Source of the DNA: Sedimentisphaerales bacterium
GTDB lineage: Bacteria > Planctomycetota > Phycisphaerae > Sedimentisphaerales > SM23-30
DNA length: 64,000 nucleotides
NCBI GenBank assembly: GCA_028281535.1
Contig: JANQJS010000002.1
Location: 124,001-188,000 of the forward strand
Direction: 5' to 3'
The notes beneath the pieces were generated by a model, which was not told the DNA's origin, searched no databases, and worked only from the letters and a program-made list of their open reading frames with translations. Shown piece after piece: positions 1 through 64,000 of the stretch. The number at the start of each line of letters is the position of its first letter. The stretch's first letter is position 1. The translations under genes and the position numbers were made by a program.

Positions 1-1045
1 AAGGGAACATACGCCCATAATTTTTAACAACAGCTAATACGGTTAAATCTTTTTCGCCACCTTCACTAAATGAAGCCTGGTAAAAAGTATATCCTTTGTG
101 GCGAAGTGGCTCATTCATTTCGATGAGGGAGCGTCGTTTGCCGCCATCAATGAGGTTGACGATCGATTTATATGTTTTTGGGGTTTGTGTACCAGGGTGC
201 ACAGTGCGTTGAAAGTCGATAAGTTCTATTGAAAAATCGAGTGGGTATTGTTTTTTACGAATTCCTACGACATACGATTTACCATTCATTGTAAATGATT
301 GAGGTACAGGTGAATTTTCAAAGAACAGATAGGTGCCATCAACACCATCTCCTAATCCTGTAACATCAACCAGCATGCTAGCTTGATTTCGTTCATATTC
401 AGGGTCAATAGGAATTGATTTCATTTCAAAACGTTGTGCGACACCTCGGTAATGATCAGGAGCAGGATCTGAACGTCGTAAAATATCTGAATTTCGATAG
501 AAAGTTTTTATGGTAAATTTAGCAGGAAAAGAGCTACCAGATATAACCGCGCCCTCTTCAATATATTCGTTGGAAAATGAAATTATCTCATCATAAGTCT
601 CATTAGATAAATCGATGACTGCAAATTCCAAGTCATGATAATCGATAAAAATATTTGACGTTTCACCTTCCGGGATAGCCATGCTGCCTTCAACATTACC
701 ATATGCCGTTAGAAAACCACCTAATAGTAAACAAAATGCACCAATATGGATGACGAGCGTTCCAATCCGATTTTTTTTAATAGGGCTATCCAATAGGATT
801 TTAAACAGGAGATTGAAAAACATAATGGCCATAACAAGTCTGGCACCAGGTAAGATGGGTAATCCAAAGATTTCAATAAACCATGAAGAAAAATATAATT
901 CTTGCGATTGATAAATACCAAGTTTGGTTTGGCTTAATGTGCCTACGACCAGTAGGACCATCAGCCAGATTAAGCAGCCAAAGAAAATGTGAGGTGTATA
1001 AAGAAAAGCCAGTTCTTTTTTCAGAGATGGATTTAAGTTTAACAA
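1..1045 (-). CDS. resB: ResB-like cytochrome c biogenesis protein (partial, C-terminus beyond the window)
   Basis: An open frame on the minus strand runs off the left edge. The translation has three hydrophobic segments near the N-terminus, then a soluble stretch ending in NEPLRHKGYTFYQASF, which closely matches the conserved region of ResB/Ccs1 proteins. ResB proteins work with the ResC/CcsA heme handler in system II cytochrome c maturation, at the outer face of the inner membrane. The start is uncertain: a stop lies just upstream at about 1060, no ATG lies before the first membrane segment, and the TTG at 1045 follows a weak AAGAG. The lipoprotein gene about 90 bases upstream is on the same strand, suggesting an operon. 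The family call is well supported; the exact start is not. Confidence 0.8.
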   Translation of the reverse strand, partial: MLNLNPSLKKELAFLYTPHIFFGCLIWLMVLLVVGTLSQTKLGIYQSQELYFSSWFIEIFGLPILPGARLVMAIMFFNLLFKILLDSPIKKNRIGTLVIHIGAFCLLLGGFLTAYGNVEGSMAIPEGETSNIFIDYHDLEFAVIDLSNETYDEIISFSNEYIEEGAVISGSSFPAKFTIKTFYRNSDILRRSDPAPDHYRGVAQRFEMKSIPIDPEYERNQASMLVDVTGLGDGVDGTYLFFENSPVPQSFTMNGKSYVVGIRKKQYPLDFSIELIDFQRTVHPGTQTPKTYKSIVNLIDGGKRRSLIEMNEPLRHKGYTFYQASFSEGGEKDLTVLAVVKNYGRMFP

Positions 1046-1132
1046 TAGTAACTCTTTTTTTACTTAAGAAGTTTCGGAATATAACTTATGTACCAAGGTC
1101 GTTGGCATTCTAGTTCTGGTGAAACTTCTGAC

Positions 1133-1759
1133 TCAGTCGTTTTTTTCTAATGATTTACAAAATTCAATAAATTCTGGTTCAATTTTTTCAACTGCGGCTT
1201 TTGAGGCAGTGCATTTAACAAATAAAGTTTCTGCGGTTTGTGGAATCATAGCAGCCAGGATGGCACTTTCAGGTTTTGCTTCATTGATTAATTTGACATA
1301 AATGCATTTACCTGCAAGGGTAGGAATTTTTTGATAGGCCGCAGCGATTTCTTCAGAGGATTGCTCTGGCAATCCAATTTGCCCTCGCCATCGATTAATA
1401 TTTGCATCGATACCACCTGCCATGCCACCTAATGTCATGACGGAGCAATCTCCGGTTTCGTCTCCAGCTGGTACAGAAAAACTGGCCATTCTCATTGAGG
1501 AGCCTTGAGAATCTTGCCAACTGTCTGGCTTTTTCCAGGTCCAGCCAGATTTGGATTCATGCTTAGCAATTTCAGGTGTTTGCGGCATGGTTGTTGATGA
1601 TTGAATCGCTGGAGCTGGCGGTGTTTCAGCTTGCTCAGGGGGTGACTTTGGCAGCTGATATTTTCTGACTGATTCATCTTCTTTTGTGCATCCAGACAAG
1701 AGAATGATCAAAGAGAAAGATAATAGATAACATGTTGTTTTCAAAGTAGTTATTGTCAT
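1133..1759 (-). CDS. Hypothetical lipoprotein upstream of resB
   Basis: A protein of 208 residues beginning MTITTLKTTCYLLSF. A hydrophobic signal ends in the lipobox LLSGC, so it should be lipidated on Cys and tethered to a membrane. A proline-rich linker follows (about residues 30-60), then a compact domain with GWTWKKPDSW near its start and GDCSVMTLGGMAGG in its middle. I do not recognise a named family. The longer frame begins at 1810, but the ATG at 1759 is preceded by GAGGG at good spacing, so I chose it. It sits directly upstream of the ResB-like gene on the same strand, which hints at a link with cytochrome c assembly or another envelope redox task; this is inference. Confidence 0.75.
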   Translation of the reverse strand: MTITTLKTTCYLLSFSLIILLSGCTKEDESVRKYQLPKSPPEQAETPPAPAIQSSTTMPQTPEIAKHESKSGWTWKKPDSWQDSQGSSMRMASFSVPAGDETGDCSVMTLGGMAGGIDANINRWRGQIGLPEQSSEEIAAAYQKIPTLAGKCIYVKLINEAKPESAILAAMIPQTAETLFVKCTASKAAVEKIEPEFIEFCKSLEKND

Positions 1760-1888
1760 CAAAACCCTCGTTGTTTGGGTGGTATTACTTAAGTTATTTC
1801 TATAATACACTAATCGAATTTAGGTCACTAAGTTCATGAGAATTCGTGTTGAAAAGTTATATTAATCGATAATTTATAAGATTGGAAA

Positions 1889-1916
1889 CCCTTTTTGACA
1901 ATTCATTCAAAAAGGG
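1889..1916 (-). terminator. Hairpin overlapping the end of proB
   Basis: A perfect 10-base stem (CCCTTTTTGA / TCAAAAAGGG) with an 8-base loop spans the proB stop codon. On the minus strand it is followed only by a short TTT, so it is a weak intrinsic terminator at best. It separates proBA from the lipoprotein/resB genes downstream. Confidence 0.5.
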
Positions 1917-3015
1917 AGAGTTGGCTGTCTAATAAGACCAGATTGTCGATATGAACGATTGCTTTTCGGTCATCGCTGGCATTGTCTCCATGGGATTTTC
2001 GGTTGTCCAGCTTATGTTTGAGTTCATTGGAAGAGAGCCGAGTTATTCCTTTTGCCACATCAGATATATAGACGACATCACCTGCTTTGAAATTTCCGCT
2101 GATACCAGTGATACCCACCATGAGTAAGCTGCGTTTTTTTTGGAGGGCAGATTTTGCTCCAGCATCAATATCGATGCGACAGTCGGTCTGGCAATTTAGT
2201 ATCCAGCGTTTTTTGGCACTCAGTTTTCGTTTAGGCAGAAAGAGTGTGCCAAAATTTTGGCCATCGACAATTTTTAAGATGACATCTTTGGTACGGCCAT
2301 GTGCTAAGATGGTTTTGCAGTTAGCACTCGAGGCGATTTTTATTGCTTCGATTTTGCTGCTCATACCGCCAGTTGAAAAAGCGGTGCCTGTTTTTGTCGC
2401 CATGGCCTCAATCTCTTTGGTTACTTCATAAACAACAGGGATGAGTTGAGCCGATTTATTTTTCTTCGGATTCTTATTATAGAGTCCCTCCACATCGGTT
2501 AGGATCATGAGAAGTTCGGCATCAATTTTTGATGCCACCAGAGCGGATAATCGATCATTATCGCCGAATGCCAGGCCAATTTCTTCTATGGATACACAAT
2601 CGTTTTCATTGACGATGGGAACGACTCCCATTTTCAGTAGGCTCTCGACCGTATTTTTTAGATTAAGAAAATATTTTCGATTATTCATAATCATATTTGT
2701 CAAAAGGATTTGAGCAACTTTTTGGCCATGATCATCAAACGCTTTTCGGTATTCATGCATGAGAATACTTTGGCCAATGGCTGCACAGGCTTGACGTTTT
2801 TTAATATCAGTGATCTTGTTTTTGATGCCGATGTCACCTGCCCCCATCCCGACAGCGCCCGAGCTAACCAGAATAACTTGTCGGCCTTGTTGAACTAGCT
2901 GTGAAATCTGATGGGCAATGACGCGCATAAATCGGGTATCCACCTTGTCGTTTTTTGAAAGGACATTGGTGCCGACTTTGATGACGATGCGTTTTGCTGT
3001 AGAGAAGTTTCGCAA
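1903..3015 (-). CDS. proB: Glutamate 5-kinase with C-terminal PUA domain
   Basis: Catalyses ATP-dependent phosphorylation of L-glutamate to glutamyl 5-phosphate, the first step of proline synthesis in the cytoplasm. The 370-residue protein has the amino-acid kinase start IVIKVGTNVLS, then VSSGAVGMG, NENDCVS, FGDNDRLSALVA and a TGGMSSKIEAI loop, typical of ProB. A PUA domain occupies roughly residues 275-355. Length fits the two-domain family members. The start codon is TTG at 3015, preceded by AGGA. It lies 97 bases downstream of proA on the same strand, so the two sequential enzymes probably share the proA promoter. Feedback control by proline through the kinase domain is family knowledge, not seen here. 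Confidence 0.95.
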   Translation of the reverse strand: MRNFSTAKRIVIKVGTNVLSKNDKVDTRFMRVIAHQISQLVQQGRQVILVSSGAVGMGAGDIGIKNKITDIKKRQACAAIGQSILMHEYRKAFDDHGQKVAQILLTNMIMNNRKYFLNLKNTVESLLKMGVVPIVNENDCVSIEEIGLAFGDNDRLSALVASKIDAELLMILTDVEGLYNKNPKKNKSAQLIPVVYEVTKEIEAMATKTGTAFSTGGMSSKIEAIKIASSANCKTILAHGRTKDVILKIVDGQNFGTLFLPKRKLSAKKRWILNCQTDCRIDIDAGAKSALQKKRSLLMVGITGISGNFKAGDVVYISDVAKGITRLSSNELKHKLDNRKSHGDNASDDRKAIVHIDNLVLLDSQLSLFE

Positions 3016-3112
3016 TATGAATCCTGAATGTCGTTGGTTTTACCATCGCCAAACGTCGTTTGACGCTGCCACCCTTCCATTTAATTTATGAGTAGCAGAT
3101 AGTTTTATAGGT

Positions 3113-4408
3113 TTATATCGGGCATTTTTTGTCCAGCATATTACTTTGGAGCTTTTTGCCATTGTTGCCAGAAAAATCAGAAACAGTTTGTCCTTCACCC
3201 AAAAGGAGCCATTTATATATAATGAGTCCTTCCAGGCCAACGGGACCGCGTGCGTGGATTTTGTTGGTACTGATTCCAACTTCGGCGCCCAGACCATATC
3301 TGAAACCATCCGAAAAACGGGTCGAAGCATTCCAGAAAACATCTCCAGAGTCGATTAAACCGATGAATTGTTTGGCCTTATCCTTATTTTCGGTCACAAT
3401 GGCATCGGTATGATGTGACCCAAAAGTGTTGATATGCTCAATTGCTTCTTCAATATTATTGACGATTTTAATCGAAAGAATTAAATCGTTATATTCGGTT
3501 TTCCAGTCCTGATCCGTTGTCGCGGCGACATCAATGATTTTTTGGGTCTGCTGATCACCTCGAAGCTCAACGTTTGATTTGTCATACTGCTCTTTGATTT
3601 TTGGCAGGAAGTCTGCCGCAATATCGCTATTTACCAGAAGAGTTTCCATTGCATTGCAGACCGCGGCATATTGGCACTTGGAATCGTGGGCAATTCGAAG
3701 TGCTTTATCCATATTTGCTTCATTATCAATGTAGACATGGCAGATGCCATCAGCATGACCTAGTACTGCAACACGGGTATTATCCATGATGTACTTGACG
3801 AATTCATTCGATCCACGAGGAATAATTAAGTCGATATACTCGTCCAGGGATAACATGTCTTTGACATCTTCACGAGTTTCCAGCAGATTTATCCAGTTTT
3901 CTGGAATCCCTGATTTTACCGATGCTTCGTTGATAATATCGGTAAGGATGCGGTTGGTATTGGCCGCTTCGCTACCACCTTTGAGTAAAACCGCATTGGA
4001 ACTTTTTAGGCCTAAGGTTGAAATTTGCACGAGCGCATCAGGGCGAGATTCAAAGATAATCCCTAGTACGCCGATAGGGCAGGTGACTTTATAAAGTTCG
4101 AGATTATTATCCAGTTCGGTACAGGAAAGTGTTTGGCCGACAGGATCATTCAGTTTGACCAATTGATCGATACCGTCGACGACATCGTCGAGTTTGGCTT
4201 GACCAAATTTTAGTCGCTTCAGTAATGCTTGATTTAAATTATCTTTTTCAGCCTGAGCGAGATCTTTTTCATTAGCTTCAATAATAGCCGAGGCATTTGC
4301 CTTGAGTGCTTGGCCAATATTATTGAGTGCTTGGTTTTTTATGTCTGTACTTAAGCTGGCCATTTTGATCGAGGCTGCTTTGGCTTTTTGTGCTATTTCC
4401 TGAATCAC
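3113..4408 (-). CDS. proA: Gamma-glutamyl phosphate reductase
   Basis: NADPH-dependent reductase that turns glutamyl 5-phosphate into glutamate 5-semialdehyde, the second step of proline synthesis. The 431-residue protein carries the ProA signatures PIGVLGIIFESRPDA, LKGGSEA, LIIPRGSNEFV and AVCNAMETLLVN, the last holding the catalytic Cys, and a C-terminal GLGAEVGIST. The start is GTG at 4408, with AAAGGA eight bases upstream. It is the first gene of a proA-proB unit served by a consensus promoter just upstream. Gene order A-B is the reverse of the more common B-A. Confidence 0.95.
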   Translation of the reverse strand: MIQEIAQKAKAASIKMASLSTDIKNQALNNIGQALKANASAIIEANEKDLAQAEKDNLNQALLKRLKFGQAKLDDVVDGIDQLVKLNDPVGQTLSCTELDNNLELYKVTCPIGVLGIIFESRPDALVQISTLGLKSSNAVLLKGGSEAANTNRILTDIINEASVKSGIPENWINLLETREDVKDMLSLDEYIDLIIPRGSNEFVKYIMDNTRVAVLGHADGICHVYIDNEANMDKALRIAHDSKCQYAAVCNAMETLLVNSDIAADFLPKIKEQYDKSNVELRGDQQTQKIIDVAATTDQDWKTEYNDLILSIKIVNNIEEAIEHINTFGSHHTDAIVTENKDKAKQFIGLIDSGDVFWNASTRFSDGFRYGLGAEVGISTNKIHARGPVGLEGLIIYKWLLLGEGQTVSDFSGNNGKKLQSNMLDKKCPI

Positions 4409-4461
4409 AATCGGTTTCCTTTGGTTGAGTCTGTGAATTTTAAGCCCTTGTAATTCATGTA

Positions 4462-4490
4462 ATTATAGAAATAATAAGCTCTTGTGTCAA
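4462..4490 (-). promoter_or_regulatory. Consensus sigma-70 promoter for proAB
   Basis: On the minus strand TTGACA (4490-4485) is followed by a 17-base spacer and TATAAT (4467-4462). All twelve hexamer bases match the housekeeping consensus. The predicted start near 4455 leaves a leader of about 47 bases before the proA GTG codon. No operator or riboswitch-like structure is evident in it. Confidence 0.8.
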
Positions 4491-4518
4491 GGTGGAGGAG
4501 ATGGGAATCCTCCAGGGG

Positions 4519-4547
4519 TTGAAAAAATGATCTAAATAATTTATACT
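4519..4547 (+). promoter_or_regulatory. Sigma-70-like promoter for the small exported protein
   Basis: TTGAAA (4519-4524), a 17-base spacer and TATACT (4542-4547) precede the gene starting at 4603. It lies back to back with the proA promoter, the two -35 boxes being about 28 bases apart. A short hairpin (GGAGGA / TCCTCC, 4494-4513) lies between them. Confidence 0.65.
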
Positions 4548-4602
4548 TATGGGGATAGAAAACGAAGAAATTTTGCCATAATAGCTATTTAAGGAGCTTG
4601 CA

Positions 4603-4845
4603 TTGAAAAAGAATCCACTATTAAGGACCCTGATTTTTACATTGGTTTTAGGATTTTTTGCGTTTGCCCCATGTTTTGTGAGTGACGTACAAGCTGCAAA
4701 GAAGAAGTCAAAGCCTACATCGGTTAGAGCAATTCCGAAAGATCAGCGACCTTCTTCAACCATGCCCTGGGTTGTAGGTATTGTATTATCTGCTGGTGCG
4801 GTAGTGGTATCACTCAAGCCTTCCAAGCGAACCCATTTGGATTGA
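4603..4845 (+). CDS. Small exported protein of unknown function
   Basis: An 80-residue protein with a classical signal peptide (basic start, hydrophobic core about residues 9-24, probable cleavage after VQA) followed by a lysine-rich stretch and a second hydrophobic segment at about residues 55-71. The mature form is therefore about 50 residues and may remain anchored. The start is TTG with AAGGAG seven bases upstream. Its own promoter and a terminator bracket it, so it is a one-gene unit. I do not recognise a family. Confidence 0.7.
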   Translation: MKKNPLLRTLIFTLVLGFFAFAPCFVSDVQAAKKKSKPTSVRAIPKDQRPSSTMPWVVGIVLSAGAVVVSLKPSKRTHLD

Positions 4846-4882
4846 TTTAATATCAGATTATTAAATACACATTGAATTTTGA

Positions 4883-4907
4883 AGCGGGCATTTTGTCCGC
4901 TTTTTTT
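4883..4907 (+). terminator. Rho-independent terminator
   Basis: A short GC-rich stem (AGCGGGC paired with GTCCGCT, one G-T pair) with a TTTT-containing loop is followed by a run of seven T. It ends the transcript of the small exported protein just downstream of its stop. Confidence 0.8.
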
Positions 4908-4976
4908 ATGTTTACTCTCTGGTCACTTATGGATAAAAAGGAGGTTCATTGAGAATCAATCCTAAGTGAGGTGAGC

Positions 4977-6293
4977 ATGGATTCAAAATTACCAGATCAG
5001 AGTGAATTGTCGGATCTAAGTATATCGGTCATCGGCAAAGCAGACATCGCTACCACTTTTTCCAGGACAAATCAAAAATATGTTAATGACAATGAACAGG
5101 TTTTGGTCTATAGCATGCGAGAAGATCTGGAGGCCTATCGTCACTCCGAGTTGACACCACCCATGTTTGAAGTGGCAGGTGCCCGTGAAAAAATCTTTTT
5201 TGATCCTTCTGAGTTGAAATGCGGTATTGTTACCTGTGGTGGTTTGTGTCCTGGTTTGAACGATGTGATCCGGTCGATTGTTTTGACTTTAAGCTGGCAA
5301 TATGGCGTTAAGAAAGTATTAGGCTTTTATTATGGCTATGAAGGGATTTCCTCTCAGGCTAAAAAAGCTCCAATGGAATTGACGCCAGATTCCGTAGATG
5401 ACATCCATTATGATGCTGGAACGATTTTGGGATCTTCGCGCGGGCCACAGGAGCCCTCCGACATGATCGCGACATTAGTTAAGCATGGGATTGGAATCCT
5501 ATTTGTTATTGGTGGCGATGGCACATTTGCTGGCGGTCATGCGATTGCGCAAGAAATCAAAAAACAAGGTTTGGCAATTTCTGTGATTGGTATCCCTAAA
5601 ACTATTGATAATGATATTTATTGCTGTGATCGAACGTTTGGTTTTACGACAGCGGTGGAAGAAGCTGGGCGATCGATTTATGCAGCACATGCCGAAGCGA
5701 AGGCTGCTTGGAATGGTGTGGGGCTGGTCAAGTTAATGGGACGCGATTCAGGATTTATTACTGCTTATGCTTCATTAGCAAATAGTGATGTCAATTTTTG
5801 TTTAGTACCTGAGATGCCATTTGAACTTGAAGGCGAATGCGGATTTCTTGCGAGATTGGAGAAACGATTAGAACGCAAACATCATGCTGTTATTGTTGTT
5901 GCAGAGGGGGCGGGCGGTAATCTAGTCAAAGCGACCGAGAAAGCGGATGCGTCAGGTAATGTGAAGTATCAGGATATCGGGTTGTTTTTAAAAGAGCATA
6001 TTCAAAATTATTTTAAATCAAAAAGCAAACCGCTTACGATTAAATATATTGACCCAAGTTATAATATTCGAAGTTGCAGAGCAAACTCCTTTGATTCCGC
6101 GTTTTGTCTTTTGCTGGGTCAAAATGCCGTTCACGCTGGCATGGCAGGAAAAACCGATATGTTTGTTGCCTACTGGAATAAGCAATTTACGCATGTGCCA
6201 TTTACCGCTGCGATTGGCAAACGTAAAAAATTGGATCCAGATGGTGAGATCTGGCAAATGTTATTAGCTACGACAAAGCAATTGGTCGTTTGA
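4977..6293 (+). CDS. pfkA: 6-phosphofructokinase, probably ATP-dependent, of the PPi-PFK-derived clade
   Basis: Phosphorylates fructose 6-phosphate to the 1,6-bisphosphate in glycolysis. Motifs read in order: CGGLCPGLND, GYEG, GGDGTFAGG, GIPKTIDNDI, TFGFTTAVE and LMGRDSGFIT. From family knowledge, Gly in GGDGT favours ATP as phosphoryl donor while the Lys of PKTIDND is typical of PPi enzymes; this Gly/Lys combination is seen in plant and trypanosome-type ATP enzymes, so ATP is the better guess. The ATG at 4977 is preceded by GAGG at five bases, so I prefer it over the in-frame GTG at 4971. The stop abuts the gspD stop on the other strand with no base between. Confidence 0.9.
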   Translation: MDSKLPDQSELSDLSISVIGKADIATTFSRTNQKYVNDNEQVLVYSMREDLEAYRHSELTPPMFEVAGAREKIFFDPSELKCGIVTCGGLCPGLNDVIRSIVLTLSWQYGVKKVLGFYYGYEGISSQAKKAPMELTPDSVDDIHYDAGTILGSSRGPQEPSDMIATLVKHGIGILFVIGGDGTFAGGHAIAQEIKKQGLAISVIGIPKTIDNDIYCCDRTFGFTTAVEEAGRSIYAAHAEAKAAWNGVGLVKLMGRDSGFITAYASLANSDVNFCLVPEMPFELEGECGFLARLEKRLERKHHAVIVVAEGAGGNLVKATEKADASGNVKYQDIGLFLKEHIQNYFKSKSKPLTIKYIDPSYNIRSCRANSFDSAFCLLLGQNAVHAGMAGKTDMFVAYWNKQFTHVPFTAAIGKRKKLDPDGEIWQMLLATTKQLVV

Positions 6294-9200
6294 CTATTGC
6301 TTTTCTTGGGCTTTTTCCATTTCCTCAAAACGAGTTTTTGTCTCTTGTAATTTTTCCAAAGGTTCCTTAATCTGTTCGTTAGAATCTGCTTCCGCATTAT
6401 CATTCATAACATAAGGGGTGATGAACACAAGCAGTTCATCTTTGGTTTTTCGGTTATTGGTATGTTTGAACGCGCCACCTACTAAGGGTAAATCTCCCAG
6501 TAAAGGAACTTTTGTTTCGATGGCTGTTTCATTTTCAAGTGTGATGCCGCCAAGCATGAGGGTTTGAGCATTATTGATGATCATATGCGTGGATGTGTCA
6601 AGTTCACTAACTGTGATGGCGCCTTCTACAAGTTCTGGATTTCTCTGCGAAATTTGTAGATGGATATTCATATTCACAGCACTTTCAGGAGTGATATTAG
6701 GTCGGACACGTAATGTAACTCCTACTTTTCGATAATCAAAATTACGTCGGGTGTTGGTGCCTTCGTTTGACAATGTGTCATTCACAATAAAGGGTAATTG
6801 GTTCCCATTGAAAAATATCGCTTCTTCATTATCTTTTGTCCATAAGGTGGGTTGAATTAAAATTTGTGCATCAGTTTCTTTTTGTAGAAGATCAATGAGA
6901 ACTGCCAGATTGAAGTTGAAATTAAAGGTGGTTGAATCGAAGCTGGATGTAATCGCAGAGGTCGTGGTATCTAATGTTGTTGTTGGATTCAGTGTAGAAA
7001 CCGAATGGCTAGTTGAAGATTCTCCTGGGTTTCCTGGGGTTCGATCAAATAGAACGCCTGCCATTGAAGAAAAAGCATTTTCGCCAACGGTGCCAAAAGC
7101 ATTTGGGTTTGATGAAAATTTAGCACCCAGTTGAAGAAGTTTTTCTTGATTGACGCGTAAAACGATTGCTTTGACCATGACTTGTTTTCCAGGCTGATCT
7201 AATTCGTTTATCATTTTACGCAAGCTTTCTTTGTATTCAGGTGGCGTGAGGACCAGAATCGATTTGCTGCGAGCGACAGGGATAAATCTGATTTTGCCAA
7301 TCAGGTTACTGGTTGGCATCTCAGTTGTATTAGTTGGGCGATCCATTGTCCACCAAGGTGTAATAATATCCGTGGATTGTTGGTTGTTGTTATTATTATT
7401 GTTATTGTTGTTATTACCTGATTGGTTTGATGATTGATTATCTTGTGTGTATTCAGATAAGTTGCGTTGACTACGTTGGATCGTTGCGGTGGTGCCTGGT
7501 TTGTTTAATAATGCATTTAGTTGGTCACATAAAATTTCTGCATCAGCAAATTTGAGTGGAATGATCATGGGGATTTCAGCGATGTCCTGTTCGTCCAGAT
7601 CCTGGATAAATTTAACGATCACAGGATATGCACTGGGTATATTACTGATGACGACAATTTTCTTTGTGTCCGGTACTGCTTCAAAGGTTAATTGGCCATA
7701 AAGTGGACCGACGATTTTTCCACGATCTGCGCTGCTGCCATAAACCGTTCGGAAATAGGTTCGAGTCCAGCTGTCGGCATTGGTGTCTGTAAATATTTGG
7801 GTTAATAGATTAACCAGTTTGACTGGATCAGAATTTCGAAGAAGCACGATTCTTGGTCGGGCTTCATTCACATCCACTGGCTGATCCCATTCTTTTATTT
7901 GATCCTCAATTTTATTCATGTTTTCTTGTGATGCAATGACCGTAACTTGTTTGGCTGTCGTAAATGCAATAACCCTAACACTGTCGGGTGAGCGTTGGGT
8001 TTGATGTTGACGGCGCCAGTAGGGTAAATTGGCATTAATATCTTCATATAACGCCTCAAGATTGGTTTTGATCTCTTGTGGGTCTGCGTGTACAAGTTTG
8101 AACTGCTTGGTAACAAAAAGATCCGCGGGGATGTCACTTTCCTGGATCAGTTTTTTGACCATTTCACGGTTTTGCTCGCTGCCAAATATCATTACTTGAT
8201 TCGCTTTTGGCAATGGTTCTACTAAGACCGATTCCTTTAATTCTGCCCCTGGCATTTGCTGTAAAGCACGATTCAGCATCAAAGCTAATTCAGTAGGATC
8301 GATAAATGACACAGAAACGGTTTCGTAATCGGATTCGATCGGTTGTTTGATATCGAGTTTTTGGATCCATTGTTTCACGATATCCATGTCTTCACTTGAG
8401 CAGCGGACGATAATCCAGTTTTGTCTGGGTTCTGGGATCAGAACGATCGGGCCGCCTGTGGGACCTTCAATAATGGTTGAAATCGAATTGGCATTTTGTT
8501 GCTGCATCTGTTGTCGACGTCGATCTTGCTGTCTTCGGAAACGCCGATCTTCACGCGAATTACCACCTCGTCGGCTTGAGCTGGCTTGTTGATCACTGCC
8601 AAGAAGCACACCGAGCATTTGGGAGATTTCAACCGGATTGCCTTGTTTAATTGGGATTGTTTCAGTAATGGTTTGGTTTTTCTCTGGTACATCCAGTTCG
8701 TCGATGATTGTTTCAAAACGCATCAAATTACCAACAGTGTCCACAATGACGATGTGGTTTGAATTGTCATCCGATACAATATGGCCACCCTCAGCGAGAA
8801 GGGGTTGCATAATGGCTTGCAATTTCGATGGTTGAAAATTACGGATTTTGAAAATCTTTTGAACGGTTTGTGATTTGTCTTCCAACAGGGCAAGCGGTTG
8901 GTCCGCATCAATTGTGGGGACAAACTTTACTTTAGCATCTTTTTGTGGGATTAGATAAATAACCCCGTTTTCTTCTTCGGCAACATACCCTTTATTTTGT
9001 AGTGCCGCGAAAATATGACTAAGAACTTTTTCACGAGGCAAGCGTTTATGTGAAATAATGGTCAGTCGCTGGCCCATGATTTCTTCATGAGGAATAATTA
9101 CTTTGCCGGTCCAGTCAGAAAGCTTGCTTAGTAGCGTTTTCATCTCAACATTCTGGAGGTTGAGTGATTCAAGTCCATCATCTTCCTGTTTTTCCTCTTG

Positions 9201-9527
9201 GTTTTCGTCTGAGTCTTTTTGGTCATTATTCCCTTGAGAGTCATTGTTGTCTTTACCATCTTTATTTCGCGGGCTAAAGAATGGTTTCATGTTATCGTCA
9301 ACATTGGTTTCTTTCGCATCATCGGACTGCGTGTCTGGTGACGATTCTTCATTTACAGGGGGCGTTTTGTCTTGCGAATCATCGCTCTCTGCAGTCGTGG
9401 TTTCAGTGGTAGCCGTGTCTTGTGGTTGCGCAAAGACTTTGTTATTGGAATGAATGATCAGCCCTACGACACTTGCGCAGCAAAGCATGACGAGTATTAT
9501 TAATGCGATAGTATAAGTTCGGTTCAA
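6294..9527 (-). CDS. gspD: Type II secretion outer-membrane secretin GspD, unusually long
   Basis: Forms the outer-membrane channel of the type II secretion system. The 1077-residue protein is about 400 residues longer than enterobacterial GspD. It begins with a membrane or signal segment (about 6-25), then an acidic, Gln/Asp-rich linker (about 35-115), an N0-like domain, several N1-type repeats (about 215-620), a run of ten or more Asn near residue 710, and the C-terminal secretin domain with VPLLGDLPLVGGAF and ELLVFITPYV near 995-1035. The start is TTG at 9527 after AAGAGGTG. It is the last gene of the gsp operon and overlaps nothing; its stop directly abuts the pfk stop. Confidence 0.92.
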   Translation of the reverse strand: MNRTYTIALIILVMLCCASVVGLIIHSNNKVFAQPQDTATTETTTAESDDSQDKTPPVNEESSPDTQSDDAKETNVDDNMKPFFSPRNKDGKDNNDSQGNNDQKDSDENQEEKQEDDGLESLNLQNVEMKTLLSKLSDWTGKVIIPHEEIMGQRLTIISHKRLPREKVLSHIFAALQNKGYVAEEENGVIYLIPQKDAKVKFVPTIDADQPLALLEDKSQTVQKIFKIRNFQPSKLQAIMQPLLAEGGHIVSDDNSNHIVIVDTVGNLMRFETIIDELDVPEKNQTITETIPIKQGNPVEISQMLGVLLGSDQQASSSRRGGNSREDRRFRRQQDRRRQQMQQQNANSISTIIEGPTGGPIVLIPEPRQNWIIVRCSSEDMDIVKQWIQKLDIKQPIESDYETVSVSFIDPTELALMLNRALQQMPGAELKESVLVEPLPKANQVMIFGSEQNREMVKKLIQESDIPADLFVTKQFKLVHADPQEIKTNLEALYEDINANLPYWRRQHQTQRSPDSVRVIAFTTAKQVTVIASQENMNKIEDQIKEWDQPVDVNEARPRIVLLRNSDPVKLVNLLTQIFTDTNADSWTRTYFRTVYGSSADRGKIVGPLYGQLTFEAVPDTKKIVVISNIPSAYPVIVKFIQDLDEQDIAEIPMIIPLKFADAEILCDQLNALLNKPGTTATIQRSQRNLSEYTQDNQSSNQSGNNNNNNNNNNNQQSTDIITPWWTMDRPTNTTEMPTSNLIGKIRFIPVARSKSILVLTPPEYKESLRKMINELDQPGKQVMVKAIVLRVNQEKLLQLGAKFSSNPNAFGTVGENAFSSMAGVLFDRTPGNPGESSTSHSVSTLNPTTTLDTTTSAITSSFDSTTFNFNFNLAVLIDLLQKETDAQILIQPTLWTKDNEEAIFFNGNQLPFIVNDTLSNEGTNTRRNFDYRKVGVTLRVRPNITPESAVNMNIHLQISQRNPELVEGAITVSELDTSTHMIINNAQTLMLGGITLENETAIETKVPLLGDLPLVGGAFKHTNNRKTKDELLVFITPYVMNDNAEADSNEQIKEPLEKLQETKTRFEEMEKAQEKQ

Positions 9528-9568
9528 TTTAGCACCTCTTATTGTTTGTTGAGCTATTCAAAGTTCAA

Positions 9569-10303
9569 TTAATTATCATTAAATCGCGATATGCGACCTT
9601 GCATTTCTTGTTTGTCTTCATCAGACATATTTGACCAACGGTTTTTCATTCTTTCTCGGTCTTCTTCGCTCATGGAGTCCCAACGGCGCAAAATGCGATT
9701 TTTAATTCGGTCAGGTAATTGGTTTATCCACGCCATGGCATCTGCAGGTACATTGGTCGATGGTGTTGCAGACATATTTTGTCGTCTTCCACCTCTTCGT
9801 CGATTGCCTCGTTTGCGTCGTTCACCATCGCCGCGTTTACCTGGGCCTGGACTAAAAGATGTTCTGCCGCCTTCGCCTAGGTTCGGAGAGATTGTTTGTG
9901 TTTTTCCCTTCCATTTTATTTTTATTCCCGTAGCCGTGATTGCCAAAATCTTCGCACCATTGACTTCGCTACCTACTTTATGCCATTGGCCATTGATCAA
10001 TGCTTCATTGCCAAGAAGTCCAGAGACTGTCGGCATACCAGGTTTTGGTGGCGGTGGAGAAAATGGATTTTTCTCTTTAAGGTCACTAGCCATTGATTTG
10101 GATTTTTCAAGTATCTCCTTTTTCTCATCTTCTGAGAGTGTTTGTTGCTCAACAATGTTGGATAGTTTCTGGTTGGTTTGTGTCGCGATCGAGGAAAAAG
10201 CAATCAATTTGTTGATGACCAAGCCGATCATGATTGCGATGATAAACACCAGTGAAAGGTTTATCGCTTTGCCTGTGTTGAGATTACTAAGTGTTTGTGC
10301 CAT
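9569..10303 (-). CDS. GspC/PilP-like inner-membrane component with Arg-rich C-terminal extension
   Basis: A 244-residue protein with one N-terminal membrane helix (about 15-35), a short charged stretch, a proline-rich hinge (NPFSPPPPKPG) and then a small domain reading SGLLGNEALINGQW...VGSEVNGAKILAI, which resembles the homology region of GspC and PilP that binds the secretin. After that comes a strongly basic Arg/Gly segment (about 150-175) and an acidic-basic helical tail with the repeated pattern W-x-x-M-S-(E/D)-E-D. By position between gspM and gspD it should couple the inner-membrane platform to the secretin. The tail is not part of classical GspC. The call is inference from position and a short motif. 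Confidence 0.65.
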   Translation of the reverse strand: MAQTLSNLNTGKAINLSLVFIIAIMIGLVINKLIAFSSIATQTNQKLSNIVEQQTLSEDEKKEILEKSKSMASDLKEKNPFSPPPPKPGMPTVSGLLGNEALINGQWHKVGSEVNGAKILAITATGIKIKWKGKTQTISPNLGEGGRTSFSPGPGKRGDGERRKRGNRRRGGRRQNMSATPSTNVPADAMAWINQLPDRIKNRILRRWDSMSEEDRERMKNRWSNMSDEDKQEMQGRISRFNDN

Positions 10304-10318
10304 TGTTATAACTTTCGA

Positions 10319-10855
10319 TTATAAAGTAAAGGTTGATACCGTTAAGTTTAAATCAAATTTTTGGCGGCCCTCGTCTTGGGCTTTTAAGTCGATTTCTTCA
10401 ATGCTCACGAAATAAGGATTTTGAGGTAGAGTTGCCAATAAGTCCAATATCTGCGAGAAATTAGCCGTGCTGCGACATTGTAATTTTAATAGCTTTGCTC
10501 CTGATACGGTTTTTGACTTTTGTGCGGGTAAATATTTCAAGCTTTTAGGTTTGATGCCAACCTGTTTAAGTTGCTGTGTAAACTGTTTCTCAAACAGAAG
10601 GCGTTGTTTATCTTCCTGTGTTGGCATGATAAATGTTGGCACTTTGCCCAGGAGGTGTTTTTGCTCCGCCGCCGCTTTTGTGCTGGAGGTTGTGTCTATT
10701 TTTTTCAGCTTTGCTTGGGCTGCACTTGTTTTGGCTTTAACCTGGTCCCAATGTGTAAGCCATGGCTTTATGGCAAAATGATGTGTTGACAGTAATCCGA
10801 TAAAGATAACTGCAATAAGTATCGCTCGCTGATCTCTTTTTGTTATTTGATTCAT
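10319..10855 (-). CDS. gspM: GspM/PilO-like type II secretion assembly protein
   Basis: A 178-residue bitopic protein: short cytoplasmic start, one membrane helix (about 12-30), a coiled-coil segment rich in Lys/Ala (about 35-65), and a ferredoxin-like periplasmic domain ending in LNLTVSTFTL. This is the usual GspM/PilO layout. Its ATG overlaps the TGA of gspL (ATGA), pointing to translational coupling; GspL and GspM are known to form a complex in the inner-membrane platform. Confidence 0.8.
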   Translation of the reverse strand: MNQITKRDQRAILIAVIFIGLLSTHHFAIKPWLTHWDQVKAKTSAAQAKLKKIDTTSSTKAAAEQKHLLGKVPTFIMPTQEDKQRLLFEKQFTQQLKQVGIKPKSLKYLPAQKSKTVSGAKLLKLQCRSTANFSQILDLLATLPQNPYFVSIEEIDLKAQDEGRQKFDLNLTVSTFTL

Positions 10856-12285
10856 AGTTTGGATTTAAATGTGGTTGAACGTTTTTTCTTAGTAAAATTC
10901 TGATAATCAAATGTGATCGAAAACGTTAATTGTTTTTTCTTTTCATCGAGTACGGGGTTATCTAGTCGCACATCTGAGAACCCTTTAGTCGCTTGGAGCT
11001 TGTCCACAAAATCAAAATGAGCCTGACTGTTTTGTGGGATGTGGCCAGAGAGTTTTATTTTTTGACCTTTTTTATATAACATGTTGTCAAGAATGACTTC
11101 CTGTTCATTTGATTGATTGATTTTAGAAAGCAAGTCCAAAAGATCGATCCGTTGCGAGGCAATCGACTTGCGAACTTGATTCTCTTTGATGAGTTGGTTG
11201 ATGTTCATTGATTCATTGCTGTTGAGCTGGTTTTCTAAATAATTAAGTTGTCGAACATCACTGAAATATGAAATCAAAAAATACGTTAAAATAAGCACTG
11301 CTGCCAAGCATGCTGTTATAATTACAGGAGGTGTGTTGGGTTTGCTACTTTTTTTATCAGGTGAGTGATATAGTTGTTGGTACAGATCAAACGTCTGTGA
11401 TTGTTTTGCTTTGGATAAATATGCTAGTCCAACAGCTGGTAGAAATTCATGAATGATCTGGGGCGATACATCTTTCTCACCGGTAAAACATGCCATGTTG
11501 GGCGTTGTGCATGCGGCATCAATGTTTCTTTCGTTAAGGTGCGATTGGATCTGTTTATAAAAATCGTCTCCATTGCTGAGGATGATCGTGTTTAACGATT
11601 TGTTGGTGTTGTTTGTTGAGAGGGTGAGGTTCATATCTCGAAGATCATGTGCCAGCTGTTCAACAAACTGATTGAATTCGCTTTGTGAGTTCTTTAATTT
11701 TTTTCTGCCGATATCAGAATAGATCGCTTGAATTAATTTGTTTTCATTAATTAAGCAAGTCACACTTGCATTGTCTGTGATGTATATCAGCTGATTTGCG
11801 TCGCGATTGCCATCATAAAATGAGAGCCAACCTTGCACAATGGCTTCAGGGTTTAATAGGATTTTTGACGGACTCAATCCATTGATGCCATTGATGTTGT
11901 TTTGCAATTGTGATGTTTTTGCGACAGCAATTGTGACCGGGATGTTGCCATTAGAGGTTTGGCCAGGTCGCCATGCATATGAAATATCTTTTTGCGGAAG
12001 AGGAAGCAAGGATTCCGCTTGCATGCGAACGATGGTTTCAAGCTTTTGTGAATCGACATCGGGGGTGTTGATGTGATAGAATGCAATGCCTTTTGAGTCG
12101 AGTCCGATGATGTTTTCCCAAGCCTGTCCATTACTAGAGATTTTTTGATGGATGTGATTCCAGTCATTTGATTTTCGTTCACATTGATAAAAATCTATGA
12201 TCTCCAGCTGTTCACCTGCTTGTTTGAGAGAAACAGCTTTGTAATCATCGCCGTGCTGAGTGATGGCATGAATGGGTTTACTCAA
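10852..12285 (-). CDS. gspL: GspL-like inner-membrane platform protein
   Basis: The 477-residue protein has a cytoplasmic actin-like/PilM-type half (about 1-315), one membrane helix (about 322-345) and a periplasmic PilN-type coiled-coil and ferredoxin-like domain (to the end). The motif MQAESLLPLPQKDISYAW is typical of the PilM/GspL actin-like fold. GspL recruits the GspE ATPase to the membrane. The start is TTG at 12285 with AAGGAG eight bases upstream, and it overlaps the gspK TGA as TTGA, so start choice is firm. Confidence 0.85.
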   Translation of the reverse strand: MSKPIHAITQHGDDYKAVSLKQAGEQLEIIDFYQCERKSNDWNHIHQKISSNGQAWENIIGLDSKGIAFYHINTPDVDSQKLETIVRMQAESLLPLPQKDISYAWRPGQTSNGNIPVTIAVAKTSQLQNNINGINGLSPSKILLNPEAIVQGWLSFYDGNRDANQLIYITDNASVTCLINENKLIQAIYSDIGRKKLKNSQSEFNQFVEQLAHDLRDMNLTLSTNNTNKSLNTIILSNGDDFYKQIQSHLNERNIDAACTTPNMACFTGEKDVSPQIIHEFLPAVGLAYLSKAKQSQTFDLYQQLYHSPDKKSSKPNTPPVIITACLAAVLILTYFLISYFSDVRQLNYLENQLNSNESMNINQLIKENQVRKSIASQRIDLLDLLSKINQSNEQEVILDNMLYKKGQKIKLSGHIPQNSQAHFDFVDKLQATKGFSDVRLDNPVLDEKKKQLTFSITFDYQNFTKKKRSTTFKSKL

Positions 12286-13577
12286 AATTGTGCTCCTTCA
12301 TACCAATATAAAATCTGTCCACCACTGGTCGATGTTCTGTCGACGATGGCGTGTGCCTGATAGCTTGCGTTAGTGGTGTTGGATATGGAATGACAATAAA
12401 CTTCAAATACATTTGATTTTGTCGTGATCTGATTTGCAATCGATTTAAATTCTTCGGTAGTTAATATTGAGCTGGTCAGTAAGTCTGCTATGCTTGTAAA
12501 ACCACCCACTTGCATCTGACGACTGTCTCTGATTTTTCTGACTTTTTCACTATTGCCATCCAGAAGGCAGTAGAGAGTTCTGGCTTTAGCCGTATTAATA
12601 TTGATTTTTCCTTCAACGAATTCATCGTTTGTGGTTGTGATGCTATCCACGATCTGTGCGAATGTTTGCAAGTCGATTGGTTGGGGGTCCTCAGATTCTG
12701 TGTTTTGTGGTTGCCTGGGGCTCTCGTTGTTAATTAAATCACCAATACTTTCAAATTCATCTTCTCGTTGTTCGATGATCCAAAGTGCATAAGAGCGTGG
12801 TAGGTTCAAATTGTTGACTAAAGCATTTTCATCAGCCTCATTGATATTCGTTCGATTGTTACCCAGGCTGTCTTTGTTTTCTTCATAGGAGTAGCAGGTG
12901 ACAAGATTTGCCCAGCCTTGACTCAGCGAACCATCGGCATTGTCATTAGGAGGTGTTTGATTGCCGTCGTTTTCGTTAGCATCCAGTTTACCGTTGCGGT
13001 TTGTATCTTCGCCATACAATATTCTAGGTGTCATATCTTTGACTTTAAGCAATTCCCCAAGAGTTTGAAAAGAGCTATTACGAATTTCGTAACCAATTTC
13101 AAGGTTCGCATAATAACCACTTTCAGCACCATTCAATTCAGTGTCGTTGTCTTGGTCTCGCCAGTCGATGATGCCATCTGCTATGGCCTCAGTGATACCC
13201 GGTAAGTACATCAGTTGTTCCTTCGTTGCTGTGTTGACGTTTAGTTTAGACGCTTCGTCTGTAATATTTATGGACAATGTGCAGTCGTTTAGGACGATGT
13301 CATTACAGTCCAAATGATTATCGCTCCAGTTGTCATCAAGAGCATCATTGCTTGTAAGATCATCATCGAAGATGGCGAACGCTCGTTCAACACCACCTTT
13401 GACGGCCCATTGACCGCGTGCTTGATCACTGCTGGCCAGCGTAATACGTGAATCAATGCGTGATTGTTTTGCCGCAACCGTGGCGATCATAATCAATAGC
13501 ACCGTAATCCACAGGACGGCGATTAAAATCGATCCTTTTTGTCGAGACAATATGATAGTGTTGTTTTTCTTTCTCAT
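12282..13577 (-). CDS. gspK: Minor pseudopilin GspK
   Basis: A 431-residue type II secretion minor pseudopilin. It shows a prepilin peptidase site after KG at residue 15 (RQKG/SILIAVLW), without the Glu at position +5 that other pseudopilins have, exactly as expected of GspK. A helix-hairpin-helix-like region with LNVNTATKEQLMYLPGIT follows, and a second INTAKARTLYCLL stretch later; both are standard in GspK. Calcium-type acidic clusters (DQDNDTELNG, DTNRNGKLDANEND) are visible and may bind Ca2+. GspK caps the pseudopilus tip with GspI and GspJ. Confidence 0.9.
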   Translation of the reverse strand: MRKKNNTIILSRQKGSILIAVLWITVLLIMIATVAAKQSRIDSRITLASSDQARGQWAVKGGVERAFAIFDDDLTSNDALDDNWSDNHLDCNDIVLNDCTLSINITDEASKLNVNTATKEQLMYLPGITEAIADGIIDWRDQDNDTELNGAESGYYANLEIGYEIRNSSFQTLGELLKVKDMTPRILYGEDTNRNGKLDANENDGNQTPPNDNADGSLSQGWANLVTCYSYEENKDSLGNNRTNINEADENALVNNLNLPRSYALWIIEQREDEFESIGDLINNESPRQPQNTESEDPQPIDLQTFAQIVDSITTTNDEFVEGKININTAKARTLYCLLDGNSEKVRKIRDSRQMQVGGFTSIADLLTSSILTTEEFKSIANQITTKSNVFEVYCHSISNTTNASYQAHAIVDRTSTSGGQILYWYEGAQF

Positions 13578-13592
13578 CGTTTCGTCTTAATC

Positions 13593-14282
13593 TTAGCGCT
13601 GCCCTCTTTGGCCTCCCTGGCCGCCACGTTCATTGCCTGGTCTGAAATTCTGTTGTGGCCAACGAGAAAAATAGACAGTGAAATTACTTTGCAATACGTC
13701 ATTGGTTTCGGGTGTTTTCAACATTAACGTGACCTGGACCATTGTTGGCAACGATGTCATTTCTCTGTCCCATTCTGATAGCCAGTCCTGTCCGTCAAAA
13801 TATTGAACTTCAAAACTCAATATGTTTTGAGAGATAATCGTGATAACACCACCAGGGGGTTCTGTGGCATCGGGATTTGGCCAAAGGCGTCTGATGAGAG
13901 TAAAGTTTTCGCCATTTGACTCCATGCTGTAATCCACTTCGTAAACATCACCTTCAATACCGGTTGGACGAGCTTTGATGGTATTAATCGTGCGAAAAAC
14001 CAGCTTGCTTGACGCAAAGCCTTCCAGCATAGATTGTTCGCCATAGAAATTAATGTTATTGACGTTATTGTCTCGAACGATGTTATTGAGGTCTTGCTTA
14101 ATTAAATTGGTAATGTATTTCAGTTCGGAACTCGCCTGGCTGTGATAGAGGATTTGATCTTTATTAATAGATACAGCACGCAGTGAGCTCGCTGCAATCA
14201 CCGCAACAAATGATGCAATGATTGTTGCAACTAATACTTCCAGGAGTGTAAAGCCAGATTGTTTATTATATTGGATATTCAT
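13593..14282 (-). CDS. gspJ: Minor pseudopilin GspJ
   Basis: Tip pseudopilin with the type IV pilin-like N-terminus MNIQYNKQSG/FTLLEVLVAT: cleavage after Gly10 and Glu at +5. The body is a mixed beta fold, and the C-terminal end is a Gly/Arg/Gln-rich tail (NERGGQGGQRGQR) that is probably disordered. A longer frame begins at 14300, but its ATG overlaps the ribosome site; the ATG at 14282 sits nine bases after AGGAG and one base after the gspI stop. GspJ forms the tip complex with GspI and GspK. Confidence 0.88.
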   Translation of the reverse strand: MNIQYNKQSGFTLLEVLVATIIASFVAVIAASSLRAVSINKDQILYHSQASSELKYITNLIKQDLNNIVRDNNVNNINFYGEQSMLEGFASSKLVFRTINTIKARPTGIEGDVYEVDYSMESNGENFTLIRRLWPNPDATEPPGGVITIISQNILSFEVQYFDGQDWLSEWDREMTSLPTMVQVTLMLKTPETNDVLQSNFTVYFSRWPQQNFRPGNERGGQGGQRGQR

Positions 14283-14283
14283 A

Positions 14284-14712
14284 TCAAGTCGCTCCTTCAA
14301 TCGGACCAGATGTTGCAGTGGTCGCTAGACCATTCATCATGGTTGAGGCTGAAATTTGCCTTGCTTGATTTTGAAATTGCCACTGTACATTCATTTGAAT
14401 GGTGTATAGGTTTCCCAGAGTCTCTGGGATAAATTCGAGTTGCCAGATAAAGGGTTGGCCCATAATTTCCAGTGAGCCTTGGGTCTCGCCCGTTAGCATA
14501 TAGTTGTCGATGCCTTCACTGCTGATTCTTGTGAACTGTTGATCTATGACTTGCCAGGCTAAATCCGTTTGTTGGTTTAGTTTTGTTTGTGTAATACTTT
14601 TATTGCTGATGGCAGCAATTGAAATAACCACAGCACTTAGAATCACGCTGGCAACAAGTGCTTCGAGCAGGGTAAACCCGTTTTGTTTATTATGATTTAT
14701 TTGTCGATTCAT
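14284..14712 (-). CDS. gspI: Minor pseudopilin GspI
   Basis: A 142-residue pseudopilin with prepilin peptidase site KQNG/FTLLEALVA (cleavage after Gly12, Glu at +5) and a short C-terminal beta domain (QPFIWQLEF...YTIQMNVQWQFQ) as in GspI. The ATG overlaps the gspH stop (ATGA), implying coupled translation. GspI nucleates the tip complex of the pseudopilus in known systems. Confidence 0.87.
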   Translation of the reverse strand: MNRQINHNKQNGFTLLEALVASVILSAVVISIAAISNKSITQTKLNQQTDLAWQVIDQQFTRISSEGIDNYMLTGETQGSLEIMGQPFIWQLEFIPETLGNLYTIQMNVQWQFQNQARQISASTMMNGLATTATSGPIEGAT

Positions 14713-15296
14713 ATGGTTAAATCCAAATCGATACTCAATGATTCTAATTCTTGGATGCCTTCCTGCATTAGAGGTTCAGAGGAATTCGGTGAAATCGTAA
14801 CTGTGTATTGTTGTGTATTATTTCCAAGAACAATTGCCGCGGCATCGGATGTTCCGTTGGGTAAAAAAACCACCTGATTATTGACTGTTTTTCCAATTTC
14901 TGTTTGAGGCATATATGTTTGTATGATTGATGTTATTATAAAAGTCACATTGTCTGGCAGTTTGACAGGTTTCATGAAACCATTTTTCACAATTTGTTGT
15001 TGAACTTGACTGTTATTTTGATCAAATGTCACTGTAGACAGATAAAATTCTTTTTTATCAGAATCAAGATGGAGTGTGCAGGGAGATTGATATTCGATCG
15101 CCATGACTTTTGCATATTTAGCTGCCAGTACCAATTCTTGCACGGCTTTTTTAAGCTGGTATGATTCAAGTGTGCCACGTGCAAGACCTGTGAATGCCGC
15201 GGCGGCCATAGCAATGATCAATATGACGACCAATACTTCTACCAGCGTAAATCCTTTTAAGGAAATTAAATGTCTTTTGTGTGGTGCTAGATTCAT
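14709..15296 (-). CDS. gspH: Minor pseudopilin GspH (GspH/FimT type)
   Basis: A 195-residue pseudopilin with the leader SLKG/FTLVEVLVVILIIAM, cleaved after Gly15 with Glu at +5, followed by the amphipathic helix and a beta-rich domain. The position between gspG and gspI and the GspH/FimT-like layout (long helix then AKYAKVMAIEYQSP) support GspH. It probably sits between the tip complex and the GspG shaft. Confidence 0.85.
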   Translation of the reverse strand: MNLAPHKRHLISLKGFTLVEVLVVILIIAMAAAAFTGLARGTLESYQLKKAVQELVLAAKYAKVMAIEYQSPCTLHLDSDKKEFYLSTVTFDQNNSQVQQQIVKNGFMKPVKLPDNVTFIITSIIQTYMPQTEIGKTVNNQVVFLPNGTSDAAAIVLGNNTQQYTVTISPNSSEPLMQEGIQELESLSIDLDLTI

Positions 15297-15299
15297 AGT

Positions 15300-15725
15300 T
15301 TATTCATTAAAAATATCTGCGTTGTCACCTTCGCCACCTTCGGTGCCATCTGCACCAAAGCTGATGATGTCATAGCTGCCAGGGTTTTTGATGCCTTGTG
15401 CCATGTATTGATATGGATTGTTCCAGGGATCAAGTAGTTGACTGGCTTTGATATAAGGCCCTTTCCATTTATCTTCAACATCAGCCGGTGGTGTTAATAG
15501 AACCTCAAACCCTTCCGTATCATCTGGGTACCGTGCGCAATCCAAAAGGAAAGTGCTCAAGGCATTTTCAATTTGAGCCATGTTGCCACGGGCCATATTA
15601 ACATTCGCCGTACCAAGTTTATTTTTTATGGTTGGTGCAATGTAAGCAGCAAGTGCTGCCAGGATGACAATAACAACCAGTACTTCAATTAATGTAAATC
15701 CTTTACGAGTGTGATGAGAATTCAT
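15300..15725 (-). CDS. gspG: Major pseudopilin GspG
   Basis: A 141-residue major pseudopilin. Cleavage site RKG/FTLIEVLVVIVILAALAAYIAP, the conserved calcium-loop region LLDPWNNPYQYMAQG and the end YDIISFGADGTEGGEGDNADI are diagnostic for GspG. It polymerises into the periplasmic pseudopilus that pushes substrates through GspD. A good GAAAGGAAAG ribosome site precedes the ATG. No prepilin peptidase (gspO) lies in the window, so it must be encoded elsewhere. Confidence 0.95.
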   Translation of the reverse strand: MNSHHTRKGFTLIEVLVVIVILAALAAYIAPTIKNKLGTANVNMARGNMAQIENALSTFLLDCARYPDDTEGFEVLLTPPADVEDKWKGPYIKASQLLDPWNNPYQYMAQGIKNPGSYDIISFGADGTEGGEGDNADIFNE

Positions 15726-15739
15726 CGTCTTTCCTTTCT

Positions 15740-16978
15740 TTAAAATCCAAGGTCCATTGTAAAAATGGGGAGTAATGCAGACATCACGATAAACCCGACA
15801 ATAACAGCCAAAGTTAAAATCATGATAGCAGGTAATATCGTCATGAACCGAGTAATCATGGCATCTGCTTGTTCATCAAATGTTTCTGCTGCGTTAAGCA
15901 ACATTTCATCTAGTTTTCCACTTTGTTCACCTACGGATGTGATTTGTATCAGCAGTGGTGGAAAATAACCCGACTCAGATAAGGCGTTTGCCAGTGAGCT
16001 TCCGGTTTTTACTTTTTCGCTCACAACATCAATCTCTTTGGATAATAGTGTGTTGCCTAATGTGTCTTTAACAACATTGAGCGATTCTAGAATGGTAATT
16101 CCGCCTTGGGTCAATGAGCCAAGTGTGTGTGCAAATCGTCCAATGGCAATCGATACCAGCAATTTACCAACTAATGGTGTTTTGAGTTTGAATCCATCCC
16201 ATAGAAATCGTCCGTTAGGTGTATTGATCCAGGCTTTAAAGCCAACGCAGAATCCTGCAATCACAAGGGCTGCCAGCCAACCATATGATTGGAAAAAATT
16301 ACTTAAGCTTAACATGGCTTGAGTGGGCCAGGGTAAAGCCGCAACGCCACCGCTAATCGAGGTGACAATTTTTGGTAAGATCCAAGTGACGATAATAATG
16401 ACTGATAATAATCCGACAAACAAAACGATGATTGGGTAAACCGAAGCATTCTTCATACTGGTTTTAATTTTTTCATCGCGACGCATCAGTTCTGCCAGTT
16501 GTGTTGTGGTCTGTTCCAGAATGCCACCTGTTTCACCAACCCGAATCAACGCGCGACTCAGTGGTTTGAAATTATAGGAGTGATTGGTCATTGCCTCAGA
16601 CAATGATTCACCTGAACTGACCGAATGAATAAGATCGTTGAGTATTTTTTTGACTGCGGGTTTTGCCTGTTGATCTCGAATAATTTGAAGACAATTTAAT
16701 AAAGGCAGTCCCGCTCGTAATGCCGTTGCCAGCTGATTGATGATGGCTAAAATGTCACTTGAGCGGATGGCATTCGATCCAAAGTTAACGGGCAATTTAG
16801 GCATATTGATTTCTTGATGACTATTACCTGTTTTATTTTTGGAGGCATCTTCATGGATGTCAGTTGGAAAATGTCCCTTTTGTGCCAGCGCACTAATAGC
16901 AGCACGTCGGTCGGACGCTTCAATAATGCCATTGATGTTGTTGCCGGTTTGATCGACACCCTGGTAGTGGAACTGCAT
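15740..16978 (-). CDS. gspF: Type II secretion inner-membrane protein GspF
   Basis: A 412-residue polytopic platform protein with two T2SSF domains (about 75-195 and 275-395), the motifs LATALRAGLPLLNCL and ALIRVGETGGILE in the first and SVGEQSGKLDEML in the second, and three hydrophobic segments. It contacts GspE, GspL and GspM and organises the pseudopilus base. The N-terminal ~65 residues (FHYQGVDQTGNNINGIIEA) are the usual GspF start. Confidence 0.94.
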   Translation of the reverse strand: MQFHYQGVDQTGNNINGIIEASDRRAAISALAQKGHFPTDIHEDASKNKTGNSHQEINMPKLPVNFGSNAIRSSDILAIINQLATALRAGLPLLNCLQIIRDQQAKPAVKKILNDLIHSVSSGESLSEAMTNHSYNFKPLSRALIRVGETGGILEQTTTQLAELMRRDEKIKTSMKNASVYPIIVLFVGLLSVIIIVTWILPKIVTSISGGVAALPWPTQAMLSLSNFFQSYGWLAALVIAGFCVGFKAWINTPNGRFLWDGFKLKTPLVGKLLVSIAIGRFAHTLGSLTQGGITILESLNVVKDTLGNTLLSKEIDVVSEKVKTGSSLANALSESGYFPPLLIQITSVGEQSGKLDEMLLNAAETFDEQADAMITRFMTILPAIMILTLAVIVGFIVMSALLPIFTMDLGF

Positions 16979-17042
16979 GCTGACAGCCTTTACCCTGTGA
17001 TTAATAATTACTAGTTTTTAAAAATACATCTATTATGCAAAA

Positions 17043-18770
17043 TTAATCTGCATTTATTTCATCATTATCCTGTGTGACTCTGAGAATCTCTTCCGGTGTG
17101 GTTAGTCCCTCCAGGACTTTGCAAATACCATCATGACGCATAGAAACATGATCGTCTGAAGCGCATTTTAAAATTTGCTCAGTATTGGGTCTGTCTGCTA
17201 TGAGTTGACGCATCTGTTCCGTGATGCGAAGAAGTTCAAAAATACCAATTCGCCCTTTGAGTCCGCTGTTCATACACTCATTGCAACCGACGCCATGTTG
17301 CAGCATGGCGCCTGGTTCTATTCGAATCGAATTGTTTAAATTACGAATGAGTGATTCGTCAGGCTTGTAAGGTTGCTTACAGGAAGGGCAAATTTGTCGA
17401 ACCAATCGCTGGGCCAGCACTGCTTGAAGCGAACTACCTAACAGGAAAGGCTCGATACCCATATCAATTAAACGAGTCACCGCGCCTGCGGCATCGTTTG
17501 TATGTAATGTTGAGAAGACTAAGTGGCCAGTTAAAGCGGACCGGACAGCAATGTCTGCCGTTTCTCTGTCGCGTATTTCACCCACCATAACAATATCGGG
17601 ATCTTGTCGTAAAATATGTCGCAAGCCTGTTGCAAAGTTAAGACCTCGCTTAGCATTCACAGGCATTTGCACAATGCCTTCCAATTGGTATTCGACAGGA
17701 TCTTCAATGGTAATAATTTTTAACGATGGACTGAAAATTTTATTAAGCGCCGCATAAAGTGTGGTTGTTTTACCACTACCCGTGGGCCCTGTTACCAGGA
17801 TGATGCCATGGGATTTACTCAGGCAAGATGAAAATCCATCGAGTGTGAGGTTGTTCATGCCCAGGTCTTCTAGTGTGATTAACGCGTTTGATCGGTCCAG
17901 CAAACGCATCGTGACCGCTTCACCAAAAATGGTTGGAATAGTAGATACGCGAATATCGACTTTGCCATCATTTGTTTTAAATTCAATGTGTCCATCTTGA
18001 GGGACAAATCGCTCGGCAATATTCATATGTGCCATGATTTTTATACGAGAAATAATGGCTGCTTGTAATCGTTTCGGCGATGGTGCTCTTTCGACGAGTA
18101 CGCCATCGATGCGATATTTTGTTTTGAGTTCATGTTCAAAAGGTTCAATATGAACGTCACTGGCTCGAGCTTCAATGGCTTCCAATAAAATCAGATTGAC
18201 CAAATTGACCAGCGAAGGTTCGCGTGCCAATTCATGGAGTTTAGCCGCAGAGTAATCATCCGAGTCGGCTAACTCTTCCAATGATGGGGCTTCGGTCGGT
18301 GCCAGATTCTCGAGCATGCGGGCAACGTTGCTGCCATAATGTTTCAGGATGGCTTTTTCCAACGAATTTGGATGGCAAAAATGGCGATTAATTCCCAGGC
18401 CTGTGACCAATTTAATTTCCTCGATCGCATGCGTATCAAATGGATTTGACATCGCAATATCGAGATGGCCATTATTTTGACGGAGTGGAATGAGGTTATG
18501 CTTGCTGACCAGTTCTGCAGGGACTTGAGATATCGCTTTGGAATCGATTGTGATTTCTTCGAGATCCACTGCAGGAATAGATGCTTGGTGCGCCAATGCT
18601 TCATTCAGTTGCGATTGGGAAATCATACCCCGGCCAATTAAAATGTTGCCAAGGCTTCTATGCGTTTGTCTGGATTGATCTTGCAGTGCCTGTTCGAGTT
18701 TAGCCGAATCGAGGTAGGCGCTATCGCATAGAATCTCTCCAATTTTTTTTCGAATCACTGGAACAACCAT
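17043..18770 (-). CDS. gspE: Type II secretion ATPase GspE
   Basis: Hexameric cytoplasmic ATPase that drives the pseudopilus. In the 575 residues: MshEN-type N-terminal domains (about 1-150, with SLGNILIGRGMISQSQLNEALAHQ), Walker A GPTGSGKT at 328-335, the Walker B region RQDPDIVMVGEIRD at 388-401, and a four-Cys zinc site (C461, C464, C496, C499). MshEN domains in related ATPases bind cyclic di-GMP; whether this one does is open. First gene of the operon. The ATG follows GGGGAG at only about four bases, slightly short. Confidence 0.95.
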   Translation of the reverse strand: MVVPVIRKKIGEILCDSAYLDSAKLEQALQDQSRQTHRSLGNILIGRGMISQSQLNEALAHQASIPAVDLEEITIDSKAISQVPAELVSKHNLIPLRQNNGHLDIAMSNPFDTHAIEEIKLVTGLGINRHFCHPNSLEKAILKHYGSNVARMLENLAPTEAPSLEELADSDDYSAAKLHELAREPSLVNLVNLILLEAIEARASDVHIEPFEHELKTKYRIDGVLVERAPSPKRLQAAIISRIKIMAHMNIAERFVPQDGHIEFKTNDGKVDIRVSTIPTIFGEAVTMRLLDRSNALITLEDLGMNNLTLDGFSSCLSKSHGIILVTGPTGSGKTTTLYAALNKIFSPSLKIITIEDPVEYQLEGIVQMPVNAKRGLNFATGLRHILRQDPDIVMVGEIRDRETADIAVRSALTGHLVFSTLHTNDAAGAVTRLIDMGIEPFLLGSSLQAVLAQRLVRQICPSCKQPYKPDESLIRNLNNSIRIEPGAMLQHGVGCNECMNSGLKGRIGIFELLRITEQMRQLIADRPNTEQILKCASDDHVSMRHDGICKVLEGLTTPEEILRVTQDNDEINAD

Positions 18771-19145
18771 GTTCTCCCCATTTATTACATGAGTAGTAAT
18801 ATAAAACCAAATTATATAATGGATTATATCGTTAACGGGATATTTTTACAAGGTGAAACTTACAAACTTCCTTCTGAACTTTGTGCTACGTACACCTATA
18901 TATTCAGACGCTTGGCAGCCAAAATAGTTACCCTAAAAATGATAAAAGATTCGTTTTTATTGAAAATTCTACTTTTCGACGAATGGCAAAACTCAACAAA
19001 TCAAGCGAACTCTATTTTATTTAAAACAAACTAGTTATAACGATTGTTATAGGACCTCTGTTTTTGGGCTTCGCTACCTATTATCAAGTAAATCAATTCA
19101 GCCAGTCGATAAATTGGATAAGAGCTATCGTGGAGATATGATTGA
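18771..19145. other. Divergent intergenic region between gspE and the membrane-anchored HTH gene
   Basis: About 375 bases without a credible gene. The minus-strand gsp promoter lies near the left end. Toward the right I see no clear sigma-70 pair for the plus-strand gene. A short open frame exists here but has no ribosome site and an atypical composition. Confidence 0.6.
18823..18851 (-). promoter_or_regulatory. Promoter of the type II secretion operon
   Basis: On the minus strand TTGTAA (18851-18846), a 17-base spacer and TATAAT (18828-18823). The predicted start near 18816 gives a leader of about 45 bases before gspE. No other strong promoter was noticed between gspE and gspD, and several genes overlap, so the eleven genes are probably one transcript. 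Confidence 0.7.
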
Positions 19146-19850
19146 ATGATTAATCCAAACTTATTGACTGAAACTGAGGCGGCTCGGTTATTGAATTGTT
19201 CTGTTCATGACCTATCGCAGCATGAAAAGAATGGTGAAATAGAGTGTGTCCATTTTCGTGATTCGAGAATGTATCGGATCAGTCGGCAACCTCAGTTGTA
19301 TCCTAAACCCTCCCCAAAGAGTGATGTATCGAAAATTATAAAGCAGTCGGTCGGAATTGAAGCAGACAAGAAAGATTTTAAGCCTGTAGAGCCAAAGAGT
19401 TTATCGACTAAACCACGTTCACAATTAGTTGATCAATTAAAAGAGCGAGGCAAGATTATCCAATTGATGGAAAAAACCCATCTAATGGAGAAAAAGGGAT
19501 TAATTTCTCAGATTAAACGATTAATCAAACAGAGACTTGTTGCCATAATTGCTTTGGAATTGCTCATTGGTGCTACGATTATGGGGGGAACGATGGCTTA
19601 TGATGAGATCAATGCCAGTAAAGTTCAGGTGGCAGATTTCTATCTCATGGCCAATCATCAGCAAGAGCAGCTCGATTCAGTTCAAGCCCAAAACAGCAGT
19701 TTAATGCTTGAAAATAATAAGGTTAAAAAGGATTTACGCCATTCTAAACTCGAAAATGTCCGGCTTGATACCCAACTTGCGATTCAGGAAGTCAAAATTA
19801 GCCAGGCCCGTAGGATGATCAGCAAGCTCGTCAAAGAGCTTGATCCATAG
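19146..19850 (+). CDS. Membrane-anchored helix-turn-helix/coiled-coil protein of unknown function
   Basis: A 234-residue protein. The N-terminal 45 residues (LLTETEAARLLNCSVHDLSQHEKNGEIECVHFRDSRMYRI) look like an excisionase/MerR-type winged helix. Then come a charged linker with a helical segment, one membrane helix (about 131-151), and a coiled coil (about 170-225). The last 16 residues, SQARRMISKLVKELDP, closely match the last 16 of the large protein ending at 24387. The layout suggests a cytoplasmic DNA- or protein-binding head with an extracytoplasmic coiled coil. It lies between the gsp operon (divergent) and the GntR/ABC operon (same strand). Function unknown. Confidence 0.7.
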   Translation: MINPNLLTETEAARLLNCSVHDLSQHEKNGEIECVHFRDSRMYRISRQPQLYPKPSPKSDVSKIIKQSVGIEADKKDFKPVEPKSLSTKPRSQLVDQLKERGKIIQLMEKTHLMEKKGLISQIKRLIKQRLVAIIALELLIGATIMGGTMAYDEINASKVQVADFYLMANHQQEQLDSVQAQNSSLMLENNKVKKDLRHSKLENVRLDTQLAIQEVKISQARRMISKLVKELDP

Positions 19851-19951
19851 GGTTCAAATTTTCTAGTTCCTCTCCTTATTTTTAACTCATTATAAGATAA
19901 GCGATTATCCTCATTTCAAATTAAGTGGTTTCAAAAAACTAAATTTTGGAG

Positions 19952-19979
19952 TTGATTTTTGCGACAACTGTTGTATTAT
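19952..19979 (+). promoter_or_regulatory. Promoter of the GntR/ABC operon
   Basis: TTGATT (19952-19957), a 16-base spacer and TATTAT (19974-19979). The -10 box lies within the palindromic operator described separately, so binding of a repressor there would block RNA polymerase. Confidence 0.6.
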
Positions 19980-19993
19980 ATGTACAACAGTTG
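19965..19993. promoter_or_regulatory. Perfect palindromic operator, probably for the YtrA-type regulator
   Basis: CAACTGTTGTA and TACAACAGTTG are exact inverted repeats of 11 bases separated by 7 bases, overlapping the -10 box and ending about 23 bases before the regulator's start codon. The inner TGTA...TACA arrangement resembles GntR-family sites. Autoregulation is the natural reading but is inferred. Confidence 0.7.
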
Positions 19994-20016
19994 ATACAGT
20001 GGTTGAGGTTAATCAA

Positions 20017-20403
20017 ATGCACATAAGATTAGATTATCAGAGTGGCGAAGCAATCTATCGTCAGATTGTAGAGCAGGTCAAATATATGATTGCCTCTGGT
20101 GAGCTATCAGCATCTGAGCAACTGCCGAGCATTCGCGAGTTAGCCAATCAACTTAAAATTAACCCGCGAACGGTCGTCAAAGCCTACGATGAACTTAAGT
20201 CAGCTGGATTGGTCGTCATGAGGCACGGACAAGGAGTATTTATTGTGGATAGCCAGGAGGCGCTGCCAGACAAACTCCGACAAAAACAAATTGAGGATAT
20301 GTCCAAGCGTTTATTAGCAGAGGCAGCCCGTATTGGATCGCCCCCGGCGGAGGTCATAAAAATTCTTAAGCTAACCGCAGATAAAATGAGGTCGAAAAAA
20401 TGA
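20017..20403 (+). CDS. GntR-family regulator, YtrA subfamily
   Basis: A 128-residue transcription regulator with an N-terminal winged helix (IYRQIVEQVKYMIASGELSASEQLPSIRELANQLKINPRTVVKAYDELKSAGLVVMRHGQGVFI) and a short C-terminal helical dimerisation tail, as in YtrA. YtrA regulators control a downstream ABC exporter, and this one overlaps the ABC ATPase start (ATGA). The track-length frame starts at a GTG at 19999, but the ATG at 20017 has GAGG eight bases upstream. It probably binds the palindrome in its own promoter. Confidence 0.9.
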   Translation: MHIRLDYQSGEAIYRQIVEQVKYMIASGELSASEQLPSIRELANQLKINPRTVVKAYDELKSAGLVVMRHGQGVFIVDSQEALPDKLRQKQIEDMSKRLLAEAARIGSPPAEVIKILKLTADKMRSKK

Positions 20404-21308
20404 GTGATTATATTATTAAGACAAATCAGTTAACCAGGGCTTTTGGGGATTGCTTGGCATTGAATAATGTTGATCTTCAAATAGAAAATGGAAGACTCGT
20501 TGCGTTGCTGGGCCCCAATGGGGCTGGTAAAACAACCTTGATCCAACTTCTATTGGGTTTGCTCGAACCGAGTGAAGGTAATGCGATCATTTGTGATCGT
20601 GAGAGTCGGGAATTGCCACACGATGTCTTTAGTCGAATTGGCTATATGGGTGACAATGACAATCCGCCTCGATGGGCCACGGCCAATAAATTGATGAAGC
20701 TGCAAGCCGAGGTTTGCCAGCGATTTGATAGAGGGTTGGCCGAAAATCTATTTCAGCGACATAATATCCTACTTGATAAACCCTTTGGCGTAATGAGCAA
20801 AGGGCAAAAGAAATGGTTAAGAGCCGTATTGGTATTAGCATCGAAACCAGATCTACTCATTCTTGATGAGCCGGCAGATGGATTGGATCCTGCGATTCGA
20901 GATGATCTATTTAATTTAATTCGAGAGCAAATTAATGATACCCAGGCAACAGCGTTGGTTGCGACTCATATTATAAGTGATATTGAACGTGTTGCAGATG
21001 AACTCGCCATTATTACTGAAGGCCAGTTACTGGCTTTTGCAAATTTAGAAGATCTTCGCGAAGAAGTGTATGAAATTTATTTGTCGCAAAGATGTCAAGT
21101 GGATCAATTGGATAATAGCTTTGAGCCGTTTGCACAACAATTTGAAGATCAAGGCCTGTTAGTATGGGGGCGTTGTAAAGAAAAATCACGAATGGAGATT
21201 GAAAAAACATTGCCCGCACATGCCACGGTTCGGCATGTCGATTTGAAAACATTTTACTTAGCTGTGACAAAAAATCAGATAGAGAATAAAGTGGAGGCTG
21301 TGATATGA
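20400..21308 (+). CDS. ABC transporter ATP-binding protein (YtrB-like)
   Basis: A 302-residue ATPase with Walker A GPNGAGKTT (about residues 39-47), signature MSKGQKKWLR in place of LSGGQ, Walker B LLILDEPADGLD and the switch His in ATHIISDIERVADE. The altered signature is common in ABC-2 type exporters next to YtrA regulators. The C-terminal 80 residues form an extra domain. The stop overlaps the permease ATG. It energises the membrane protein encoded next, perhaps for efflux or envelope-stress relief; substrate unknown. Confidence 0.9.
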   Translation: MSDYIIKTNQLTRAFGDCLALNNVDLQIENGRLVALLGPNGAGKTTLIQLLLGLLEPSEGNAIICDRESRELPHDVFSRIGYMGDNDNPPRWATANKLMKLQAEVCQRFDRGLAENLFQRHNILLDKPFGVMSKGQKKWLRAVLVLASKPDLLILDEPADGLDPAIRDDLFNLIREQINDTQATALVATHIISDIERVADELAIITEGQLLAFANLEDLREEVYEIYLSQRCQVDQLDNSFEPFAQQFEDQGLLVWGRCKEKSRMEIEKTLPAHATVRHVDLKTFYLAVTKNQIENKVEAVI

Positions 21309-21958
21309 AATTTCCAACCCAATTAACGTTGTTCTTTTTTCGTCAGAGCCTATGGGTGACTCTGCTGGGGCTTGTCATTGCAATAGGATATGTTCTCTAT
21401 TTTCAAGACATTATTAGAACGAATAACGACTCATTTCATTTGTTTATATTGATTCATTCTATTGCGATAGCCGTCATTTTGGGACGATTTCGAAATGAGA
21501 ATTTTATTTATGCCTATACTCGTGGCTATTCGCGCAATCAATTATATCTTGCTAAAATGTCAGCGTCCATTCTGTCGGTTTTAACAGTTTGGTTACCTGT
21601 TGCGTTAGTGATTTGGCTTCCGATTCGATCTGTGATTCAAGATAAACTTTTTCAAAGTCCATATTTTCCATTCATGGAAACAGGGGAAAACATTCTACCT
21701 TTATTTTGGCTATGGGGATACGCATTACTACTACCTATGTTTCATTATGTCTGGATTCGACGTGCTCAGCCAATACCTGGCAGCAACGGGACGGTCTTGC
21801 TGGCGATTGGTTATGTGATGGTAGTAGTAATGCATTCAAACTTTTATAGGAATCCTGCCTGGCTTCAGTTGGTTTTAGTGTCTGTGACGACGCTATCTGC
21901 TCTAGTCCTGCTAATAGGTACCTGGAAGTGTCATCAAAAAATGGAGATGCAAAGATGA
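21305..21958 (+). CDS. ABC-2 type membrane protein
   Basis: A 217-residue protein with about six hydrophobic segments and few charges, placed directly after its ATPase with an ATGA overlap. It has no motif I can name beyond the general layout of an ABC-2 permease. The next gene again overlaps by ATGA, so the four genes form one tightly coupled unit. Confidence 0.75.
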   Translation: MKFPTQLTLFFFRQSLWVTLLGLVIAIGYVLYFQDIIRTNNDSFHLFILIHSIAIAVILGRFRNENFIYAYTRGYSRNQLYLAKMSASILSVLTVWLPVALVIWLPIRSVIQDKLFQSPYFPFMETGENILPLFWLWGYALLLPMFHYVWIRRAQPIPGSNGTVLLAIGYVMVVVMHSNFYRNPAWLQLVLVSVTTLSALVLLIGTWKCHQKMEMQR

Positions 21959-24387
21959 AAGAAAATTTAAGTAATTATGTTGTATATTTTCTTCTGCCGA
22001 TTGCTTTGGGTGTTATTAAATTAGTAATGACGTATTTAGAAAAACATGATAAGTCGTGTGCAAATAAAAAGCCTGGAACTAAATTAACGTATCGTGTTGA
22101 GTCATTTGTTTTTGTGTCGATTTGTCTTTTGTTTTCTCTTGTTGTTTATAATCAAAATAAAAGGACCTATTTGAATTTTGAGTTTTTGCATCCAGACTAT
22201 GCAGTGCTACATAAAATATTGCTAGTGGTTCTAGTTTTGTGGATATTGATATCAATCATTGTTTGTTTGAAAAAACGATTGGTGATAGCTTGTATGCTGG
22301 CGGTTTCAGGTTTTTGGTGTTATCTAGGTTTGTTTGTACCGGCTTTAGGAAATCGTGTGAATCCTTTCATGCAAGCCATGGCACCTGGTGATTCCTGGAA
22401 GCCTGTTGTTACTTATAGTTTTGAATTAGAAAATTCAAATGAACCAGTAGAGCTATTTATTAATGATGTGTCGTTAGGGTACACGCCGGTTAAAATAGCA
22501 TCGCAGGATTTGTATAATAAAGTTCCAGCATTAAATCAAGAGGAGGTTAATGCATATTATAAAAGAGAAGATGGTGGCTGTCGGTCCGTTTATTTAGAGT
22601 GGTATAAGTATGGGATGCATAATGGGGTTTATCGAAAAAGTTATTCGCAAATGTGTTTTTTTAAAATTAAAGTGAATGGCGAGTTTGTTGAAGATTATAG
22701 GATTAGACATAATGGTCTTCCAGGTTACCAGGTTCGGTATGACTATCAATATAACATTTTACTTAACCCTCGAGAAAAATGGCGACGTGAGCGTGATAAA
22801 AAAGATCGTTTGTTGAATTATGCTCGACTCAATGATTACCAGGTTGAGCCACAATGGTTTGACGAAATATCCTCTTTGGGTAATAGCGCTATTCTTGATG
22901 ATAATTGGAAATATAAGGATGCTCAGAAGTTCAGCCAGATGTATGATCAAAAAGCTAAGGAAACTTATGGCATTGGCCAAAAAGACCCGGAAGAGATTTT
23001 TCAGAAAATTTGTCGTCAGCTTGATGCCAAGGGGCGTTTTCATACACGTCAAATTGAAGCGAGAGCTCTCGATTTTGTTCATGATAAACTTCGATTTAAA
23101 CCCCTATTAAAAAAATACAAAAAAGCGATAAGCGGTTATGATCGGCCCTATTATTCGTATTCAAAAGGACATCGTTGGGGTGAAGTCTATTATGAATTTG
23201 ATCATACGCCTCGCGAAAATACATTGCATCATTATTTTTATACTGATCAATATCCCGCAAGTATGTCTGCGGTTGGGTATGTGTTAAGCTTGTGGGATAA
23301 AAAGTTCGATATTGAAAATAATGAAGAAGATAATCTAATTGAAGAAGCATTGTCTCCTCTCTTGATATATCGACATTCTCATGATGTTTATGCCCTTGAG
23401 CAGTTTGGTGGAGAATCGTATGCTAAGTATCTTGAGCGGCAGTTTCGCCGACACAATTGGGTGGTTGCAATGTCTGGTCATCATGCTGGTAGTGCCTCGT
23501 ATAAATATGGTGAGATGTACAACAGGTATTTTGAAAGCCTGATAAACTCACAAACGGAAACAGGTAAACGTTTTCGCGCAGGAAATCAAATGCGATCAGA
23601 GCAGCTGGCAAAACGTATCATTACCTCTACGCATAATATGAACAAGGATGTGCCTGGTTTTATATTTTATGATGACAAGAAAATTGCGATAAGGCTTTGG
23701 GAAACATATCTTCTTGCCGTTCAAAGTTCAAATCAAATTCAACATGAAAAATCAAGGTTGTTAATGGAATATTTAGCTAAGTGTGAAGATAAAGCAACGG
23801 ATAGAATGTATTTACAAGCCTGGAACAATATTTGTTATCAGTTTAAATATGGTTATTTAAATGTAAATTATTATATGCGAGATCATTCCATGGAACATCG
23901 TCTTCTTGTCGCGCGACATTTTTGGAACCAGATGCAGGAGTGTCATTTTGACAAGGAAGATCAAGAGGAAATTCTTAGTAAGATTACTATTGAGCTGGCG
24001 AGTTGTTCTGACCCAAATGCTTTGAGCGAATTTATGGATTTGGAAAAATCAGAAAAATATGTTGATCATCTTTGGTCATTTGTTAATTCTGATGCTGCGA
24101 TTAATCATCCTTTTGTTGAAGTGCTTGCTGGGCATCCCAATCCAGAGATGCGAGAGAGTGTTTTGGATATTATTGAACGGTATCCGGTGAAAAAATATCG
24201 TAACCTGCTTGATGAATTGTTGAATGATTCGGATGAAAAAGTCAGAAAACGAGCCAGTGAGGTCCGGGATTATTTGCAACAAATAAAAAATATGCCAGAG
24301 TGGGAGCCCGCTATGGCGGATGGTCAAATCAATGCCAGTCAGCCTCGCAGAATGATTAGCAAACTTATGTATGCTACCGATCAATAA
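21955..24387 (+). CDS. Large membrane protein with PEGA-like and HEAT-like segments, unknown function
   Basis: An 810-residue protein: four membrane helices (about residues 8-25, 49-66, 84-105, 108-128), then a large soluble part. Just after the membrane region, PVELFINDVSLGYTPVKI resembles a PEGA motif (surface carbohydrate-associated). The far C-terminal part (FVEVLAGHPNPEMRESVLDIIERY...LLDELLNDSDEKVRKRASEVRDYL) resembles two HEAT-type repeats. It ends in SQPRRMISKLMYATDQ, shared with the upstream HTH protein. The ATG at 21955 overlaps the permease stop, which decides the start. Probably a partner of the ABC exporter. No family recognised; the middle 400 residues are Tyr- and Arg-rich. Confidence 0.7.
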   Translation: MKENLSNYVVYFLLPIALGVIKLVMTYLEKHDKSCANKKPGTKLTYRVESFVFVSICLLFSLVVYNQNKRTYLNFEFLHPDYAVLHKILLVVLVLWILISIIVCLKKRLVIACMLAVSGFWCYLGLFVPALGNRVNPFMQAMAPGDSWKPVVTYSFELENSNEPVELFINDVSLGYTPVKIASQDLYNKVPALNQEEVNAYYKREDGGCRSVYLEWYKYGMHNGVYRKSYSQMCFFKIKVNGEFVEDYRIRHNGLPGYQVRYDYQYNILLNPREKWRRERDKKDRLLNYARLNDYQVEPQWFDEISSLGNSAILDDNWKYKDAQKFSQMYDQKAKETYGIGQKDPEEIFQKICRQLDAKGRFHTRQIEARALDFVHDKLRFKPLLKKYKKAISGYDRPYYSYSKGHRWGEVYYEFDHTPRENTLHHYFYTDQYPASMSAVGYVLSLWDKKFDIENNEEDNLIEEALSPLLIYRHSHDVYALEQFGGESYAKYLERQFRRHNWVVAMSGHHAGSASYKYGEMYNRYFESLINSQTETGKRFRAGNQMRSEQLAKRIITSTHNMNKDVPGFIFYDDKKIAIRLWETYLLAVQSSNQIQHEKSRLLMEYLAKCEDKATDRMYLQAWNNICYQFKYGYLNVNYYMRDHSMEHRLLVARHFWNQMQECHFDKEDQEEILSKITIELASCSDPNALSEFMDLEKSEKYVDHLWSFVNSDAAINHPFVEVLAGHPNPEMRESVLDIIERYPVKKYRNLLDELLNDSDEKVRKRASEVRDYLQQIKNMPEWEPAMADGQINASQPRRMISKLMYATDQ

Positions 24388-24394
24388 AATTTTG

Positions 24395-25729
24395 TTAAAT
24401 CTTATTTATATTTACTTCTTCGGAGTTTGTGTTTTGTTCTTCGGTGCTTTGTGAGGTACATTTTACACATACTCCGCTTAATAAGAGTTCACCTGTATTT
24501 TGAAGGCGAATTTTTGCGATAAGCTCAGGTGTAAGAATGGTTCCATTTTTTAGTAGCAAGTTACCAACGATATTTTTTAAATCCCTGGCGATGATCATAC
24601 CTTCTTTTAATTGTTTCGGTGATAATTCTACTTCATTTTCAACAAGTATTTCTTCACGACGTTGATCTAGGATGTCTAGAAAAGCATCCACAAGTTCTGG
24701 GTCGAACATTTTACCACTTCCTTGACGAAGTAAGCTTTGTCCTTCCTGCCACGATACCATTGTTGGCTTTATATTAGAGTAGATTTTTTCATCATAAGCG
24801 TTTACGAGAGTGATGATCCTGGAGATAAGTGGGATATCTTTTCCTTTTAGGCGGTCAGGGGTTCCTGTGCCATCATATTTTTCCTTTTGTGAATATACAC
24901 CTTTAGCGATAGTGTCAAATCCTCCTACCTGGCTTAATATATTGAAACCTGTTTGTGGAAATGGCACTGTTTTATTTTTCGCTTTAGATGCATTTGTTTG
25001 TTTTTCACCCAAAAGGATTAATTTTCCAATATCATGTAAGTGCGCGGCAAATTCTAAATCTCGTAATTCGGATTCTTCCAATCCCAACGACTTTCCTAAT
25101 TCTAATGATAACCTTGCAACACGTTTGGAATGAATCCCAAGAGAAGGACTTACTCCTTCTAGCATACTAGCAAGAATGGCAACAGTGTCCCTGAGTGAGC
25201 TTTCAAGTTTTGTGCGCAGTTTATCTAGAATATCCATCTGCAATTTGATGGCTTTGGTTCGTTTTTCAACCTTCTCTTCTAGCTGTTTATTCCATTGTTC
25301 TAGTTCTTCTTTTTGTTTTCGGGTTAATTCTTCTAGCCTTTTGTTTTCAATTTCTAAATTATAGGAGCGGACAGCATCGCCCACTATTTTGCGTAGATGG
25401 TCATCATTCCAAGGTTTCAATATGAAGTGAGTAATTTGCCCTTCATTAATCGATTTCATTGCCGAATTAAGGTCTGTTTGGCCAGTTAGTGTCATTCGAA
25501 TAGTATTTGGAGCCATTTTGGCTGCACGACTAAGTGTTTCAGGGCCATCCATACCTGGCATCCTCTGGTCACAAATAATAACCGCAATATCTGGATTATT
25601 CTCTAGAATGGTTAATGCTTCTTGACCGCTACTGGCTAGGTGGATGTTATAGCCATCTCGTCGTAAAAGTCGTTTAATAGCGCGTAAAATCGATTGTTCA
25701 TCGTCTATAGCTAAGATTGAGCCTGCCAT
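24395..25729 (-). CDS. Response regulator with degenerate HD-GYP domain
   Basis: A 444-residue protein: receiver domain (phospho-acceptor Asp54 in IICDQRMPGMDG, Lys in ILKPW), a long coiled coil (about 125-170) and an HD-GYP-type domain. The HD dyad is intact (AHLHDIGK, H232-D233), but the HHE motif reads QKE at 281-283 and GYP reads GTP. HD-GYP proteins normally hydrolyse cyclic di-GMP; loss of metal-binding His suggests weak or no activity. It ends with a short Cys pair (CVKC). Last gene of the H-NOX cluster, where HD-GYP regulators are a known output of NO signalling. GAGG precedes the ATG. Confidence 0.85.
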   Translation of the reverse strand: MAGSILAIDDEQSILRAIKRLLRRDGYNIHLASSGQEALTILENNPDIAVIICDQRMPGMDGPETLSRAAKMAPNTIRMTLTGQTDLNSAMKSINEGQITHFILKPWNDDHLRKIVGDAVRSYNLEIENKRLEELTRKQKEELEQWNKQLEEKVEKRTKAIKLQMDILDKLRTKLESSLRDTVAILASMLEGVSPSLGIHSKRVARLSLELGKSLGLEESELRDLEFAAHLHDIGKLILLGEKQTNASKAKNKTVPFPQTGFNILSQVGGFDTIAKGVYSQKEKYDGTGTPDRLKGKDIPLISRIITLVNAYDEKIYSNIKPTMVSWQEGQSLLRQGSGKMFDPELVDAFLDILDQRREEILVENEVELSPKQLKEGMIIARDLKNIVGNLLLKNGTILTPELIAKIRLQNTGELLLSGVCVKCTSQSTEEQNTNSEEVNINKI

Positions 25730-25765
25730 GATTTACCTCATTTTTTAAGTAACTTTATATCAGGT

Positions 25766-26620
25766 TTAGACAGATTTCCACAGTGTAATAATATAACCAC
25801 GTATACTGTTGTTATTTTTTAAGACACGAAATCGCCACTGAATATTGTTGCCTAGGTGTTCTAAATGTCCTTGTGATATTTCATTTTTTAAATTGTTTTC
25901 CGTAAAGATTATGTCGTGAAGGTGCTTTGGAAGGCCTTCTTTTGCTTCTGTGCCAATGATTTCAGGTGGTGCCATTTCCAGGAGTGGTTTTGTTTGGTTG
26001 TTTGCACTCACAATAAGCCCTGAAGCATCTATGCTGATAACAGCAGCGTCAACTAAATCTAACATTTCCTGTGCAAGTATCAGACCATCATTTGCATCGG
26101 TATTACGTTGTTTTAAGTGATGGTTCAGGATAACGAGTTTTTTGTTTTGACTTTCAATTTCTTCAACGAGTCGTTGGTTTTCCATTTTTAATGAATTTTG
26201 CTCTAATGCCCGTCGGATATGTAGCCTTAATTCTTCATCATTCCAAGGTTTTGCAATATATTTGTATATTGAACTATCATTAATTGCATTAATAATAGAA
26301 TTTATTTCAGAATACCCGCTGAGTATCATTCGGATCGTGTTTGGCCAACGGTCACGAACTATTTTTAATAACTCTGTTCCAGTCATTTCTGGCATTAATT
26401 GATCTGAAATAATTAAGTTGAATGATTGTTTTTCCATGAGTTCAATAGCTTCTTGTCCACTGTTCGCGATAACTACTTCATAAGATTCTCGTCGAAGCAG
26501 GCGTTTTAGGGCGCGTGTAATAAACATTTCATCGTCGACAAGCAATACTCGTGAAATTTCTTTTTCGTTTGTGGCTGTTGTTTCTACTTCATTTTGTGTT
26601 AAAATTGTTGTGTCACTCAT
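25766..26620 (-). CDS. Response regulator with coiled coil and PAS-like domain
   Basis: A 284-residue protein: receiver domain at about 22-140 (LLVDDE, LIISDQLMPEMTG, YIAKPW), a coiled coil (about 140-175) and a C-terminal PAS-like domain (LVDAAVISIDASGLIVSANNQTKPLLEM...WRFRVLKNNNSIRGYIITL). No DNA-binding or enzymatic output domain. Its receiver is close in sequence to that of the HD-GYP protein downstream. The start overlaps the end of the hybrid kinase gene by eight bases, implying coupling. Confidence 0.82.
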   Translation of the reverse strand: MSDTTILTQNEVETTATNEKEISRVLLVDDEMFITRALKRLLRRESYEVVIANSGQEAIELMEKQSFNLIISDQLMPEMTGTELLKIVRDRWPNTIRMILSGYSEINSIINAINDSSIYKYIAKPWNDEELRLHIRRALEQNSLKMENQRLVEEIESQNKKLVILNHHLKQRNTDANDGLILAQEMLDLVDAAVISIDASGLIVSANNQTKPLLEMAPPEIIGTEAKEGLPKHLHDIIFTENNLKNEISQGHLEHLGNNIQWRFRVLKNNNSIRGYIITLWKSV

Positions 26621-27968
26621 TTGTTATCCCTTCAATTTTTTTTGAGTCAATAGCGTCAAGTGGTAGCTCTATGCGGAAAGTAGTTCCTTTACCGACTTGA
26701 CTATTGACTGTGAGATTGCCATTGTGTGCTTGAATGATTTTGTATGATAGATTTAAGCCGAGACCTGTTCCTTTGCCCACTTCTTTGGTTGTAAAAAAAG
26801 GTTCATAAATACGGTCCAGATTTTCTTTAGGGATGCCACGGCCGGTATCTTCAATTTCAACCCAAATATTATTGTTTGCATGGCCGGTTCGAATCGTAAT
26901 GGTTCCGTGTGTGTCTATAGACTGGGCGCCATTGACCAGTAAGTTTAGGAAAACCTGGCCTAATTTCCCACCATAACATTTGAGTGCTGGAAGATCACCA
27001 TATTCCTTGACGATATTCGCTTTGTATTTTAACTCATTGGATGCTACGTTAATGGTTTTCTCCATCAATTCATTGATATCTTCTTCAGAGGCATCCGGGT
27101 TGTCTATGTGTGAAAAATCTCGTAAATCTGCAACAATTTTTCGTACTCGTTGAGTACCTTCGATTGACTCTTTGATTAAATCGGGAAGATCTGTTAATGT
27201 GTCTTCGATGTCTGTTTCATTTCGTAGAGCAGTGATTGTTTTCAATTGCTGATTGATTTTTGAAGGGTCATCTTGACATATTTCAATCAGTTTTTCATAG
27301 GCTTCAATGTTTTTGTGTATGTCTTCGATATAGTCTTCCAGTGAATTGAGATTGCTTGATATAAACCCGATGGGATTATTGATTTCATGTGCGACACCAG
27401 CAGCTAATTGTCCAATCGAAGCCATTTTTTCTGATTGAAGTAACTTAGATTGTTGTTCTTCAATTTTATTTCGCAATGTTTGTTCTTTGCGAATGCTCTC
27501 TTGTATTTTTATCACTTGTGTTTTTAATTTTTCATGATCTTTTTCCTGCTGCTTTTGTAAATTGGCAATATTAATGTGGGTTTTAACCCTTGCAATGATT
27601 TCTGTTTCATCAGCCGTTTTGGATATGTAGTCACTTCCTCCTACTTCGAAGCCTTTTACAATTTGCTCGGTTTTTCCTTCAGAGGTCATGAAAAGAATTG
27701 GAATGTTTTGAGTATTTGAGTTGTTTTTGAGAGTTTGGCAAACTTCAAATCCACTCATTTGAGGCATTTGTACATCACATAAAATTATAATAGGTTGTTC
27801 GATAATAGTTGTCTCAAGGGCTATTGTGGGGTCGGATAGCTCGACGACATTATAAAGATGTTTTTCGAGACATTTTCGCAATACTTGGCGACAAATATTA
27901 CTGTCGTCGAGGATAAGCACTTTAGTGTTTTCTGTTGTATGAATTGTGTTTCCTTTAGTGCCGTTCAT
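26613..27968 (-). CDS. Hybrid histidine kinase with N-terminal receiver domain
   Basis: A 451-residue cytoplasmic kinase: receiver domain at about 15-135 (Asp65 in ILCDVQMPQMSG), coiled coil (about 138-180), HisKA with phospho-acceptor His194 in AAGVAHEINNPIGFISSNLNSLEDY, and HATPase_c with DTGRGIP and GKGTGLGLNLSYKII. No membrane segment, so it senses a cytoplasmic signal or a partner protein. The kinase half is nearly the same as that of the gene immediately upstream. AAGGA lies eight bases before the ATG. Confidence 0.9.
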   Translation of the reverse strand: MNGTKGNTIHTTENTKVLILDDSNICRQVLRKCLEKHLYNVVELSDPTIALETTIIEQPIIILCDVQMPQMSGFEVCQTLKNNSNTQNIPILFMTSEGKTEQIVKGFEVGGSDYISKTADETEIIARVKTHINIANLQKQQEKDHEKLKTQVIKIQESIRKEQTLRNKIEEQQSKLLQSEKMASIGQLAAGVAHEINNPIGFISSNLNSLEDYIEDIHKNIEAYEKLIEICQDDPSKINQQLKTITALRNETDIEDTLTDLPDLIKESIEGTQRVRKIVADLRDFSHIDNPDASEEDINELMEKTINVASNELKYKANIVKEYGDLPALKCYGGKLGQVFLNLLVNGAQSIDTHGTITIRTGHANNNIWVEIEDTGRGIPKENLDRIYEPFFTTKEVGKGTGLGLNLSYKIIQAHNGNLTVNSQVGKGTTFRIELPLDAIDSKKIEGITNE

Positions 27969-27985
27969 AGTTATGTCCTTTATGT

Positions 27986-28981
27986 TTAGGCAGTTTCTTT
28001 CGTTTCTAGATGGTCTATTACTTGTTCTGTTGGCCCGGTAATAGGTAATTCGATTCGAAACGTTGTGCCCTGTCCTACTTCACTTTGAACAGTTATATTG
28101 CCTTGGTGTGATTCTATGATGTTATAAGATAGATTAAGGCCGAGCCCTGTTCCTTTGCCAATTTCTTTGGTTGTAAAAAATGGATTAAAAATTTTGGAGA
28201 GATTTTCTTGAGGGATTCCTTTGCCTGTATCTGTAATTTCGATCCAAACAATATTTTCTTTGTGGCCTGTGGATACGGTAATTGTACCACAATGCTCGAT
28301 AGATTGGGCGGCATTTATCAGAAGATTTAGGAATACCTGGTTTAATTTTCCGCCATAGCCATAGATCGTTGGTATTTTTTCAAAATTATTAACAACGTTA
28401 GCTTTGTATTTTAATTCATTGGATGCAACATTTATTGTTTTTTCGATCAAGTGGTTGATGTCAAGCTCTTCCAGGTCAGGTTTGTCTATATGTGAAAAAT
28501 CTCGAAGATCGGCAACGATTTTACGAACGCGATCTGTTCCTTCAATAGATTCATTGATTAGATCTTTGAGATCTTCAAGGATATAATCCAGATCGATTGT
28601 TTCTCGAACTATTTTTGCTTCATCAATCAATTGGTTGATCATGTTAGATGGTTTATTGCTAATTGATAAAAAACTTTCATAGGTCGTGATCATTTTACAG
28701 ATATCATCAATATAGGTTTCTAGAGAATTCAGGTTGCTGGATATAAATCCAATGGGGTTGTTGATTTCATGGGCGACTCCAGCAGCTAATTGTCCGATTG
28801 AAGCCATTTTTTCTGATTGAAGAAGTTGGGATTGTGCTTGTTGTAAATCTTGATATTGCTTTTGCAGCTTTTCATTAGCTTGATATAGTTGTCGAGATTT
28901 TTCTTCAAGAAGATGTTCTGCTTCTTGTCGAGCTTTTTTTTCTCGTTGTAGTTTTCGTTCTATAGCATCAAGATTATTCAT
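27986..28981 (-). CDS. Soluble histidine kinase next to H-NOX (HnoK-like)
   Basis: A 331-residue kinase with an N-terminal coiled coil (about 5-58), HisKA with His71 in AAGVAHEINNPIGF and a HATPase_c domain (DTGKGIP, GKGTGLGLNLSYNI). No sensor domain and no membrane helix. From family knowledge, such kinases beside H-NOX genes are inhibited by the NO-bound H-NOX protein. It begins ten bases after the H-NOX gene ends and has an AGGA ribosome site, which fits that pairing. Start ATG at 28981. Confidence 0.9.
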   Translation of the reverse strand: MNNLDAIERKLQREKKARQEAEHLLEEKSRQLYQANEKLQKQYQDLQQAQSQLLQSEKMASIGQLAAGVAHEINNPIGFISSNLNSLETYIDDICKMITTYESFLSISNKPSNMINQLIDEAKIVRETIDLDYILEDLKDLINESIEGTDRVRKIVADLRDFSHIDKPDLEELDINHLIEKTINVASNELKYKANVVNNFEKIPTIYGYGGKLNQVFLNLLINAAQSIEHCGTITVSTGHKENIVWIEITDTGKGIPQENLSKIFNPFFTTKEIGKGTGLGLNLSYNIIESHQGNITVQSEVGQGTTFRIELPITGPTEQVIDHLETKETA

Positions 28982-28990
28982 TACATTATC

Positions 28991-29536
28991 CTATGAAATT
29001 TTCGTTAATATAAACCGCTCTTTTATTCCTTTGCCATCAGATAGATCTTCACGTTGAATATTAATTGTTTCCTTAAAATGTTCTGCTCCTCCCTGGATTA
29101 ATCCTTCAGCAAGATCTCCTAGACATCTGGGAGATTCATAAATTAAGTTCATTTGGTCTGATGAAATGTTCTCCGTTGTAAAACGGGGTAGTTCTGCTTT
29201 TGGGTAGAGCTTTTTAACTTCCACATGGATGTAGCCATCGACGCTTTCAAGCACTTTAAAGGTCGAATCCATGTTTTCAACAAATTGCGGGAAAGCGGTA
29301 GAAAGCTTTTGAAATAAATATTTACCAAAAGCATATACCAATTCAGGGGCTTCGATTTGTGTGGTTTTGCTTAACTGTGTTACAAGTTGGATTATTTCCT
29401 GGTGATCATAAGTTCCCACTGCTGTATAAGCCCCTTGGGATTCAAGAGACGAAGATTCAATAATCTGATCTAATACATCCAGGCCAAATTGGTCTTCTAC
29501 CATCTCCATGAATTCAGTAAAAACTATCCCTTTCAT
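28991..29536 (-). CDS. H-NOX heme nitric-oxide/oxygen sensor
   Basis: A 181-residue H-NOX protein. It starts MKGIVFTEFMEMVEDQFG, has the proximal heme ligand His104 in GYIHVEVKKLYPKAELP, and the Tyr-x-Ser-x-Arg heme-propionate motif YESPR (Y133, S135, R137). Length and motifs fit stand-alone bacterial H-NOX proteins that bind NO through ferrous heme and control an adjacent kinase. I see no distal Tyr that would obviously favour O2, but the distal pocket cannot be judged by eye. It lies directly upstream of two kinases and two output regulators. Confidence 0.93.
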   Translation of the reverse strand: MKGIVFTEFMEMVEDQFGLDVLDQIIESSSLESQGAYTAVGTYDHQEIIQLVTQLSKTTQIEAPELVYAFGKYLFQKLSTAFPQFVENMDSTFKVLESVDGYIHVEVKKLYPKAELPRFTTENISSDQMNLIYESPRCLGDLAEGLIQGGAEHFKETINIQREDLSDGKGIKERFILTKIS

Positions 29537-29573
29537 TTTTTGTGTCTCCTAAGGCATCATTTAATAAATATGT

Positions 29574-30065
29574 TTATGTCATTTTTGGTAATGACTCGAA
29601 TTTGTTTTCGTTCTTATTTTCGATTACTTCGATAAACTCTTGAATGCGATTATACATTCGCAAGTGGCATTTGACTCGTGCTCGCAATTCATCTGGATAA
29701 AATGGTTTGGTAATATAATCCACTGCACCAGCATTAAGTCCACTGAGTTGTTGGTGTTGAGCTGAGCATCCGGTGAGAAAAATAATAGGAACTTCGTTTG
29801 TTAAATATTTACAGTACTTTAGTGCTTCCAATTTTCGTTGGCGTTTTTCTAATCGTTTGTATCGACGTAAAAAATCATATCCTGACATTTTAGACATAAA
29901 AACATCGACTAAGATTAGATCGATTGTTTCCTTTAAAGCGATTCGAAGGCCAATGCGACCATTGTTTGCAGTGATGACTTCAAATCCTGATCGTTTGAGA
30001 ATTCGCTTAACAGATATCAATGTAGATTGGTCATCATCAATCACTAAAATTTTTTCTTTACGCAT
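29574..30065 (-). CDS. Stand-alone response regulator with insertion in the receiver
   Basis: A 163-residue receiver protein (ILVIDDD, LILVDVFMSKMSG, FLTG, YITKPF). Between the phospho-acceptor and the next strand it carries an extra basic helix of about 20 residues (RYKRLEKRQRKLEALKY), not usual in receivers. A short C-terminal helical tail follows and there is no output domain, so it may act as a phosphate shuttle. It precedes the H-NOX gene by 38 bases on the same strand. SD AGGA before the ATG. Confidence 0.85.
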   Translation of the reverse strand: MRKEKILVIDDDQSTLISVKRILKRSGFEVITANNGRIGLRIALKETIDLILVDVFMSKMSGYDFLRRYKRLEKRQRKLEALKYCKYLTNEVPIIFLTGCSAQHQQLSGLNAGAVDYITKPFYPDELRARVKCHLRMYNRIQEFIEVIENKNENKFESLPKMT

Positions 30066-30200
30066 ACTATGTCCTCGTAAAATTTTACTTTTTGATGTGA
30101 TTCCTCCCCGGTGGGTATCACGTATTCCAGTTGAATTAGGACCGATAATCTGTTGCTATTCTCCTGGAAAGCTTTTAGTAAAATCGGTCTACACTATCTT

Positions 30201-30227
30201 AAAGTTAACTTTTAATCTTTAAGATTA
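30201..30227. promoter_or_regulatory. Two adjacent palindromes upstream of the response regulator
   Basis: AAAGTTAACTTT (30201-30212) is a perfect 12-base palindrome, followed at once by TAATCTT-T-AAGATTA (30213-30227). They lie about 136-162 bases upstream of the regulator start at 30065 in a 212-base gap, a plausible operator pair for the H-NOX block. No clear promoter hexamers are visible beside them. Confidence 0.35.
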
Positions 30228-30277
30228 TGATCTATGTTGGTCTTAGGTTTGGCTTTCTAAAAAGGGCCTTGTTTTGC

Positions 30278-30694
30278 TTATAACTTGATGCCTAGAGCCA
30301 TCCGTTCTTCTTCAGGTAGTTCTTCAATAAGATATCGGACGATATTTCGGACAATCTGGTTTTTCCATGGCTTAGTAATATAGTAACTACATCCGTGGTA
30401 ATATCCTTTTGTGAAGCGTTTGTCTGCAGATAGCATAATCACCGGAATGTGGTTAAGGCTTACTTCTGCTGCTAAACGGTCCAGCATTTCGTAACCATCT
30501 ATTTTAGGCATATGGGCATCTAAGAAAATAACATCTGGTTTTTTAAGCCAGGCATATGCAAATCCCATGCAACTATCATCGGTAGAAATAATGCGATGTC
30601 CTAATGGTTGTAATGTTCGCTTTAAGCTTGATAGAGTATTAAGATCATCATCGATGCATAGTATTGTTTTTCGATCTTGAATATTGCGTTTCAT
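30278..30694 (-). CDS. Stand-alone receiver-domain response regulator
   Basis: A 138-residue single-domain receiver (ILCIDDD, VIFLDAHMPKIDG, VIMLSA, YITKPW) with a short acidic tail. No output domain. It shares the minus-strand block with the HTH-receiver gene upstream (27-base gap) and the H-NOX genes downstream (212-base gap with palindromes). Likely a phosphorelay intermediate or a regulator acting by protein contact. Confidence 0.85.
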   Translation of the reverse strand: MKRNIQDRKTILCIDDDLNTLSSLKRTLQPLGHRIISTDDSCMGFAYAWLKKPDVIFLDAHMPKIDGYEMLDRLAAEVSLNHIPVIMLSADKRFTKGYYHGCSYYITKPWKNQIVRNIVRYLIEELPEEERMALGIKL

Positions 30695-30721
30695 CTCTTT
30701 CCCTCCAAATGTCGTGCCGCG

Positions 30722-31285
30722 TTATCGAGGTGCTAGCTGCATTACTTTTTCAATCAGCAGCTCATTTTCAAATGGTTTTGTAAGCACATCGTTGGCACCC
30801 ATTTTGATAGCTTGTAGAAGTTTGTTTTCAGGTAGTCCGGAAATAACTAATATCTTTAGGTGCTTCAGTCTGGTGTTATTTCTAATAAACTCTAAAACTT
30901 CATAGCCATCCATTCCAGGCATTTGTAAATCAAGTGTTACAATATTAGGTGCATAAGTTCCCATCAATGCTCCCGCTTCAAATCCATTATTGGCAATCAA
31001 CGTTTCAAAATCATTTTGCTTTAATTGACGCTGAATCGATTTTGCCATAGATTCATCATCATCAACAATGAGTATGCGGTTTGTGTTATCGGGCTTTAGG
31101 TCGTCAGGAATTGGCATATCAAATTTAGTCAAGAATTCGATAAAATCTTTTTTTGATATCCTGCGGTCACCTCGTCCTGGCAATTGAAACGCTTTTAGAT
31201 TGCCTTGATTAATCCAACGAATAATGGTGTGGTAGTCAACGCCGCAATAATCTGCAATTTGTCCTGTTGTAAATAGTTTGTTCAT
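30722..31285 (-). CDS. Excisionase/MerR-type HTH fused to a receiver domain
   Basis: A 187-residue protein in reversed order compared with common response regulators: DNA-binding domain first (LFTTGQIADYCGVDYHTIIRWINQGNLKAFQLPGRGDRRISKKDFIEFL, residues 4-52), then a linker and a receiver (ILIVDDDES, IVTLDLQMPGMDG, LVISG, VLTKPF). It is probably the DNA-binding output or an autoregulator of the signalling block, and it is the first gene of that block. A -35/-10 pair and a palindrome lie just upstream. Confidence 0.85.
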   Translation of the reverse strand: MNKLFTTGQIADYCGVDYHTIIRWINQGNLKAFQLPGRGDRRISKKDFIEFLTKFDMPIPDDLKPDNTNRILIVDDDESMAKSIQRQLKQNDFETLIANNGFEAGALMGTYAPNIVTLDLQMPGMDGYEVLEFIRNNTRLKHLKILVISGLPENKLLQAIKMGANDVLTKPFENELLIEKVMQLAPR

Positions 31286-31335
31286 AGTTCTTTATGCTTG
31301 TATTTGTTTTGATGTTACGTTTTACTCTTCAATTA

Positions 31336-31363
31336 AATATAAAATACAGTAATAAAATGTCAA
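31336..31363 (-). promoter_or_regulatory. Promoter of the HTH-receiver gene
   Basis: On the minus strand TTGACA (31363-31358), a 16-base spacer and TATATT (31341-31336), about 50 bases before the start codon at 31285. Confidence 0.6.
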
Positions 31364-31368
31364 ATATG

Positions 31369-31389
31369 TATAACATTATTTATGTTATA
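31369..31389. promoter_or_regulatory. Perfect palindrome in the divergent region
   Basis: TATAACAT and ATGTTATA are exact inverted repeats separated by five bases. The site lies just upstream of the -35 box of the HTH-receiver gene and about 60 bases before the divergent DUF2752 gene, so it could serve either. The HTH-receiver protein is an obvious candidate to bind it; this is inference. Confidence 0.5.
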
Positions 31390-31448
31390 TCGGTAGTGTT
31401 GAATCCAAAATCCAAACTTTACCCATATATTGACAGGTGTAGGGCTTT

Positions 31449-31946
31449 GTGTCTAAAATATTGGAAATTCTAGAATTGGATAAATTTAATATGCCTGCGG
31501 TGATCCAAAAAACCATAGAACGTGCCACGCCTTTTCAGCGATTGATATCAGGGTTGATTGCAAGTTTCTGTCTTATCGTTTTGCTGGTGGCTTTAAAAGT
31601 GTCGCCATCACCGACGGGGTCAGGCACGCATCAGCAACTTGATTTACCCGCGTGTAGTTGGATGGAACGAGGGGTGCCTTGCCCAACGTGTGGTATGACT
31701 ACCGCTTTTTCCCACGTAGTTCGCGGCCAATTACTCAGTGCGTTTCTAGTTCAGCCTGCCGGAGCGGTGTTTGCGATACTATGTTTTCTGCTTGCAGGTG
31801 TTATGACTTATGTGACAGTGTTTGCTCGCCAGATAGATTATTTTGTTCTCTATTATTATTGGAAGCGGATTGTCTTTTCATTGATAGGAATATTTGTTCT
31901 ATCCTGGTTGATGCTATATAGTATGGCTGCTTTTAAATCATCTTAA
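31449..31946 (+). CDS. DUF2752 family membrane protein
   Basis: A 165-residue membrane protein with the DUF2752 hallmark CPTCGMTTAFSHVVRGQLLSAFLVQPAGA between membrane helices (about 34-50, 95-120, 137-157). Family function is unknown. The GTG start at 31449 has only a loose AGGTG upstream; the alternative ATG at 31491 has none. The stop overlaps the next start as TAATG, linking it to the lipoprotein genes. Confidence 0.8.
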   Translation: MSKILEILELDKFNMPAVIQKTIERATPFQRLISGLIASFCLIVLLVALKVSPSPTGSGTHQQLDLPACSWMERGVPCPTCGMTTAFSHVVRGQLLSAFLVQPAGAVFAILCFLLAGVMTYVTVFARQIDYFVLYYYWKRIVFSLIGIFVLSWLMLYSMAAFKSS

Positions 31947-32593
31947 TGGATTATTTAACTATGAATCAGATATTGAAATTATTACTATTATGTCTTGTTT
32001 TACCTTTAGCAGGGTGCAACATCATGGCATACCCTGCTTATGTGATTTTAGGTGAGCATGAGATTAAGGTGAATGCTCAATATAAGGGGTTGGAAGGTAA
32101 GCACACGGCGATTATGATTTCAGGTCATCCAGGCTTGGCGTTTGAGTATCCATATATTATGTCCAATCTGGCATTGGCAAGTCAGAAGATGATATCAGCT
32201 AATGTCGAGTTGTGCAGCTTTGTGAATCAGAATGAAATAGAATCGTTTCAACGCATGAATCCGCAGTGGATCGGTTTGCACATGCAGCAGCTTGGAAAAC
32301 AATTTGATGCACAGCGAATTATTTATGTTGAAATTGTCCAATTGTCCATGCGAGAAGAGCAGAGTGTTAATCTCTTGCGTGGTCATTTAATTACTGATAT
32401 TAAAGTGTATGATCTTGAATCTGGTAACCAGGAAGAGGCGGTTTTGGAAACAGAAGTCGAAGCTATTTTTCCTGAGAGAGCACCGGAATTTATGAGTGAC
32501 TCTGCTGAGCATCGAATTAAAGAGAAGCTTGTCATGCTGTTTGCAGATAAATTATCTAAGAAATTTTACGATCACAAAATACCAAGGAATTAG
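31946..32593 (+). CDS. Lipoprotein A of a paralogous pair
   Basis: A 215-residue lipoprotein with signal peptide ending in LPLAGC. The mature part has a region IGLHMQQLGKQFDAQRIIYVEIVQLSMRE that matches IAELGQAFNADHVLYVLINDFTWVHE in the next protein, so the two are diverged paralogs. The following strands describe a domain with IKVYDLESGNQEEAVLETEVEAIFPE. An internal ATG at 31961 is also possible. Function unknown; probably anchored in the outer or inner membrane and part of a DUF2752/lipoprotein unit. Confidence 0.75.
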   Translation: MDYLTMNQILKLLLLCLVLPLAGCNIMAYPAYVILGEHEIKVNAQYKGLEGKHTAIMISGHPGLAFEYPYIMSNLALASQKMISANVELCSFVNQNEIESFQRMNPQWIGLHMQQLGKQFDAQRIIYVEIVQLSMREEQSVNLLRGHLITDIKVYDLESGNQEEAVLETEVEAIFPERAPEFMSDSAEHRIKEKLVMLFADKLSKKFYDHKIPRN

Positions 32594-32598
32594 ATCTG

Positions 32599-33243
32599 TT
32601 GAATTATTATTTAAAACTTAGCTCTGTCATTTGTCTTTCTATAACAACGTTTATGATCAGTGGTTGTAATATCGTTGGTGGGGGTGTTCAGCTGATAAAT
32701 GAAACCATCATGCCAGGCAAGAAGGTTCAAGCTGAACATGATATGCAGGATAAGGATGTTTTAATTTGGGTGGATGATGTTGCTTTGGATGGGCAATATG
32801 TTGCTTTTAAAAAATATTTAACACAAAAATTATCTGATCAATTAGAAGAGCACCAGGCTGCTAAGTCGATTGTGCAATATAAACGTATTGCTCATTATCG
32901 TGTGAGCCATCCTGAATATTCTCAGCAAACGATCGCGGAGCTTGGCCAGGCATTTAATGCCGATCATGTTTTATATGTTTTGATTAATGATTTTACCTGG
33001 GTGCATGAAGCTGGTGAAGGCTATTATCGTCCTAAACTTACGGGGTATGTCAAGGTGATTGATGCTACGAGTGGTGATCGATTATGGCCTAAGGATCAAA
33101 TCCATTTTCCCTTGGTGATAAATGCCAATCTTACACAAGGGCAAGGATCCACCTTTGAGACAAAACTCATGAAAGAATTCAGCGAGCAGATATCGCAAAG
33201 AGTGAGTCCCTGTTTTTATGAGCATCGTAAAGAAAAGTATTAA
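32599..33243 (+). CDS. Lipoprotein B of a paralogous pair
   Basis: A 214-residue lipoprotein with signal and lipobox MISGC, paralogous to the preceding gene: same order of a short N-terminal segment, a DVLIWVDD strand, the ELGQAFNADHVLYV motif and a VKVIDATSGDRLWP strand. TTG start at 32599 with AAGGA about ten bases upstream, five bases after the previous stop. The cysteines and surroundings suggest both face the same compartment and may form a heterodimer; that is inference. Confidence 0.75.
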   Translation: MNYYLKLSSVICLSITTFMISGCNIVGGGVQLINETIMPGKKVQAEHDMQDKDVLIWVDDVALDGQYVAFKKYLTQKLSDQLEEHQAAKSIVQYKRIAHYRVSHPEYSQQTIAELGQAFNADHVLYVLINDFTWVHEAGEGYYRPKLTGYVKVIDATSGDRLWPKDQIHFPLVINANLTQGQGSTFETKLMKEFSEQISQRVSPCFYEHRKEKY

Positions 33244-33282
33244 TCTTTTCTTTATTTTTATTCGTAGAAGATAGATGTGATT

Positions 33283-34113
33283 TTAGGCTTGTATAATTGG
33301 ATGAGATGTTTCTCGTTGGATTGTATGAATCATGTCTGAGATTTCATTATACTTTTCCATTTGCCTGATTTTCTTTTCGAATAGGATATTCCAATCTCGT
33401 TTTAATATTAAATGTCCGTCAGAATGATCCTGGTGTTGGAATGTTAATTCCTCATTGTTTTTTAACTTTTCTATGGCATTTATCATCAATTGTGTGCCAA
33501 GGTAAGATAGCTGCATGTTAATGGCGTAAACAGAATTGCTTTGGGCTAGATCTGCCCGTTGTTGTGATAAAATGCTCCCGCCATCGATATTTTTACTTAA
33601 TTTATGAATTGTGACCCCAATGTTGTGCGGGTCGTTATTGAGAAGAGCCCATTCTGTGCAGTAGACGCCGCGATAATATGGCGATAAGCCCCAGTGAAGG
33701 TTGAGTGCCAGCTCAGCAGCGTCGATGATCTCATTTTTAACAATCGATGTTCCATGATCGAGTAGTAGTTCAGGAGATTCTTTTTGAATCTTTTCCAGGA
33801 CGATGGGGTCATTGATTGATTTTACTTTAATGCACTCAATCTCTTTGTTTAATGCTTGCCAGTGACGATTAAACCATCGGTTGTTTTCATGTGTGTGGTG
33901 ATGCTTTTGGGTAGCCTGCCGTGTGTGTCGAGTGATTTGTCGCATGGTGTCTAGGAAGCCGTTTGTTTTGAAGCGATGGAATGTTTTTTGCCAGAGTGGT
34001 CGATCAATGGATGCTGTTTCTATAAAAACAGAATCGACTTTATGATGTTGATGGATCATGTTGACAAAATAAAACATGTGTGGTGCAGGTTGTATAAGGC
34101 AGATAATTTTCAT
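33283..34113 (-). CDS. Formyltransferase family protein of the polysaccharide cluster
   Basis: A 276-residue protein with the formyl_trans_N core. LNLHWGLSPYYRGVYCTEWALLNND holds the Asn and His of the catalytic N-x-H motif and KNIDGGSIL supplies the Asp. It is shorter than methionyl-tRNA formyltransferase and lacks its C-terminal domain; such proteins usually formylate amino-sugars or other cell-surface building blocks from formyl-tetrahydrofolate. The N-terminal half is basic and His-rich. Its start overlaps the deacetylase stop (ATGA), so both likely act on the same glycan. Confidence 0.8.
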   Translation of the reverse strand: MKIICLIQPAPHMFYFVNMIHQHHKVDSVFIETASIDRPLWQKTFHRFKTNGFLDTMRQITRHTRQATQKHHHTHENNRWFNRHWQALNKEIECIKVKSINDPIVLEKIQKESPELLLDHGTSIVKNEIIDAAELALNLHWGLSPYYRGVYCTEWALLNNDPHNIGVTIHKLSKNIDGGSILSQQRADLAQSNSVYAINMQLSYLGTQLMINAIEKLKNNEELTFQHQDHSDGHLILKRDWNILFEKKIRQMEKYNEISDMIHTIQRETSHPIIQA

Positions 34114-35114
34114 TGAGAGACTCTTTTTCGTTTATCTAATAAGTCACGCAGTTTTTTGTAGCTAATCATGTCAGAACAAAATAATTCACATTGACTAGAG
34201 ATGTTTTTATCAATTTCTAAGCCGAAACGTCCTAGAGTCATTGCGTGGGGTTTATTGTGATCCAATGGTAATTTGTTTTTTCTGGCGTCAACGGTGATGC
34301 CATACTGTAATCCCATTTTTTGTGAAATCTGACTAATAAGATCATTGTAATTCCCATTCGGATATGAAATGATTTTAGGCCGTTGTCCGGTTATTTCATA
34401 TAAATCAAGTTGGCAGCCTTCGATTTCATGTGTGATTTCTCGGTGTGAATAGTTTGTTAGAAGAGCATGGTTACGTGTGTGGTTGCCTATGGTGATCCAG
34501 GGAGTTTGGCAAATATCTTTTAGTTCGCTTGGCGTAAAAGGTCTGTCAATATCGCTGACAGGTTTAAAAGCATTGTTACCTATTTCGTCAATTATGATAT
34601 TTTCGATTTCTTGATGCTTTAATGTTTTTAAATGTAATATTTCAGCGAATCGCTGTTTCTCTTGATAAATAGATTCGGGACGATGGCGATGCAATACATC
34701 CCACCAAAACGATTTCTGTTCAATAACATGTCCTGATGAGATGAATAAAATGGCAGGGATAGAATATTCTTTTAATAAAGGAAGAAGTAGATGATTATTA
34801 TAATACCCATCATCGAAAGTGATCATGGCATATTTTTTATCTTTAGGTAAGCCTTGGGCTAAATCTTCCTGGCTAATGAATGTATAGTTTCGATTGAGGT
34901 AGAATTCAATAAACATGCGAAATCGATCAAGTGTAATACCGCCAGTTTCTGGTGCAACCAGGTTGAGTGAACGTTCATTGTCATCACGAAATACGCAATG
35001 GAAATAGAAAATCGACAAAGCCTGCTGTTCCTCAAAAAGTTTTAAGTAGGCTTTGGACATTGCCTGATCCGTTTTTATTAACATGTTACCGATGAGTTGT
35101 TTGATCCTAAGCAC
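34110..35114 (-). CDS. Polysaccharide deacetylase (NodB/CE4 family)
   Basis: A 334-residue hydrolase that removes N- or O-acetyl groups from a glycan. CE4 motifs are clear: MITFDDGYYNN (catalytic base and metal Asp), IGNHTRNHALL (metal-binding His pair), and SYPNGNYNDLI. No signal peptide is evident, so the enzyme may act on a cytoplasmic intermediate. The GTG start at 35114 is weakly supported: GGGA lies directly against it. Next to a formyltransferase, it may deacetylate an amino-sugar before formylation. Confidence 0.85.
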   Translation of the reverse strand: MLRIKQLIGNMLIKTDQAMSKAYLKLFEEQQALSIFYFHCVFRDDNERSLNLVAPETGGITLDRFRMFIEFYLNRNYTFISQEDLAQGLPKDKKYAMITFDDGYYNNHLLLPLLKEYSIPAILFISSGHVIEQKSFWWDVLHRHRPESIYQEKQRFAEILHLKTLKHQEIENIIIDEIGNNAFKPVSDIDRPFTPSELKDICQTPWITIGNHTRNHALLTNYSHREITHEIEGCQLDLYEITGQRPKIISYPNGNYNDLISQISQKMGLQYGITVDARKNKLPLDHNKPHAMTLGRFGLEIDKNISSQCELFCSDMISYKKLRDLLDKRKRVSQ

Positions 35115-35213
35115 TCCCTGATCAAAGGTTATACTATGTTATCGAAATAACCAAAGGGAGAATGCCAAAAGCGTTCTAGAAAATCAGTTATGAGACTGTC
35201 GTTTGGTCAGACC

Positions 35214-36404
35214 TTAATTCTTTTGGTTAAACCAGCCAGATGATTTTAGGCAAATGCGAACTAGCATGAGCATGAGAGGCACTTCGATGAGTACACCGAC
35301 AACCGTGGCTAGTGCCGCACCGGAAGAGAGGCCAAATAACATGGCAGAGGTGGCGATGGCTACTTCAAAATGGTTAGAAGCGCCAATCATTGCGGTTGGG
35401 GCCGCGTTTTGATAAGAGAGTTTTAGCCATTTTGCTAATACATATCCCAGGATAAAAATGAGAATTGTTTGAAGGAATAATGGGATAGCGATCCAAACAA
35501 TGGTGAGTGGATTATTGGTAATCACTTCACCTTTGAAAGAAAATAATAATATGAGTGTTATGAGTAATGCGATAATGGTGACAGGTGTTAACGTGTGAAG
35601 GAATTTTTCTTTGAACCAGGTTTCACCTTTGCTTTTGATAATCCATTTTCTTGAGATATAGCCGCACGCTAATGGTAAGGCAACATAAACGGCAATCGAT
35701 AGAAGGAGTGCCTGCCAGGGGACAGGGCATTTACCTATGCCTAAAAGGAAGCCACCCAAGGGGCCGTATAGAAATAGCATGGTGAGTGAGTTGATCGCTA
35801 CCATAACAAGTGCGTGTCCATCATTGCCTTTGGCCAGATATCCCCAGACCAGAACCATGGCGGTGCATGGTGCAATACCTAATAAAATGCAACCTGCCAG
35901 ATAGCTTCGCCAGAGTGGAATTTCCAGCATTTTAGTATCGCCGACGAGCGTGACAACGCCTGATCCATATGTGTCGCCCACATTAAGATTGGCTCCGATA
36001 GGAAGCTTGATGAGATCCGTTGCGTCGGGTCCGATGAATTGTAAGAAAAGTGTGCCTAAGAAAAACGTTGCGATGGCATACATGGTAAAAGGTTTGATGA
36101 GCCAGTTGATAATCAGTGTCAAAGTGACTGGTTTGGCTGCTTTGCCGGCTTTGACCACTTCGGCAAAATTGATTTTGACCATGATCGGGTACATCATGAA
36201 GAATAAACAGATGGCAATTGGAATAGAAACAACCGGAGCACCATTGACATTAATGGACATGCTGTCTAGTGTGGTTGCAACATTGGGGGCAAACTTGCCG
36301 AGAAGGATTCCCGCGATAATACATAAGAAAACCCAGAGGCTTAAGTATCGTTCAAAGATACTCATGCTTTTGGTTGAAAATGTTGTATCACATAGTTGAG
36401 TCAT
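35214..36404 (-). CDS. acr3: Arsenite efflux transporter ACR3
   Basis: A 396-residue polytopic inner-membrane exporter with ten hydrophobic segments. [18 protein letters not shown] carries the conserved Cys and the ACR3 signature, and [18 protein letters not shown] is the second typical helix. It extrudes arsenite produced by the reductase encoded just upstream. The start overlaps the arsC stop (TAATG), so the pair is translationally coupled. Confidence 0.93.
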
Positions 36405-36835
36405 TATTTTATGCTGTCTGGAAGTGTTTCTATATAGGCTTTGATTTCATCACGAACACGTCGATAGTGGCTGAGTGCTTCTTCTTCACTTTCTGCCTCC
36501 TTGGCCAATTTGGGAGGGTCGTCAAAACCATGATGAATGACTTTGGTTTGGCCGGAAAAGACCGGGCAATGCTCATCGGCATGACCACAAACAGTGATGA
36601 CGATATCTAAAGGCGTTTCTTTGAATTCATCGATATGCTGTGATTGTTGAGGAGTAATATCTACGCCAGCTTCTGCCATGACTTTGACCGCGTTTGGATT
36701 AAGCCCATGTGTTTCAATTCCAGCAGAATGAGCCTGGAATCGATTGCCTTTCAAATGGCGAGCCCACCCTTCAGCCATTTGGCTACGACAGGAATTACCC
36801 GTACAGAGAAACAAAATATGTGGTTTTTCGCTCAT
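36404..36835 (-). CDS. arsC: Thioredoxin-coupled arsenate reductase
   Basis: A 143-residue reductase of the low-molecular-weight phosphatase fold. Catalytic Cys11 starts the CTGNSCR phosphate loop (Arg17), and the redox pair Cys83 and Cys90 ([10 protein letters not shown]) matches the three-Cys relay of the thioredoxin-dependent class. It reduces arsenate to arsenite for ACR3. No ArsR-type repressor gene is adjacent. The pair splits the polysaccharide genes on either side. Confidence 0.95.
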
Positions 36836-36929
36836 AAATCAACTTTGCCTTCCATTTATCTAAGGAGGTTATTATAGCTAATAAATGTTAGTATTTAATG
36901 AGTGAAAGGAGAGTTCGCAAGTTGAAAAT

Positions 36930-38123
36930 TTATAGTCTGGCCGCTTTGTTCCAGGTGACTTGTTGGCGTTTACTGATGAAACGCATGAAACCGATGAGGA
37001 TAGCTATGTTCATTGCCAGAAAGTATTTGGGGATAGTCAGAACTTTGAACCCCGCTGTGACTTTGGGAAGCGCGGTGGAAATTAATCCGCAGCCATAGAA
37101 GAGACCTTGTAGAAGTAAAGTGCTTCCATAAAAGATTTCACCAGCTAGCAAGAGGTTAGACATTAAGACAACCATCATACAAAAGGGAACCATCCATCTT
37201 AGGAATTTATGACTGATGAAAGCGAAACTTACAGGACCGCTGGATGGGTTTAGAATTTTTGGAACTAAAAAGAGCGATTGAAAGTTTCCTGCACTAATAC
37301 GAATACGGCGTTTCAGTTCTCCAGAAAAATTTGAAACGTTTTCGGTGGCTTGTGCTTTCTGAGCCAAAACGCAACGGTAGCCTTTGGTCATAATTTTCAT
37401 ACCAAGGACTTGGTCTTCTGTAATGGATTGTGCTGGTAATGTTTCAAAGAGTTCTGTGCGAATCGCAAAGATACCACCATTGATACTTGGGACAATTCCA
37501 AGACAGCTTTCCAATATTTTTATTTTATTTTCATATCGCCAATAGAGGCCTTCGGTTTGGCACGCTTGGTCATCATTTTGCGGGACCGTTAAGTCGAGTT
37601 TGCCAATCACGCAACCAATATTCTCCTGGTCAAATTTTCGAACGAGCTCTTTGACGGCAATGGTTTGATACATGGTGTTCGCATCAGAAAAGACGACCAA
37701 TTGGCTTTCAACCATTCCCATAAGTTGGTTGAGCATCTGAACTTTGCCGCGGCGTTCATATGAATGAATGGTTTGGAAACGCTCATCGGTGATTGATTTT
37801 AAAATATCATTTGTTCTGTCACTGCTACCGTCAGAGCCGATGAGGAATTTGATTTTATCCGTCGGATAATCAATGGCTTGGCAGTTTTGGATTTTATCTT
37901 CTAGAATATCTTCTTCATTGTAGGCACTAATGACCATGGTCACAGTCGGAAGATGATCTTCTTGAAGTTCAGGAGAGGATTCTGATATATTTTCAGGTCT
38001 ATTTTTTTGAAAGAAAAAGACAATGATTGTAAGCAGCATAGGGTAGAAAAAATAGGTGTATAGGATTGTGGTAAAACAAATCCAAAATGCGCACCGCAAA
38101 AGTACATCGACCCATTCGCTCAT
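36930..38123 (-). CDS. Membrane-bound family 2 glycosyltransferase
   Basis: A 397-residue glycosyltransferase: one N-terminal helix (about 10-35), GT-A core with VISAYNEEDILEDKI, GSDGSSDRTNDI, FSDANT and TEDQVLGMK (acceptor-side Asp), then KRRIRIS in place of the QxxRW motif, and three C-terminal helices. This layout fits enzymes that extend exopolysaccharide or lipid-linked glycans at the inner membrane. The long frame starts at 38192, but the ATG at 38123 follows AGGAAGGG and sits one base after the methyltransferase stop. Confidence 0.88.
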   Translation of the reverse strand: MSEWVDVLLRCAFWICFTTILYTYFFYPMLLTIIVFFFQKNRPENISESSPELQEDHLPTVTMVISAYNEEDILEDKIQNCQAIDYPTDKIKFLIGSDGSSDRTNDILKSITDERFQTIHSYERRGKVQMLNQLMGMVESQLVVFSDANTMYQTIAVKELVRKFDQENIGCVIGKLDLTVPQNDDQACQTEGLYWRYENKIKILESCLGIVPSINGGIFAIRTELFETLPAQSITEDQVLGMKIMTKGYRCVLAQKAQATENVSNFSGELKRRIRISAGNFQSLFLVPKILNPSSGPVSFAFISHKFLRWMVPFCMMVVLMSNLLLAGEIFYGSTLLLQGLFYGCGLISTALPKVTAGFKVLTIPKYFLAMNIAILIGFMRFISKRQQVTWNKAARL

Positions 38124-38124
38124 G

Positions 38125-39051
38125 TTATTTTCCCTTCCTGCAGTATACTTCCAGATTCCCCAGGTGGCGTCTCGTACACATCTCGATTCCACGAATCATA
38201 TAATTACTTACCACTTTAATGCCATCAAGTACCAGATTATTGGTATTTGCTTCAGCGGCGGTGGTCAAAATTTCTAAAATGTCAAAACCGGCATCTTCTG
38301 CCATGCGTTTGAATGTTTTTTCGTCAAAGAAGTATAAGTGCATCGTTGGCCCAAAAGAAGGACGTTTGCTTGAAAGAATCTGATGCAAAATAACGCCTTT
38401 GATTTTTTGCCAGGTGGATGATGGAAATCGCAATGCCATAATACCGCCAGGTTTTAACCAGGTATAGCAACGTTCGAGCATGGTTTTAGGGTCGCTGACA
38501 TGTTCAATGACATCCCAGGCGGTGATGACGTCATAGTGATTTTGGGGTAGATCAATGGTATAGATGTCATCATGAAATACGTTCATTCCAAGTTGATTGA
38601 TCGCATAGTCCGCAGAGGCAGGCGCCGGTTCTATGCCATAGGAATCAAACCCTTGTTCGATAGCCGCCTGCATGAAATGGCCTGTGCCGCTTCCCATATC
38701 AAGTAATGAGCCTCCTGTGTTGCCATTCAGATCGCTTTGCCACTCTTTGATTTGTTTGAGAGCACTTTGGAATACAGGTGATTTGGCTTGAGCATGTGAT
38801 TCATATTTTTCTTCACCGCCGCCGTCGGTGAACAGATAAGGTGCATTATAATCCGACAAGCGAGGGTTGGTATAAACCAGACCACATTCACGGCATTGGA
38901 CGATTTCAAAGTCTACGATTTTGTCAAAATATGGTAGCGTTTCGCGATGGTAAATGCGCGTGTTGTCTGCTCCACAAAGGTTACATTCGATGGTTTCCCA
39001 GCGAAGTGGCGGAATTTCCGTAAATGTTACATTTTCAACTGCGGTTGTCAT
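38125..39051 (-). CDS. Class I SAM methyltransferase with N-terminal zinc-ribbon-like segment
   Basis: A 308-residue methyltransferase. Four Cys near the start (CNLCGADNTRIYH...CRECGLVYTNPRL) suggest a small zinc-binding lobe. The core has SLLDMGSGTGHFMQAA, GIEPAPAS, DVITAWDVIEHVSDP and LKPGGIMALRFP. Proteins with this layout often methylate nucleotide sugars or related polysaccharide precursors. The ATG overlaps the stop of the radical SAM gene (TAATG). Confidence 0.88.
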   Translation of the reverse strand: MTTAVENVTFTEIPPLRWETIECNLCGADNTRIYHRETLPYFDKIVDFEIVQCRECGLVYTNPRLSDYNAPYLFTDGGGEEKYESHAQAKSPVFQSALKQIKEWQSDLNGNTGGSLLDMGSGTGHFMQAAIEQGFDSYGIEPAPASADYAINQLGMNVFHDDIYTIDLPQNHYDVITAWDVIEHVSDPKTMLERCYTWLKPGGIMALRFPSSTWQKIKGVILHQILSSKRPSFGPTMHLYFFDEKTFKRMAEDAGFDILEILTTAAEANTNNLVLDGIKVVSNYMIRGIEMCTRRHLGNLEVYCRKGK

Positions 39052-40499
39052 TATGATTTTACCAGGAATTTAGCCAGTCGTTTAAAAGCTTTTATATTAC
39101 GACGAGCTTCGTGTAAGTTTGTCATAGATTGTTTGAGTTTCTTTAAGAGATAGCTTTTTCTTAGATAAAACTCTTTTCGTGCTTGATTACAGAAGTCGAC
39201 AACTTCCTGACCAGGTAATTCAGGTAAGTCTACCGTGGCATTATGGCCACCTTCTTCTGTTAACCAGTCGTCATAGTTGTCACTACGAAGTAATTTTTCA
39301 TTTTTAGCCCAATTAAATGCACGTGTACCCGGATAACAAATCATTGGGAAAAATTGTGCTGTATCTGGGTTAAGAATTTTTGCATAGTTTAAGGTGTCTT
39401 GCATTGCTTGTTGATTTTCGCCTGGCTGGCCGAAGACAAAACATCCGTGAACCAGAAGCCCATTTTTACGAGCGTTTTTGACAAATTGATAAGCGTCATC
39501 TGCTTTGGTACCTTTTTGGATGGCATCCAATACATGTTGGTTGGCACTTTCAAATCCAGCAATTAATAGACGACATCCAGCTTTTTTCATCAACTGCATC
39601 ATTTCATCAGAGAGCGTGATGCGGGTGTCGACCCAAAAACCAAGTTTATTATTTTGTGCAATAAGTAGTTCGCAGGTTTTGCGAAGCCATTTAATGTCGG
39701 CGGTAAATAGGTCATCTTCGATACCAACTTCTCGAACTTGTGGCATTTCTTTTGAAATATAAGCAAATTCCGCTGCGACATTTTCTGGGCTGCGTTTACG
39801 ATATTTTTCGCCATGCATCACTTGTGGGTAGAGGCACCAGCTGCATTTAAAAGGACATCCGCGAGTCGTCATAATCATGACCATGGGATATTGAGCTGCA
39901 GAGAAAAAGTAATCTTCAGGTTTAAGAAATTTGTTGTAAACTTCTGTGACAAAAGGCAAGCTGTCCAGATCTTTGATCAATGGTCGTTGCGGTGTCGTGA
40001 TTACTTTGTCATCTTTTCGCAAGACAATGCCTGGTATCTCGTCCCACGTTTTACCTTCAGCTAATGCATTTGTTAGTTCTAATGATGTTTCATCATATTC
40101 GCCCAATGCCACCGCATCGATTCGCTTTTCCGCATGTAAAACTTCTAAAGGAACGGCTGTGGCATGCGTACCAACCATCACAATTTTGCAATGTGGAAAA
40201 GCATCCTTTAGGGTTGAGACCGTTCGAATATCTTCGTTAATACTGGGAGTAGATGTTTCACAAAAAATCAAATCCGGAGGCTCTGATAACAGATGGTCGA
40301 TAAGGTCCTGGCAATCCCATTTTTTTGCAATCGCATCTACTAGAGCTACATTTTGATTACTGTCGCGATCAACCAGGCCAGCTGCATACGATAAGAAAAT
40401 AGGGTAATAGACCGTCCCGCTTTTGGTCACAGCTGGGGATCGGCTGGCCCGAGAATAAGATAATTTTTTATAGGGGCCATTAAGAAAGACTACGTTCAT
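39051..40499 (-). CDS. B12-binding-domain radical SAM protein
   Basis: A 482-residue enzyme: N-terminal cobalamin-binding-type domain (about 1-150, LIFCETSTPSINEDI... VMVGTHATAVP), radical SAM core with the CxxxCxxC cluster motif TTRGCPFKCSWC, and a helical tail. Such enzymes often methylate unreactive carbons, or act in lipid or polysaccharide modification. The canonical DxHxxG cobalamin motif is not obvious, so B12 use is uncertain. The ATG at 40499 sits after AAAGGTG, better than the GTG at 40508. Confidence 0.85.
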   Translation of the reverse strand: MNVVFLNGPYKKLSYSRASRSPAVTKSGTVYYPIFLSYAAGLVDRDSNQNVALVDAIAKKWDCQDLIDHLLSEPPDLIFCETSTPSINEDIRTVSTLKDAFPHCKIVMVGTHATAVPLEVLHAEKRIDAVALGEYDETSLELTNALAEGKTWDEIPGIVLRKDDKVITTPQRPLIKDLDSLPFVTEVYNKFLKPEDYFFSAAQYPMVMIMTTRGCPFKCSWCLYPQVMHGEKYRKRSPENVAAEFAYISKEMPQVREVGIEDDLFTADIKWLRKTCELLIAQNNKLGFWVDTRITLSDEMMQLMKKAGCRLLIAGFESANQHVLDAIQKGTKADDAYQFVKNARKNGLLVHGCFVFGQPGENQQAMQDTLNYAKILNPDTAQFFPMICYPGTRAFNWAKNEKLLRSDNYDDWLTEEGGHNATVDLPELPGQEVVDFCNQARKEFYLRKSYLLKKLKQSMTNLHEARRNIKAFKRLAKFLVKS

Positions 40500-40515
40500 T
40501 TGTAACACCTTTACG

Positions 40516-41919
40516 TTAAGTCAATACCGGTTGTTGTTGAGGCCACATCGAGGTATAAGGATTTAATACCGGATAGGGTTGCACGGCATATGTTCTTGCT
40601 GTTGCAACCAGCATGCCCATCATAAACCAAAAATTAAGACCACCACCAGGTAGAATATATGTATTATTAACAAGCCAAATTAAGTTCTGAGCGATTAATC
40701 CTGCCATGCCGCCATATAAGAAGGCTTTTGCCATAGGATTTTGAATAAGTTTTGTTTGTGTCCATAGATAGCGGAAAAGAAAAACAATCAGCATAAAGAA
40801 TGCAAGGGTTCCAGGAACACCTAAACGGCTGAAAATATTCAGCCAAAATGAGTTGAATCCACTCCATAAAGTTCTTGTTGGTCCAACAATATATGACCAA
40901 CTAATACCTTGAATTGACAAGTCAACCGCTCGACCAAAGCCACAGCCAACAGGAATTGTTTTTAGTAGTTCCCATGCCATTTGAGGGAAAAGCAGACGAA
41001 TATCCCCTTTCGTGGTTATGGTGCCAAATTTTTCTGCGATGATGGTATCAAACAGTCCGGGACCAAATATAATCAAAGATATCAGAGCAAATGGAATTAA
41101 AAAGTAGGCCCATCGTGTACGCCAGCATAAAGTGAAAAATGGCACCATTGCCAGGCAAATTAAACCAGCACGCGAGCCTGTATAATAAATACAAAGAGCA
41201 TTGATACTAACGGCAGCAAGGCAAATGACTCGGATTTGAGTTGGAATCCCTTTACCGATAAATATCGCAAAGGCAATGGCAAAAAAGAACACCAGTTGAT
41301 TTGCCAGTACGTTTGGATCGCCATAGCTAGATAATACACGTCGATATTCCATCTCAGATGAAATATATTCTCGGGGGATATCACTACTGGAATTATAGGT
41401 TACATGGTCAACGAGAATTCCGGCACCATAATAGTGCTGTGCAATACCATAAATACTTATAATTAATGATATTCCAATTATTGCCTTGAGAAAGACATTG
41501 ATGTTTTTTGGTGCGGTAAACGTTTCGCTGATGTAGAAGAAGAATAGAATTGTCACAAGATAGAAGCAAATCTCTAGGACCGCTGTTTTTACATTACCCC
41601 CGGCTCCTAACCCGATAACCAGCCCTAATCCTACAAAAATGGCATAAATTAAGAATGCATTATTAATTTTTGATGATTCCATCTGGCGTTTGCCACGAAG
41701 GACCCATTCGGTAATACAAATCGCTACGAGAATATGGGAAACTGGCAAAGGTAAGTTGAAGTTTCCTAGGAAAAATCCTGCACGTGGAAGAGCAAAAATA
41801 GCGACGATCACAATTAGAAGCCACAAATCTTTTCGTCGATCTGGGCGCATGATCATCAAGCCTAGAGTTGCAGTTAATAATATAAATGTTAGTACTATTG
41901 GATCAGATAAATAACTCAT
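40516..41919 (-). CDS. O-antigen ligase/polymerase-like membrane protein (Wzy_C)
   Basis: A 467-residue protein with about twelve hydrophobic segments. A large periplasmic loop with the Wzy_C pattern lies between helices near residues 290-370, following TGSRAGLICLAMVPFF, a typical O-antigen ligase motif. It should polymerise or ligate surface polysaccharide at the outer face of the inner membrane. First gene of the GT/methyltransferase/radical SAM unit. A palindrome lies about 55 bases upstream. Confidence 0.85.
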   Translation of the reverse strand: MSYLSDPIVLTFILLTATLGLMIMRPDRRKDLWLLIVIVAIFALPRAGFFLGNFNLPLPVSHILVAICITEWVLRGKRQMESSKINNAFLIYAIFVGLGLVIGLGAGGNVKTAVLEICFYLVTILFFFYISETFTAPKNINVFLKAIIGISLIISIYGIAQHYYGAGILVDHVTYNSSSDIPREYISSEMEYRRVLSSYGDPNVLANQLVFFFAIAFAIFIGKGIPTQIRVICLAAVSINALCIYYTGSRAGLICLAMVPFFTLCWRTRWAYFLIPFALISLIIFGPGLFDTIIAEKFGTITTKGDIRLLFPQMAWELLKTIPVGCGFGRAVDLSIQGISWSYIVGPTRTLWSGFNSFWLNIFSRLGVPGTLAFFMLIVFLFRYLWTQTKLIQNPMAKAFLYGGMAGLIAQNLIWLVNNTYILPGGGLNFWFMMGMLVATARTYAVQPYPVLNPYTSMWPQQQPVLT

Positions 41920-41971
41920 ATATATACCTAATTAAACTAAGCGAAATTTATGCTCATTAATATATCGGTTA

Positions 41972-41991
41972 ATTTCATAAAGTTATGAAAT
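41972..41991. promoter_or_regulatory. Perfect palindrome upstream of the O-antigen ligase gene
   Basis: ATTTCATAA and TTATGAAAT are exact 9-base inverted repeats with a 2-base centre, about 53 bases before the start codon at 41919. The position suits an operator for the polysaccharide operon. Confidence 0.5.
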
Positions 41992-42072
41992 ACAATCGTA
42001 AAAGTTATAACGATTATTTTGTTTGAGCCGTTAATAGGAGGAAAGTAGCAGGTTATCGGACCTGGACTATAT

Positions 42073-42091
42073 GTGATTTACATAAAATCAC
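42073..42091. repeat. Inverted repeat GTGATTT/AAATCAC
   Basis: Seven-base arms with a 5-base centre, inside a longer imperfect palindrome running from about 42068 to 42096. The half-site spacing is too wide for a CRP/FNR box. Could be a second operator or a structured leader. Confidence 0.35.
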
Positions 42092-42219
42092 GATATACCA
42101 CCAACTAGAATTGACGGTTTCAGAATTTTAATATTAATCAGTGGTTTATTTTGTTGAGAAAACCTTGAGTTATCGGACTATGGTTTTCTGTTTTATCCCG
42201 ATTTTTTAAATGAATCAAA

Positions 42220-42828
42220 TTATGATATTTTGCGAGCTGCAATATGAAAACTCCAATAGTCATCCTTGCTGGGATTATATTCTAGAATTTCCATATCTCG
42301 TTCTTCCAGGTAGGGGATGAGCACATCGATGCTAGGGCTCCATTTATGCTCGCTACCTACCCAAAGTCCATTGGGTTTCCATAATTCCATCGATTGATGG
42401 GGTAAATATAAAAAGAGATGGCCTTCCACTTTGATTTTACTAATCCAGAGATCGAGTGCATCTTGCCATGGATCTAAATGTTCCAGGCAATGTGAACTAA
42501 ATACATAGTCTAGCGATTCATCTGCAAAGCGATCGAGCCTGAACGCGTTCTGATCGGGTTCATTTTCAATCAAGTAGGCTCCTGGAAAAGGATTGTTCCC
42601 TCCGCCGATATCTATACCATTGCCTTTACAGTAGTTATGTGCTGTTGGGAATATAAATGGCGAGGCGGCTTTATTACCAAGATAGGTTGGATAGAGTTTG
42701 CCTTTGTATTTAAAATAGGATTGGCCATTTTGCTCAACCTTGCTGATAAAGATCTGTCTGAGAAAGACCCTGCGAATATAGGGCAAGATTTCCGTTGGAT
42801 TTTCGATCGCTTTTTTAATACTAGGCAT
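42220..42828 (-). CDS. Methyltransferase-like protein of the polysaccharide cluster
   Basis: A 202-residue protein with a compact SAM-methyltransferase-like core: GNGIDIGGGNNPFPGA as motif I, LDYVFSSHCLEHLDPWQDALDLWISKIKVEGHLFLYLPH as motifs II-III. The motif I loop is unusually long and rich in Gly-Asn-Pro. No other domain is present. It lies at the left of a promoter-bearing gap and the right end of the polysaccharide genes, so a role in glycan modification is inferred. Confidence 0.75.
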   Translation of the reverse strand: MPSIKKAIENPTEILPYIRRVFLRQIFISKVEQNGQSYFKYKGKLYPTYLGNKAASPFIFPTAHNYCKGNGIDIGGGNNPFPGAYLIENEPDQNAFRLDRFADESLDYVFSSHCLEHLDPWQDALDLWISKIKVEGHLFLYLPHQSMELWKPNGLWVGSEHKWSPSIDVLIPYLEERDMEILEYNPSKDDYWSFHIAARKIS

Positions 42829-43000
42829 AGATATTTACCTGAAAAATAGATTATTGTTTTAATTAGTTTCGGAAATTTGAGGTGAAAGAGTCGAATTTTG
42901 TAGAAAATAATTTATATTAGACCTGAAATGGCATCAGCCTAATTATAGCGATTTTTTAATGATAAAAATCAAAGTGCTAGGACTCCAGAAATGTGGTCTG

Positions 43001-43144
43001 CTATCGTTCGCCTGATGTGTTTTTTATTTCCTCTATAGAGGTTCCAAAAGCCAGCGGGGTATCTTGAACGGCATTAGAACGTATTTTCTTTAGGAGTAAT
43101 CCTTCGTCTGTCTGAATTTCTCTGATGGTATGATTGATGGTCAT
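43001..43144 (-). pseudogene. GNAT acetyltransferase, N-terminal fragment
   Basis: A 47-residue frame starting MTINHTIREIQTDEGLLLKKIRSN and continuing AVQDTPLAFGTSIEEIKN matches the N-terminal region of GNAT acetyltransferases (the D-E-G-x-L-L-x-x-x-R and D-x-P-x-A-F-G pattern) and then stops. The rest of a GNAT domain is not found downstream. It begins nine bases after the mlaD-like stop. Probably a remnant of a full gene rather than a functional peptide. Too short to be listed by simple gene finders. Confidence 0.6.
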
Positions 43145-43153
43145 AGCGTGGAA

Positions 43154-44197
43154 CTACTTATTGCCTTTGTAACCAATAATACCCTTTTCGTTGAGACCTT
43201 TGAGTAGGGTCTGAATATCTTTCAGTGTTAGTTCTAGGTTTTTACTGGCGTCGGTCATGGATTCATACAGTCGTGGGTCGTTGATGAGCCGGCCAGCCGT
43301 TCCTTCGTTTTTATTGATTTTAGCAAGGATGAGATTCATTGATTTTAAACTAATAGCCAGTTGATCTGCTGCGACTTGGATATTTTCAGCTGTTTTTTCA
43401 AACGTGTTGTATGATTTTCCAGCCACTTTTTCAATGCTGGCCATGGTAGATTTTGTTGTGTCTACTAATTTATTGGCTTTGTCTGTAAATTTTCGAACCT
43501 CTTTGATCGCATTTTCTAGTTCCGCAAAAGCGTTGTTGAAATTTTGTAATCCTTGCTGGATATTTTTCTGGTTGCCCGAGTTGCCAATGATGTTATTCAT
43601 TTGATCCAGGGTGATTCCCATCCGTTGGATGATTTGAGCAATGTTGATATTTCCATCTGTTGTTAATTGTTCGTTAAGGGTGATACTCAATTTTGTTAAT
43701 GATGAAATCATGGTCTCAATTTTGGCTTGAGTTTTTTCTGGTAGAAAATCACTTCCCGTGGATATTCTGCCATAGAGGGTGTCGCCAGATAGTAGGAAAT
43801 TTTTTGAAGGTTGATTGTTGTCCCAAACAAATTCCAGGTAGCTGGTTCCCAGTCCTTTACTATAAATTGTAGGGGTCGTGTTTTGTGGGATCATAAATTC
43901 ATCATCGATGGCGATCGTGATGCTGGTCATGTATTCAAGGGAATCATTTTTGTCAGGATGCTCAACCAGAGTGGGAGGTGAAATCTGTATAACTCTTCCA
44001 ACGGGATAGCCACGAAAATAGACAGGGCCGTTAATTTCAATGCCACTGACCGATGGAAAATAAGCGGAGATTTCATAAGCACCATAGCGATTGAATTTGG
44101 CAGGCATGTCACGGAATTTGATCAACATCCACCCAATGGCCACAAAGCCCAGGATCACAAATAATCCTACCATAATATTTTGTTTTTGATTTGCCAT
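43154..44197 (-). CDS. mlaD: MCE-family lipid-transport protein (MlaD-like)
   Basis: A 347-residue protein with an N-terminal membrane helix (about 8-26), one MCE domain (about 38-118, YFPSVSGIEINGPVYFRGYPVGRVIQI) and a long helical/coiled-coil tail. MlaD-type proteins form hexameric rings in the periplasm that carry phospholipids between membranes. It starts right after the mlaF stop, completing an E-F-D order. No mlaB or mlaC gene is adjacent. The tail is longer than in E. coli MlaD. Confidence 0.87.
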   Translation of the reverse strand: MANQKQNIMVGLFVILGFVAIGWMLIKFRDMPAKFNRYGAYEISAYFPSVSGIEINGPVYFRGYPVGRVIQISPPTLVEHPDKNDSLEYMTSITIAIDDEFMIPQNTTPTIYSKGLGTSYLEFVWDNNQPSKNFLLSGDTLYGRISTGSDFLPEKTQAKIETMISSLTKLSITLNEQLTTDGNINIAQIIQRMGITLDQMNNIIGNSGNQKNIQQGLQNFNNAFAELENAIKEVRKFTDKANKLVDTTKSTMASIEKVAGKSYNTFEKTAENIQVAADQLAISLKSMNLILAKINKNEGTAGRLINDPRLYESMTDASKNLELTLKDIQTLLKGLNEKGIIGYKGNK

Positions 44198-44980
44198 TTA
44201 GTGGCTCTGCTCCTTTTCCATATTATTCGCGGATTGACTACTATATATGAAATGCTGTACTTTGTCATTATAACTTTTTTTGATCTCGTCAACGTTACCT
44301 TCTGCAATGATGCTCCCTTGGTCGAGCATGACAATGTGATCTGAGACACGATAGACACTATTCATGTCATGCGTTACAACGATCGATGTGATTTTTAGTT
44401 CATTTTGTAATTTTAAAATTAAATTATTAATGATATCTGAGCGAACTGGGTCCAAGCCTGTTGTTGGTTCATCATAGAGAATTACATTGGGTGATAAAGC
44501 AATGGCTCGTGCTAAAGCGATACGTTTCTGCTGGCCACCTGATAATTCAGATGGATACCGTTTTGCTGTATGTGCTAAGCCAACCATGTCCAGTTTTTCT
44601 AAAACAATTTTTTCAATTTCAGATTCAGATTTGTTTGTATGTTGTTGTAGAGGAAAGGCCACATTGTCATTGACCGTTTGGCTGTCAAATAAAGCACCCG
44701 CTTGAAAAAGAAAACCGCATTGGCATCGAAACTGTATGAGGTCTTTTTCACTCAGTTGGTCAATACGTTGGCCATTATAATAGATTTCACCTGAATCAGG
44801 TCGCATGAGCATCATGAAATGTTTGAGTAAGACGGTTTTGCCACAACCGCTTGGACCGATGATCGTAGTGATTCGATTACGAATCACTTTCAAATTGATG
44901 CTGTTGAGTACCGGAGTCGTATCGAACGACTTATTCAATTGTCGACACTCAAATATGGAACCATTCGCTGTTTCTGTCAT
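44198..44980 (-). CDS. mlaF: ABC ATPase of the lipid-transport complex (MlaF-like)
   Basis: A 260-residue ATPase with Walker A GPSGCGKTVLLKHF, signature LSGGQQKRIALARAIA, Walker B NVILYDEPTTGLDP and switch His VTHDMNSV. It drives the MlaE permease and the MCE protein encoded next to it. The gene lies between the other two with 11- and 0-base gaps, so one transcript is likely. Confidence 0.93.
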   Translation of the reverse strand: MTETANGSIFECRQLNKSFDTTPVLNSINLKVIRNRITTIIGPSGCGKTVLLKHFMMLMRPDSGEIYYNGQRIDQLSEKDLIQFRCQCGFLFQAGALFDSQTVNDNVAFPLQQHTNKSESEIEKIVLEKLDMVGLAHTAKRYPSELSGGQQKRIALARAIALSPNVILYDEPTTGLDPVRSDIINNLILKLQNELKITSIVVTHDMNSVYRVSDHIVMLDQGSIIAEGNVDEIKKSYNDKVQHFIYSSQSANNMEKEQSH

Positions 44981-44991
44981 GGCTGATCCGA

Positions 44992-45876
44992 TTACAAAAA
45001 TAGTTTAACTGTCCAGAAGGTGTCGTAAATTGTTTTATAAACAACGGACAATAGAAAGTTGATCATTAAAATTGCTATAAAACAGTAAACAAAAGATTCC
45101 GTACAAGCCTTACCCACACCTTGTGCACCTCGGTAACAATAGAATCCTTTGTAGCAGGCAATCAATGAAATACAAATCCCAAAAAAGAAGCCTTTGCTAA
45201 TCCCAACAAAGATATCCCATTTTTCAACACCAATAGCACTGAATTGCCAGTAGGCTTCAGAGTTAACACCCAAGTGTAACACGCTCATGACATACCCACC
45301 AAAAATTCCCATGATATCTGTGAAGATGATCAGTAGAGGTGTAAGAAACATACAGGCCAGGCAGCGTGGCATGACCAGAAATTTTATCGGATCGGTTGCC
45401 ATGGCGCGTAGAGCGTCAATTTGTTCAGTCACTCGCATCGTTCCAAGCTCGGCGGTCATCGCTCCTCCCACACGACCCGCTAACATGACCGCTGCCAAAA
45501 CGGGCCCAAGTTCTTTTACGACCGAGACATTAATAATACCACCAGTTCGTGTTTCTAAGCCGATGCCTTTGAGTTGTGCATAGCTTTGAATGGCGAGTGT
45601 TAAGCCGACAAAGCCACCCGTAATCATCACAACCGGAACACTCTTAATGCCGATTTCATACATTTGAGTTAAGATTCTCTGCCGTGCCATCTGGCGGCTG
45701 CCTTGTCTTGGCAAAAAAGGTGTATGGAAGCAAACATCCCAGACAAATATCCAGAATCGGCCAAGGTCGGCAACCATCAAGCTGATCTTTTCGGTCATGG
45801 ATGAAATGGAGTTGATCATAATTTTATTTCTGGAAGGTAATAACGGTGTTTGAAAACCCATATATTGCTTTAACAT
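44992..45876 (-). CDS. mlaE: ABC permease of the lipid-transport complex (MlaE-like)
   Basis: A 294-residue permease with five or six hydrophobic segments and the MlaE-type signature ELGPVLAAVMLAGRVGGAMTAELGTMRVTEQIDALRAMATDP. It forms the inner-membrane channel with MlaF. Two starts are possible: ATG at 45876 with no ribosome site, or ATG at 45819 which removes the first 19 residues. With a promoter at about 45.9 kb either fits. N-terminal 55 residues are not typical of the core fold. Confidence 0.92.
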   Translation of the reverse strand: MLKQYMGFQTPLLPSRNKIMINSISSMTEKISLMVADLGRFWIFVWDVCFHTPFLPRQGSRQMARQRILTQMYEIGIKSVPVVMITGGFVGLTLAIQSYAQLKGIGLETRTGGIINVSVVKELGPVLAAVMLAGRVGGAMTAELGTMRVTEQIDALRAMATDPIKFLVMPRCLACMFLTPLLIIFTDIMGIFGGYVMSVLHLGVNSEAYWQFSAIGVEKWDIFVGISKGFFFGICISLIACYKGFYCYRGAQGVGKACTESFVYCFIAILMINFLLSVVYKTIYDTFWTVKLFL

Positions 45877-45896
45877 ATTATTAAAATTGTGGTAAT

Positions 45897-45925
45897 AGAG
45901 TATTCATTAATGCCCTATTTGTCAA
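45897..45925 (-). promoter_or_regulatory. Probable promoter of the mlaEFD operon
   Basis: On the minus strand a perfect TTGACA (45925-45920), a 17-base spacer and a weak TACTCT (45902-45897). The predicted start is very close to the first ATG. Confidence 0.5.
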
Positions 45926-45980
45926 TATCTTTGATCTGTCGCCTGACCATTGACAGCTGTTAATCATGGGGTTTTTGTAT

Positions 45981-46008
45981 AAAAAAAGCCCCCATTTCTG
46001 GGGGCTTT
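45981..46008 (-). terminator. Rho-independent terminator of the basic secreted protein gene
   Basis: A perfect 10-base stem (AAAGCCCCCA / TGGGGGCTTT) with a 4-base loop is followed on the minus strand by a run of seven T. It lies 25 bases after the stop of the gene at 46033. Confidence 0.9.
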
Positions 46009-46032
46009 ATCGTGGAGAAAAAGTCTGTTTTC

Positions 46033-47775
46033 TTAAAAGTGCAAATGGGCTGAGAATCTACCCCAGAATGAGTAGGGCCAGTAATGATGGCGCCAATGTG
46101 TTTTGAAGCGATTCCAATAATAATTACTACGATGGTAGGTGTATGGGCTGCACCAGCGTTTGATCCATCGATGGTAGCCCCAGTCTGGCCAGTGGAATTG
46201 GGTCACTTTGGTGGTTTTCACAATCTTTTGAGCAGGGTATCGTGGCCCATGATAAATCGAGTCAGGTTCGTAATAGCTGCCGGTATCAACATGTTCCAGG
46301 TTGACGCCTGCTTCATACTCTGACGTGTAGCTTGTGTCATAGTAGTTGTCATCGTAGTAGCTGTTATCATAAACATCTTCCTGATAGTAACCATTATCGT
46401 ATCCTGTATCGTAGGATGAAGAATCGTTGTTATAATAAATGGGCTGTGTATGGATCGTCTCCTTTTGGTAGATGACTGGACTGGAATAATAAGTGTCTGA
46501 GTAATAGGGCGTATAGCAGTAATCATAGCTATAAGGATAACTAGCTCCTAAGTAGATATAGAAATGACTATCGTGATGGTCATGATGTTTACGATGTTTC
46601 TTGTAGTGATAGCCATTTCCATAATGCCTCCCATGATGACCGCCTCGCTTTGTATATTTTCGTTTATGATGATACTTTTCATGATGGTCGAGATAGAGAT
46701 TGTCACGTGCGACTCGACGTTCTCTGCGTTTGTCATTTTGTAAAATTTTAGTGGATTTGTTTAGTTTTCGTTTGGCTAGGCGAACTTCACTTTTTGCAAC
46801 TTTACGTTCACGTTTGAAACTTTTCTTTACAGATCTAACTTCTTTTTTTGTGTTATATTGAGAGAAGTCATGTTGGCTTTGGTCGTAGAGGATACTTGCT
46901 CTATTGGTTTGTTTGTTTTCAAGATTTATTTTTGCATCATTGAACTGGTCTATTGAGTTGTTAACCTGTGAACTTACTACAACTTGACGTTTTTTCTTTG
47001 TATTATATTGGTTCTTTTTACTGCTTTTGTCGCGTCGTGACTGAAGAGAACTAATGCTTGAGTTGATCGCATTGCTACGAATATCATTGTAATCATTTTG
47101 GTTGTTACGATGAATATTTCTATTCTGTTTTCTATTTGATCGTTCGTTTTGGTTTATGCGAGTTGATGAAAGTGAACGTGTTTTTTGACGATGATATTTT
47201 TTGTTATTGAAACTATTTTTTTGTGTTGATCGTTGAGTATTCATTGATCTTGAAGTCAAACTTGAATTCTGTTTGATTGCAGGTTGACTATGTCTGTTCG
47301 TTTGAATTTGACGATTGACGGTTCGTCTTTCCTGACGCTGAAGTAGCTTGTTTTGACGATTATCTCGACGTTGTTGTTTTTTGGATTGACGTAGTAGTTG
47401 TTTAGATCGATGGTTATTTGGGTGATTGAATCGCTGTTGTGGTCTTGAGTCCTGTCTGTTGATTCTGGGTGATACACTGCGGTTTGATTTATGTGATCGA
47501 GATAGTTGACGATTAGAACGTTTATTTGCTTTACGATTCACGTTTGATCGCTGTTTTGACTTGCGATTAATCTTTGAGCGTTTAATGGTGTTGTTAGGAC
47601 GCGATGAGAATTTTTTCGATTGCTTATTAGACGAATTGAAGCGAGGGTTTGAATGGCCTTTGTTCTTTTTTTTCTTAGCTTCAGCGATGGGCGTGGTCAT
47701 GGTAACCAGGCTGATCGATAGGATAGCAATAAGTAAGAGACGAGCGACTTTAGATGGTTTGATGTGTATTTTCAT
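46033..47775 (-). CDS. Secreted, highly basic low-complexity protein (R/K/N/S-rich, then H- and Y-rich)
   Basis: A 580-residue protein with a signal peptide (hydrophobic core about 12-26, probable cleavage after AEA) and no recognised domain. Residues about 35-370 are dominated by Arg, Lys, Asn, Ser and Gln with almost no acidic or aliphatic residues. A His/Gly/Lys-rich patch follows (about 370-410), then a Tyr/Asp/Ser-rich part (about 410-510), and a Trp/His-rich end. It should be disordered and strongly cationic outside the cytoplasm, able to bind acidic polymers or metals. The ATG follows GGAAAG; the gene is monocistronic with its own terminator. Repeats are imperfect, not tandem blocks. 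Confidence 0.75.
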   Translation of the reverse strand: MKIHIKPSKVARLLLIAILSISLVTMTTPIAEAKKKKNKGHSNPRFNSSNKQSKKFSSRPNNTIKRSKINRKSKQRSNVNRKANKRSNRQLSRSHKSNRSVSPRINRQDSRPQQRFNHPNNHRSKQLLRQSKKQQRRDNRQNKLLQRQERRTVNRQIQTNRHSQPAIKQNSSLTSRSMNTQRSTQKNSFNNKKYHRQKTRSLSSTRINQNERSNRKQNRNIHRNNQNDYNDIRSNAINSSISSLQSRRDKSSKKNQYNTKKKRQVVVSSQVNNSIDQFNDAKINLENKQTNRASILYDQSQHDFSQYNTKKEVRSVKKSFKRERKVAKSEVRLAKRKLNKSTKILQNDKRRERRVARDNLYLDHHEKYHHKRKYTKRGGHHGRHYGNGYHYKKHRKHHDHHDSHFYIYLGASYPYSYDYCYTPYYSDTYYSSPVIYQKETIHTQPIYYNNDSSSYDTGYDNGYYQEDVYDNSYYDDNYYDTSYTSEYEAGVNLEHVDTGSYYEPDSIYHGPRYPAQKIVKTTKVTQFHWPDWGYHRWIKRWCSPYTYHRSNYYWNRFKTHWRHHYWPYSFWGRFSAHLHF

Positions 47776-47971
47776 AATCTTTCCAGCTGCCTTTTAAAAG
47801 AAATGTTCAGGCCAATGCTGCTCCTTTGTTCTGAGAGGTTTTCGGCTGCTCCTATTTTACACTATTACTTATACGTACTAAGACTGAAAACCATTGGGAA
47901 GGTTGGAGAAAAAAATATTTTTTTTAATTCCTTACTGCTTATATAGATGTGGTTTATACGTGTCTTGTATT

Positions 47972-48008
47972 GTAAGACAGGCGTACTAGTTTAGCGCACC
48001 TGTCTTAC
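47972..48008. repeat. Inverted repeat/hairpin between two minus-strand genes
   Basis: GTAAGACAGG and CCTGTCTTAC are exact 10-base arms with a 17-base loop; a third copy of the arm core (GTCTT) lies just to the left at about 47961. It is about 32 bases after the stop of the membrane protein gene, but no T-run follows on either strand, so a terminator is uncertain. Confidence 0.45.
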
Positions 48009-48039
48009 GAAAAAGGGACGATGTTGGGGTTTTGGATGC

Positions 48040-49203
48040 CTAATCATCTCTTTGTGTTTTTTCATGCCATATCTGTAATACGGCACCAATAGCAAGCGTT
48101 ATAAATGCTCCGATGACAAAGAGTATGCCTTTACCATGTTTGTAATCAAGTGACCATTGAGCGAATTTAAAGGAGCCATAGATGCCAGGGATACCAATTG
48201 CCAGAATTATTAGAATAGGTTGAGACATAGTTAATCCACTTACAATTAATAATACAAATAAATAAATGGATTGTGTTAGTTTGAGATCTATCCATTTTAT
48301 TGATATTTCTGAGTATGCCATATATTTTACTAATTCCTTTGGTGGATCTATTTGACTGACAGCCATGGTATGAAATACTGCAATACATAATATGAAACCA
48401 CTCGTTAGATAATGTTTTTTTGTTGCTATACTTAGGCATATGCAAACTAAAGCAAAGCTTAAAAAAATAGGAGAATAAAACCATATTGCGCCATCAATAA
48501 ATTGACTCCACATAGAGCTATAGAGTTGGATTAAAGATAGGCCGCATAATAGACCTAGGATGGTCCAGTCATTCATTGTGTTATGCAGTGCATGATTGGG
48601 TTTACTGTAAGTGAAGTTTTTTTGCCATTTAGCTAATAGGATGTGGCTTGCGATAAATAGTGAAAAACTCCAGCTGAGCCAGTAAGCAATACCATATTGA
48701 TTGATATGTTTTTCGCTGGCACTTAAAATGATGGGAGTGAGGGCCATGAGGATAATCCATAGAATGCAACTCGTTAGAATGGGACTCCTGCAGTGCCACT
48801 TGAACCATTTGATAGAGATTAATAGTTTTGAGATATGTGAGAGTATGGCAAAGACCGCGCACCATGTCGCAATAGCCGGTTGTGCCAGGTGCAGTTCATT
48901 GAGGGTAAAAAAGAAAAATCCAACAAGGAATAATGTAAATAGTCCACTTCGGCAGGTATCGCTAAGCAGATCATTCTTCGTTTGCCATTTTCCAAGGCAT
49001 AATAGTATCCACATATATATTTCAAATGAAATGAGCGTCAGGTAAATATGTGATGTGGTTTCTGTTTTTTGATTAAAAGGATCTATCAGGATATGCATGC
49101 CAATTAATAGAAATATTATGCTACACCAATAAAATAGTCTCGCGAATCGATGTGCAAGTGGTGGGATCTCTTGAGTCGTAGTTTCTTGATTATCTGTAGA
49201 CAT
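48040..49203 (-). CDS. Polytopic membrane protein of unknown function
   Basis: A 387-residue protein with about eleven hydrophobic segments and short loops, Trp-rich, without motifs I can name. The N-terminal 18 residues are polar (STDNQETTTQEIPPLAH). AGGAGA precedes the ATG at seven bases. It stands alone between a hairpin (downstream) and a 135-base gap (upstream) that holds a perfect 7-base hairpin, TGGCGAT-AGA-ATCGCCA at 49259-49275. Could be a transporter or an enzyme of lipid or glycan handling. Confidence 0.65.
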   Translation of the reverse strand: MSTDNQETTTQEIPPLAHRFARLFYWCSIIFLLIGMHILIDPFNQKTETTSHIYLTLISFEIYMWILLCLGKWQTKNDLLSDTCRSGLFTLFLVGFFFFTLNELHLAQPAIATWCAVFAILSHISKLLISIKWFKWHCRSPILTSCILWIILMALTPIILSASEKHINQYGIAYWLSWSFSLFIASHILLAKWQKNFTYSKPNHALHNTMNDWTILGLLCGLSLIQLYSSMWSQFIDGAIWFYSPIFLSFALVCICLSIATKKHYLTSGFILCIAVFHTMAVSQIDPPKELVKYMAYSEISIKWIDLKLTQSIYLFVLLIVSGLTMSQPILIILAIGIPGIYGSFKFAQWSLDYKHGKGILFVIGAFITLAIGAVLQIWHEKTQRDD

Positions 49204-49338
49204 AGATTCTCTCCTTAAATATTAAAATGATATTCTTAAAAGTTCCAATCTCGAACCGTGGCGATAGAATCGCCAGAATAGGACTTAAGGACAGATTGTC
49301 TACATCTATTATAGATTAGTAGAAACGAAAAGACAAAT

Positions 49339-50430
49339 TTATCGGCGAATTTGTAAGAGGTTATTGCTCTCAGGTTTATTATCTTCGGAGCAACAAGATT
49401 TAGATGTCGGTGATTTTTTTAATCGATCCATCAAGCTTTTAGCGGAAAAATAAATTAATGCCAACATAAGTATTATAGCAGAAGTGATACTTAACCAGTG
49501 AGGTAAAGAGTGAAGATGTTGATGGTTTACAGAGACATTCTTTAAAAAATGATCGAAGATGGTGGCTAATATCAGGCTCATAGTAATTACGGTCGTGAGA
49601 TATATCGTAACGATTCGTTTTCCAAAGCTTCGGTAGATAGTGCCAATGGTTGCGACGTTGGTGGTCGGACCTGCCATGAGTAGAACTAATGCGGCGCCTG
49701 GGCTCATGCCTGCTATGACAAGTGAAGCTGCAAGTGGAACGGAAGCTGTGGCGCATATGTACATGGGAAGCGAAATCAAGAGCATGGCAATAAGGCCGGG
49801 AACGCCTTGGGTCCACCAGACGTTTTGGAGTTTCCCTTCAGGAATTGCCGTGCTAATGAAAGCCGCGGCAAGGATACCAATGATGAGCCAGAGGTAAATA
49901 TCTTTTAAGAGTTGAGAAAAAGCGTAAGAGAATAATTCTTTTAGTTTATTTTTTTTCGGTTGAGTTGTCTCCTTGCTGCAACAACAATTTTTTGGTGGTG
50001 TGATAGTGCTATTATTTGTTTTGTCTGTAAGGTTGACCCAAAGGCCGCCGATCAAACCGCTAATTAATGCGCTAAAAACTTTGAAAATTGCAAATGGCCA
50101 ACCTAGAAACGTTGCGCTAACCAAAATAGAATCGATGCCCGTTTGAGGTGTGCTAATCAGAAAACCCAGGCTAGCTCCATCAGAAGCACCTTCTTTTTTT
50201 AATCCAACCGCCGCCGGAATCACACCACAACTACACAGCGGCATCGGAACACCGAAGGCCACCGCTTTAAAGACGTCACTGAATCTTTTACCTCCGAGAT
50301 GCTTTTTGATAAAACCTTCCGGCATGAAAATATGTATCATGCCAGCCAGAAATAATCCAAAAAGCAGCCATGGAGCCACTTCCAAAAGGATGTCCCAGCA
50401 GTTATGGAGATATGTTTGTAGTATGGTCAT
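49339..50430 (-). CDS. SO_0444-type heavy-metal efflux permease
   Basis: A 363-residue permease of the ArsP/YraQ-like group, with about eight to nine membrane helices. The motif GVPMPLCSCGVIPAAVGLKKEGAS and its mirrored partner ATASVPLAASLVIAGMSPGAALVLLMAGPTTN are typical. It carries Cys clusters in cytoplasmic loops, NCCCSKE near the middle and SCCSED at the end, which suggests metal or metalloid handling. The start is ATG at 50430, seven bases after GAGAGG, not the longer frame. It follows a tiny Cys-rich gene on the same strand. Confidence 0.85.
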   Translation of the reverse strand: MTILQTYLHNCWDILLEVAPWLLFGLFLAGMIHIFMPEGFIKKHLGGKRFSDVFKAVAFGVPMPLCSCGVIPAAVGLKKEGASDGASLGFLISTPQTGIDSILVSATFLGWPFAIFKVFSALISGLIGGLWVNLTDKTNNSTITPPKNCCCSKETTQPKKNKLKELFSYAFSQLLKDIYLWLIIGILAAAFISTAIPEGKLQNVWWTQGVPGLIAMLLISLPMYICATASVPLAASLVIAGMSPGAALVLLMAGPTTNVATIGTIYRSFGKRIVTIYLTTVITMSLILATIFDHFLKNVSVNHQHLHSLPHWLSITSAIILMLALIYFSAKSLMDRLKKSPTSKSCCSEDNKPESNNLLQIRR

Positions 50431-50479
50431 TGTGAACCTCTCAGTATCCATGATATCTTTTTATGTGATAATGGTCAAT

Positions 50480-50513
50480 GGTGTCATGTCCACATTTATA
50501 TGAACATGACACC
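50480..50513. promoter_or_regulatory. Inverted repeat between the small Cys-rich gene and the permease
   Basis: GGTGTCATGT and ACATGACACC are exact 10-base arms with a 14-base loop; with one mismatch the arms extend to 14 bases. On the minus strand it falls about 50 bases before the permease start. No T-run follows it, so a processing or attenuating hairpin, or an operator, is more likely than a full terminator. Confidence 0.5.
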
Positions 50514-50533
50514 GTTGAGAGGTTCGTGGGAGG

Positions 50534-50629
50534 CTAATTTGTTGAGCAACTACATTTGCAGCTGCAATCGTGGTTTTGTTCTTGGTCTTTGGTTTCTTTG
50601 TCTGTGTCAGGTTCTTTATAAAGCTTCAT
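50534..50629 (-). CDS. 31-residue Cys-rich peptide, possible metal binder
   Basis: A short frame with a strong ribosome site (AAAGGAG, six bases before the ATG) encodes a 31-residue peptide: a hydrophilic start (MKLYKEPDTDKETKDQEQNH) and a tail DCSCKCSCSTN. Four Cys alternate with single residues, as in metallothionein-like metal chelators. It lies between a RidA gene and a metal-type permease on the same strand. Too short for common gene-finding limits. Function is inferred from Cys spacing and neighbours only. Confidence 0.6.
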   Translation of the reverse strand: MKLYKEPDTDKETKDQEQNHDCSCKCSCSTN

Positions 50630-50676
50630 GACGAGCTCCTTTCATAGATAAATAGGTTGTGCGAACACTGCTTCAG

Positions 50677-51090
50677 TTAATTGTTTTCTTTCGGATCGGT
50701 CTCAAGTTCCGCTTGAATATCAACTTCAATCAGTTTATGTTGAAATCCTTTTGGGGCTACTTCAATCCAGGTGGAAGCCGGCAGGCCATTTTCGCCATAG
50801 ACATCGCCACGAATACCCGCGGTGCGGATGAGTGTGTCCATGTCCCGGGAAAGAATCGTTTCCTTGATCACATTTTTTAATGTGGCGCCATGGGCGTGAA
50901 GACGGTCTTTCAATTGGTCATAGACCTGACGAATCTGATGGTTAAGTGTTTCCTGATCTCTAATGTCCTCGGATTGCAGAGGAACCATTCCAGAAAAATG
51001 AACTCGGGTACTATGTTGATCAGCCTGAGCTGAGCCGATGGTGGTTTCAATATCTAGTGTTTCGATGTTTTGTTGGATGCCTAAAATCAT
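50677..51090 (-). CDS. RidA/YjgF-family protein
   Basis: A 137-residue RidA-fold protein. The core FSGMVPLQ...LKNVIKETILSRDMDTL, GENGLPASTWIEVAPKGFQHKLIEVDIQAEL follows the family pattern, including the Arg-x-less YjgF variants with STW and IEVD near the end. RidA proteins hydrolyse reactive enamine/imine intermediates or act as chaperone-like binders; the position of the catalytic Arg is not evident, so this is probably a non-canonical member. A strong GGAGGTG ribosome site precedes the ATG. A promoter with a palindromic operator lies upstream. Confidence 0.85.
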   Translation of the reverse strand: MILGIQQNIETLDIETTIGSAQADQHSTRVHFSGMVPLQSEDIRDQETLNHQIRQVYDQLKDRLHAHGATLKNVIKETILSRDMDTLIRTAGIRGDVYGENGLPASTWIEVAPKGFQHKLIEVDIQAELETDPKENN

Positions 51091-51135
51091 AAGTCACCTC
51101 CAAAAGGTCGTTAGTAAATTTGTTTTTAAGCTGTA

Positions 51136-51163
51136 TATATAGTCTTACGTAATACCTGAACAA
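51136..51163 (-). promoter_or_regulatory. Promoter of the RidA/Cys-rich/permease unit
   Basis: On the minus strand TTGTTC (51163-51158), a 16-base spacer and TATATA (51141-51136), about 45 bases before the RidA start. The -35 box overlaps a palindrome. Confidence 0.55.
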
Positions 51164-51171
51164 GTGTTCAG
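51156..51171. promoter_or_regulatory. Palindromic operator, probably for the adjacent TetR regulator
   Basis: CTGAACA and TGTTCAG are exact inverted repeats with a 2-base centre, overlapping the -35 box of the RidA promoter and 18 bases after the TetR gene. TetR-family sites of this form are common. Binding is inferred. Confidence 0.6.
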
Positions 51172-51188
51172 AAATAAGTTAAAATTTT

Positions 51189-51773
51189 TTATTTCAGTAA
51201 ATCCATGGCACAATCGATGGTTTTTTGAATACGTTTGCATTGTGGAAACGTTTTTCCCATAACGGTGATGCCCTGTAATAAGCAAACCAGATAGCTTGCC
51301 AAATCTTTGGTATTTTTATCTTGGCTGATTTCACCCTCTTTTTGAGCACGCTGCAGTGCTTTATGGAATGTTTTTTCCATGCCTTCAAATGCTTTGCGGG
51401 TGCATTCTGCAATTATTTCATCATCAAGAGCTTTTTCAACCGCGGCATTGGTCATCAAGCAACCGCAGCAGCCTTCTTTGGTTGTAATACGTTGTGCGAT
51501 TATGTTAAAGAAATTTTGGATTGCCTGCAGACCAGAGTCGGCCTGATCAAATAATTCGACTTTCATCGTTTCCATGTTGGCTTGATATTTTTCGCAGCAC
51601 TGAATGAATAATTGATGCTTGTCACCAAAGGTATCGTAAAGGCTATAGCGATTGATGCCCATTTGGTCGACCAGATCCTGCATACTGGTTGCCTCGAAGC
51701 CTTTCTGCCAGAAAAGCTGCATCGCGGCATCCAATGCCTGGTCGGGATCAAATTCTTTTAGCCTGGGGCTCAT
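51189..51773 (-). CDS. TetR/AcrR-family regulator
   Basis: A 194-residue repressor: N-terminal HTH (ALDAAMQLFWQKGFEATSMQDLVDQMGINRYSLYDTFGDKHQLFIQC) and a helical ligand domain containing EGCCGCLMTNAA, a Cys-rich patch typical of one subgroup that often responds to electrophiles or metals. The likely start is ATG at 51773, eight bases after AAGGG. It lies just upstream of the RidA operon on the same strand, separated by that operon's promoter and operator. Confidence 0.9.
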   Translation of the reverse strand: MSPRLKEFDPDQALDAAMQLFWQKGFEATSMQDLVDQMGINRYSLYDTFGDKHQLFIQCCEKYQANMETMKVELFDQADSGLQAIQNFFNIIAQRITTKEGCCGCLMTNAAVEKALDDEIIAECTRKAFEGMEKTFHKALQRAQKEGEISQDKNTKDLASYLVCLLQGITVMGKTFPQCKRIQKTIDCAMDLLK

Positions 51774-51900
51774 CGTCATTTCCCTTTGTTTCTGAATGAT
51801 CGTTCTGTATAAGTATACATCGTCAAATAGCCTAAGGCAAATGAAATAATAATTAAATTATAAGTGTCTGATAATAAAAAGGATAGGATGTGGTAGGGAT

Positions 51901-51935
51901 AAAAAAGGCTTTGTCTGTGCTTGGAGACAAAGCCT
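51901..51935 (-). terminator. Rho-independent terminator of the BlaI/M56 operon
   Basis: A perfect 11-base stem (AGGCTTTGTCT / AGACAAAGCCT, extendable to 13) with an 8-base loop and a run of six T on the minus strand, about 55 bases after the M56 gene stop. Confidence 0.9.
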
Positions 51936-51988
51936 TTCCTTCTAACGATATATCATCGTCTGTTCTTTTCTTTATCGACGTTGATCGT

Positions 51989-54100
51989 TTAATTTTCCAT
52001 ATCGAGATCATCCGAATCGCTCATGAAGATGGCATCTTCTTCATCCATATCCATGTCCATTTCGAGTTCATCGGACTCTTCTTCCATGTAAAAAGATTCA
52101 AGGAGCTTTACCATGTCATCCCAGGCTTTTTCTTTGGTGAGCTGACCTTTTTCAATCGATTCACCAATGGATTTGATTTTGGTTGCGAAATCATTGCTAC
52201 CCATGTCATCCATGTCAAATTCACTACTGGTGATTAATTTATTGAATTCATCCCAACCTTGAGCTTTGGAAAATTTTCCATCATGAACCTGGTCAAAGAT
52301 CATTTCTATTGGGTTCTCTTCTTCATTACCTTCTGACTCTTCCATTTCAAAGTCATCCATGAGCGTCATGAATTGATCCCAAGCTTGTTCTTTGGTCAGT
52401 TCACTTTTATTGATTGACTCGACGAGAGCTTTGTGTTGGTTGTCAATATCTTGAAATGGATTTTCATCATCGCCCGATGTTTTGATTAAATCGGATAGAT
52501 TGTCCCAGCCTTGAGCCTTAGAGATGGTGCCTTCTTCGACATCATCAAAAATCCAGCTGCCAGGCCTATCCATTTCCATATCATCTGGATCATCTTCGAC
52601 ATTGTCAGGATTCGTGTAAAATAGGAATGACTCCCAGGCTTCGTCCATTGTGATTATGTTGGAAGCTATTTCTTTGCTGAGAATGTTATAAATTTCAGCG
52701 ACTGGACTCAATTCGCTTTCGTCGTCGTTAGCAGTGCTACTTGTTTTTAACACTTGCGCCAATTGATCCCAGGCTTGTTCTTTACTTAGTGTACCGGAAT
52801 CCACTTGCTTGATAATGTTTTCTTCCTGCTCGCCAAGTTTCATCGGTTCTTCAACGTTATCATCAGCATCCATGTCCATGTCCTGATCTAATGAATCAAG
52901 GTAGTTGATGATTTCTCGCCATGCCGCTTCTTTGCTTAGCTCGCCTTTTTCAAGTTTTTCTAAGATTTGTATGGCTTGTGCGTCATTATACAGATCACCT
53001 AATTTTTCCTGGTCTTTCGTATCTGCCTGGGCAAGACCAAATGGCAGAATAAGTAATGCGATGACTAGCACCGTTGCTTGCAGCAAAGGTGAGGTCGAAT
53101 GTCTAGCTTTATTGGTTAGTATCATTTTAAATCTCCGTTCAAGGAAACCGCCGCTGTTAATTTCACTTGCCATGGCCGGCGGGCGAAGCACGGGCTTTGC
53201 AAGGCATTCGATGGCTGTAAAGAGAGACTGTGCGTATGTTTTAGCTGGTGGCTTCAGGCTGGTAAGAACCAGGCCATCGCAGCAGATTTCTTCTGCCGCA
53301 CGTAATTGGTGTTGTGCGAACCATACAATCGGGTTCCACCAGAAACATCCGCAAGCGACCCATTCAATCCATCGAACGATATAATCTTTTCGTTTAACAT
53401 GTGCCAATTCATGCGAGAGTACCCATTGCCATTGCTTGCGATCCATTTGCTCAAGCAATGTGTTAGGGATGATCACTTGCACACCGTACAAGCTCCACCA
53501 TACCATAGGCGATAGACGAGCGTGTGTGGTGTAGATCGTTGGAACATGTTTGATCTTTAGCCTGTGGGCAATGTGCTGCGCGACAATTTGCAATTCTTCC
53601 GGTGCAACGTTTGTTTCCGTCGCTAGCAGACGGTTAAAACGGCTTACCCTGGCGATCGACCAAGTGAAGAATAGACAAATTCCCATTAGCCAGATTGCCG
53701 CGATCCACTTCCGCAGGATCGGCCAAACGAAAAGATCTGTCATTGGTTTTGGTTCGTTTTGTGATGCGCTATTATTTCTTAATTCTTCTTTGATACCGGA
53801 AAAATCTACAAACGGATTGATTTTTCCAGTTGGGGTAATGGTTTCAGGGCGATTAAATTCTATTGGTTGTGATTTAACAACGCTTGTGCTGGTTGTTGCT
53901 GTTGATATTTTTGAAACCGCTGCGGTGTCGACAGGAATGGTAAAAAGTGGGGGTGTAATTAATTTGACAAAAACCAGTAGCCAAAGTAAATGCGTGACAT
54001 AAGGCTTTCTGAGTGTCTTGCCAACCACCCATGCCGTCAGTGCGATCGCTAGTGCAACGCAGGCATTGCTCAGGCCAATGTTGAGAAGGGCGTCACTCAT
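51989..54100 (-). CDS. M56 metallopeptidase (BlaR1/MecR1-like) with seven acidic tandem repeats
   Basis: A 703-residue inner-membrane protein. The N-terminal part has four or five membrane helices and a zinc protease site HELAH at 230-234 with AAEEICCD at 268-275, as in BlaR1/MecR1. Instead of a beta-lactam sensor domain, the part after the helix at about 340-358 consists of seven repeats of about 28 residues (376, 426, 466, 514, 555, 597, 642) with the pattern I-x-x-x-x-x-x-G-x-(L/I)-(S/T)-K-(E/A)-Q-A-W-D, separated by very acidic linkers. It should cleave its BlaI partner after an envelope signal. Its start overlaps the BlaI stop (TAATG). Confidence 0.88.
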   Translation of the reverse strand: MSDALLNIGLSNACVALAIALTAWVVGKTLRKPYVTHLLWLLVFVKLITPPLFTIPVDTAAVSKISTATTSTSVVKSQPIEFNRPETITPTGKINPFVDFSGIKEELRNNSASQNEPKPMTDLFVWPILRKWIAAIWLMGICLFFTWSIARVSRFNRLLATETNVAPEELQIVAQHIAHRLKIKHVPTIYTTHARLSPMVWWSLYGVQVIIPNTLLEQMDRKQWQWVLSHELAHVKRKDYIVRWIEWVACGCFWWNPIVWFAQHQLRAAEEICCDGLVLTSLKPPAKTYAQSLFTAIECLAKPVLRPPAMASEINSGGFLERRFKMILTNKARHSTSPLLQATVLVIALLILPFGLAQADTKDQEKLGDLYNDAQAIQILEKLEKGELSKEAAWREIINYLDSLDQDMDMDADDNVEEPMKLGEQEENIIKQVDSGTLSKEQAWDQLAQVLKTSSTANDDESELSPVAEIYNILSKEIASNIITMDEAWESFLFYTNPDNVEDDPDDMEMDRPGSWIFDDVEEGTISKAQGWDNLSDLIKTSGDDENPFQDIDNQHKALVESINKSELTKEQAWDQFMTLMDDFEMEESEGNEEENPIEMIFDQVHDGKFSKAQGWDEFNKLITSSEFDMDDMGSNDFATKIKSIGESIEKGQLTKEKAWDDMVKLLESFYMEEESDELEMDMDMDEEDAIFMSDSDDLDMEN

Positions 54101-54486
54101 TATGCTTCCTCCTGCAGGTTGGCATCATTGAGAAGGTTGCGAATGTTGTCGATCTCATTTTGCGAGATTTTATTTTCTTCGACCAGGTGGGTAATTAGTG
54201 GGGCGATCGAGCCACCGGTCAATTTGCTGGCGAGCGATTCGAGTTGCTCTCCGGCATAGGCCTGGCGAGAGATCGCGGCCGAGAAGAAATGAATTGACAT
54301 ACTGCGATCCCGCTGGACGAACCCTTTATCTTCCAGTCGCTGCAAGAGTCGCTGGACGGTACCATGCTGCGCTTTGGAGTTATCATTATAGATTTCTTCA
54401 CGGATCTGGCGAGCGGTGAGTCTTTCCTTTTGCCAGAGTAAATCCATAATTGCCAGTTCTGCGTTTGCCAGTGGGGTTCGTGTCAT
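54100..54486 (-). CDS. BlaI/MecI-family repressor
   Basis: A 128-residue repressor with winged helix (LANAELAIMDLLWQKERLTARQIREEI...HGTVQRLLQRLEDKGFVQRDRS) and a C-terminal dimerisation helix pair, as in BlaI. BlaI proteins are cleaved by the BlaR-type peptidase encoded with them. Two matching operator boxes lie upstream of its ATG, so the operon should be autorepressed. Confidence 0.92.
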   Translation of the reverse strand: MTRTPLANAELAIMDLLWQKERLTARQIREEIYNDNSKAQHGTVQRLLQRLEDKGFVQRDRSMSIHFFSAAISRQAYAGEQLESLASKLTGGSIAPLITHLVEENKISQNEIDNIRNLLNDANLQEEA

Positions 54487-54522
54487 AGGGCAAGTCCTTT
54501 AGTAACTACATTGTATATTGTA

Positions 54523-54560
54523 TACGACATTATGTCTTAAGTATACGACACTGTGTCGTA
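54523..54560 (-). promoter_or_regulatory. Two BlaI-type operator boxes and promoter
   Basis: TACGACATTATGTCTTA (54523-54539, imperfect) and TACGACACTGTGTCGTA (54544-54560, perfect palindrome) resemble the BlaI/MecI operator TACnACAnnTGTnGTA. On the minus strand TATACT lies between the boxes with TTTACT 17 bases upstream, so box two sits in the promoter spacer and box one over the start region. Strong case for autorepression. Confidence 0.75.
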
Positions 54561-54757
54561 TAAGTAAAGCGATAATGTAACACTTTCTGACTATTTATTA
54601 TATGTTTGCGAATTGTTGTGGGGCTAAAGACTTATTAAAAAAGTAGTTATGACCAAGAAGTTTTAAGAATTGTTTTGGTGATTTACCAGCTACTCCCTAT
54701 CCGGAATCATTGTAACTGGTTGGTTAAAAATGAGTAATAAATTTTGATCCTCAAGTC

Positions 54758-54785
54758 TTGACAGCGAATGTCAAAAAGCTAAAAT
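54758..54785 (+). promoter_or_regulatory. Probable promoter of tRNA-Asn
   Basis: TTGACA (54758-54763), a 16-base spacer and TAAAAT (54780-54785). It would start a transcript at about 54792, 160 bases before the tRNA and reading through the D-arm-like fragment. Confidence 0.55.
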
Positions 54786-54876
54786 GATAAGCTCGTTATT
54801 TTTAAGCTGGGACTGATTCCAAGCCAGAATCCAACCAGCCATAACGAAATAAAAGTAAATATGAATTCACGAGCGA

Positions 54877-54890
54877 TCAATTGGTAGAGC
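54877..54890 (+). repeat. tRNA-like D-arm fragment
   Basis: Fourteen bases, TCAATTGGTAGAGC, are identical to the D-arm of the downstream tRNA-Asn (54962-54975). The sequence around it does not fold into a full tRNA. It may be a remnant of a former tRNA copy or of an integration event. Confidence 0.5.
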
Positions 54891-54950
54891 AGAGTCCGCC
54901 GTAGGCGGATTAATCGCAGACCTAAAAAGTGAATAAGAAACAAGCCAAAA

Positions 54951-55023
54951 TCCCTGGTAGCTCAATTGGTAGAGCGAGCGGCTGTTAACCGCTAGGTTAC
55001 TGGTTCGAGTCCAGTCCGGGGAG
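54951..55023 (+). tRNA. tRNA-Asn (GTT)
   Basis: A complete 73-base cloverleaf: acceptor TCCCTGG with CCGGGGA (one T-G pair), D-arm GCTCAATTGGTAGAGC, anticodon arm AGCGG-CTGTTAA-CCGCT with anticodon GTT, variable AGGTT, and T-arm ACTGG-TTCGAGT-CCAGT, discriminator G. No encoded CCA follows. It forms the left edge of an AT-rich stretch with integrase remnants, the usual place for integrated elements. Confidence 0.95.
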
Positions 55024-55088
55024 CTTTTTATAAGTTACGCTGAAATCGCTATTTGCGATTACCCACCAAAGTGGTGGCGCGGCTGTAA

Positions 55089-55141
55089 CCAATACAATGG
55101 GCGTATCAACTTGATACGTTGGTACGCCCCTATTTTATTGG
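55089..55141. repeat. Long imperfect hairpin between tRNA-Asn and the integrase fragment
   Basis: Outer arms CCAATA/TATTGG (55089-55094, 55136-55141), middle arms GGGCGTA/TACGCCC (55099-55105, 55123-55129) and a competing inner pair GTATCAA-C-TTGATAC (55103-55117). It ends just before the ribosome site of the integrase fragment. Could be an attachment-site arm, a leader structure or a termination signal. Confidence 0.45.
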
Positions 55142-55151
55142 AGACCGCGTT

Positions 55152-55328
55152 ATGAGCCACAAATCCTACCCCAAATACCGCAAACAAAAATCCTCAAATG
55201 GTAAAAATGACCGCGCATTTGTCGAAATTAATTCGAAGCGAATTTACTTAGGCGAGTATGATTCACCTGAAAGTCGCGAAAAATATTATCGCCTCATGGC
55301 AGAATATTCCACTGCAGATACAATCTGA
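55152..55328 (+). pseudogene. Integrase N-terminal fragment (copy A)
   Basis: A 58-residue frame: MSHKSYPKYRKQKSSNGKN followed by RAFVEINSKRIYLGEYDSPESREKYYRLMAEY. This closely resembles the N-terminal segment of planctomycete site-specific tyrosine recombinases (charged start, V-x-I-x-x-K-x-x-Y-L-G, then D-S-P-E-S-R-x-x-Y-x-R-L-x-A-E). It stops before any catalytic domain, so it is a truncated remnant. GGAG lies nine bases before the ATG. Its position beside tRNA-Asn supports an integration history. A decayed second copy lies 3.26 kb downstream. Confidence 0.7.
55186..55272 (+). repeat. 87-base direct repeat, copy A
   Basis: Aligned without gaps to 58447-58533 with five mismatches over 87 bases. 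It lies inside the integrase N-terminal fragment. The two copies flank the CHAT gene and the small unknown gene. Confidence 0.85.
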
Positions 55329-55388
55329 TATACTTTTATTTTTGTTTTACAAAGTCTTTGTATCTGTTATCTGTCATTCTATCTTTTT

Positions 55389-57545
55389 CTAGTTATTATC
55401 AATTACTATGTTTTCTGGATTTCCTAAATGTACATAAGCCATAGTTTCTACAAATGCGTACTTGTTCAGAATCAATGTTTCAACTTTATCTGCATCCATT
55501 TTAATTTCTTTTGATATATCTTCTAATAGTAAGTCAAACCAATTAGTTTTTTCGGTATTTATATTTATATTTGCATTCGCGTGAATGGTGGTGTATTGTT
55601 CCCATGACAAAAGCTTGTCTTTTTCTAACATACTTAAAAGTATATCGGTGACATAGGACATTTTAAAGAAACCTGATACAACTTCGAACCAAGAAATATG
55701 CCCTTCATATTTAATAGCTGCAGGAACAAATTCGTTAATTCTATGGAGTAATCGCACAATAAACACAGACGCTTTTATAGAGTCAATAGGAATCAGAGTC
55801 CCTATGACACTCCAAGCGCCACATCTCATTAAACCAGATGCAACAGACGCATGAGAACCTGAAATAGGATGCGTTAAGCATGCGCTCAATATAGCTATCG
55901 GTGGGATTCTTGCTTTTTTTGCTAAGTCCCAGACATCAACTTTGTTGTCACCGATTTGTAACCAAGCATGACTTTTTTCTCCTCCATGATTCCCATGGCA
56001 ATCGAAAATTATAATACTTCCGCTGAACTCGTTAAGACTTTTTATTAAATCTTCTTCATTGTCAACATCTTTTATTTTTATATCTAAAGAATTGAGAGCC
56101 CCCATTTTAGTGTAAAGATTTAAAGCTTCCTCAAGTTGGTGTTTTATTGGATCTTTATTTGAGAACGATCGGATAACTAAAATGTTGTTTAAAGAATTTT
56201 GATTAAATGAGATTCTTGCTCCAAAAAGAATTGAGGATGTAAGTAGATTTCCTGGTGTTGAGCAGATGCGTGACACTTTATGAGAAAACATTAATGGAAT
56301 CTTGTTGTATCTTAACCATTCAATCGGAAAGTCACATACAAATTTTAACTGTGATCGATTTTTAAAACATGCATCTAGTAATTCATTATCTAAAATATTT
56401 TTTAACGCTGAGTCATATTTTATATAAATTTTCATTAATTTTCTACTCGATGAGTTTGATTTATTAGTTGCTAAGGAAGACATTATGTTGATTAAATTAC
56501 TGTTTAACATAACGGCATGCGGTAGTCTGATGGCAGGGCAGAAATGGCCTGTGGCATATATTGTTATTAGGGTTGTTTGGAAATCTAATTCATCCTTCCT
56601 TTCTTTAAATAACACTTTGACATATGGGTCTTCAAGTGCTTGTATTAATGAGTCAGATTCTGTAGCATAGCTTGAATATCCTTTGATTTTTACTAAAACA
56701 TTTTTTATGAAATCCCTCTGGGGTTTTCCTAATTTACGATTTAGTGATTTCCAGAAATCACTTTTCATATCATAAAGAAACTGATACAAGGAGGGGCAGT
56801 AAATTATTGCGTCACTTTTTCTATATCGAGTGTCGACATTAATTTTATTTCTTATTGAGTCAATTTCATATACATACTTAAGCATTGAGGAAACATGGTC
56901 ATCTACAGTTTTTCCGACAAAAGGTACACTATCGTGAAATTTATAGCCATAATTATTGAGGATGTGTAGGTTAGGCAAATTTATATTGTGTCTTTCTTCA
57001 TCTAATGAAGATTCGATTGTATTCTGTTCAGTTTCTTTGCATTTAAGGTCATTTAAATACTTAGATATTTCACTTTCTGGTTCAAATGAAATATATTCAT
57101 CAATTTTATTCTTAAATATTTCTTTTATAGCAATGGGAGATAATTCTAAAAAATTGATTGTTAGTTCATGGTCAAATGATGAAATTAGTATTGGTTTATA
57201 TTTTAATTGGTTGGCAAATTTCAATACTGTATCTATTGTGTCTTCGTTACACCAAATAACTACAAATGCATTTTCTTTATATACGTTATACTCTAGAAAT
57301 AAGTGTTCTTGAAGAATTGAAACATTTTGGCTTGTACCGCACATTCTTACCAAGGCACGCTCGTCATCCAAAAGAAACATTTCTGCAATATCAAAAGGAA
57401 ATGAGGGGAGTATTGAAAAAATCCAAAAATGCTTGGAAATTACTTCTTTTGAAAATCCTTGAAAGAATGTATTGTCATCTCCATCGATGCTTGAACTTAT
57501 TGGTATAAGGTGATGGATTGTAGTTGTGTTAGATATATTACCCAT
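55389..57545 (-). CDS. CHAT-domain (caspase-like) protein
   Basis: A 718-residue protein. The C-terminal third has a CHAT cysteine-protease domain: SIIIFDCHGNHGG with catalytic His517 and PIAILSACLTHP with catalytic Cys556, then GAWSVIGTLIPIDSIKASVFIVRLL. The N-terminal 450 residues have no TPR or other repeat I can recognise and may form a sensor. CHAT proteases are often effectors in bacterial immune or cell-death systems, usually next to a sensor gene; here the neighbours are unknown or remnants. The ATG at 57545 was chosen over a TTG at 57560; neither has a good ribosome site. A+T-rich, in line with an acquired gene. Confidence 0.8.
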   Translation of the reverse strand: MGNISNTTTIHHLIPISSSIDGDDNTFFQGFSKEVISKHFWIFSILPSFPFDIAEMFLLDDERALVRMCGTSQNVSILQEHLFLEYNVYKENAFVVIWCNEDTIDTVLKFANQLKYKPILISSFDHELTINFLELSPIAIKEIFKNKIDEYISFEPESEISKYLNDLKCKETEQNTIESSLDEERHNINLPNLHILNNYGYKFHDSVPFVGKTVDDHVSSMLKYVYEIDSIRNKINVDTRYRKSDAIIYCPSLYQFLYDMKSDFWKSLNRKLGKPQRDFIKNVLVKIKGYSSYATESDSLIQALEDPYVKVLFKERKDELDFQTTLITIYATGHFCPAIRLPHAVMLNSNLINIMSSLATNKSNSSSRKLMKIYIKYDSALKNILDNELLDACFKNRSQLKFVCDFPIEWLRYNKIPLMFSHKVSRICSTPGNLLTSSILFGARISFNQNSLNNILVIRSFSNKDPIKHQLEEALNLYTKMGALNSLDIKIKDVDNEEDLIKSLNEFSGSIIIFDCHGNHGGEKSHAWLQIGDNKVDVWDLAKKARIPPIAILSACLTHPISGSHASVASGLMRCGAWSVIGTLIPIDSIKASVFIVRLLHRINEFVPAAIKYEGHISWFEVVSGFFKMSYVTDILLSMLEKDKLLSWEQYTTIHANANININTEKTNWFDLLLEDISKEIKMDADKVETLILNKYAFVETMAYVHLGNPENIVIDNN

Positions 57546-57791
57546 TTTCTGTTCAATCAACTATACGATGTGTTATAATTTATATCGATATTACCCTGCT
57601 CTTCAGACACAATTGTGATATAGCATTGAAAATTAGCAGGCAAGAGGTACAATAGTCCAGGCAATCGTAAAGCTAGTAGTAGAAAGCATATCGTTGCTGA
57701 ACCGGAAGAACTCACCATCTCTTCTCCTTATTTTTTGCATATCCCCCCTTCTCACAAAATGCTAGGGCTCAAAAATCACTTTTGATTTGTT

Positions 57792-58244
57792 TTATAGTTT
57801 ATAACTTGAGAATAAACTTCGATGCCCATCAACCTCAGCAAATACCTTTTTAAATATCAATAATTTTCCTTCAGTATCTAACGATATTTTATTCTCATTT
57901 TCTAAACGAGCAATATACATATTCCATTCTTCTAAGCTAATTTTGTGTTGATTATCAAATAAGGCTTTCGCAAGTTCTAACTCAATTTCAGGAGCATTTA
58001 TTAATTCATTCCAGCTTTTAAAACCAAGTATTTTAGTTGCAAAAAAGTGTTGAACCTTCATTAAACTGGAAATAATCTTATCCTCATTAAGCTGATAATC
58101 AACAATAATCTGGTTGACATCAAAGTGCTTTGGAGAATACTCATAAAGACTCTCATTAGTTTCTTCATCAAAAACAGATTTTTGGGTTTTGAAGTCTTTG
58201 TGGAGTTTTTTGGCTTGAAGTTTGAAATAGTCGATTTTTTTCAT
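57792..58244 (-). CDS. Small conserved-looking protein of unknown function
   Basis: A 150-residue, mostly helical, charged protein beginning MKKIDYFKLQAKKLHKDFKTQ. The middle, VNQIIVDYQLNEDKIISSLMKVQHFFATKILGFKSWNELINAPEIELELAKALFDNQHK, resembles a recurrent family of small proteins in AT-rich genomes that I cannot name. The ATG at 58244 has AAGGA nine bases upstream, better than the longer frame at 58268. It is transcribed toward the CHAT gene with a 246-base gap that holds nothing I recognise. It could be a partner or regulator of the CHAT protein. Confidence 0.6.
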   Translation of the reverse strand: MKKIDYFKLQAKKLHKDFKTQKSVFDEETNESLYEYSPKHFDVNQIIVDYQLNEDKIISSLMKVQHFFATKILGFKSWNELINAPEIELELAKALFDNQHKISLEEWNMYIARLENENKISLDTEGKLLIFKKVFAEVDGHRSLFSSYKL

Positions 58245-58446
58245 AATATAAATCCTTGTTTTCCCCAAGATTATTATCTAAAAGTTTTGCGTCTGTAATC
58301 TGTTGTTAGATAATAGCCTTGGAAGGTTTATATTATCTTTGGTTGGTTGATGAAATCTTTACACAGACGAGCTGGCTTACCAACAAGCACACCTGCATCC
58401 TATACAAAGAAAATCAAATATCAAGATGAAAATCTGATTATTATAT

Positions 58447-58533
58447 AAAAATCCACTAATGGTAAAAATGACCGCGCATTTGTCGAAATTAATTCGAAGC
58501 GAATTTATTTAGGCGATTATGATTTACCTGAAA
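58447..58533 (+). repeat. 87-base direct repeat, copy B
   Basis: Partner of 55186-55272; 82 of 87 bases identical. It lies in an open stretch with no start codon. Confidence 0.85.
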
Positions 58534-58563
58534 TAGCATCGTATCAAAACGTATCAGTGGTAT
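58449..58563 (+). pseudogene. Integrase N-terminal fragment (copy B, decayed)
   Basis: In the same frame as copy A it reads NGKNDRAFVEINSKRIYLG and then diverges from copy A after DYDLPE and ends. A stop lies just upstream and there is no start codon. It is a relic of the same integrase family. Confidence 0.6.
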
Positions 58564-59452
58564 GAGGACATTTATATATGCCTTTTTATTTGGTACTTCT
58601 TATAGTATTGAAAGTTATAGATTTACCAGCTATTTAATATTTATGCTTTTCAATCAAACTTACATATCAGATTCATATCCAATAATTCTTCACAAGCAAT
58701 TTGCCACTAAATGTTTGCAAAGTACAAGTTGGCGTTATCTAGATGTAGGTTACTCATTCACATTTACGTTCAGTTCAATTCTAGAGACTAAAACCAAGTT
58801 GATTGAAATTAATAAATTATAAGGTGTCCCAGCATTACTTCTCTAAATTAAGTTGAAATCACTGTAATTTAGATAATTTTTCCAAGTATTGTATGCTGCG
58901 ATATACTGTAAACTAAAGCAAAGTGTAGTAACATGCATCTATGGAAGTAAAAGAAATAGATGCTTTAACCTGTCTTTTGCAACGCATACCAATCGTGCAA
59001 GGTGTTTGATTGTAAAAGTTTATAAGTTGTGGCTTGGTGGCATTGCCTTGCCTTGATGTTATTAAATTTTAAATTGATATATAGTTTGAGAAAACAATAT
59101 GTCAAAAGAGTATTAGATCAAACTTGATTGCAAACTAATGTAAAGTCAGTATATTCCTTGATTTACTACGAAAAAGGCTTTGAATGTTTTGATGATGTTT
59201 ATAAAGCTTATTACTAATCTGCACCATTAATATTGCGTAAATATGCTTAACTTATTAAGCTAACGGAATTGTAGGCGATATTCAAATTTTTGGGAAAAAT
59301 ATAATTCAAATTTAAATGCATTCTATTTTTAGGGTCTTTAGTTTAAAAATATAAGATTTAGTAGGTTAATAGATTTTACATATTTATCACATGTGGTTTA
59401 AGATTCGTTACCGTTAAAGCATGCTTATTTTTTTGGGAGGATTAGTTTTGTT

Positions 59453-62164
59453 ATGGAAGTTCAAAAAATAAAGATCCATCATCTTACTGATGTTCATATT
59501 GGCCCTCTACATTATAGCTATGAAAATAAATTGAACATTGTTCCAGTTGAACATTTTGTAAATTTACCTAAGTACCGTGAATTTTTGTCAGAAATGCCAT
59601 TAGATGATTTGCCTGACATTGTTGTAATTTCAGGCGATTTAACAAGCTATGCTTCTGATGATGAGTTTGATCTCGCAGTGAAATGGATAAGCGATCTTGT
59701 AGAAATTATGAAGAAAAAAAAATCTTCTTGGAGGGAGGCAGAAAGAAATTCGCCCTATATATTTATTGTTCCAGGTAATCATGATTTAGACTGGAGCGAA
59801 GATTCGTATGCTACCAAAATTAAACGATATTGTCGAAGTTCGGATATACTTTGTAATGAGAATAATGTGCTTTCGGCTTGTTATGGGGCTCATAAAAACA
59901 ACCCTGTTTATTATGACTTTAGCTCTTTAAATATTTTCTTCTATTTATTCAATAGCACGCCATTAGGGGGCACAGATGAACCCGTAATCAAAGAGGTTAT
60001 TGAAGAAATTAATGATAAAATAATTAATGCTTATCATGATACGTTGAACGCAAAAAATGAAGAGATTATTAAAGCGGTTAACAGGTTAAACAAGTATGTT
60101 AAACAAGATCCAGGCTATGTGAGTAAAGATAGTCTTAAAGAAATGGAAAATGTGTTGAGGAGTATTCCAAAAGAAAGAATAAAAATAGGTGTTATGCATC
60201 ACAACTTAACAAGTGTTCCATCTGATGATGTTGAAATATTTGACACTATTGTTAATGCTGGCATAGTTAAAGATTATTTAATAAGAAACGAATTTGATAT
60301 TGTGCTTAATGGGCACCGACATTTTTGGCATGCTGTACGAGAAATTCATTTGGCGCATCCTAAAAACAAACAAGGACTTTTAATTGTAAGTGGCGACACC
60401 TTTGGCTGTAGATCTGAAGCACCTTATAATGAAATATCTATTTCTTCACCAATAGAAGCACATCGACGGGGTAAACCATCTGCTTTGTTAACTATAAAAA
60501 AAGTTAATTATGTAACAAATCATTATACTGCTGAAAATGTTCCATCTGTCCAAGAAGCTGTAGACAAAAGTCTTTATGATGAAATATTTACAATTATGAA
60601 GAGTTTTTGCTCTGAGTATGACCATGGCTCTGCGAGCCGTGATGAACTAATATCAAAATGCAAAGATCATATTGAACGAACACATGGAATTTGGTCGGAT
60701 AGATTAGATTGGAGTGATAAAACACAATGGATTCGTGATTTTCATATTCAATTGTATAATTATGGTTATATATTTGCTACTGATATATTCAAAAGGTCTT
60801 CTCTTAGAAATGCCCGTTATTATCTTTACTTGTTGGAGCAAATAAATGAACGCCTAAAAAGAATTGTTGCAGGAGAAAATAATGACAAAACATTGTATTA
60901 TACATCTAATGTGTATGATGCGATTATTCGAACTGGTTGGAGACCTAATGGGCATATTTGGAAAGATTATAATATATCTAAAGGTGAACTAAACAAATGT
61001 GATTTACAAATTGTCAGAATTTTAGTGCGTCCCACAGATTTGCCTTCATATGAGAAAAGCATGTTAAAAGTATTAGACTTTATTCATCAAATATGTGGGA
61101 TTCCACTGTTTGTTTTAAATATAGAAACTATCGATAAAAAAGTTATTAAAGATTATGCTTGTGGTTATGATCACGATGGTGAACCACTAAAGTGTTATGA
61201 ATATGATGAAGCAAATAGTACTGTAGAGGAAGTTGACATTAGTCCTCAGGGTCGAAGAAGAGATCAGATGAAAGATGTAGGAGATGTCGTATTATCTAAT
61301 AAAAAACTAAAAACAGTTGAGCAGTTTTTGCAAGGTGACCATTATCCTGTTTTAATGGGAGAAGCTCGCGACATAAAAGATATCGCACTGAGTTATGACA
61401 ATACAAGGTTTGCTAGTAAGCGGATCATTGATATTATTTTGAAACATATAAAATCTAAGCCTAATAATATTGGTATTGATGTTGGGTGCGGAACAGGAAA
61501 CTACACAATGCCTTTTGCTGAACATTTTAGTGATTTGTATGGCGTAGATATCTGCAAAGAAATGATTGACCAGGCACGCTCAAAAAACAAAGAAATTAAT
61601 TGGGTTGTTCATGATGCTATGCTTTTGGATGAGAAGAGGGGGTGGAAAAATCGCTTTGATGCTTTGTGGTCTGTTTCAACGCTGCATTATTTATTAGGGC
61701 TTAATCAAAAGTATTTTATGGAACAAGCTTACTATATTTTAAAACCTGGCGGGGTTGCTGTGATTGAAACAACTTTTAGAGAGCAATTAAATCCCTTTTG
61801 GTTTTTTAGGTATTTTCCATCAATGCACAAAAGATATTATTATGCTTGCTTAAAAAAAGATCAATATAAGGTGTGGGCGAATGAAATAGGATTTAGTGAT
61901 TGTGAATTTGATGTAATGATTACTAAAAAAGAAGAAGAAAGTGTACTACAACTTGCTTGTCAAAATCCGAAAATACTACTGGATGATAATATTACTGATA
62001 ATTTGCCTGTTTTCAAGTTTCTAGATTGGGAAGAAATCAAATCTGGACAAGCAAGTCTGGAGAAAGATATTTTGAAGGGGAAAGGTATTGATGATGAAAT
62101 AGTTTCATCTGAAGAATGCATGAAAAAAGAAGGTAGCAATGGGTTTATCATACTTAAAAAATAA
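59453..62164 (+). CDS. Metallophosphoesterase fused to a class I SAM methyltransferase
   Basis: A 903-residue two-enzyme protein. The N-terminal calcineurin-like phosphoesterase (about 7-350) has D13-x-H15 (LTDVHIG), SGDLTS (D62), VPGNHDLDW (N109-H110), MHHN (H249/H250) and LNGHRHFWH (H288, H290): a full metal site. A middle region (about 360-620) is unrecognised. The C-terminal part (about 645-800) has methyltransferase motifs IGIDVGCGTGNYTMPFA (673-689), VHDA (719-722) and LKPGG (763-767). No signal peptide, so cytoplasmic. GGGAGG lies twelve bases before the ATG, a little far. It precedes a LivK-type gene on the same strand and in the same AT-rich stretch. Substrates unknown; the combination is unusual. 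Confidence 0.82.
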   Translation: MEVQKIKIHHLTDVHIGPLHYSYENKLNIVPVEHFVNLPKYREFLSEMPLDDLPDIVVISGDLTSYASDDEFDLAVKWISDLVEIMKKKKSSWREAERNSPYIFIVPGNHDLDWSEDSYATKIKRYCRSSDILCNENNVLSACYGAHKNNPVYYDFSSLNIFFYLFNSTPLGGTDEPVIKEVIEEINDKIINAYHDTLNAKNEEIIKAVNRLNKYVKQDPGYVSKDSLKEMENVLRSIPKERIKIGVMHHNLTSVPSDDVEIFDTIVNAGIVKDYLIRNEFDIVLNGHRHFWHAVREIHLAHPKNKQGLLIVSGDTFGCRSEAPYNEISISSPIEAHRRGKPSALLTIKKVNYVTNHYTAENVPSVQEAVDKSLYDEIFTIMKSFCSEYDHGSASRDELISKCKDHIERTHGIWSDRLDWSDKTQWIRDFHIQLYNYGYIFATDIFKRSSLRNARYYLYLLEQINERLKRIVAGENNDKTLYYTSNVYDAIIRTGWRPNGHIWKDYNISKGELNKCDLQIVRILVRPTDLPSYEKSMLKVLDFIHQICGIPLFVLNIETIDKKVIKDYACGYDHDGEPLKCYEYDEANSTVEEVDISPQGRRRDQMKDVGDVVLSNKKLKTVEQFLQGDHYPVLMGEARDIKDIALSYDNTRFASKRIIDIILKHIKSKPNNIGIDVGCGTGNYTMPFAEHFSDLYGVDICKEMIDQARSKNKEINWVVHDAMLLDEKRGWKNRFDALWSVSTLHYLLGLNQKYFMEQAYYILKPGGVAVIETTFREQLNPFWFFRYFPSMHKRYYYACLKKDQYKVWANEIGFSDCEFDVMITKKEEESVLQLACQNPKILLDDNITDNLPVFKFLDWEEIKSGQASLEKDILKGKGIDDEIVSSEECMKKEGSNGFIILKK

Positions 62165-62221
62165 ATATAACAAATTATGTATTTAAATAACTAGAATGAT
62201 GTGGGAAATATAGGAAAAAAA

Positions 62222-63361
62222 ATGAATAAAAAAATACTATTGATAGTCTTGCTGGCACTAGTTTTTATTATATCAACTTTTATTTTTCTTGATAGAAATA
62301 GTACTAAAGATCATACATTAACGATAGGATGTATTTCTATTTTTAGTGGGGAAATTGCCACTTATGGCAAGGAAACTAAGCAAGGGATCGCTCTTGCTTT
62401 GGATGAAATCAATAATAGTAATATTCTTCAGGGAAAAGAGCTGGCTGTGCAATACGAGGACAGTCAATTTGATGCAAAAATGGGTGTTCAAGCAATTAAT
62501 AAATTAATATTGGTTGATAAAGTCCCAATTATTTTGGGAGCTTTTAGTTCTAGAGTGACACTTGCAATAGCGCCAATAGCGGAAAAATATGAAACGGTAT
62601 TAATGTCTGCTAGTGCGACAGCTGATTCTATAAAAAACTCTGGAGATTACATTTTTCGAATAGTTCCTCCAAATAAGGTACAAGGAGAAGTAGCGGCATT
62701 TTTTGCTCGAGAGAATCTTAAAGCGAAAAAGGCTGCTGTGTATTATGTTAATGATGAATATGGCCAAGGTTTATCCAAGGAGTTTACAAATATATTTACA
62801 ATGAATGGTGGGAAAGTGTTATTTTCAGAAGGATTTAGTTTGGGTCAAAAAGATTTTCGTACAACATTACAAAAAATTAAAAAACTAGAAGTTGACATAT
62901 TATACTTTCCTGGGCAGGCAATAGAAATCGGGTTGATTTTAAAACAATCAAAAGAGATTGGGCTGAATACGATATTTGTTGGTGCAGATGGCTCATATTC
63001 GCCAGATTTAATAAAAATTGCTAGCGATGCTGCCTCAGGCGCATATTTTACACTGATGTCAATGGGGTTTGGTGTAAGTGATGATATGATCAAACAATTT
63101 AATGATTCTTTTAAGAAAAAATATAATGAAGAACCAACAGTATATGCAGCATATGCGTATGATGCAATGAAAATCATTGGCCAAGTTATCTCGAAAAATA
63201 ATTTTGATGCGAAGGATATCAAAAAAGGATTATATGACCTAGAAGAATATATTGGTGTTACAGGTTTAACGAAGTTTGATCAACATGGTGAAGTTGACAA
63301 AAATTATTATGTATATGAAATCAAAGATAACAAGTTTATACTTTCAAATAAGCAATTTTAA
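62222..63361 (+). CDS. Membrane-anchored LivK-type substrate-binding protein
   Basis: A 379-residue periplasmic-binding protein of the branched-chain amino acid/receptor family (ISIFSGEIATYGKETKQGIALALDEINNS, VQAINKLILVDKVPIILGAFSSRVTLAIAPIAEKY, AYAYDAMKIIGQVI). The N-terminal hydrophobic segment (about 4-23) lacks a lipobox Cys and a clear cleavage site, so it probably stays anchored. It may bind amino acids or another small ligand for the permease that follows. The ATG at 62222 has AGGA seven bases upstream; an earlier GTG frame is rejected. It follows the phosphoesterase-methyltransferase gene by 57 bases. Confidence 0.87.
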   Translation: MNKKILLIVLLALVFIISTFIFLDRNSTKDHTLTIGCISIFSGEIATYGKETKQGIALALDEINNSNILQGKELAVQYEDSQFDAKMGVQAINKLILVDKVPIILGAFSSRVTLAIAPIAEKYETVLMSASATADSIKNSGDYIFRIVPPNKVQGEVAAFFARENLKAKKAAVYYVNDEYGQGLSKEFTNIFTMNGGKVLFSEGFSLGQKDFRTTLQKIKKLEVDILYFPGQAIEIGLILKQSKEIGLNTIFVGADGSYSPDLIKIASDAASGAYFTLMSMGFGVSDDMIKQFNDSFKKKYNEEPTVYAAYAYDAMKIIGQVISKNNFDAKDIKKGLYDLEEYIGVTGLTKFDQHGEVDKNYYVYEIKDNKFILSNKQF

Positions 63362-63404
63362 ACGCCCTAAATATGCGTTTAACTTTTATTTTTAATGGAT
63401 ATAT

Positions 63405-64000
63405 ATGAGTCAGATATTTGTAAATACGTTAATATCAGCCTCGTTTTTTATCGTAATTGGTTTAGCTTTATCTTTAATTTATCGTGCGGTAAAGTTTTTT
63501 GATATGTCGTTGGCCGGTATTTTTGTGGCAGGGCCATATTGTATGCTTTTTTTTTATAATTCTTTATGTATTCCATTATTTTTTGCATTAATATTTAGTT
63601 GTTTGCTTAGTAGTATTATCTACTACGTCATTTATTTTGCAATATATAAACGGTTTGAACATAATGCCCATTCTCCACTAAGTTTACTTTTAGCCTCATT
63701 TGGTATTTATATTATATTGCAAAATGTAATTTCTATTATTTTTGGAGATCGCATTATGACAATTCGAAATATACATATACAGGAGGGGATACTCCTTGGA
63801 GGCGCAATGTTGACACCGATACAATTGATTGCGATATTATATTCAATAATTTTTGTGTTTATAGTTTTGATAATTATGCATAAGACAAAATATGGCTTAT
63901 GCTTGCGAACTATTGGCGAGAATTTTCCATTGGCTCAATCCCTTGGAGTTTCAGTGAAAAAAACAATTGTAATCACTTATCTTACGGTAGGTATTTTTGT
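63405..64000 (+). CDS. LivH-type branched-chain amino acid ABC permease (partial, runs off the window)
   Basis: An open frame from ATG at 63405 to the right edge encodes about 198 residues with at least five membrane helices. ASFFIVIGLALSLIYRAVKFFDMSLAGIFVAGPY and KTKYGLCLRTIGENFPLAQSLGVSV match LivH permeases. It lies 43 bases after the binding-protein gene, so a full ABC transporter (with LivM, LivG and LivF) may continue outside the window. No strong ribosome site is seen. Confidence 0.85.
   Translation, partial: MSQIFVNTLISASFFIVIGLALSLIYRAVKFFDMSLAGIFVAGPYCMLFFYNSLCIPLFFALIFSCLLSSIIYYVIYFAIYKRFEHNAHSPLSLLLASFGIYIILQNVISIIFGDRIMTIRNIHIQEGILLGGAMLTPIQLIAILYSIIFVFIVLIIMHKTKYGLCLRTIGENFPLAQSLGVSVKKTIVITYLTVGIF

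Follow-up and report, generated by a model that had tools for sequence, protein, structure and literature searches.

An H-NOX gene block in a Sedimentisphaerales bacterium probably encodes an NO-responsive branched two-component module

Eight adjoining genes in a 64,000-nt stretch of a Sedimentisphaerales genome (hereafter the window, to which all coordinates refer) are best read as an NO-responsive branched two-component module of Planctomycetota, and we put the probability of this scheme, complete with an HD-GYP protein that acts by contact, at roughly 0.6. Branched regulation under NO is the reading best supported because the haem ligands of the sensor are intact, the two soluble kinases carry no recognised small-molecule sensor domain, the receivers are phosphorylatable and the block is conserved in relatives.

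An uninterrupted block of eight genes

The ORF list and a Pfam search place eight ORFs with assigned domains, uninterrupted, on the minus strand at 24395–31285. From 31285 down, these encode an HTH-receiver protein (HTH-REC), two single-domain receivers (REC138 and REC163), H-NOX, a histidine kinase (HK), a receiver-kinase hybrid (REC-HK), a receiver-PAS protein (REC-PAS) and a receiver-HD-GYP protein (REC-HDGYP). No other plausible gene was found within the interval, opposite-strand ORFs being shorter shadow frames. The spacing is operon-like (27, 212, 37, 9, 17, −8 and 36 nt in gene order), the sole sizeable gap, of 212 nt, falling between the single-receiver genes REC138 and REC163. Key residues are intact across the block proteins, except in the HD-GYP domain.

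The initial annotation had listed one NO sensor, two kinases and five receiver proteins on a single strand with nothing between, which ORFs and Pfam bear out; five is, however, the count of proteins, and the N-terminal receiver of the 451-aa kinase brings the receiver domains to six. With 59 such domains (E ≤ 1e-8) in the 4.44 Mb genome, ~0.09 would be expected per 6.9 kb, and the clustering is therefore not due to chance; the rough Poisson estimate, ~1e-9 per position, is uncorrected for the number of positions, and regulator genes cluster anyway.

Related blocks in other genomes

A near-identical block, L117, is found in a genome of the same class (G374): its genes, encoding HTH-REC, REC, H-NOX, HK, REC-HK, REC-PAS, HDOD and REC-HDGYP, include seven of the eight window genes in the same order, plus the HDOD gene. 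The L197 block (genome G768) is smaller, with a five-gene core of REC, H-NOX, HK, REC-PAS and a degenerate REC-HDGYP (L197a), followed directly by a second REC-HDGYP with intact HD and HHE (L197b). The expanded receiver set is thus present as initially annotated, but is not peculiar to the host. Besides these two genomes, three further Planctomycetota genomes hold partial versions. The L118 block runs HTH-REC, REC, REC, H-NOX, HK, double receiver, REC-HDGYP. In two other Planctomycetota loci (L123 and L124) H-NOX, a kinase and REC-HDGYP share a neighbourhood as in the window, although with REC-HDOD in place of PAS and without HTH-REC. The same three also lie together on the Vibrio coralliilyticus plasmid p319 (L034), which differs from the window in lacking HTH-REC and in that EAL and Hpt proteins are encoded nearby.

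Two paralogous kinases

HK (331 aa, 27986..28981, minus strand; HisKA and HATPase_c) adjoins H-NOX, 9 nt downstream of it, and is its probable partner; Pfam finds no sensor domain in the protein. Its motifs read HEINN (at 71), NLLINA, DTGKG and GTGLGL. HEINN, which is present in both block kinases, fits the phosphatase consensus given in the available text of PMC12570481. REC-HK (451 aa, 26613..27968, minus strand) consists of an N-terminal receiver (Response_reg, 86.4 bits) followed by HisKA and HATPase_c, and is a paralogue of HK, with which it forms a supported pair (95/92). REC-HK is 53.9% identical to the hybrid of L117 over 421 aa. As read from the alignment, 36 residues around the phospho-histidine are identical in HK and REC-HK, which suggests that the two have receivers in common. 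Recent gene conversion between the kinases is not supported: of the 195 residues that they share, 100 are encoded by the same codon, where codon usage predicts 85, and no stretch of identical DNA exceeds 23 nt.

The place of the hybrid receiver, N-terminal to HisKA where an input domain would sit, together with its intact phospho-site residues, is consistent with a serial cascade rather than parallel kinases: HK under H-NOX control would phosphorylate this receiver and thereby switch the second kinase, yielding a two-step amplifier or integrator. L117 carries an equivalent hybrid at the equivalent place, and the kinase half in the window is 67.8% identical to HK over 258 aa. Still, L197 does without the hybrid, which is thus not essential to the module, and the hybrid receiver is the least like the other five (20–30% identity); we regard the cascade as a tentative alternative.

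Receiver proteins and the upstream region

HTH-REC (187 aa, 30722..31285, minus strand) combines an N-terminal helix-turn-helix (HTH_17, 42.5 bits) with a C-terminal receiver (Response_reg, 86.7 bits) in which the acidic pair, Asp, Ser and Lys are present. It is probably a phosphorylation-controlled DNA-binding regulator, and perhaps controls its own operon; its identity to the first gene of the L117 and L118 blocks is 47.5% and 53%, respectively. REC138 (138 aa, 30278..30694, minus strand; Response_reg, 61.4 bits) also has its phospho-site residues, and is most similar to the second gene of L118 (37.2% over 129 aa). REC163 (163 aa, 29574..30065, minus strand; Response_reg, 84.7 bits) lies directly upstream of H-NOX, as do its counterparts in L117 (45.9% identity) and L197 (51.4%). 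REC-PAS (284 aa, 25766..26620, minus strand; Response_reg, 86 bits) owes its PAS label to a sub-threshold Pfam match (17.8 bits, cut-off 22.6) and to conservation in L117 (43%) and L197 (44%); the single-sequence model is poor (pLDDT 48) and no PAS fold was drawn from it. Its receiver is 40% identical to that of REC-HDGYP over 165 aa (45% in the six-receiver alignment).

A promoter-like site, TTGACA-16-TATATT (31336..31363, minus strand; 11/12 consensus bases), lies 50 nt before HTH-REC, the first gene, with no excess of such sites in the region as a whole (22 found, 25.9 expected). Adjoining the −35 site is a perfect inverted repeat, TATAACAT-N5-ATGTTATA (31369..31389), the sole perfect copy in the genome. 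At ≤2 mismatches it occurs at 8 genome places, compared to 4 for the reversed control pattern; the four that were examined of the other seven places adjoin or sit inside genes without evident link. We detected no further match in the window at ≤3 mismatches, no inverted repeat upstream of the L117 block (0 pairs within 40 nt), and only inverted repeats of different sequence upstream of L118 and L197. The repeat is a weak candidate for the operator of HTH-REC.

The 212-nt gap would also be where two chance-adjacent systems meet, with HTH-REC and REC138 belonging to another pathway and the H-NOX module reduced to the six genes from REC163 to REC-HDGYP. The L197 core has no HTH-REC, and of 392 planctomycete genomes 230 carry a homologue of HTH-REC, far more than the 41 that carry H-NOX. 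We nevertheless consider this division unlikely: in L117 and L118, too, HTH-REC is the first gene of the H-NOX block, and the three block HTH-RECs score 348–353 bits with the next at 255, a lead that is inflated as the model was built from the same three.

A degenerate HD-GYP protein in a genome without EAL domains

REC-HDGYP (444 aa, 24395..25729, minus strand; HD_5 80.6 bits, Response_reg 76.4 bits) is NosR-like and degenerate. The catalytic motif HHExxDGxGYP is absent, with SQKEKYDGTGTP in its place: HHE is replaced (SQKEKYDG) and GYP reads GTP, while the HD pair and the distal Asp are kept. According to motif alignments, HHE, the GYP residues and the preceding histidine are lost in the window copy, L117 and L197a alike. 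Judged by these residues, the protein is probably not an enzyme, although residual or different activity of the domain is possible given that the HD pair and an E are kept. The protein passes the NosR family model NF053512 (NCBIfam) by a margin of 0.5 bit (400.5, cut-off 400); its homologues in L117, L197 and L118 score under the cut-off.

Genome-wide, a pattern search found HHE kept in 13 of 16 HD-GYP domains and missing in three, the window copy included; there are five GGDEF ORFs, all with GG[DE]EF, and six PilZ proteins. We detected no EAL match in the genome (99.41% complete), so that c-di-GMP breakdown of any known type must fall to the HD-GYP enzymes, and no FIST match, and therefore no NosP. 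The block itself contains neither a GGDEF gene nor an intact HD-GYP gene, making any c-di-GMP partner a guess. L197b has no clear orthologue in the genome: besides the window copy, the best partial matches are HD-GYPs on contigs C26, C56 and C51 (about 40–42%, HD-GYP domain only). The NCBIfam family is named a phosphodiesterase, and this, along with the retained HD pair and distal Asp, would suit an enzyme that is still active and lets the module alter c-di-GMP directly; we think this improbable in view of the residues gone from all three copies and of the 13 domains in the same genome that retain HHE.

The H-NOX sensor

The stand-alone H-NOX protein (181 aa, 28991..29536, minus strand) matches HNOB (PF07700) with 146.1 bits (cut-off 25.5). 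The haem motif of H-NOX proteins comprises a proximal His and YxSxR, and the corresponding residues H104, Y133, S135 and R137 are all present, the first three invariant and R137 nearly so in an alignment of 25 sequences. The predicted model (pLDDT 90.1) has K. algicida H-NOX (6bde) as its top PDB match, with a TM of 0.91, and the closest solved relatives are the K. algicida, S. woodyi and S. oneidensis proteins. By sequence the protein is a probable haem NO sensor. It is the only H-NOX copy in the genome; among relatives near the host genome, H-NOX is rare (2 of 148), the second copy being of a distant type. In the H-NOX tree the window sequence clusters with a Vibrio sequence and two from Porticoccaceae (98/84), apart from a group formed by L117, L197 and L196, and thus the sensor gene and the rest of the block may differ in their histories; this result, from a tree whose backbone is unresolved, speaks against a single history for the block. 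While haem-free V. cholerae H-NOX reacts to oxidation (available text of PMC7108781), the intact haem ligands and the nearest solved relatives make a redox or oxygen sensor improbable here.

Proposed mechanism

The initial annotation had suggested a branched phosphorelay. Anatomy supports the branching, but not a strict phosphorelay, since none of the eight proteins has an Hpt match in Pfam at E ≤ 0.01; branched multi-component two-component system is the better name for the block. In the reading that we prefer, H-NOX would be the auxiliary sensor of HK, a soluble histidine kinase that lacks one of its own, and NO binding to the haem would shift the kinase/phosphatase balance of this enzyme. 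HK and its receiver-bearing paralogue, presenting a common receiver-docking surface, would then charge the receivers of the block. HTH-REC would act on transcription, probably including that of its own operon, and REC-HDGYP, its catalytic residues lost, would act by contact on a c-di-GMP enzyme whose gene lies elsewhere. As the genome lacks EAL enzymes, this would be either a GGDEF cyclase or a catalytic HD-GYP phosphodiesterase. The lone receivers may be phosphate sinks or contact regulators, and REC-PAS a further adaptor.

The window also contains polysaccharide-type genes (33–42 kb) and, at 17–18.8 kb, a gene for an MshEN-containing ATPase of the T2SS type, which are suggestive at most as outputs.

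A more specific version, which we consider doubtful, likens the block to the Shewanella oneidensis Hno network, but without EAL: NO would act through H-NOX on two-stage kinases, of which the second is controlled by the receiver that it carries, and the degenerate HD-GYP would switch a catalytic HD-GYP by contact. If true, one HD-GYP protein regulates another (both halves lie in the L197 block; for the window the catalytic half would be encoded elsewhere in the genome), the NO to c-di-GMP logic is built on HD-GYP proteins alone, and the degenerate L197 protein beside its intact sister offers a direct test case for contact regulation.

Comparison with known NO circuits

In the literature available to us we found no paper naming H-NOX together with planctomycetes; the circuits from NO to c-di-GMP that it describes belong to Pseudomonadota and have EAL or GGDEF enzymes as their output. 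In Burkholderia pseudomallei, NosR is a degenerate HD-GYP protein with an attached receiver (PMC12570481, as far as available). The block resembles this NosP/NosK/NosR system in pairing a receiver with a degenerate HD-GYP domain (HG-GTP in B. pseudomallei, HD-GTP in the window) and in having a cytosolic HEINN kinase without known sensor domain and an auxiliary haem NO sensor; it differs in that the sensor is H-NOX rather than the FIST-domain NosP and in its far larger number of receivers.

NO-controlled branching, as initially proposed, fits the block but has been described before: in S. oneidensis, NO input feeds a branched HnoK/HnoS to HnoB/HnoC/HnoD network, in which HnoD, an inactive degenerate HD-GYP protein, restrains an EAL enzyme by contact (available text of PMC6335343; the network is also treated in the accessible parts of PMC8738867 and PMC8846402). 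On these descriptions, both systems have a stand-alone H-NOX adjoining a kinase (9 nt apart here), two kinases, several response regulators and branched output. A transcription factor and a degenerate HD-GYP protein are among the regulators of both; HTH-REC may be the counterpart of HnoC, and REC-HDGYP is like HnoD in kind. In contrast, HnoB is a response regulator with an EAL phosphodiesterase, a domain for which the host genome has no match; the second kinase here lies within the block and is a hybrid with an N-terminal receiver; and two lone receivers and REC-PAS are added, in another phylum, Planctomycetota. The block looks like a variant of the Shewanella-type circuit that apparently employs another kind of c-di-GMP enzyme.

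Organisation of the H-NOX block

Between positions 31285 and 24395 of the window, eight ORFs follow one another on the minus strand, with no other plausible gene intervening. In order of transcription, Pfam identifies an HTH_17-receiver protein (HTH-REC), two receivers (REC), the H-NOX sensor (HNOB), a HisKA-HATPase kinase, a receiver-HisKA-HATPase hybrid, a receiver-PAS protein and a receiver-HD_5 protein (REC-HDGYP), separated by 27, 212, 37, 9, 17, -8 and 36 nt, respectively. Six of the 59 receiver domains encoded genome-wide (E<=1e-8) are packed into these 6.9 kb, and the genome has a single H-NOX copy. Several features count against the reading proposed below: the 212-nt gap could divide two separate units, the PAS match of the putative receiver-PAS protein is sub-threshold, a palindrome upstream of the block has no counterpart upstream of the related locus L117, and in the H-NOX tree the window copy does not group with those of L117 and L197. 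A convergent plus-strand ORF (21928-24387) ends 7 nt from the block; its 819-aa product gave no match beyond a weak one to HEAT repeats.

The block H-NOX retains H104 and Y133-x-S135-x-R137; across an alignment of 25 H-NOX sequences (the window plus 24 of 80 loci) there is no variation at H104, Y133 or S135 and very little at R137. Its predicted structure (pLDDT 90.1) matches the H-NOX structures of K. algicida, S. woodyi and S. oneidensis. Both kinases carry HEINN and the N, G1, F and G2 boxes, share 67.8% identity over 258 aa and, as judged by alignment, are identical across 36 residues surrounding the phospho-histidine; Pfam detected no sensor domain in either, the hybrid's own receiver excepted. 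The acidic pair, acceptor Asp, Thr/Ser and Lys could be read from the alignment in all six receivers.

The degenerate HD-GYP protein and c-di-GMP genes

The HD-GYP protein is the sole block member to have lost key residues: while the HD pair is retained, HHE is gone (SQKEKYDG), GYP reads GTP, and the upstream histidine of the metal site is missing, the metal ligands being those presumed for the family. A pattern search found HHE in 13 of the 16 HD-GYP domains of the genome, the exceptions being the block copy and copies on contigs C36 and C20. NCBIfam assigns the block protein to the NosR family of NosP-system regulators (score 400.5 bits, cut-off 400), and the B. pseudomallei NosR is, in an excerpt of PMC12570481, also reported as degenerate, with GTP replacing GYP.

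We detected five GGDEF ORFs (GG[DE]EF in all five), six PilZ domains and no EAL domain in the genome; as judged by this gene content, c-di-GMP is probably made in this organism, and its breakdown, if by a known enzyme type, is by HD-GYP. No FIST-domain NosP was found in the genome. A T2SS/T4P-type ATPase (17043-18770, minus strand) carries an MshEN domain, a c-di-GMP receptor type according to an excerpt of PMC5013675; since its two RLG positions read KIG and SLG, binding is doubtful.

Related blocks in other genomes

Of 148 near relatives, 2 carry H-NOX; within the class the count is 21 of 397 genomes (E<=1e-15), and within the phylum 41 of 392. We examined longer regions around the gene at 23 loci (16 + 7). 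L117, from a different family of the same class, reads HTH-REC, REC, H-NOX, kinase, receiver-kinase hybrid, receiver-PAS, HDOD and REC-HDGYP; apart from the HDOD gene, these correspond to seven of the eight block genes, with unchanged order and 43-54% identity. L197, of the same class, reads REC, H-NOX, kinase, receiver-PAS, REC-HDGYP and a second REC-HDGYP. The first of this pair is degenerate (motif SQEERFDGHGEP) and shares its last four bases with the beginning of the second, whose overlapping ATG was picked by hand; the second carries HDIGK and HHERFDGKG. Three loci of the same phylum (L118, L123, L124) have partial versions; at the other 18 of the 23, home-made HMMs and mechanically called ORFs revealed no REC-HDGYP beside H-NOX.

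In most of 80 named loci, the gene after H-NOX encodes a hybrid kinase whose receiver is C-terminal; the same-strand run of H-NOX includes an HD-GYP gene in two (L047, L069) and an HTH-REC in none. Taken alone, HTH-REC has homologues in many genomes of the phylum (230 of 392). Receiver-bearing genes are most numerous in the window block among all loci examined. HDOD or receiver-HDOD genes recur next to H-NOX in related blocks (L117:11463-12728, L123:5527-6735, L036:4907-6004); HDOD as an H-NOX output is not discussed in the literature excerpts on such circuits. At L033, L041, L101, L102 and L105 a GGDEF-EAL gene directly follows H-NOX, the direct DGC/PDE type of partner.

Other genes in the window

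Directly after tRNA-Asn (54951-55024), where a region of ~31% GC begins, lies a CHAT-domain gene (55389-57560, minus strand) that scores 695 bits against PADLOC BovA (Borvo); judged by sequence, it probably serves anti-phage defence and sits at the edge of an island. An unusual 903-aa fusion (59453-62164, plus strand) joins an N-terminal calcineurin-like phosphoesterase to a C-terminal methyltransferase domain.

Proposed signalling and comparison with known systems

In the most likely mechanism, NO would determine the state of H-NOX, and H-NOX in turn how far the sensor-less kinase acts as kinase or as phosphatase; phosphate would then pass to the block receivers. One branch would lead to transcription via HTH-REC, and another, by contact, from the degenerate HD-GYP protein to a c-di-GMP enzyme; the receiver of the second kinase would either join the kinases in series or give feedback. 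By analogy, the direction of the NO effect may be that of S. oneidensis, where excerpts of PMC8738867 and PMC8846402 describe kinase inhibition by NO; in NosP systems the direction varies among species (PMC12570481, excerpt).

NO-controlled branched two-component networks with a degenerate HD-GYP protein are of a kind already known. In excerpts of the open-licence literature we did not find the present variant, a planctomycete EAL-free network with a receiver-gated second kinase, a receiver-PAS branch and, in a relative, a degenerate/intact HD-GYP pair. In Shewanella, the degenerate HD-GYP protein HnoD restrains the EAL phosphodiesterase HnoB (PMC6335343, excerpt); the partner of the block's degenerate protein cannot be a direct copy of HnoB. 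The degenerate/intact pair of L197 resembles HnoD and HnoB, with the difference that an HD-GYP protein occupies the place of the EAL enzyme.

Follow-up and report, generated by a model that had tools for sequence, protein, structure and literature searches.

We identified, in an island bounded by tRNA-Asn in a Sedimentisphaerales bacterium, a single gene whose 903-residue product joins an N-terminal calcineurin-like phosphoesterase (MPP) to a class I SAM-methyltransferase through a middle region of about 310 residues. We propose, with a probability of about 0.45, that this fusion is an orphan conflict protein of the anti-phage or abortive-infection type, carried as cargo of an old, degenerate island, and that its methyltransferase replaces the NTPase and sensor parts of related proteins. 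According to this proposal, the MPP would be the effector, hydrolysing a nucleotide, a cyclic nucleotide or a nucleic-acid phosphoester; the middle region would be regulatory or sensing and, together with the methyltransferase, would take the place of the NACHT/STAND switch and sensor usual after such an MPP; the methyltransferase would act on the MPP substrate or on a small molecule related to it; and the Liv operon that follows would be a transport cargo of its own within the island. The defence role, the substrate, the role of the middle and the independence from Liv are the parts of this proposal that we infer. The window analysed is a stretch of 64,000 nucleotides from contig JANQJS010000002.1 (GCA_028281535.1; positions 124,001 to 188,000), and the features discussed, including those to the right of the window on the same contig, are collected in Table 1.

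Table 1. Features of the tRNA-Asn island, the fusion gene and the adjoining transporter operon, in window coordinates
Feature	Position	Strand	Details
tRNA-Asn (GTT), left island boundary	54951..55024	+	ARAGORN
Tyrosine-integrase N-terminal remnant, 58 aa, just 3' of the tRNA	55152..55325	+	52% identity over ~49 residues
BovA-like CHAT protease, Borvo anti-phage protein	55389..57560	-	PADLOC BovA E 2e-209, residues 10-722 of 723
158-aa ORF, upstream of bovA, same strand as bovA	57792..58268	-	No Pfam, NCBIfam, PADLOC or PHROG match
Further integrase remnant, in a more advanced state of decay	58447..58533	+	94% DNA identity over 87 nt to the first
Fusion gene, 903 aa	59453-62164	+	MPP ~1-330, middle ~335-645, class I SAM-methyltransferase ~650-780, C-terminal extension
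livK-like HAAT-family binding protein, N-terminal membrane segment	62222 (ATG) to 63361	+	Peripla_BP_6 E 4e-54 (Pfam)
livH-like permease	63405..64000, on to 64262 outside the window	+	Same-strand continuation
livM, livG, livF	Gap-free after livH to ~66615, ~2.6 kb past the window	+	Contig beyond the window
tRNA-Asn 3'-half copy (of 54982-55019), 38 nt, right island boundary	Equivalent of 66829-66866, beyond the window		Direct repeat

The fusion is one real gene as assembled, because position-specific GC is uniform along the whole open reading frame, the two alternative frames are dense with stops and the domain junctions contain no start preceded by a Shine-Dalgarno sequence. In addition, a GGGAGGA ribosome-binding site lies ahead of the frame, and codon periodicity is unbroken through the ~300 middle residues. 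The first-pass annotation had described a 903-residue protein joining a complete calcineurin-like metal site to a complete SAM-methyltransferase core, and the open reading frame, the motifs and the Pfam matches all agree with it; the intervening region it reported is also present, with a length nearer 310 residues (~335-645) than the ~250 it gave. It had named a sequencing error joining two genes as grounds for rejection. The presence of the fusion in one genome assembly only (67 contigs) would be in keeping with an assembly or sequencing error, but the single continuous frame and periodicity, the stops in the other frames, the lack of a junction start and the 221-kb length of the contig make this the least probable of all the readings considered here. 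Separate-gene homologs, also named as grounds for rejection, are found to the extent that the catalytic domains occur apart (as stand-alone methyltransferases, and as MPPs on NLR-like proteins), while the fusion itself does not resemble an error.

At the level of sequence, we show that the MPP is akin to the N-terminal effector MPPs of NACHT/STAND (NLR-type) receptors. Pfam Metallophos matches residues 6-290 (E 4e-10), and the MPP motifs are intact (DVH13, GDLTS61, GNHD108, HHN249, and GHRH287). In NCBIfam, the full-length fusion matches DS9_1_antiphage best (NF053862, anti-phage DS-9A; E 3e-16), at 59.5 bits against a cut-off of 420, and DS8_antiphage (NF053861) also matches (E 1e-8) at 33.1 bits against a cut-off of 790. 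Among the MPP relatives found in a search of 392 phylum genomes, all six with frames longer than 1,000 aa have the MPP-NACHT/STAND architecture; four of the six end in an FGE-sulfatase domain, and two match the PADLOC candidate PDC-S60 over most of their length. The MPP-NACHT-FGE-sulfatase proteins of the same phylum at loci L054-L056 and L059 are NLR-like receptors whose C-terminal part is the candidate sensor. In DS-8 (MPP-NACHT) and DS-9A, phage defence requires the MPP catalytic residues, and the DS-8 MPP is homologous to human SMPDL3A, a cGAMP-cleaving enzyme (PMC13092281). A comparative-genomic study also counts calcineurin-like phosphoesterases among the effector domains that vary at the N-terminus of bacterial conflict proteins (PMC8195603).

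The methyltransferase part belongs to class I by its Rossmann core with a GxGxG motif (GCGTG, at residue 678); Methyltransf_25/11 matches residues 675-771 (Pfam, E 4e-17), and the pLDDT of the AlphaFold2 model is mostly above 90 over residues 671-770. It is similar to many stand-alone methyltransferases in the 98 relatives searched. Among solved structures, phosphoethanolamine N-methyltransferases (PfPMT and AtPMT2) are its best relatives both in sequence and in fold. The Foldseek matches of the full-length model are methyltransferases, with an rmsd of ~20 A over long alignments, so that the core match alone is meaningful, and identity to the solved enzymes stays below 20% over long alignments and reflects the common class I core only. 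Three specific identities do not fit this domain. In a sequence alignment, the positions of PfPMT Asp128 and His132 (the residues mutated in PDB entries, according to the entry titles) are occupied by Ser and Tyr, unlike in a phosphoethanolamine N-methyltransferase; motif IV of DNA amino-methyltransferases, (D/N/S)PP(Y/F/W), is absent, as is EExxHxxH, the metal motif of the RNA-repair enzyme Hen1.

Pfam gave no match to the middle region at a threshold as lenient as E 10, and no homolog of it turned up across the 98 relatives, 392 phylum genomes, and 397 class genomes. Modelled alone with AlphaFold2 it reached a pLDDT of 36, which is unusable, and the full-length model, which is confident for the methyltransferase core and for the MPP's N-terminal part but not for the middle, gave no usable fold for it either. 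Over the fusion as a whole, a motif scan found no P-loop or Walker A pattern, Pfam matched no NTPase, kinase or ligase domain, and PADLOC made no defence assignment beyond a generic methyltransferase match to mad2.

Neither the fusion architecture nor the middle recurred in the 98 relatives, the 392 phylum genomes, the 397 class genomes or phages, and plasmids matched the methyltransferase part alone, with neither fusion nor middle. Two hits in the class genomes, with E values of 0.03-0.05, fall in GspE-like proteins and seem to be fortuitous. Exact 8-residue patterns gave no match in 84,980 species genomes or 2.9 million viral contigs, and degenerate patterns gave none in viral contigs or genomes; the latter came from synthetic alignments (A2 and A3) whose rows were invented to widen the patterns and are not evidence, and a mixed alignment (A1), which set MPP C-terminal halves under the methyltransferase, was left unused. 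The genome searches number ~1,300 in all; the pattern scans of the large collections need near-exact short peptides and could miss distant relatives; by these patterns the fusion has no close relative in the 84,980 species genomes, which is not a claim of uniqueness. Recurrence of the domain order together with the Liv neighbours, proposed in the first-pass annotation as a check, was seen at no second locus.

The fusion lies in an island of ~11.8 kb with low GC (31% vs 40%): GC is 28-34% for the most part between the tRNA and livM, higher in livG and livF, and ~40% outside. The layout is that of a tRNA-integrated island, with tRNA-Asn on the left and, on the right, a direct repeat of the tRNA 3' end. 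This repeat, just after livF, matches the tRNA-Asn 3' half at 33 of 38 positions (87%), against at most 22 in 30 shuffles, and is followed by a hairpin and T-run terminator of the kind that sits right after tRNA-Asn in several relatives. Next to the tRNA the integrase is present as remnants only, the 58-aa piece and a decayed copy; the former resembles the N-terminus of a relative's 389-aa ORF (L049), a Pfam Phage_integrase (E 8e-13), and the paired fragments of 87 nt (55186-55272 and 58447-58533) flank bovA. Synteny did not reveal an empty site, the right-flank gene having no ortholog in 14 relatives. The simplest account would be that an old element integrated in the 3' end of tRNA-Asn, that the tRNA was restored on one side, and that the displaced 3' half decayed without selection. 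Because another integrase remnant separates bovA from the fusion, two or more serial insertions at tRNA-Asn are suggested, so that bovA and the fusion may have arrived separately. By eye, a GIY-YIG-like frame start (WVYVLTN/WVYILINP) follows tRNA-Asn in several relatives (L062, L064, and L067). The genome that carries the island also has a 6,498-aa open frame (G000:C48, around 54107-54451, L041).

The CHAT protease encoded beside the tRNA is a full-length Borvo protein, with a Pfam CHAT match, its catalytic His in DCHGNHGG and its Cys in SACLT. It has no relatives in 245 other sampled phylum genomes, and thus no neighbourhood comparison within the phylum is possible; relatives at 23-32% occur on rhizobial and other plasmids. 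The 158-aa ORF is a possible candidate for a BovA partner.

On the other side of the fusion, the livK and livH genes are the start of a complete five-gene LivKHMGF operon for a HAAT-type ABC transporter. The livK-like frame is also readable from a GTG at 62201, the ATG being the more likely start; its product matches NCBIfam PRK15404 (E 2e-50) below the cut-off, and its relatives within the order are all distant (31% or less); the Liv proteins all score below the curated, substrate-specific LIV and urea cut-offs. The fusion stop and the likely livK start are 57 bp apart on the same strand, and GC3 is 0.24 and 0.23 in the two genes. The fusion does lie directly upstream of a membrane-anchored binding protein and a LivH-like permease, as first annotated, and the sequence to the right of the window, which was to be obtained as a check, holds the livM, livG, and livF genes that complete the operon. 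The suggestion that a Liv sensor/transport module feeds the enzyme gains no support: the transporter is an ordinary, complete one, the pairing was found at no second locus, and the membership of both in one acquired island accounts for their adjacency. The Liv operon is probably co-acquired cargo, independent of the fusion. The accompanying suggestion, a role "perhaps in immunity or signalling", gains support in its immunity part from BovA in the island and an MPP of the NACHT/STAND, DS-8/DS-9 kind.

Several points count against a conflict protein: MPP and methyltransferase are promiscuous domains, the remnant at 58447 between bovA and the fusion weakens guilt by association, no homologous locus was found that shows recurrence in defence islands, and PADLOC offers for the fusion nothing more than the generic mad2 match. 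The foremost alternative, less probable than the conflict protein, is a functional MPP-methyltransferase fusion outside immunity, a housekeeping or regulatory enzyme that the island picked up by chance; no homolog links the fusion to any process and the island contents are mixed, the Liv operon being an example, whereas the nearest long-frame MPPs are immune-receptor effectors and BovA lies in the same island. Next comes a metabolic operon, of nearly the same probability, in which Liv would bring in a compound for the fusion to dephosphorylate, or cleave as a diester, and to methylate (e.g., a phospho-amine or a lipid head group). Such an operon would suit the common strand, the short gap, the near-equal GC3 and the shared island, as well as the phosphoethanolamine N-methyltransferases among the solved structures, but that likeness is one of the class I core at less than 20% identity, with Ser and Tyr in the place of the PMT Asp and His, a HAAT transporter needs no processing enzyme to be complete, the pairing recurs at no second locus, and tight spacing is by itself weak evidence.

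More doubtful still is a new class of immune or signalling enzyme, in which an SMPDL3A-like MPP and the methyltransferase would work within a single polypeptide on the same nucleotide-type signal; the middle would be a new sensing domain, and the enzyme might be coupled to a Liv-type binding protein that detects an extracellular cue. RNA repair with methylation, in which a phosphatase and a 2'-O-methyltransferase would act on cleaved RNA ends in a Pnkp/Hen1-like manner, is very unlikely, as the Hen1 motif is missing, no Hen1 appears among the solved-structure matches, and no kinase or ligase domain is present in the fusion or assigned in the island. In its favour, phosphatase and methyltransferase do cooperate in Pnkp-Hen1 repair-with-immunity (PMC4411300).

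Judged on its sequence, the fusion is filed under none of DS-8, DS-9, PMT, Hen1 or DNA methyltransferases, since each has at least one defining feature that the fusion does not show. It shares with DS-8 a related MPP with an intact metal site, but has no NACHT P-loop NTPase and scores far below the cut-off. DS-9, composed of the metallophosphatase DS-9A and a HAD phosphatase, also has a related MPP, whereas the fusion, again far below the cut-off, has a methyltransferase instead, and no HAD phosphatase gene lies beside it or elsewhere in the island (its neighbours are the 158-aa ORF/bovA and the liv genes). The N-terminal MPP is like that of the phylum's MPP-NACHT/STAND-FGE-sulfatase proteins and PDC-S60, with the NTPase and C-terminal part swapped for the middle and the methyltransferase. 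Borvo shares the island, but BovA is a separate CHAT protease, encoded on the opposite strand and not homologous to the fusion. Pnkp-Hen1 likewise combines phosphatase and methyltransferase activities, together with a Hen1 metal motif, kinase and ligase that the fusion lacks, and the phosphoethanolamine N-methyltransferases share the SAM-binding core alone, their catalytic Asp and His positions not being conserved. The transporter has the full LivKHMGF set of the HAAT/LIV branched-chain amino-acid and urea ABC transporters, but falls below every curated LIV/urea cut-off.

The shared island explains why LivK and LivH adjoin the fusion, and a transport-coupled sensor is not implied. MPP effectors have only recently been shown to be necessary for phage defence in DS-8 and DS-9. 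If the conflict-protein reading is true, the fusion, in which such an MPP is combined with a small-molecule-type methyltransferase and no NTPase switch, would offer a tractable single-gene system for the substrates of MPPs and for the question of whether methylation has a part in bacterial nucleotide immunity.
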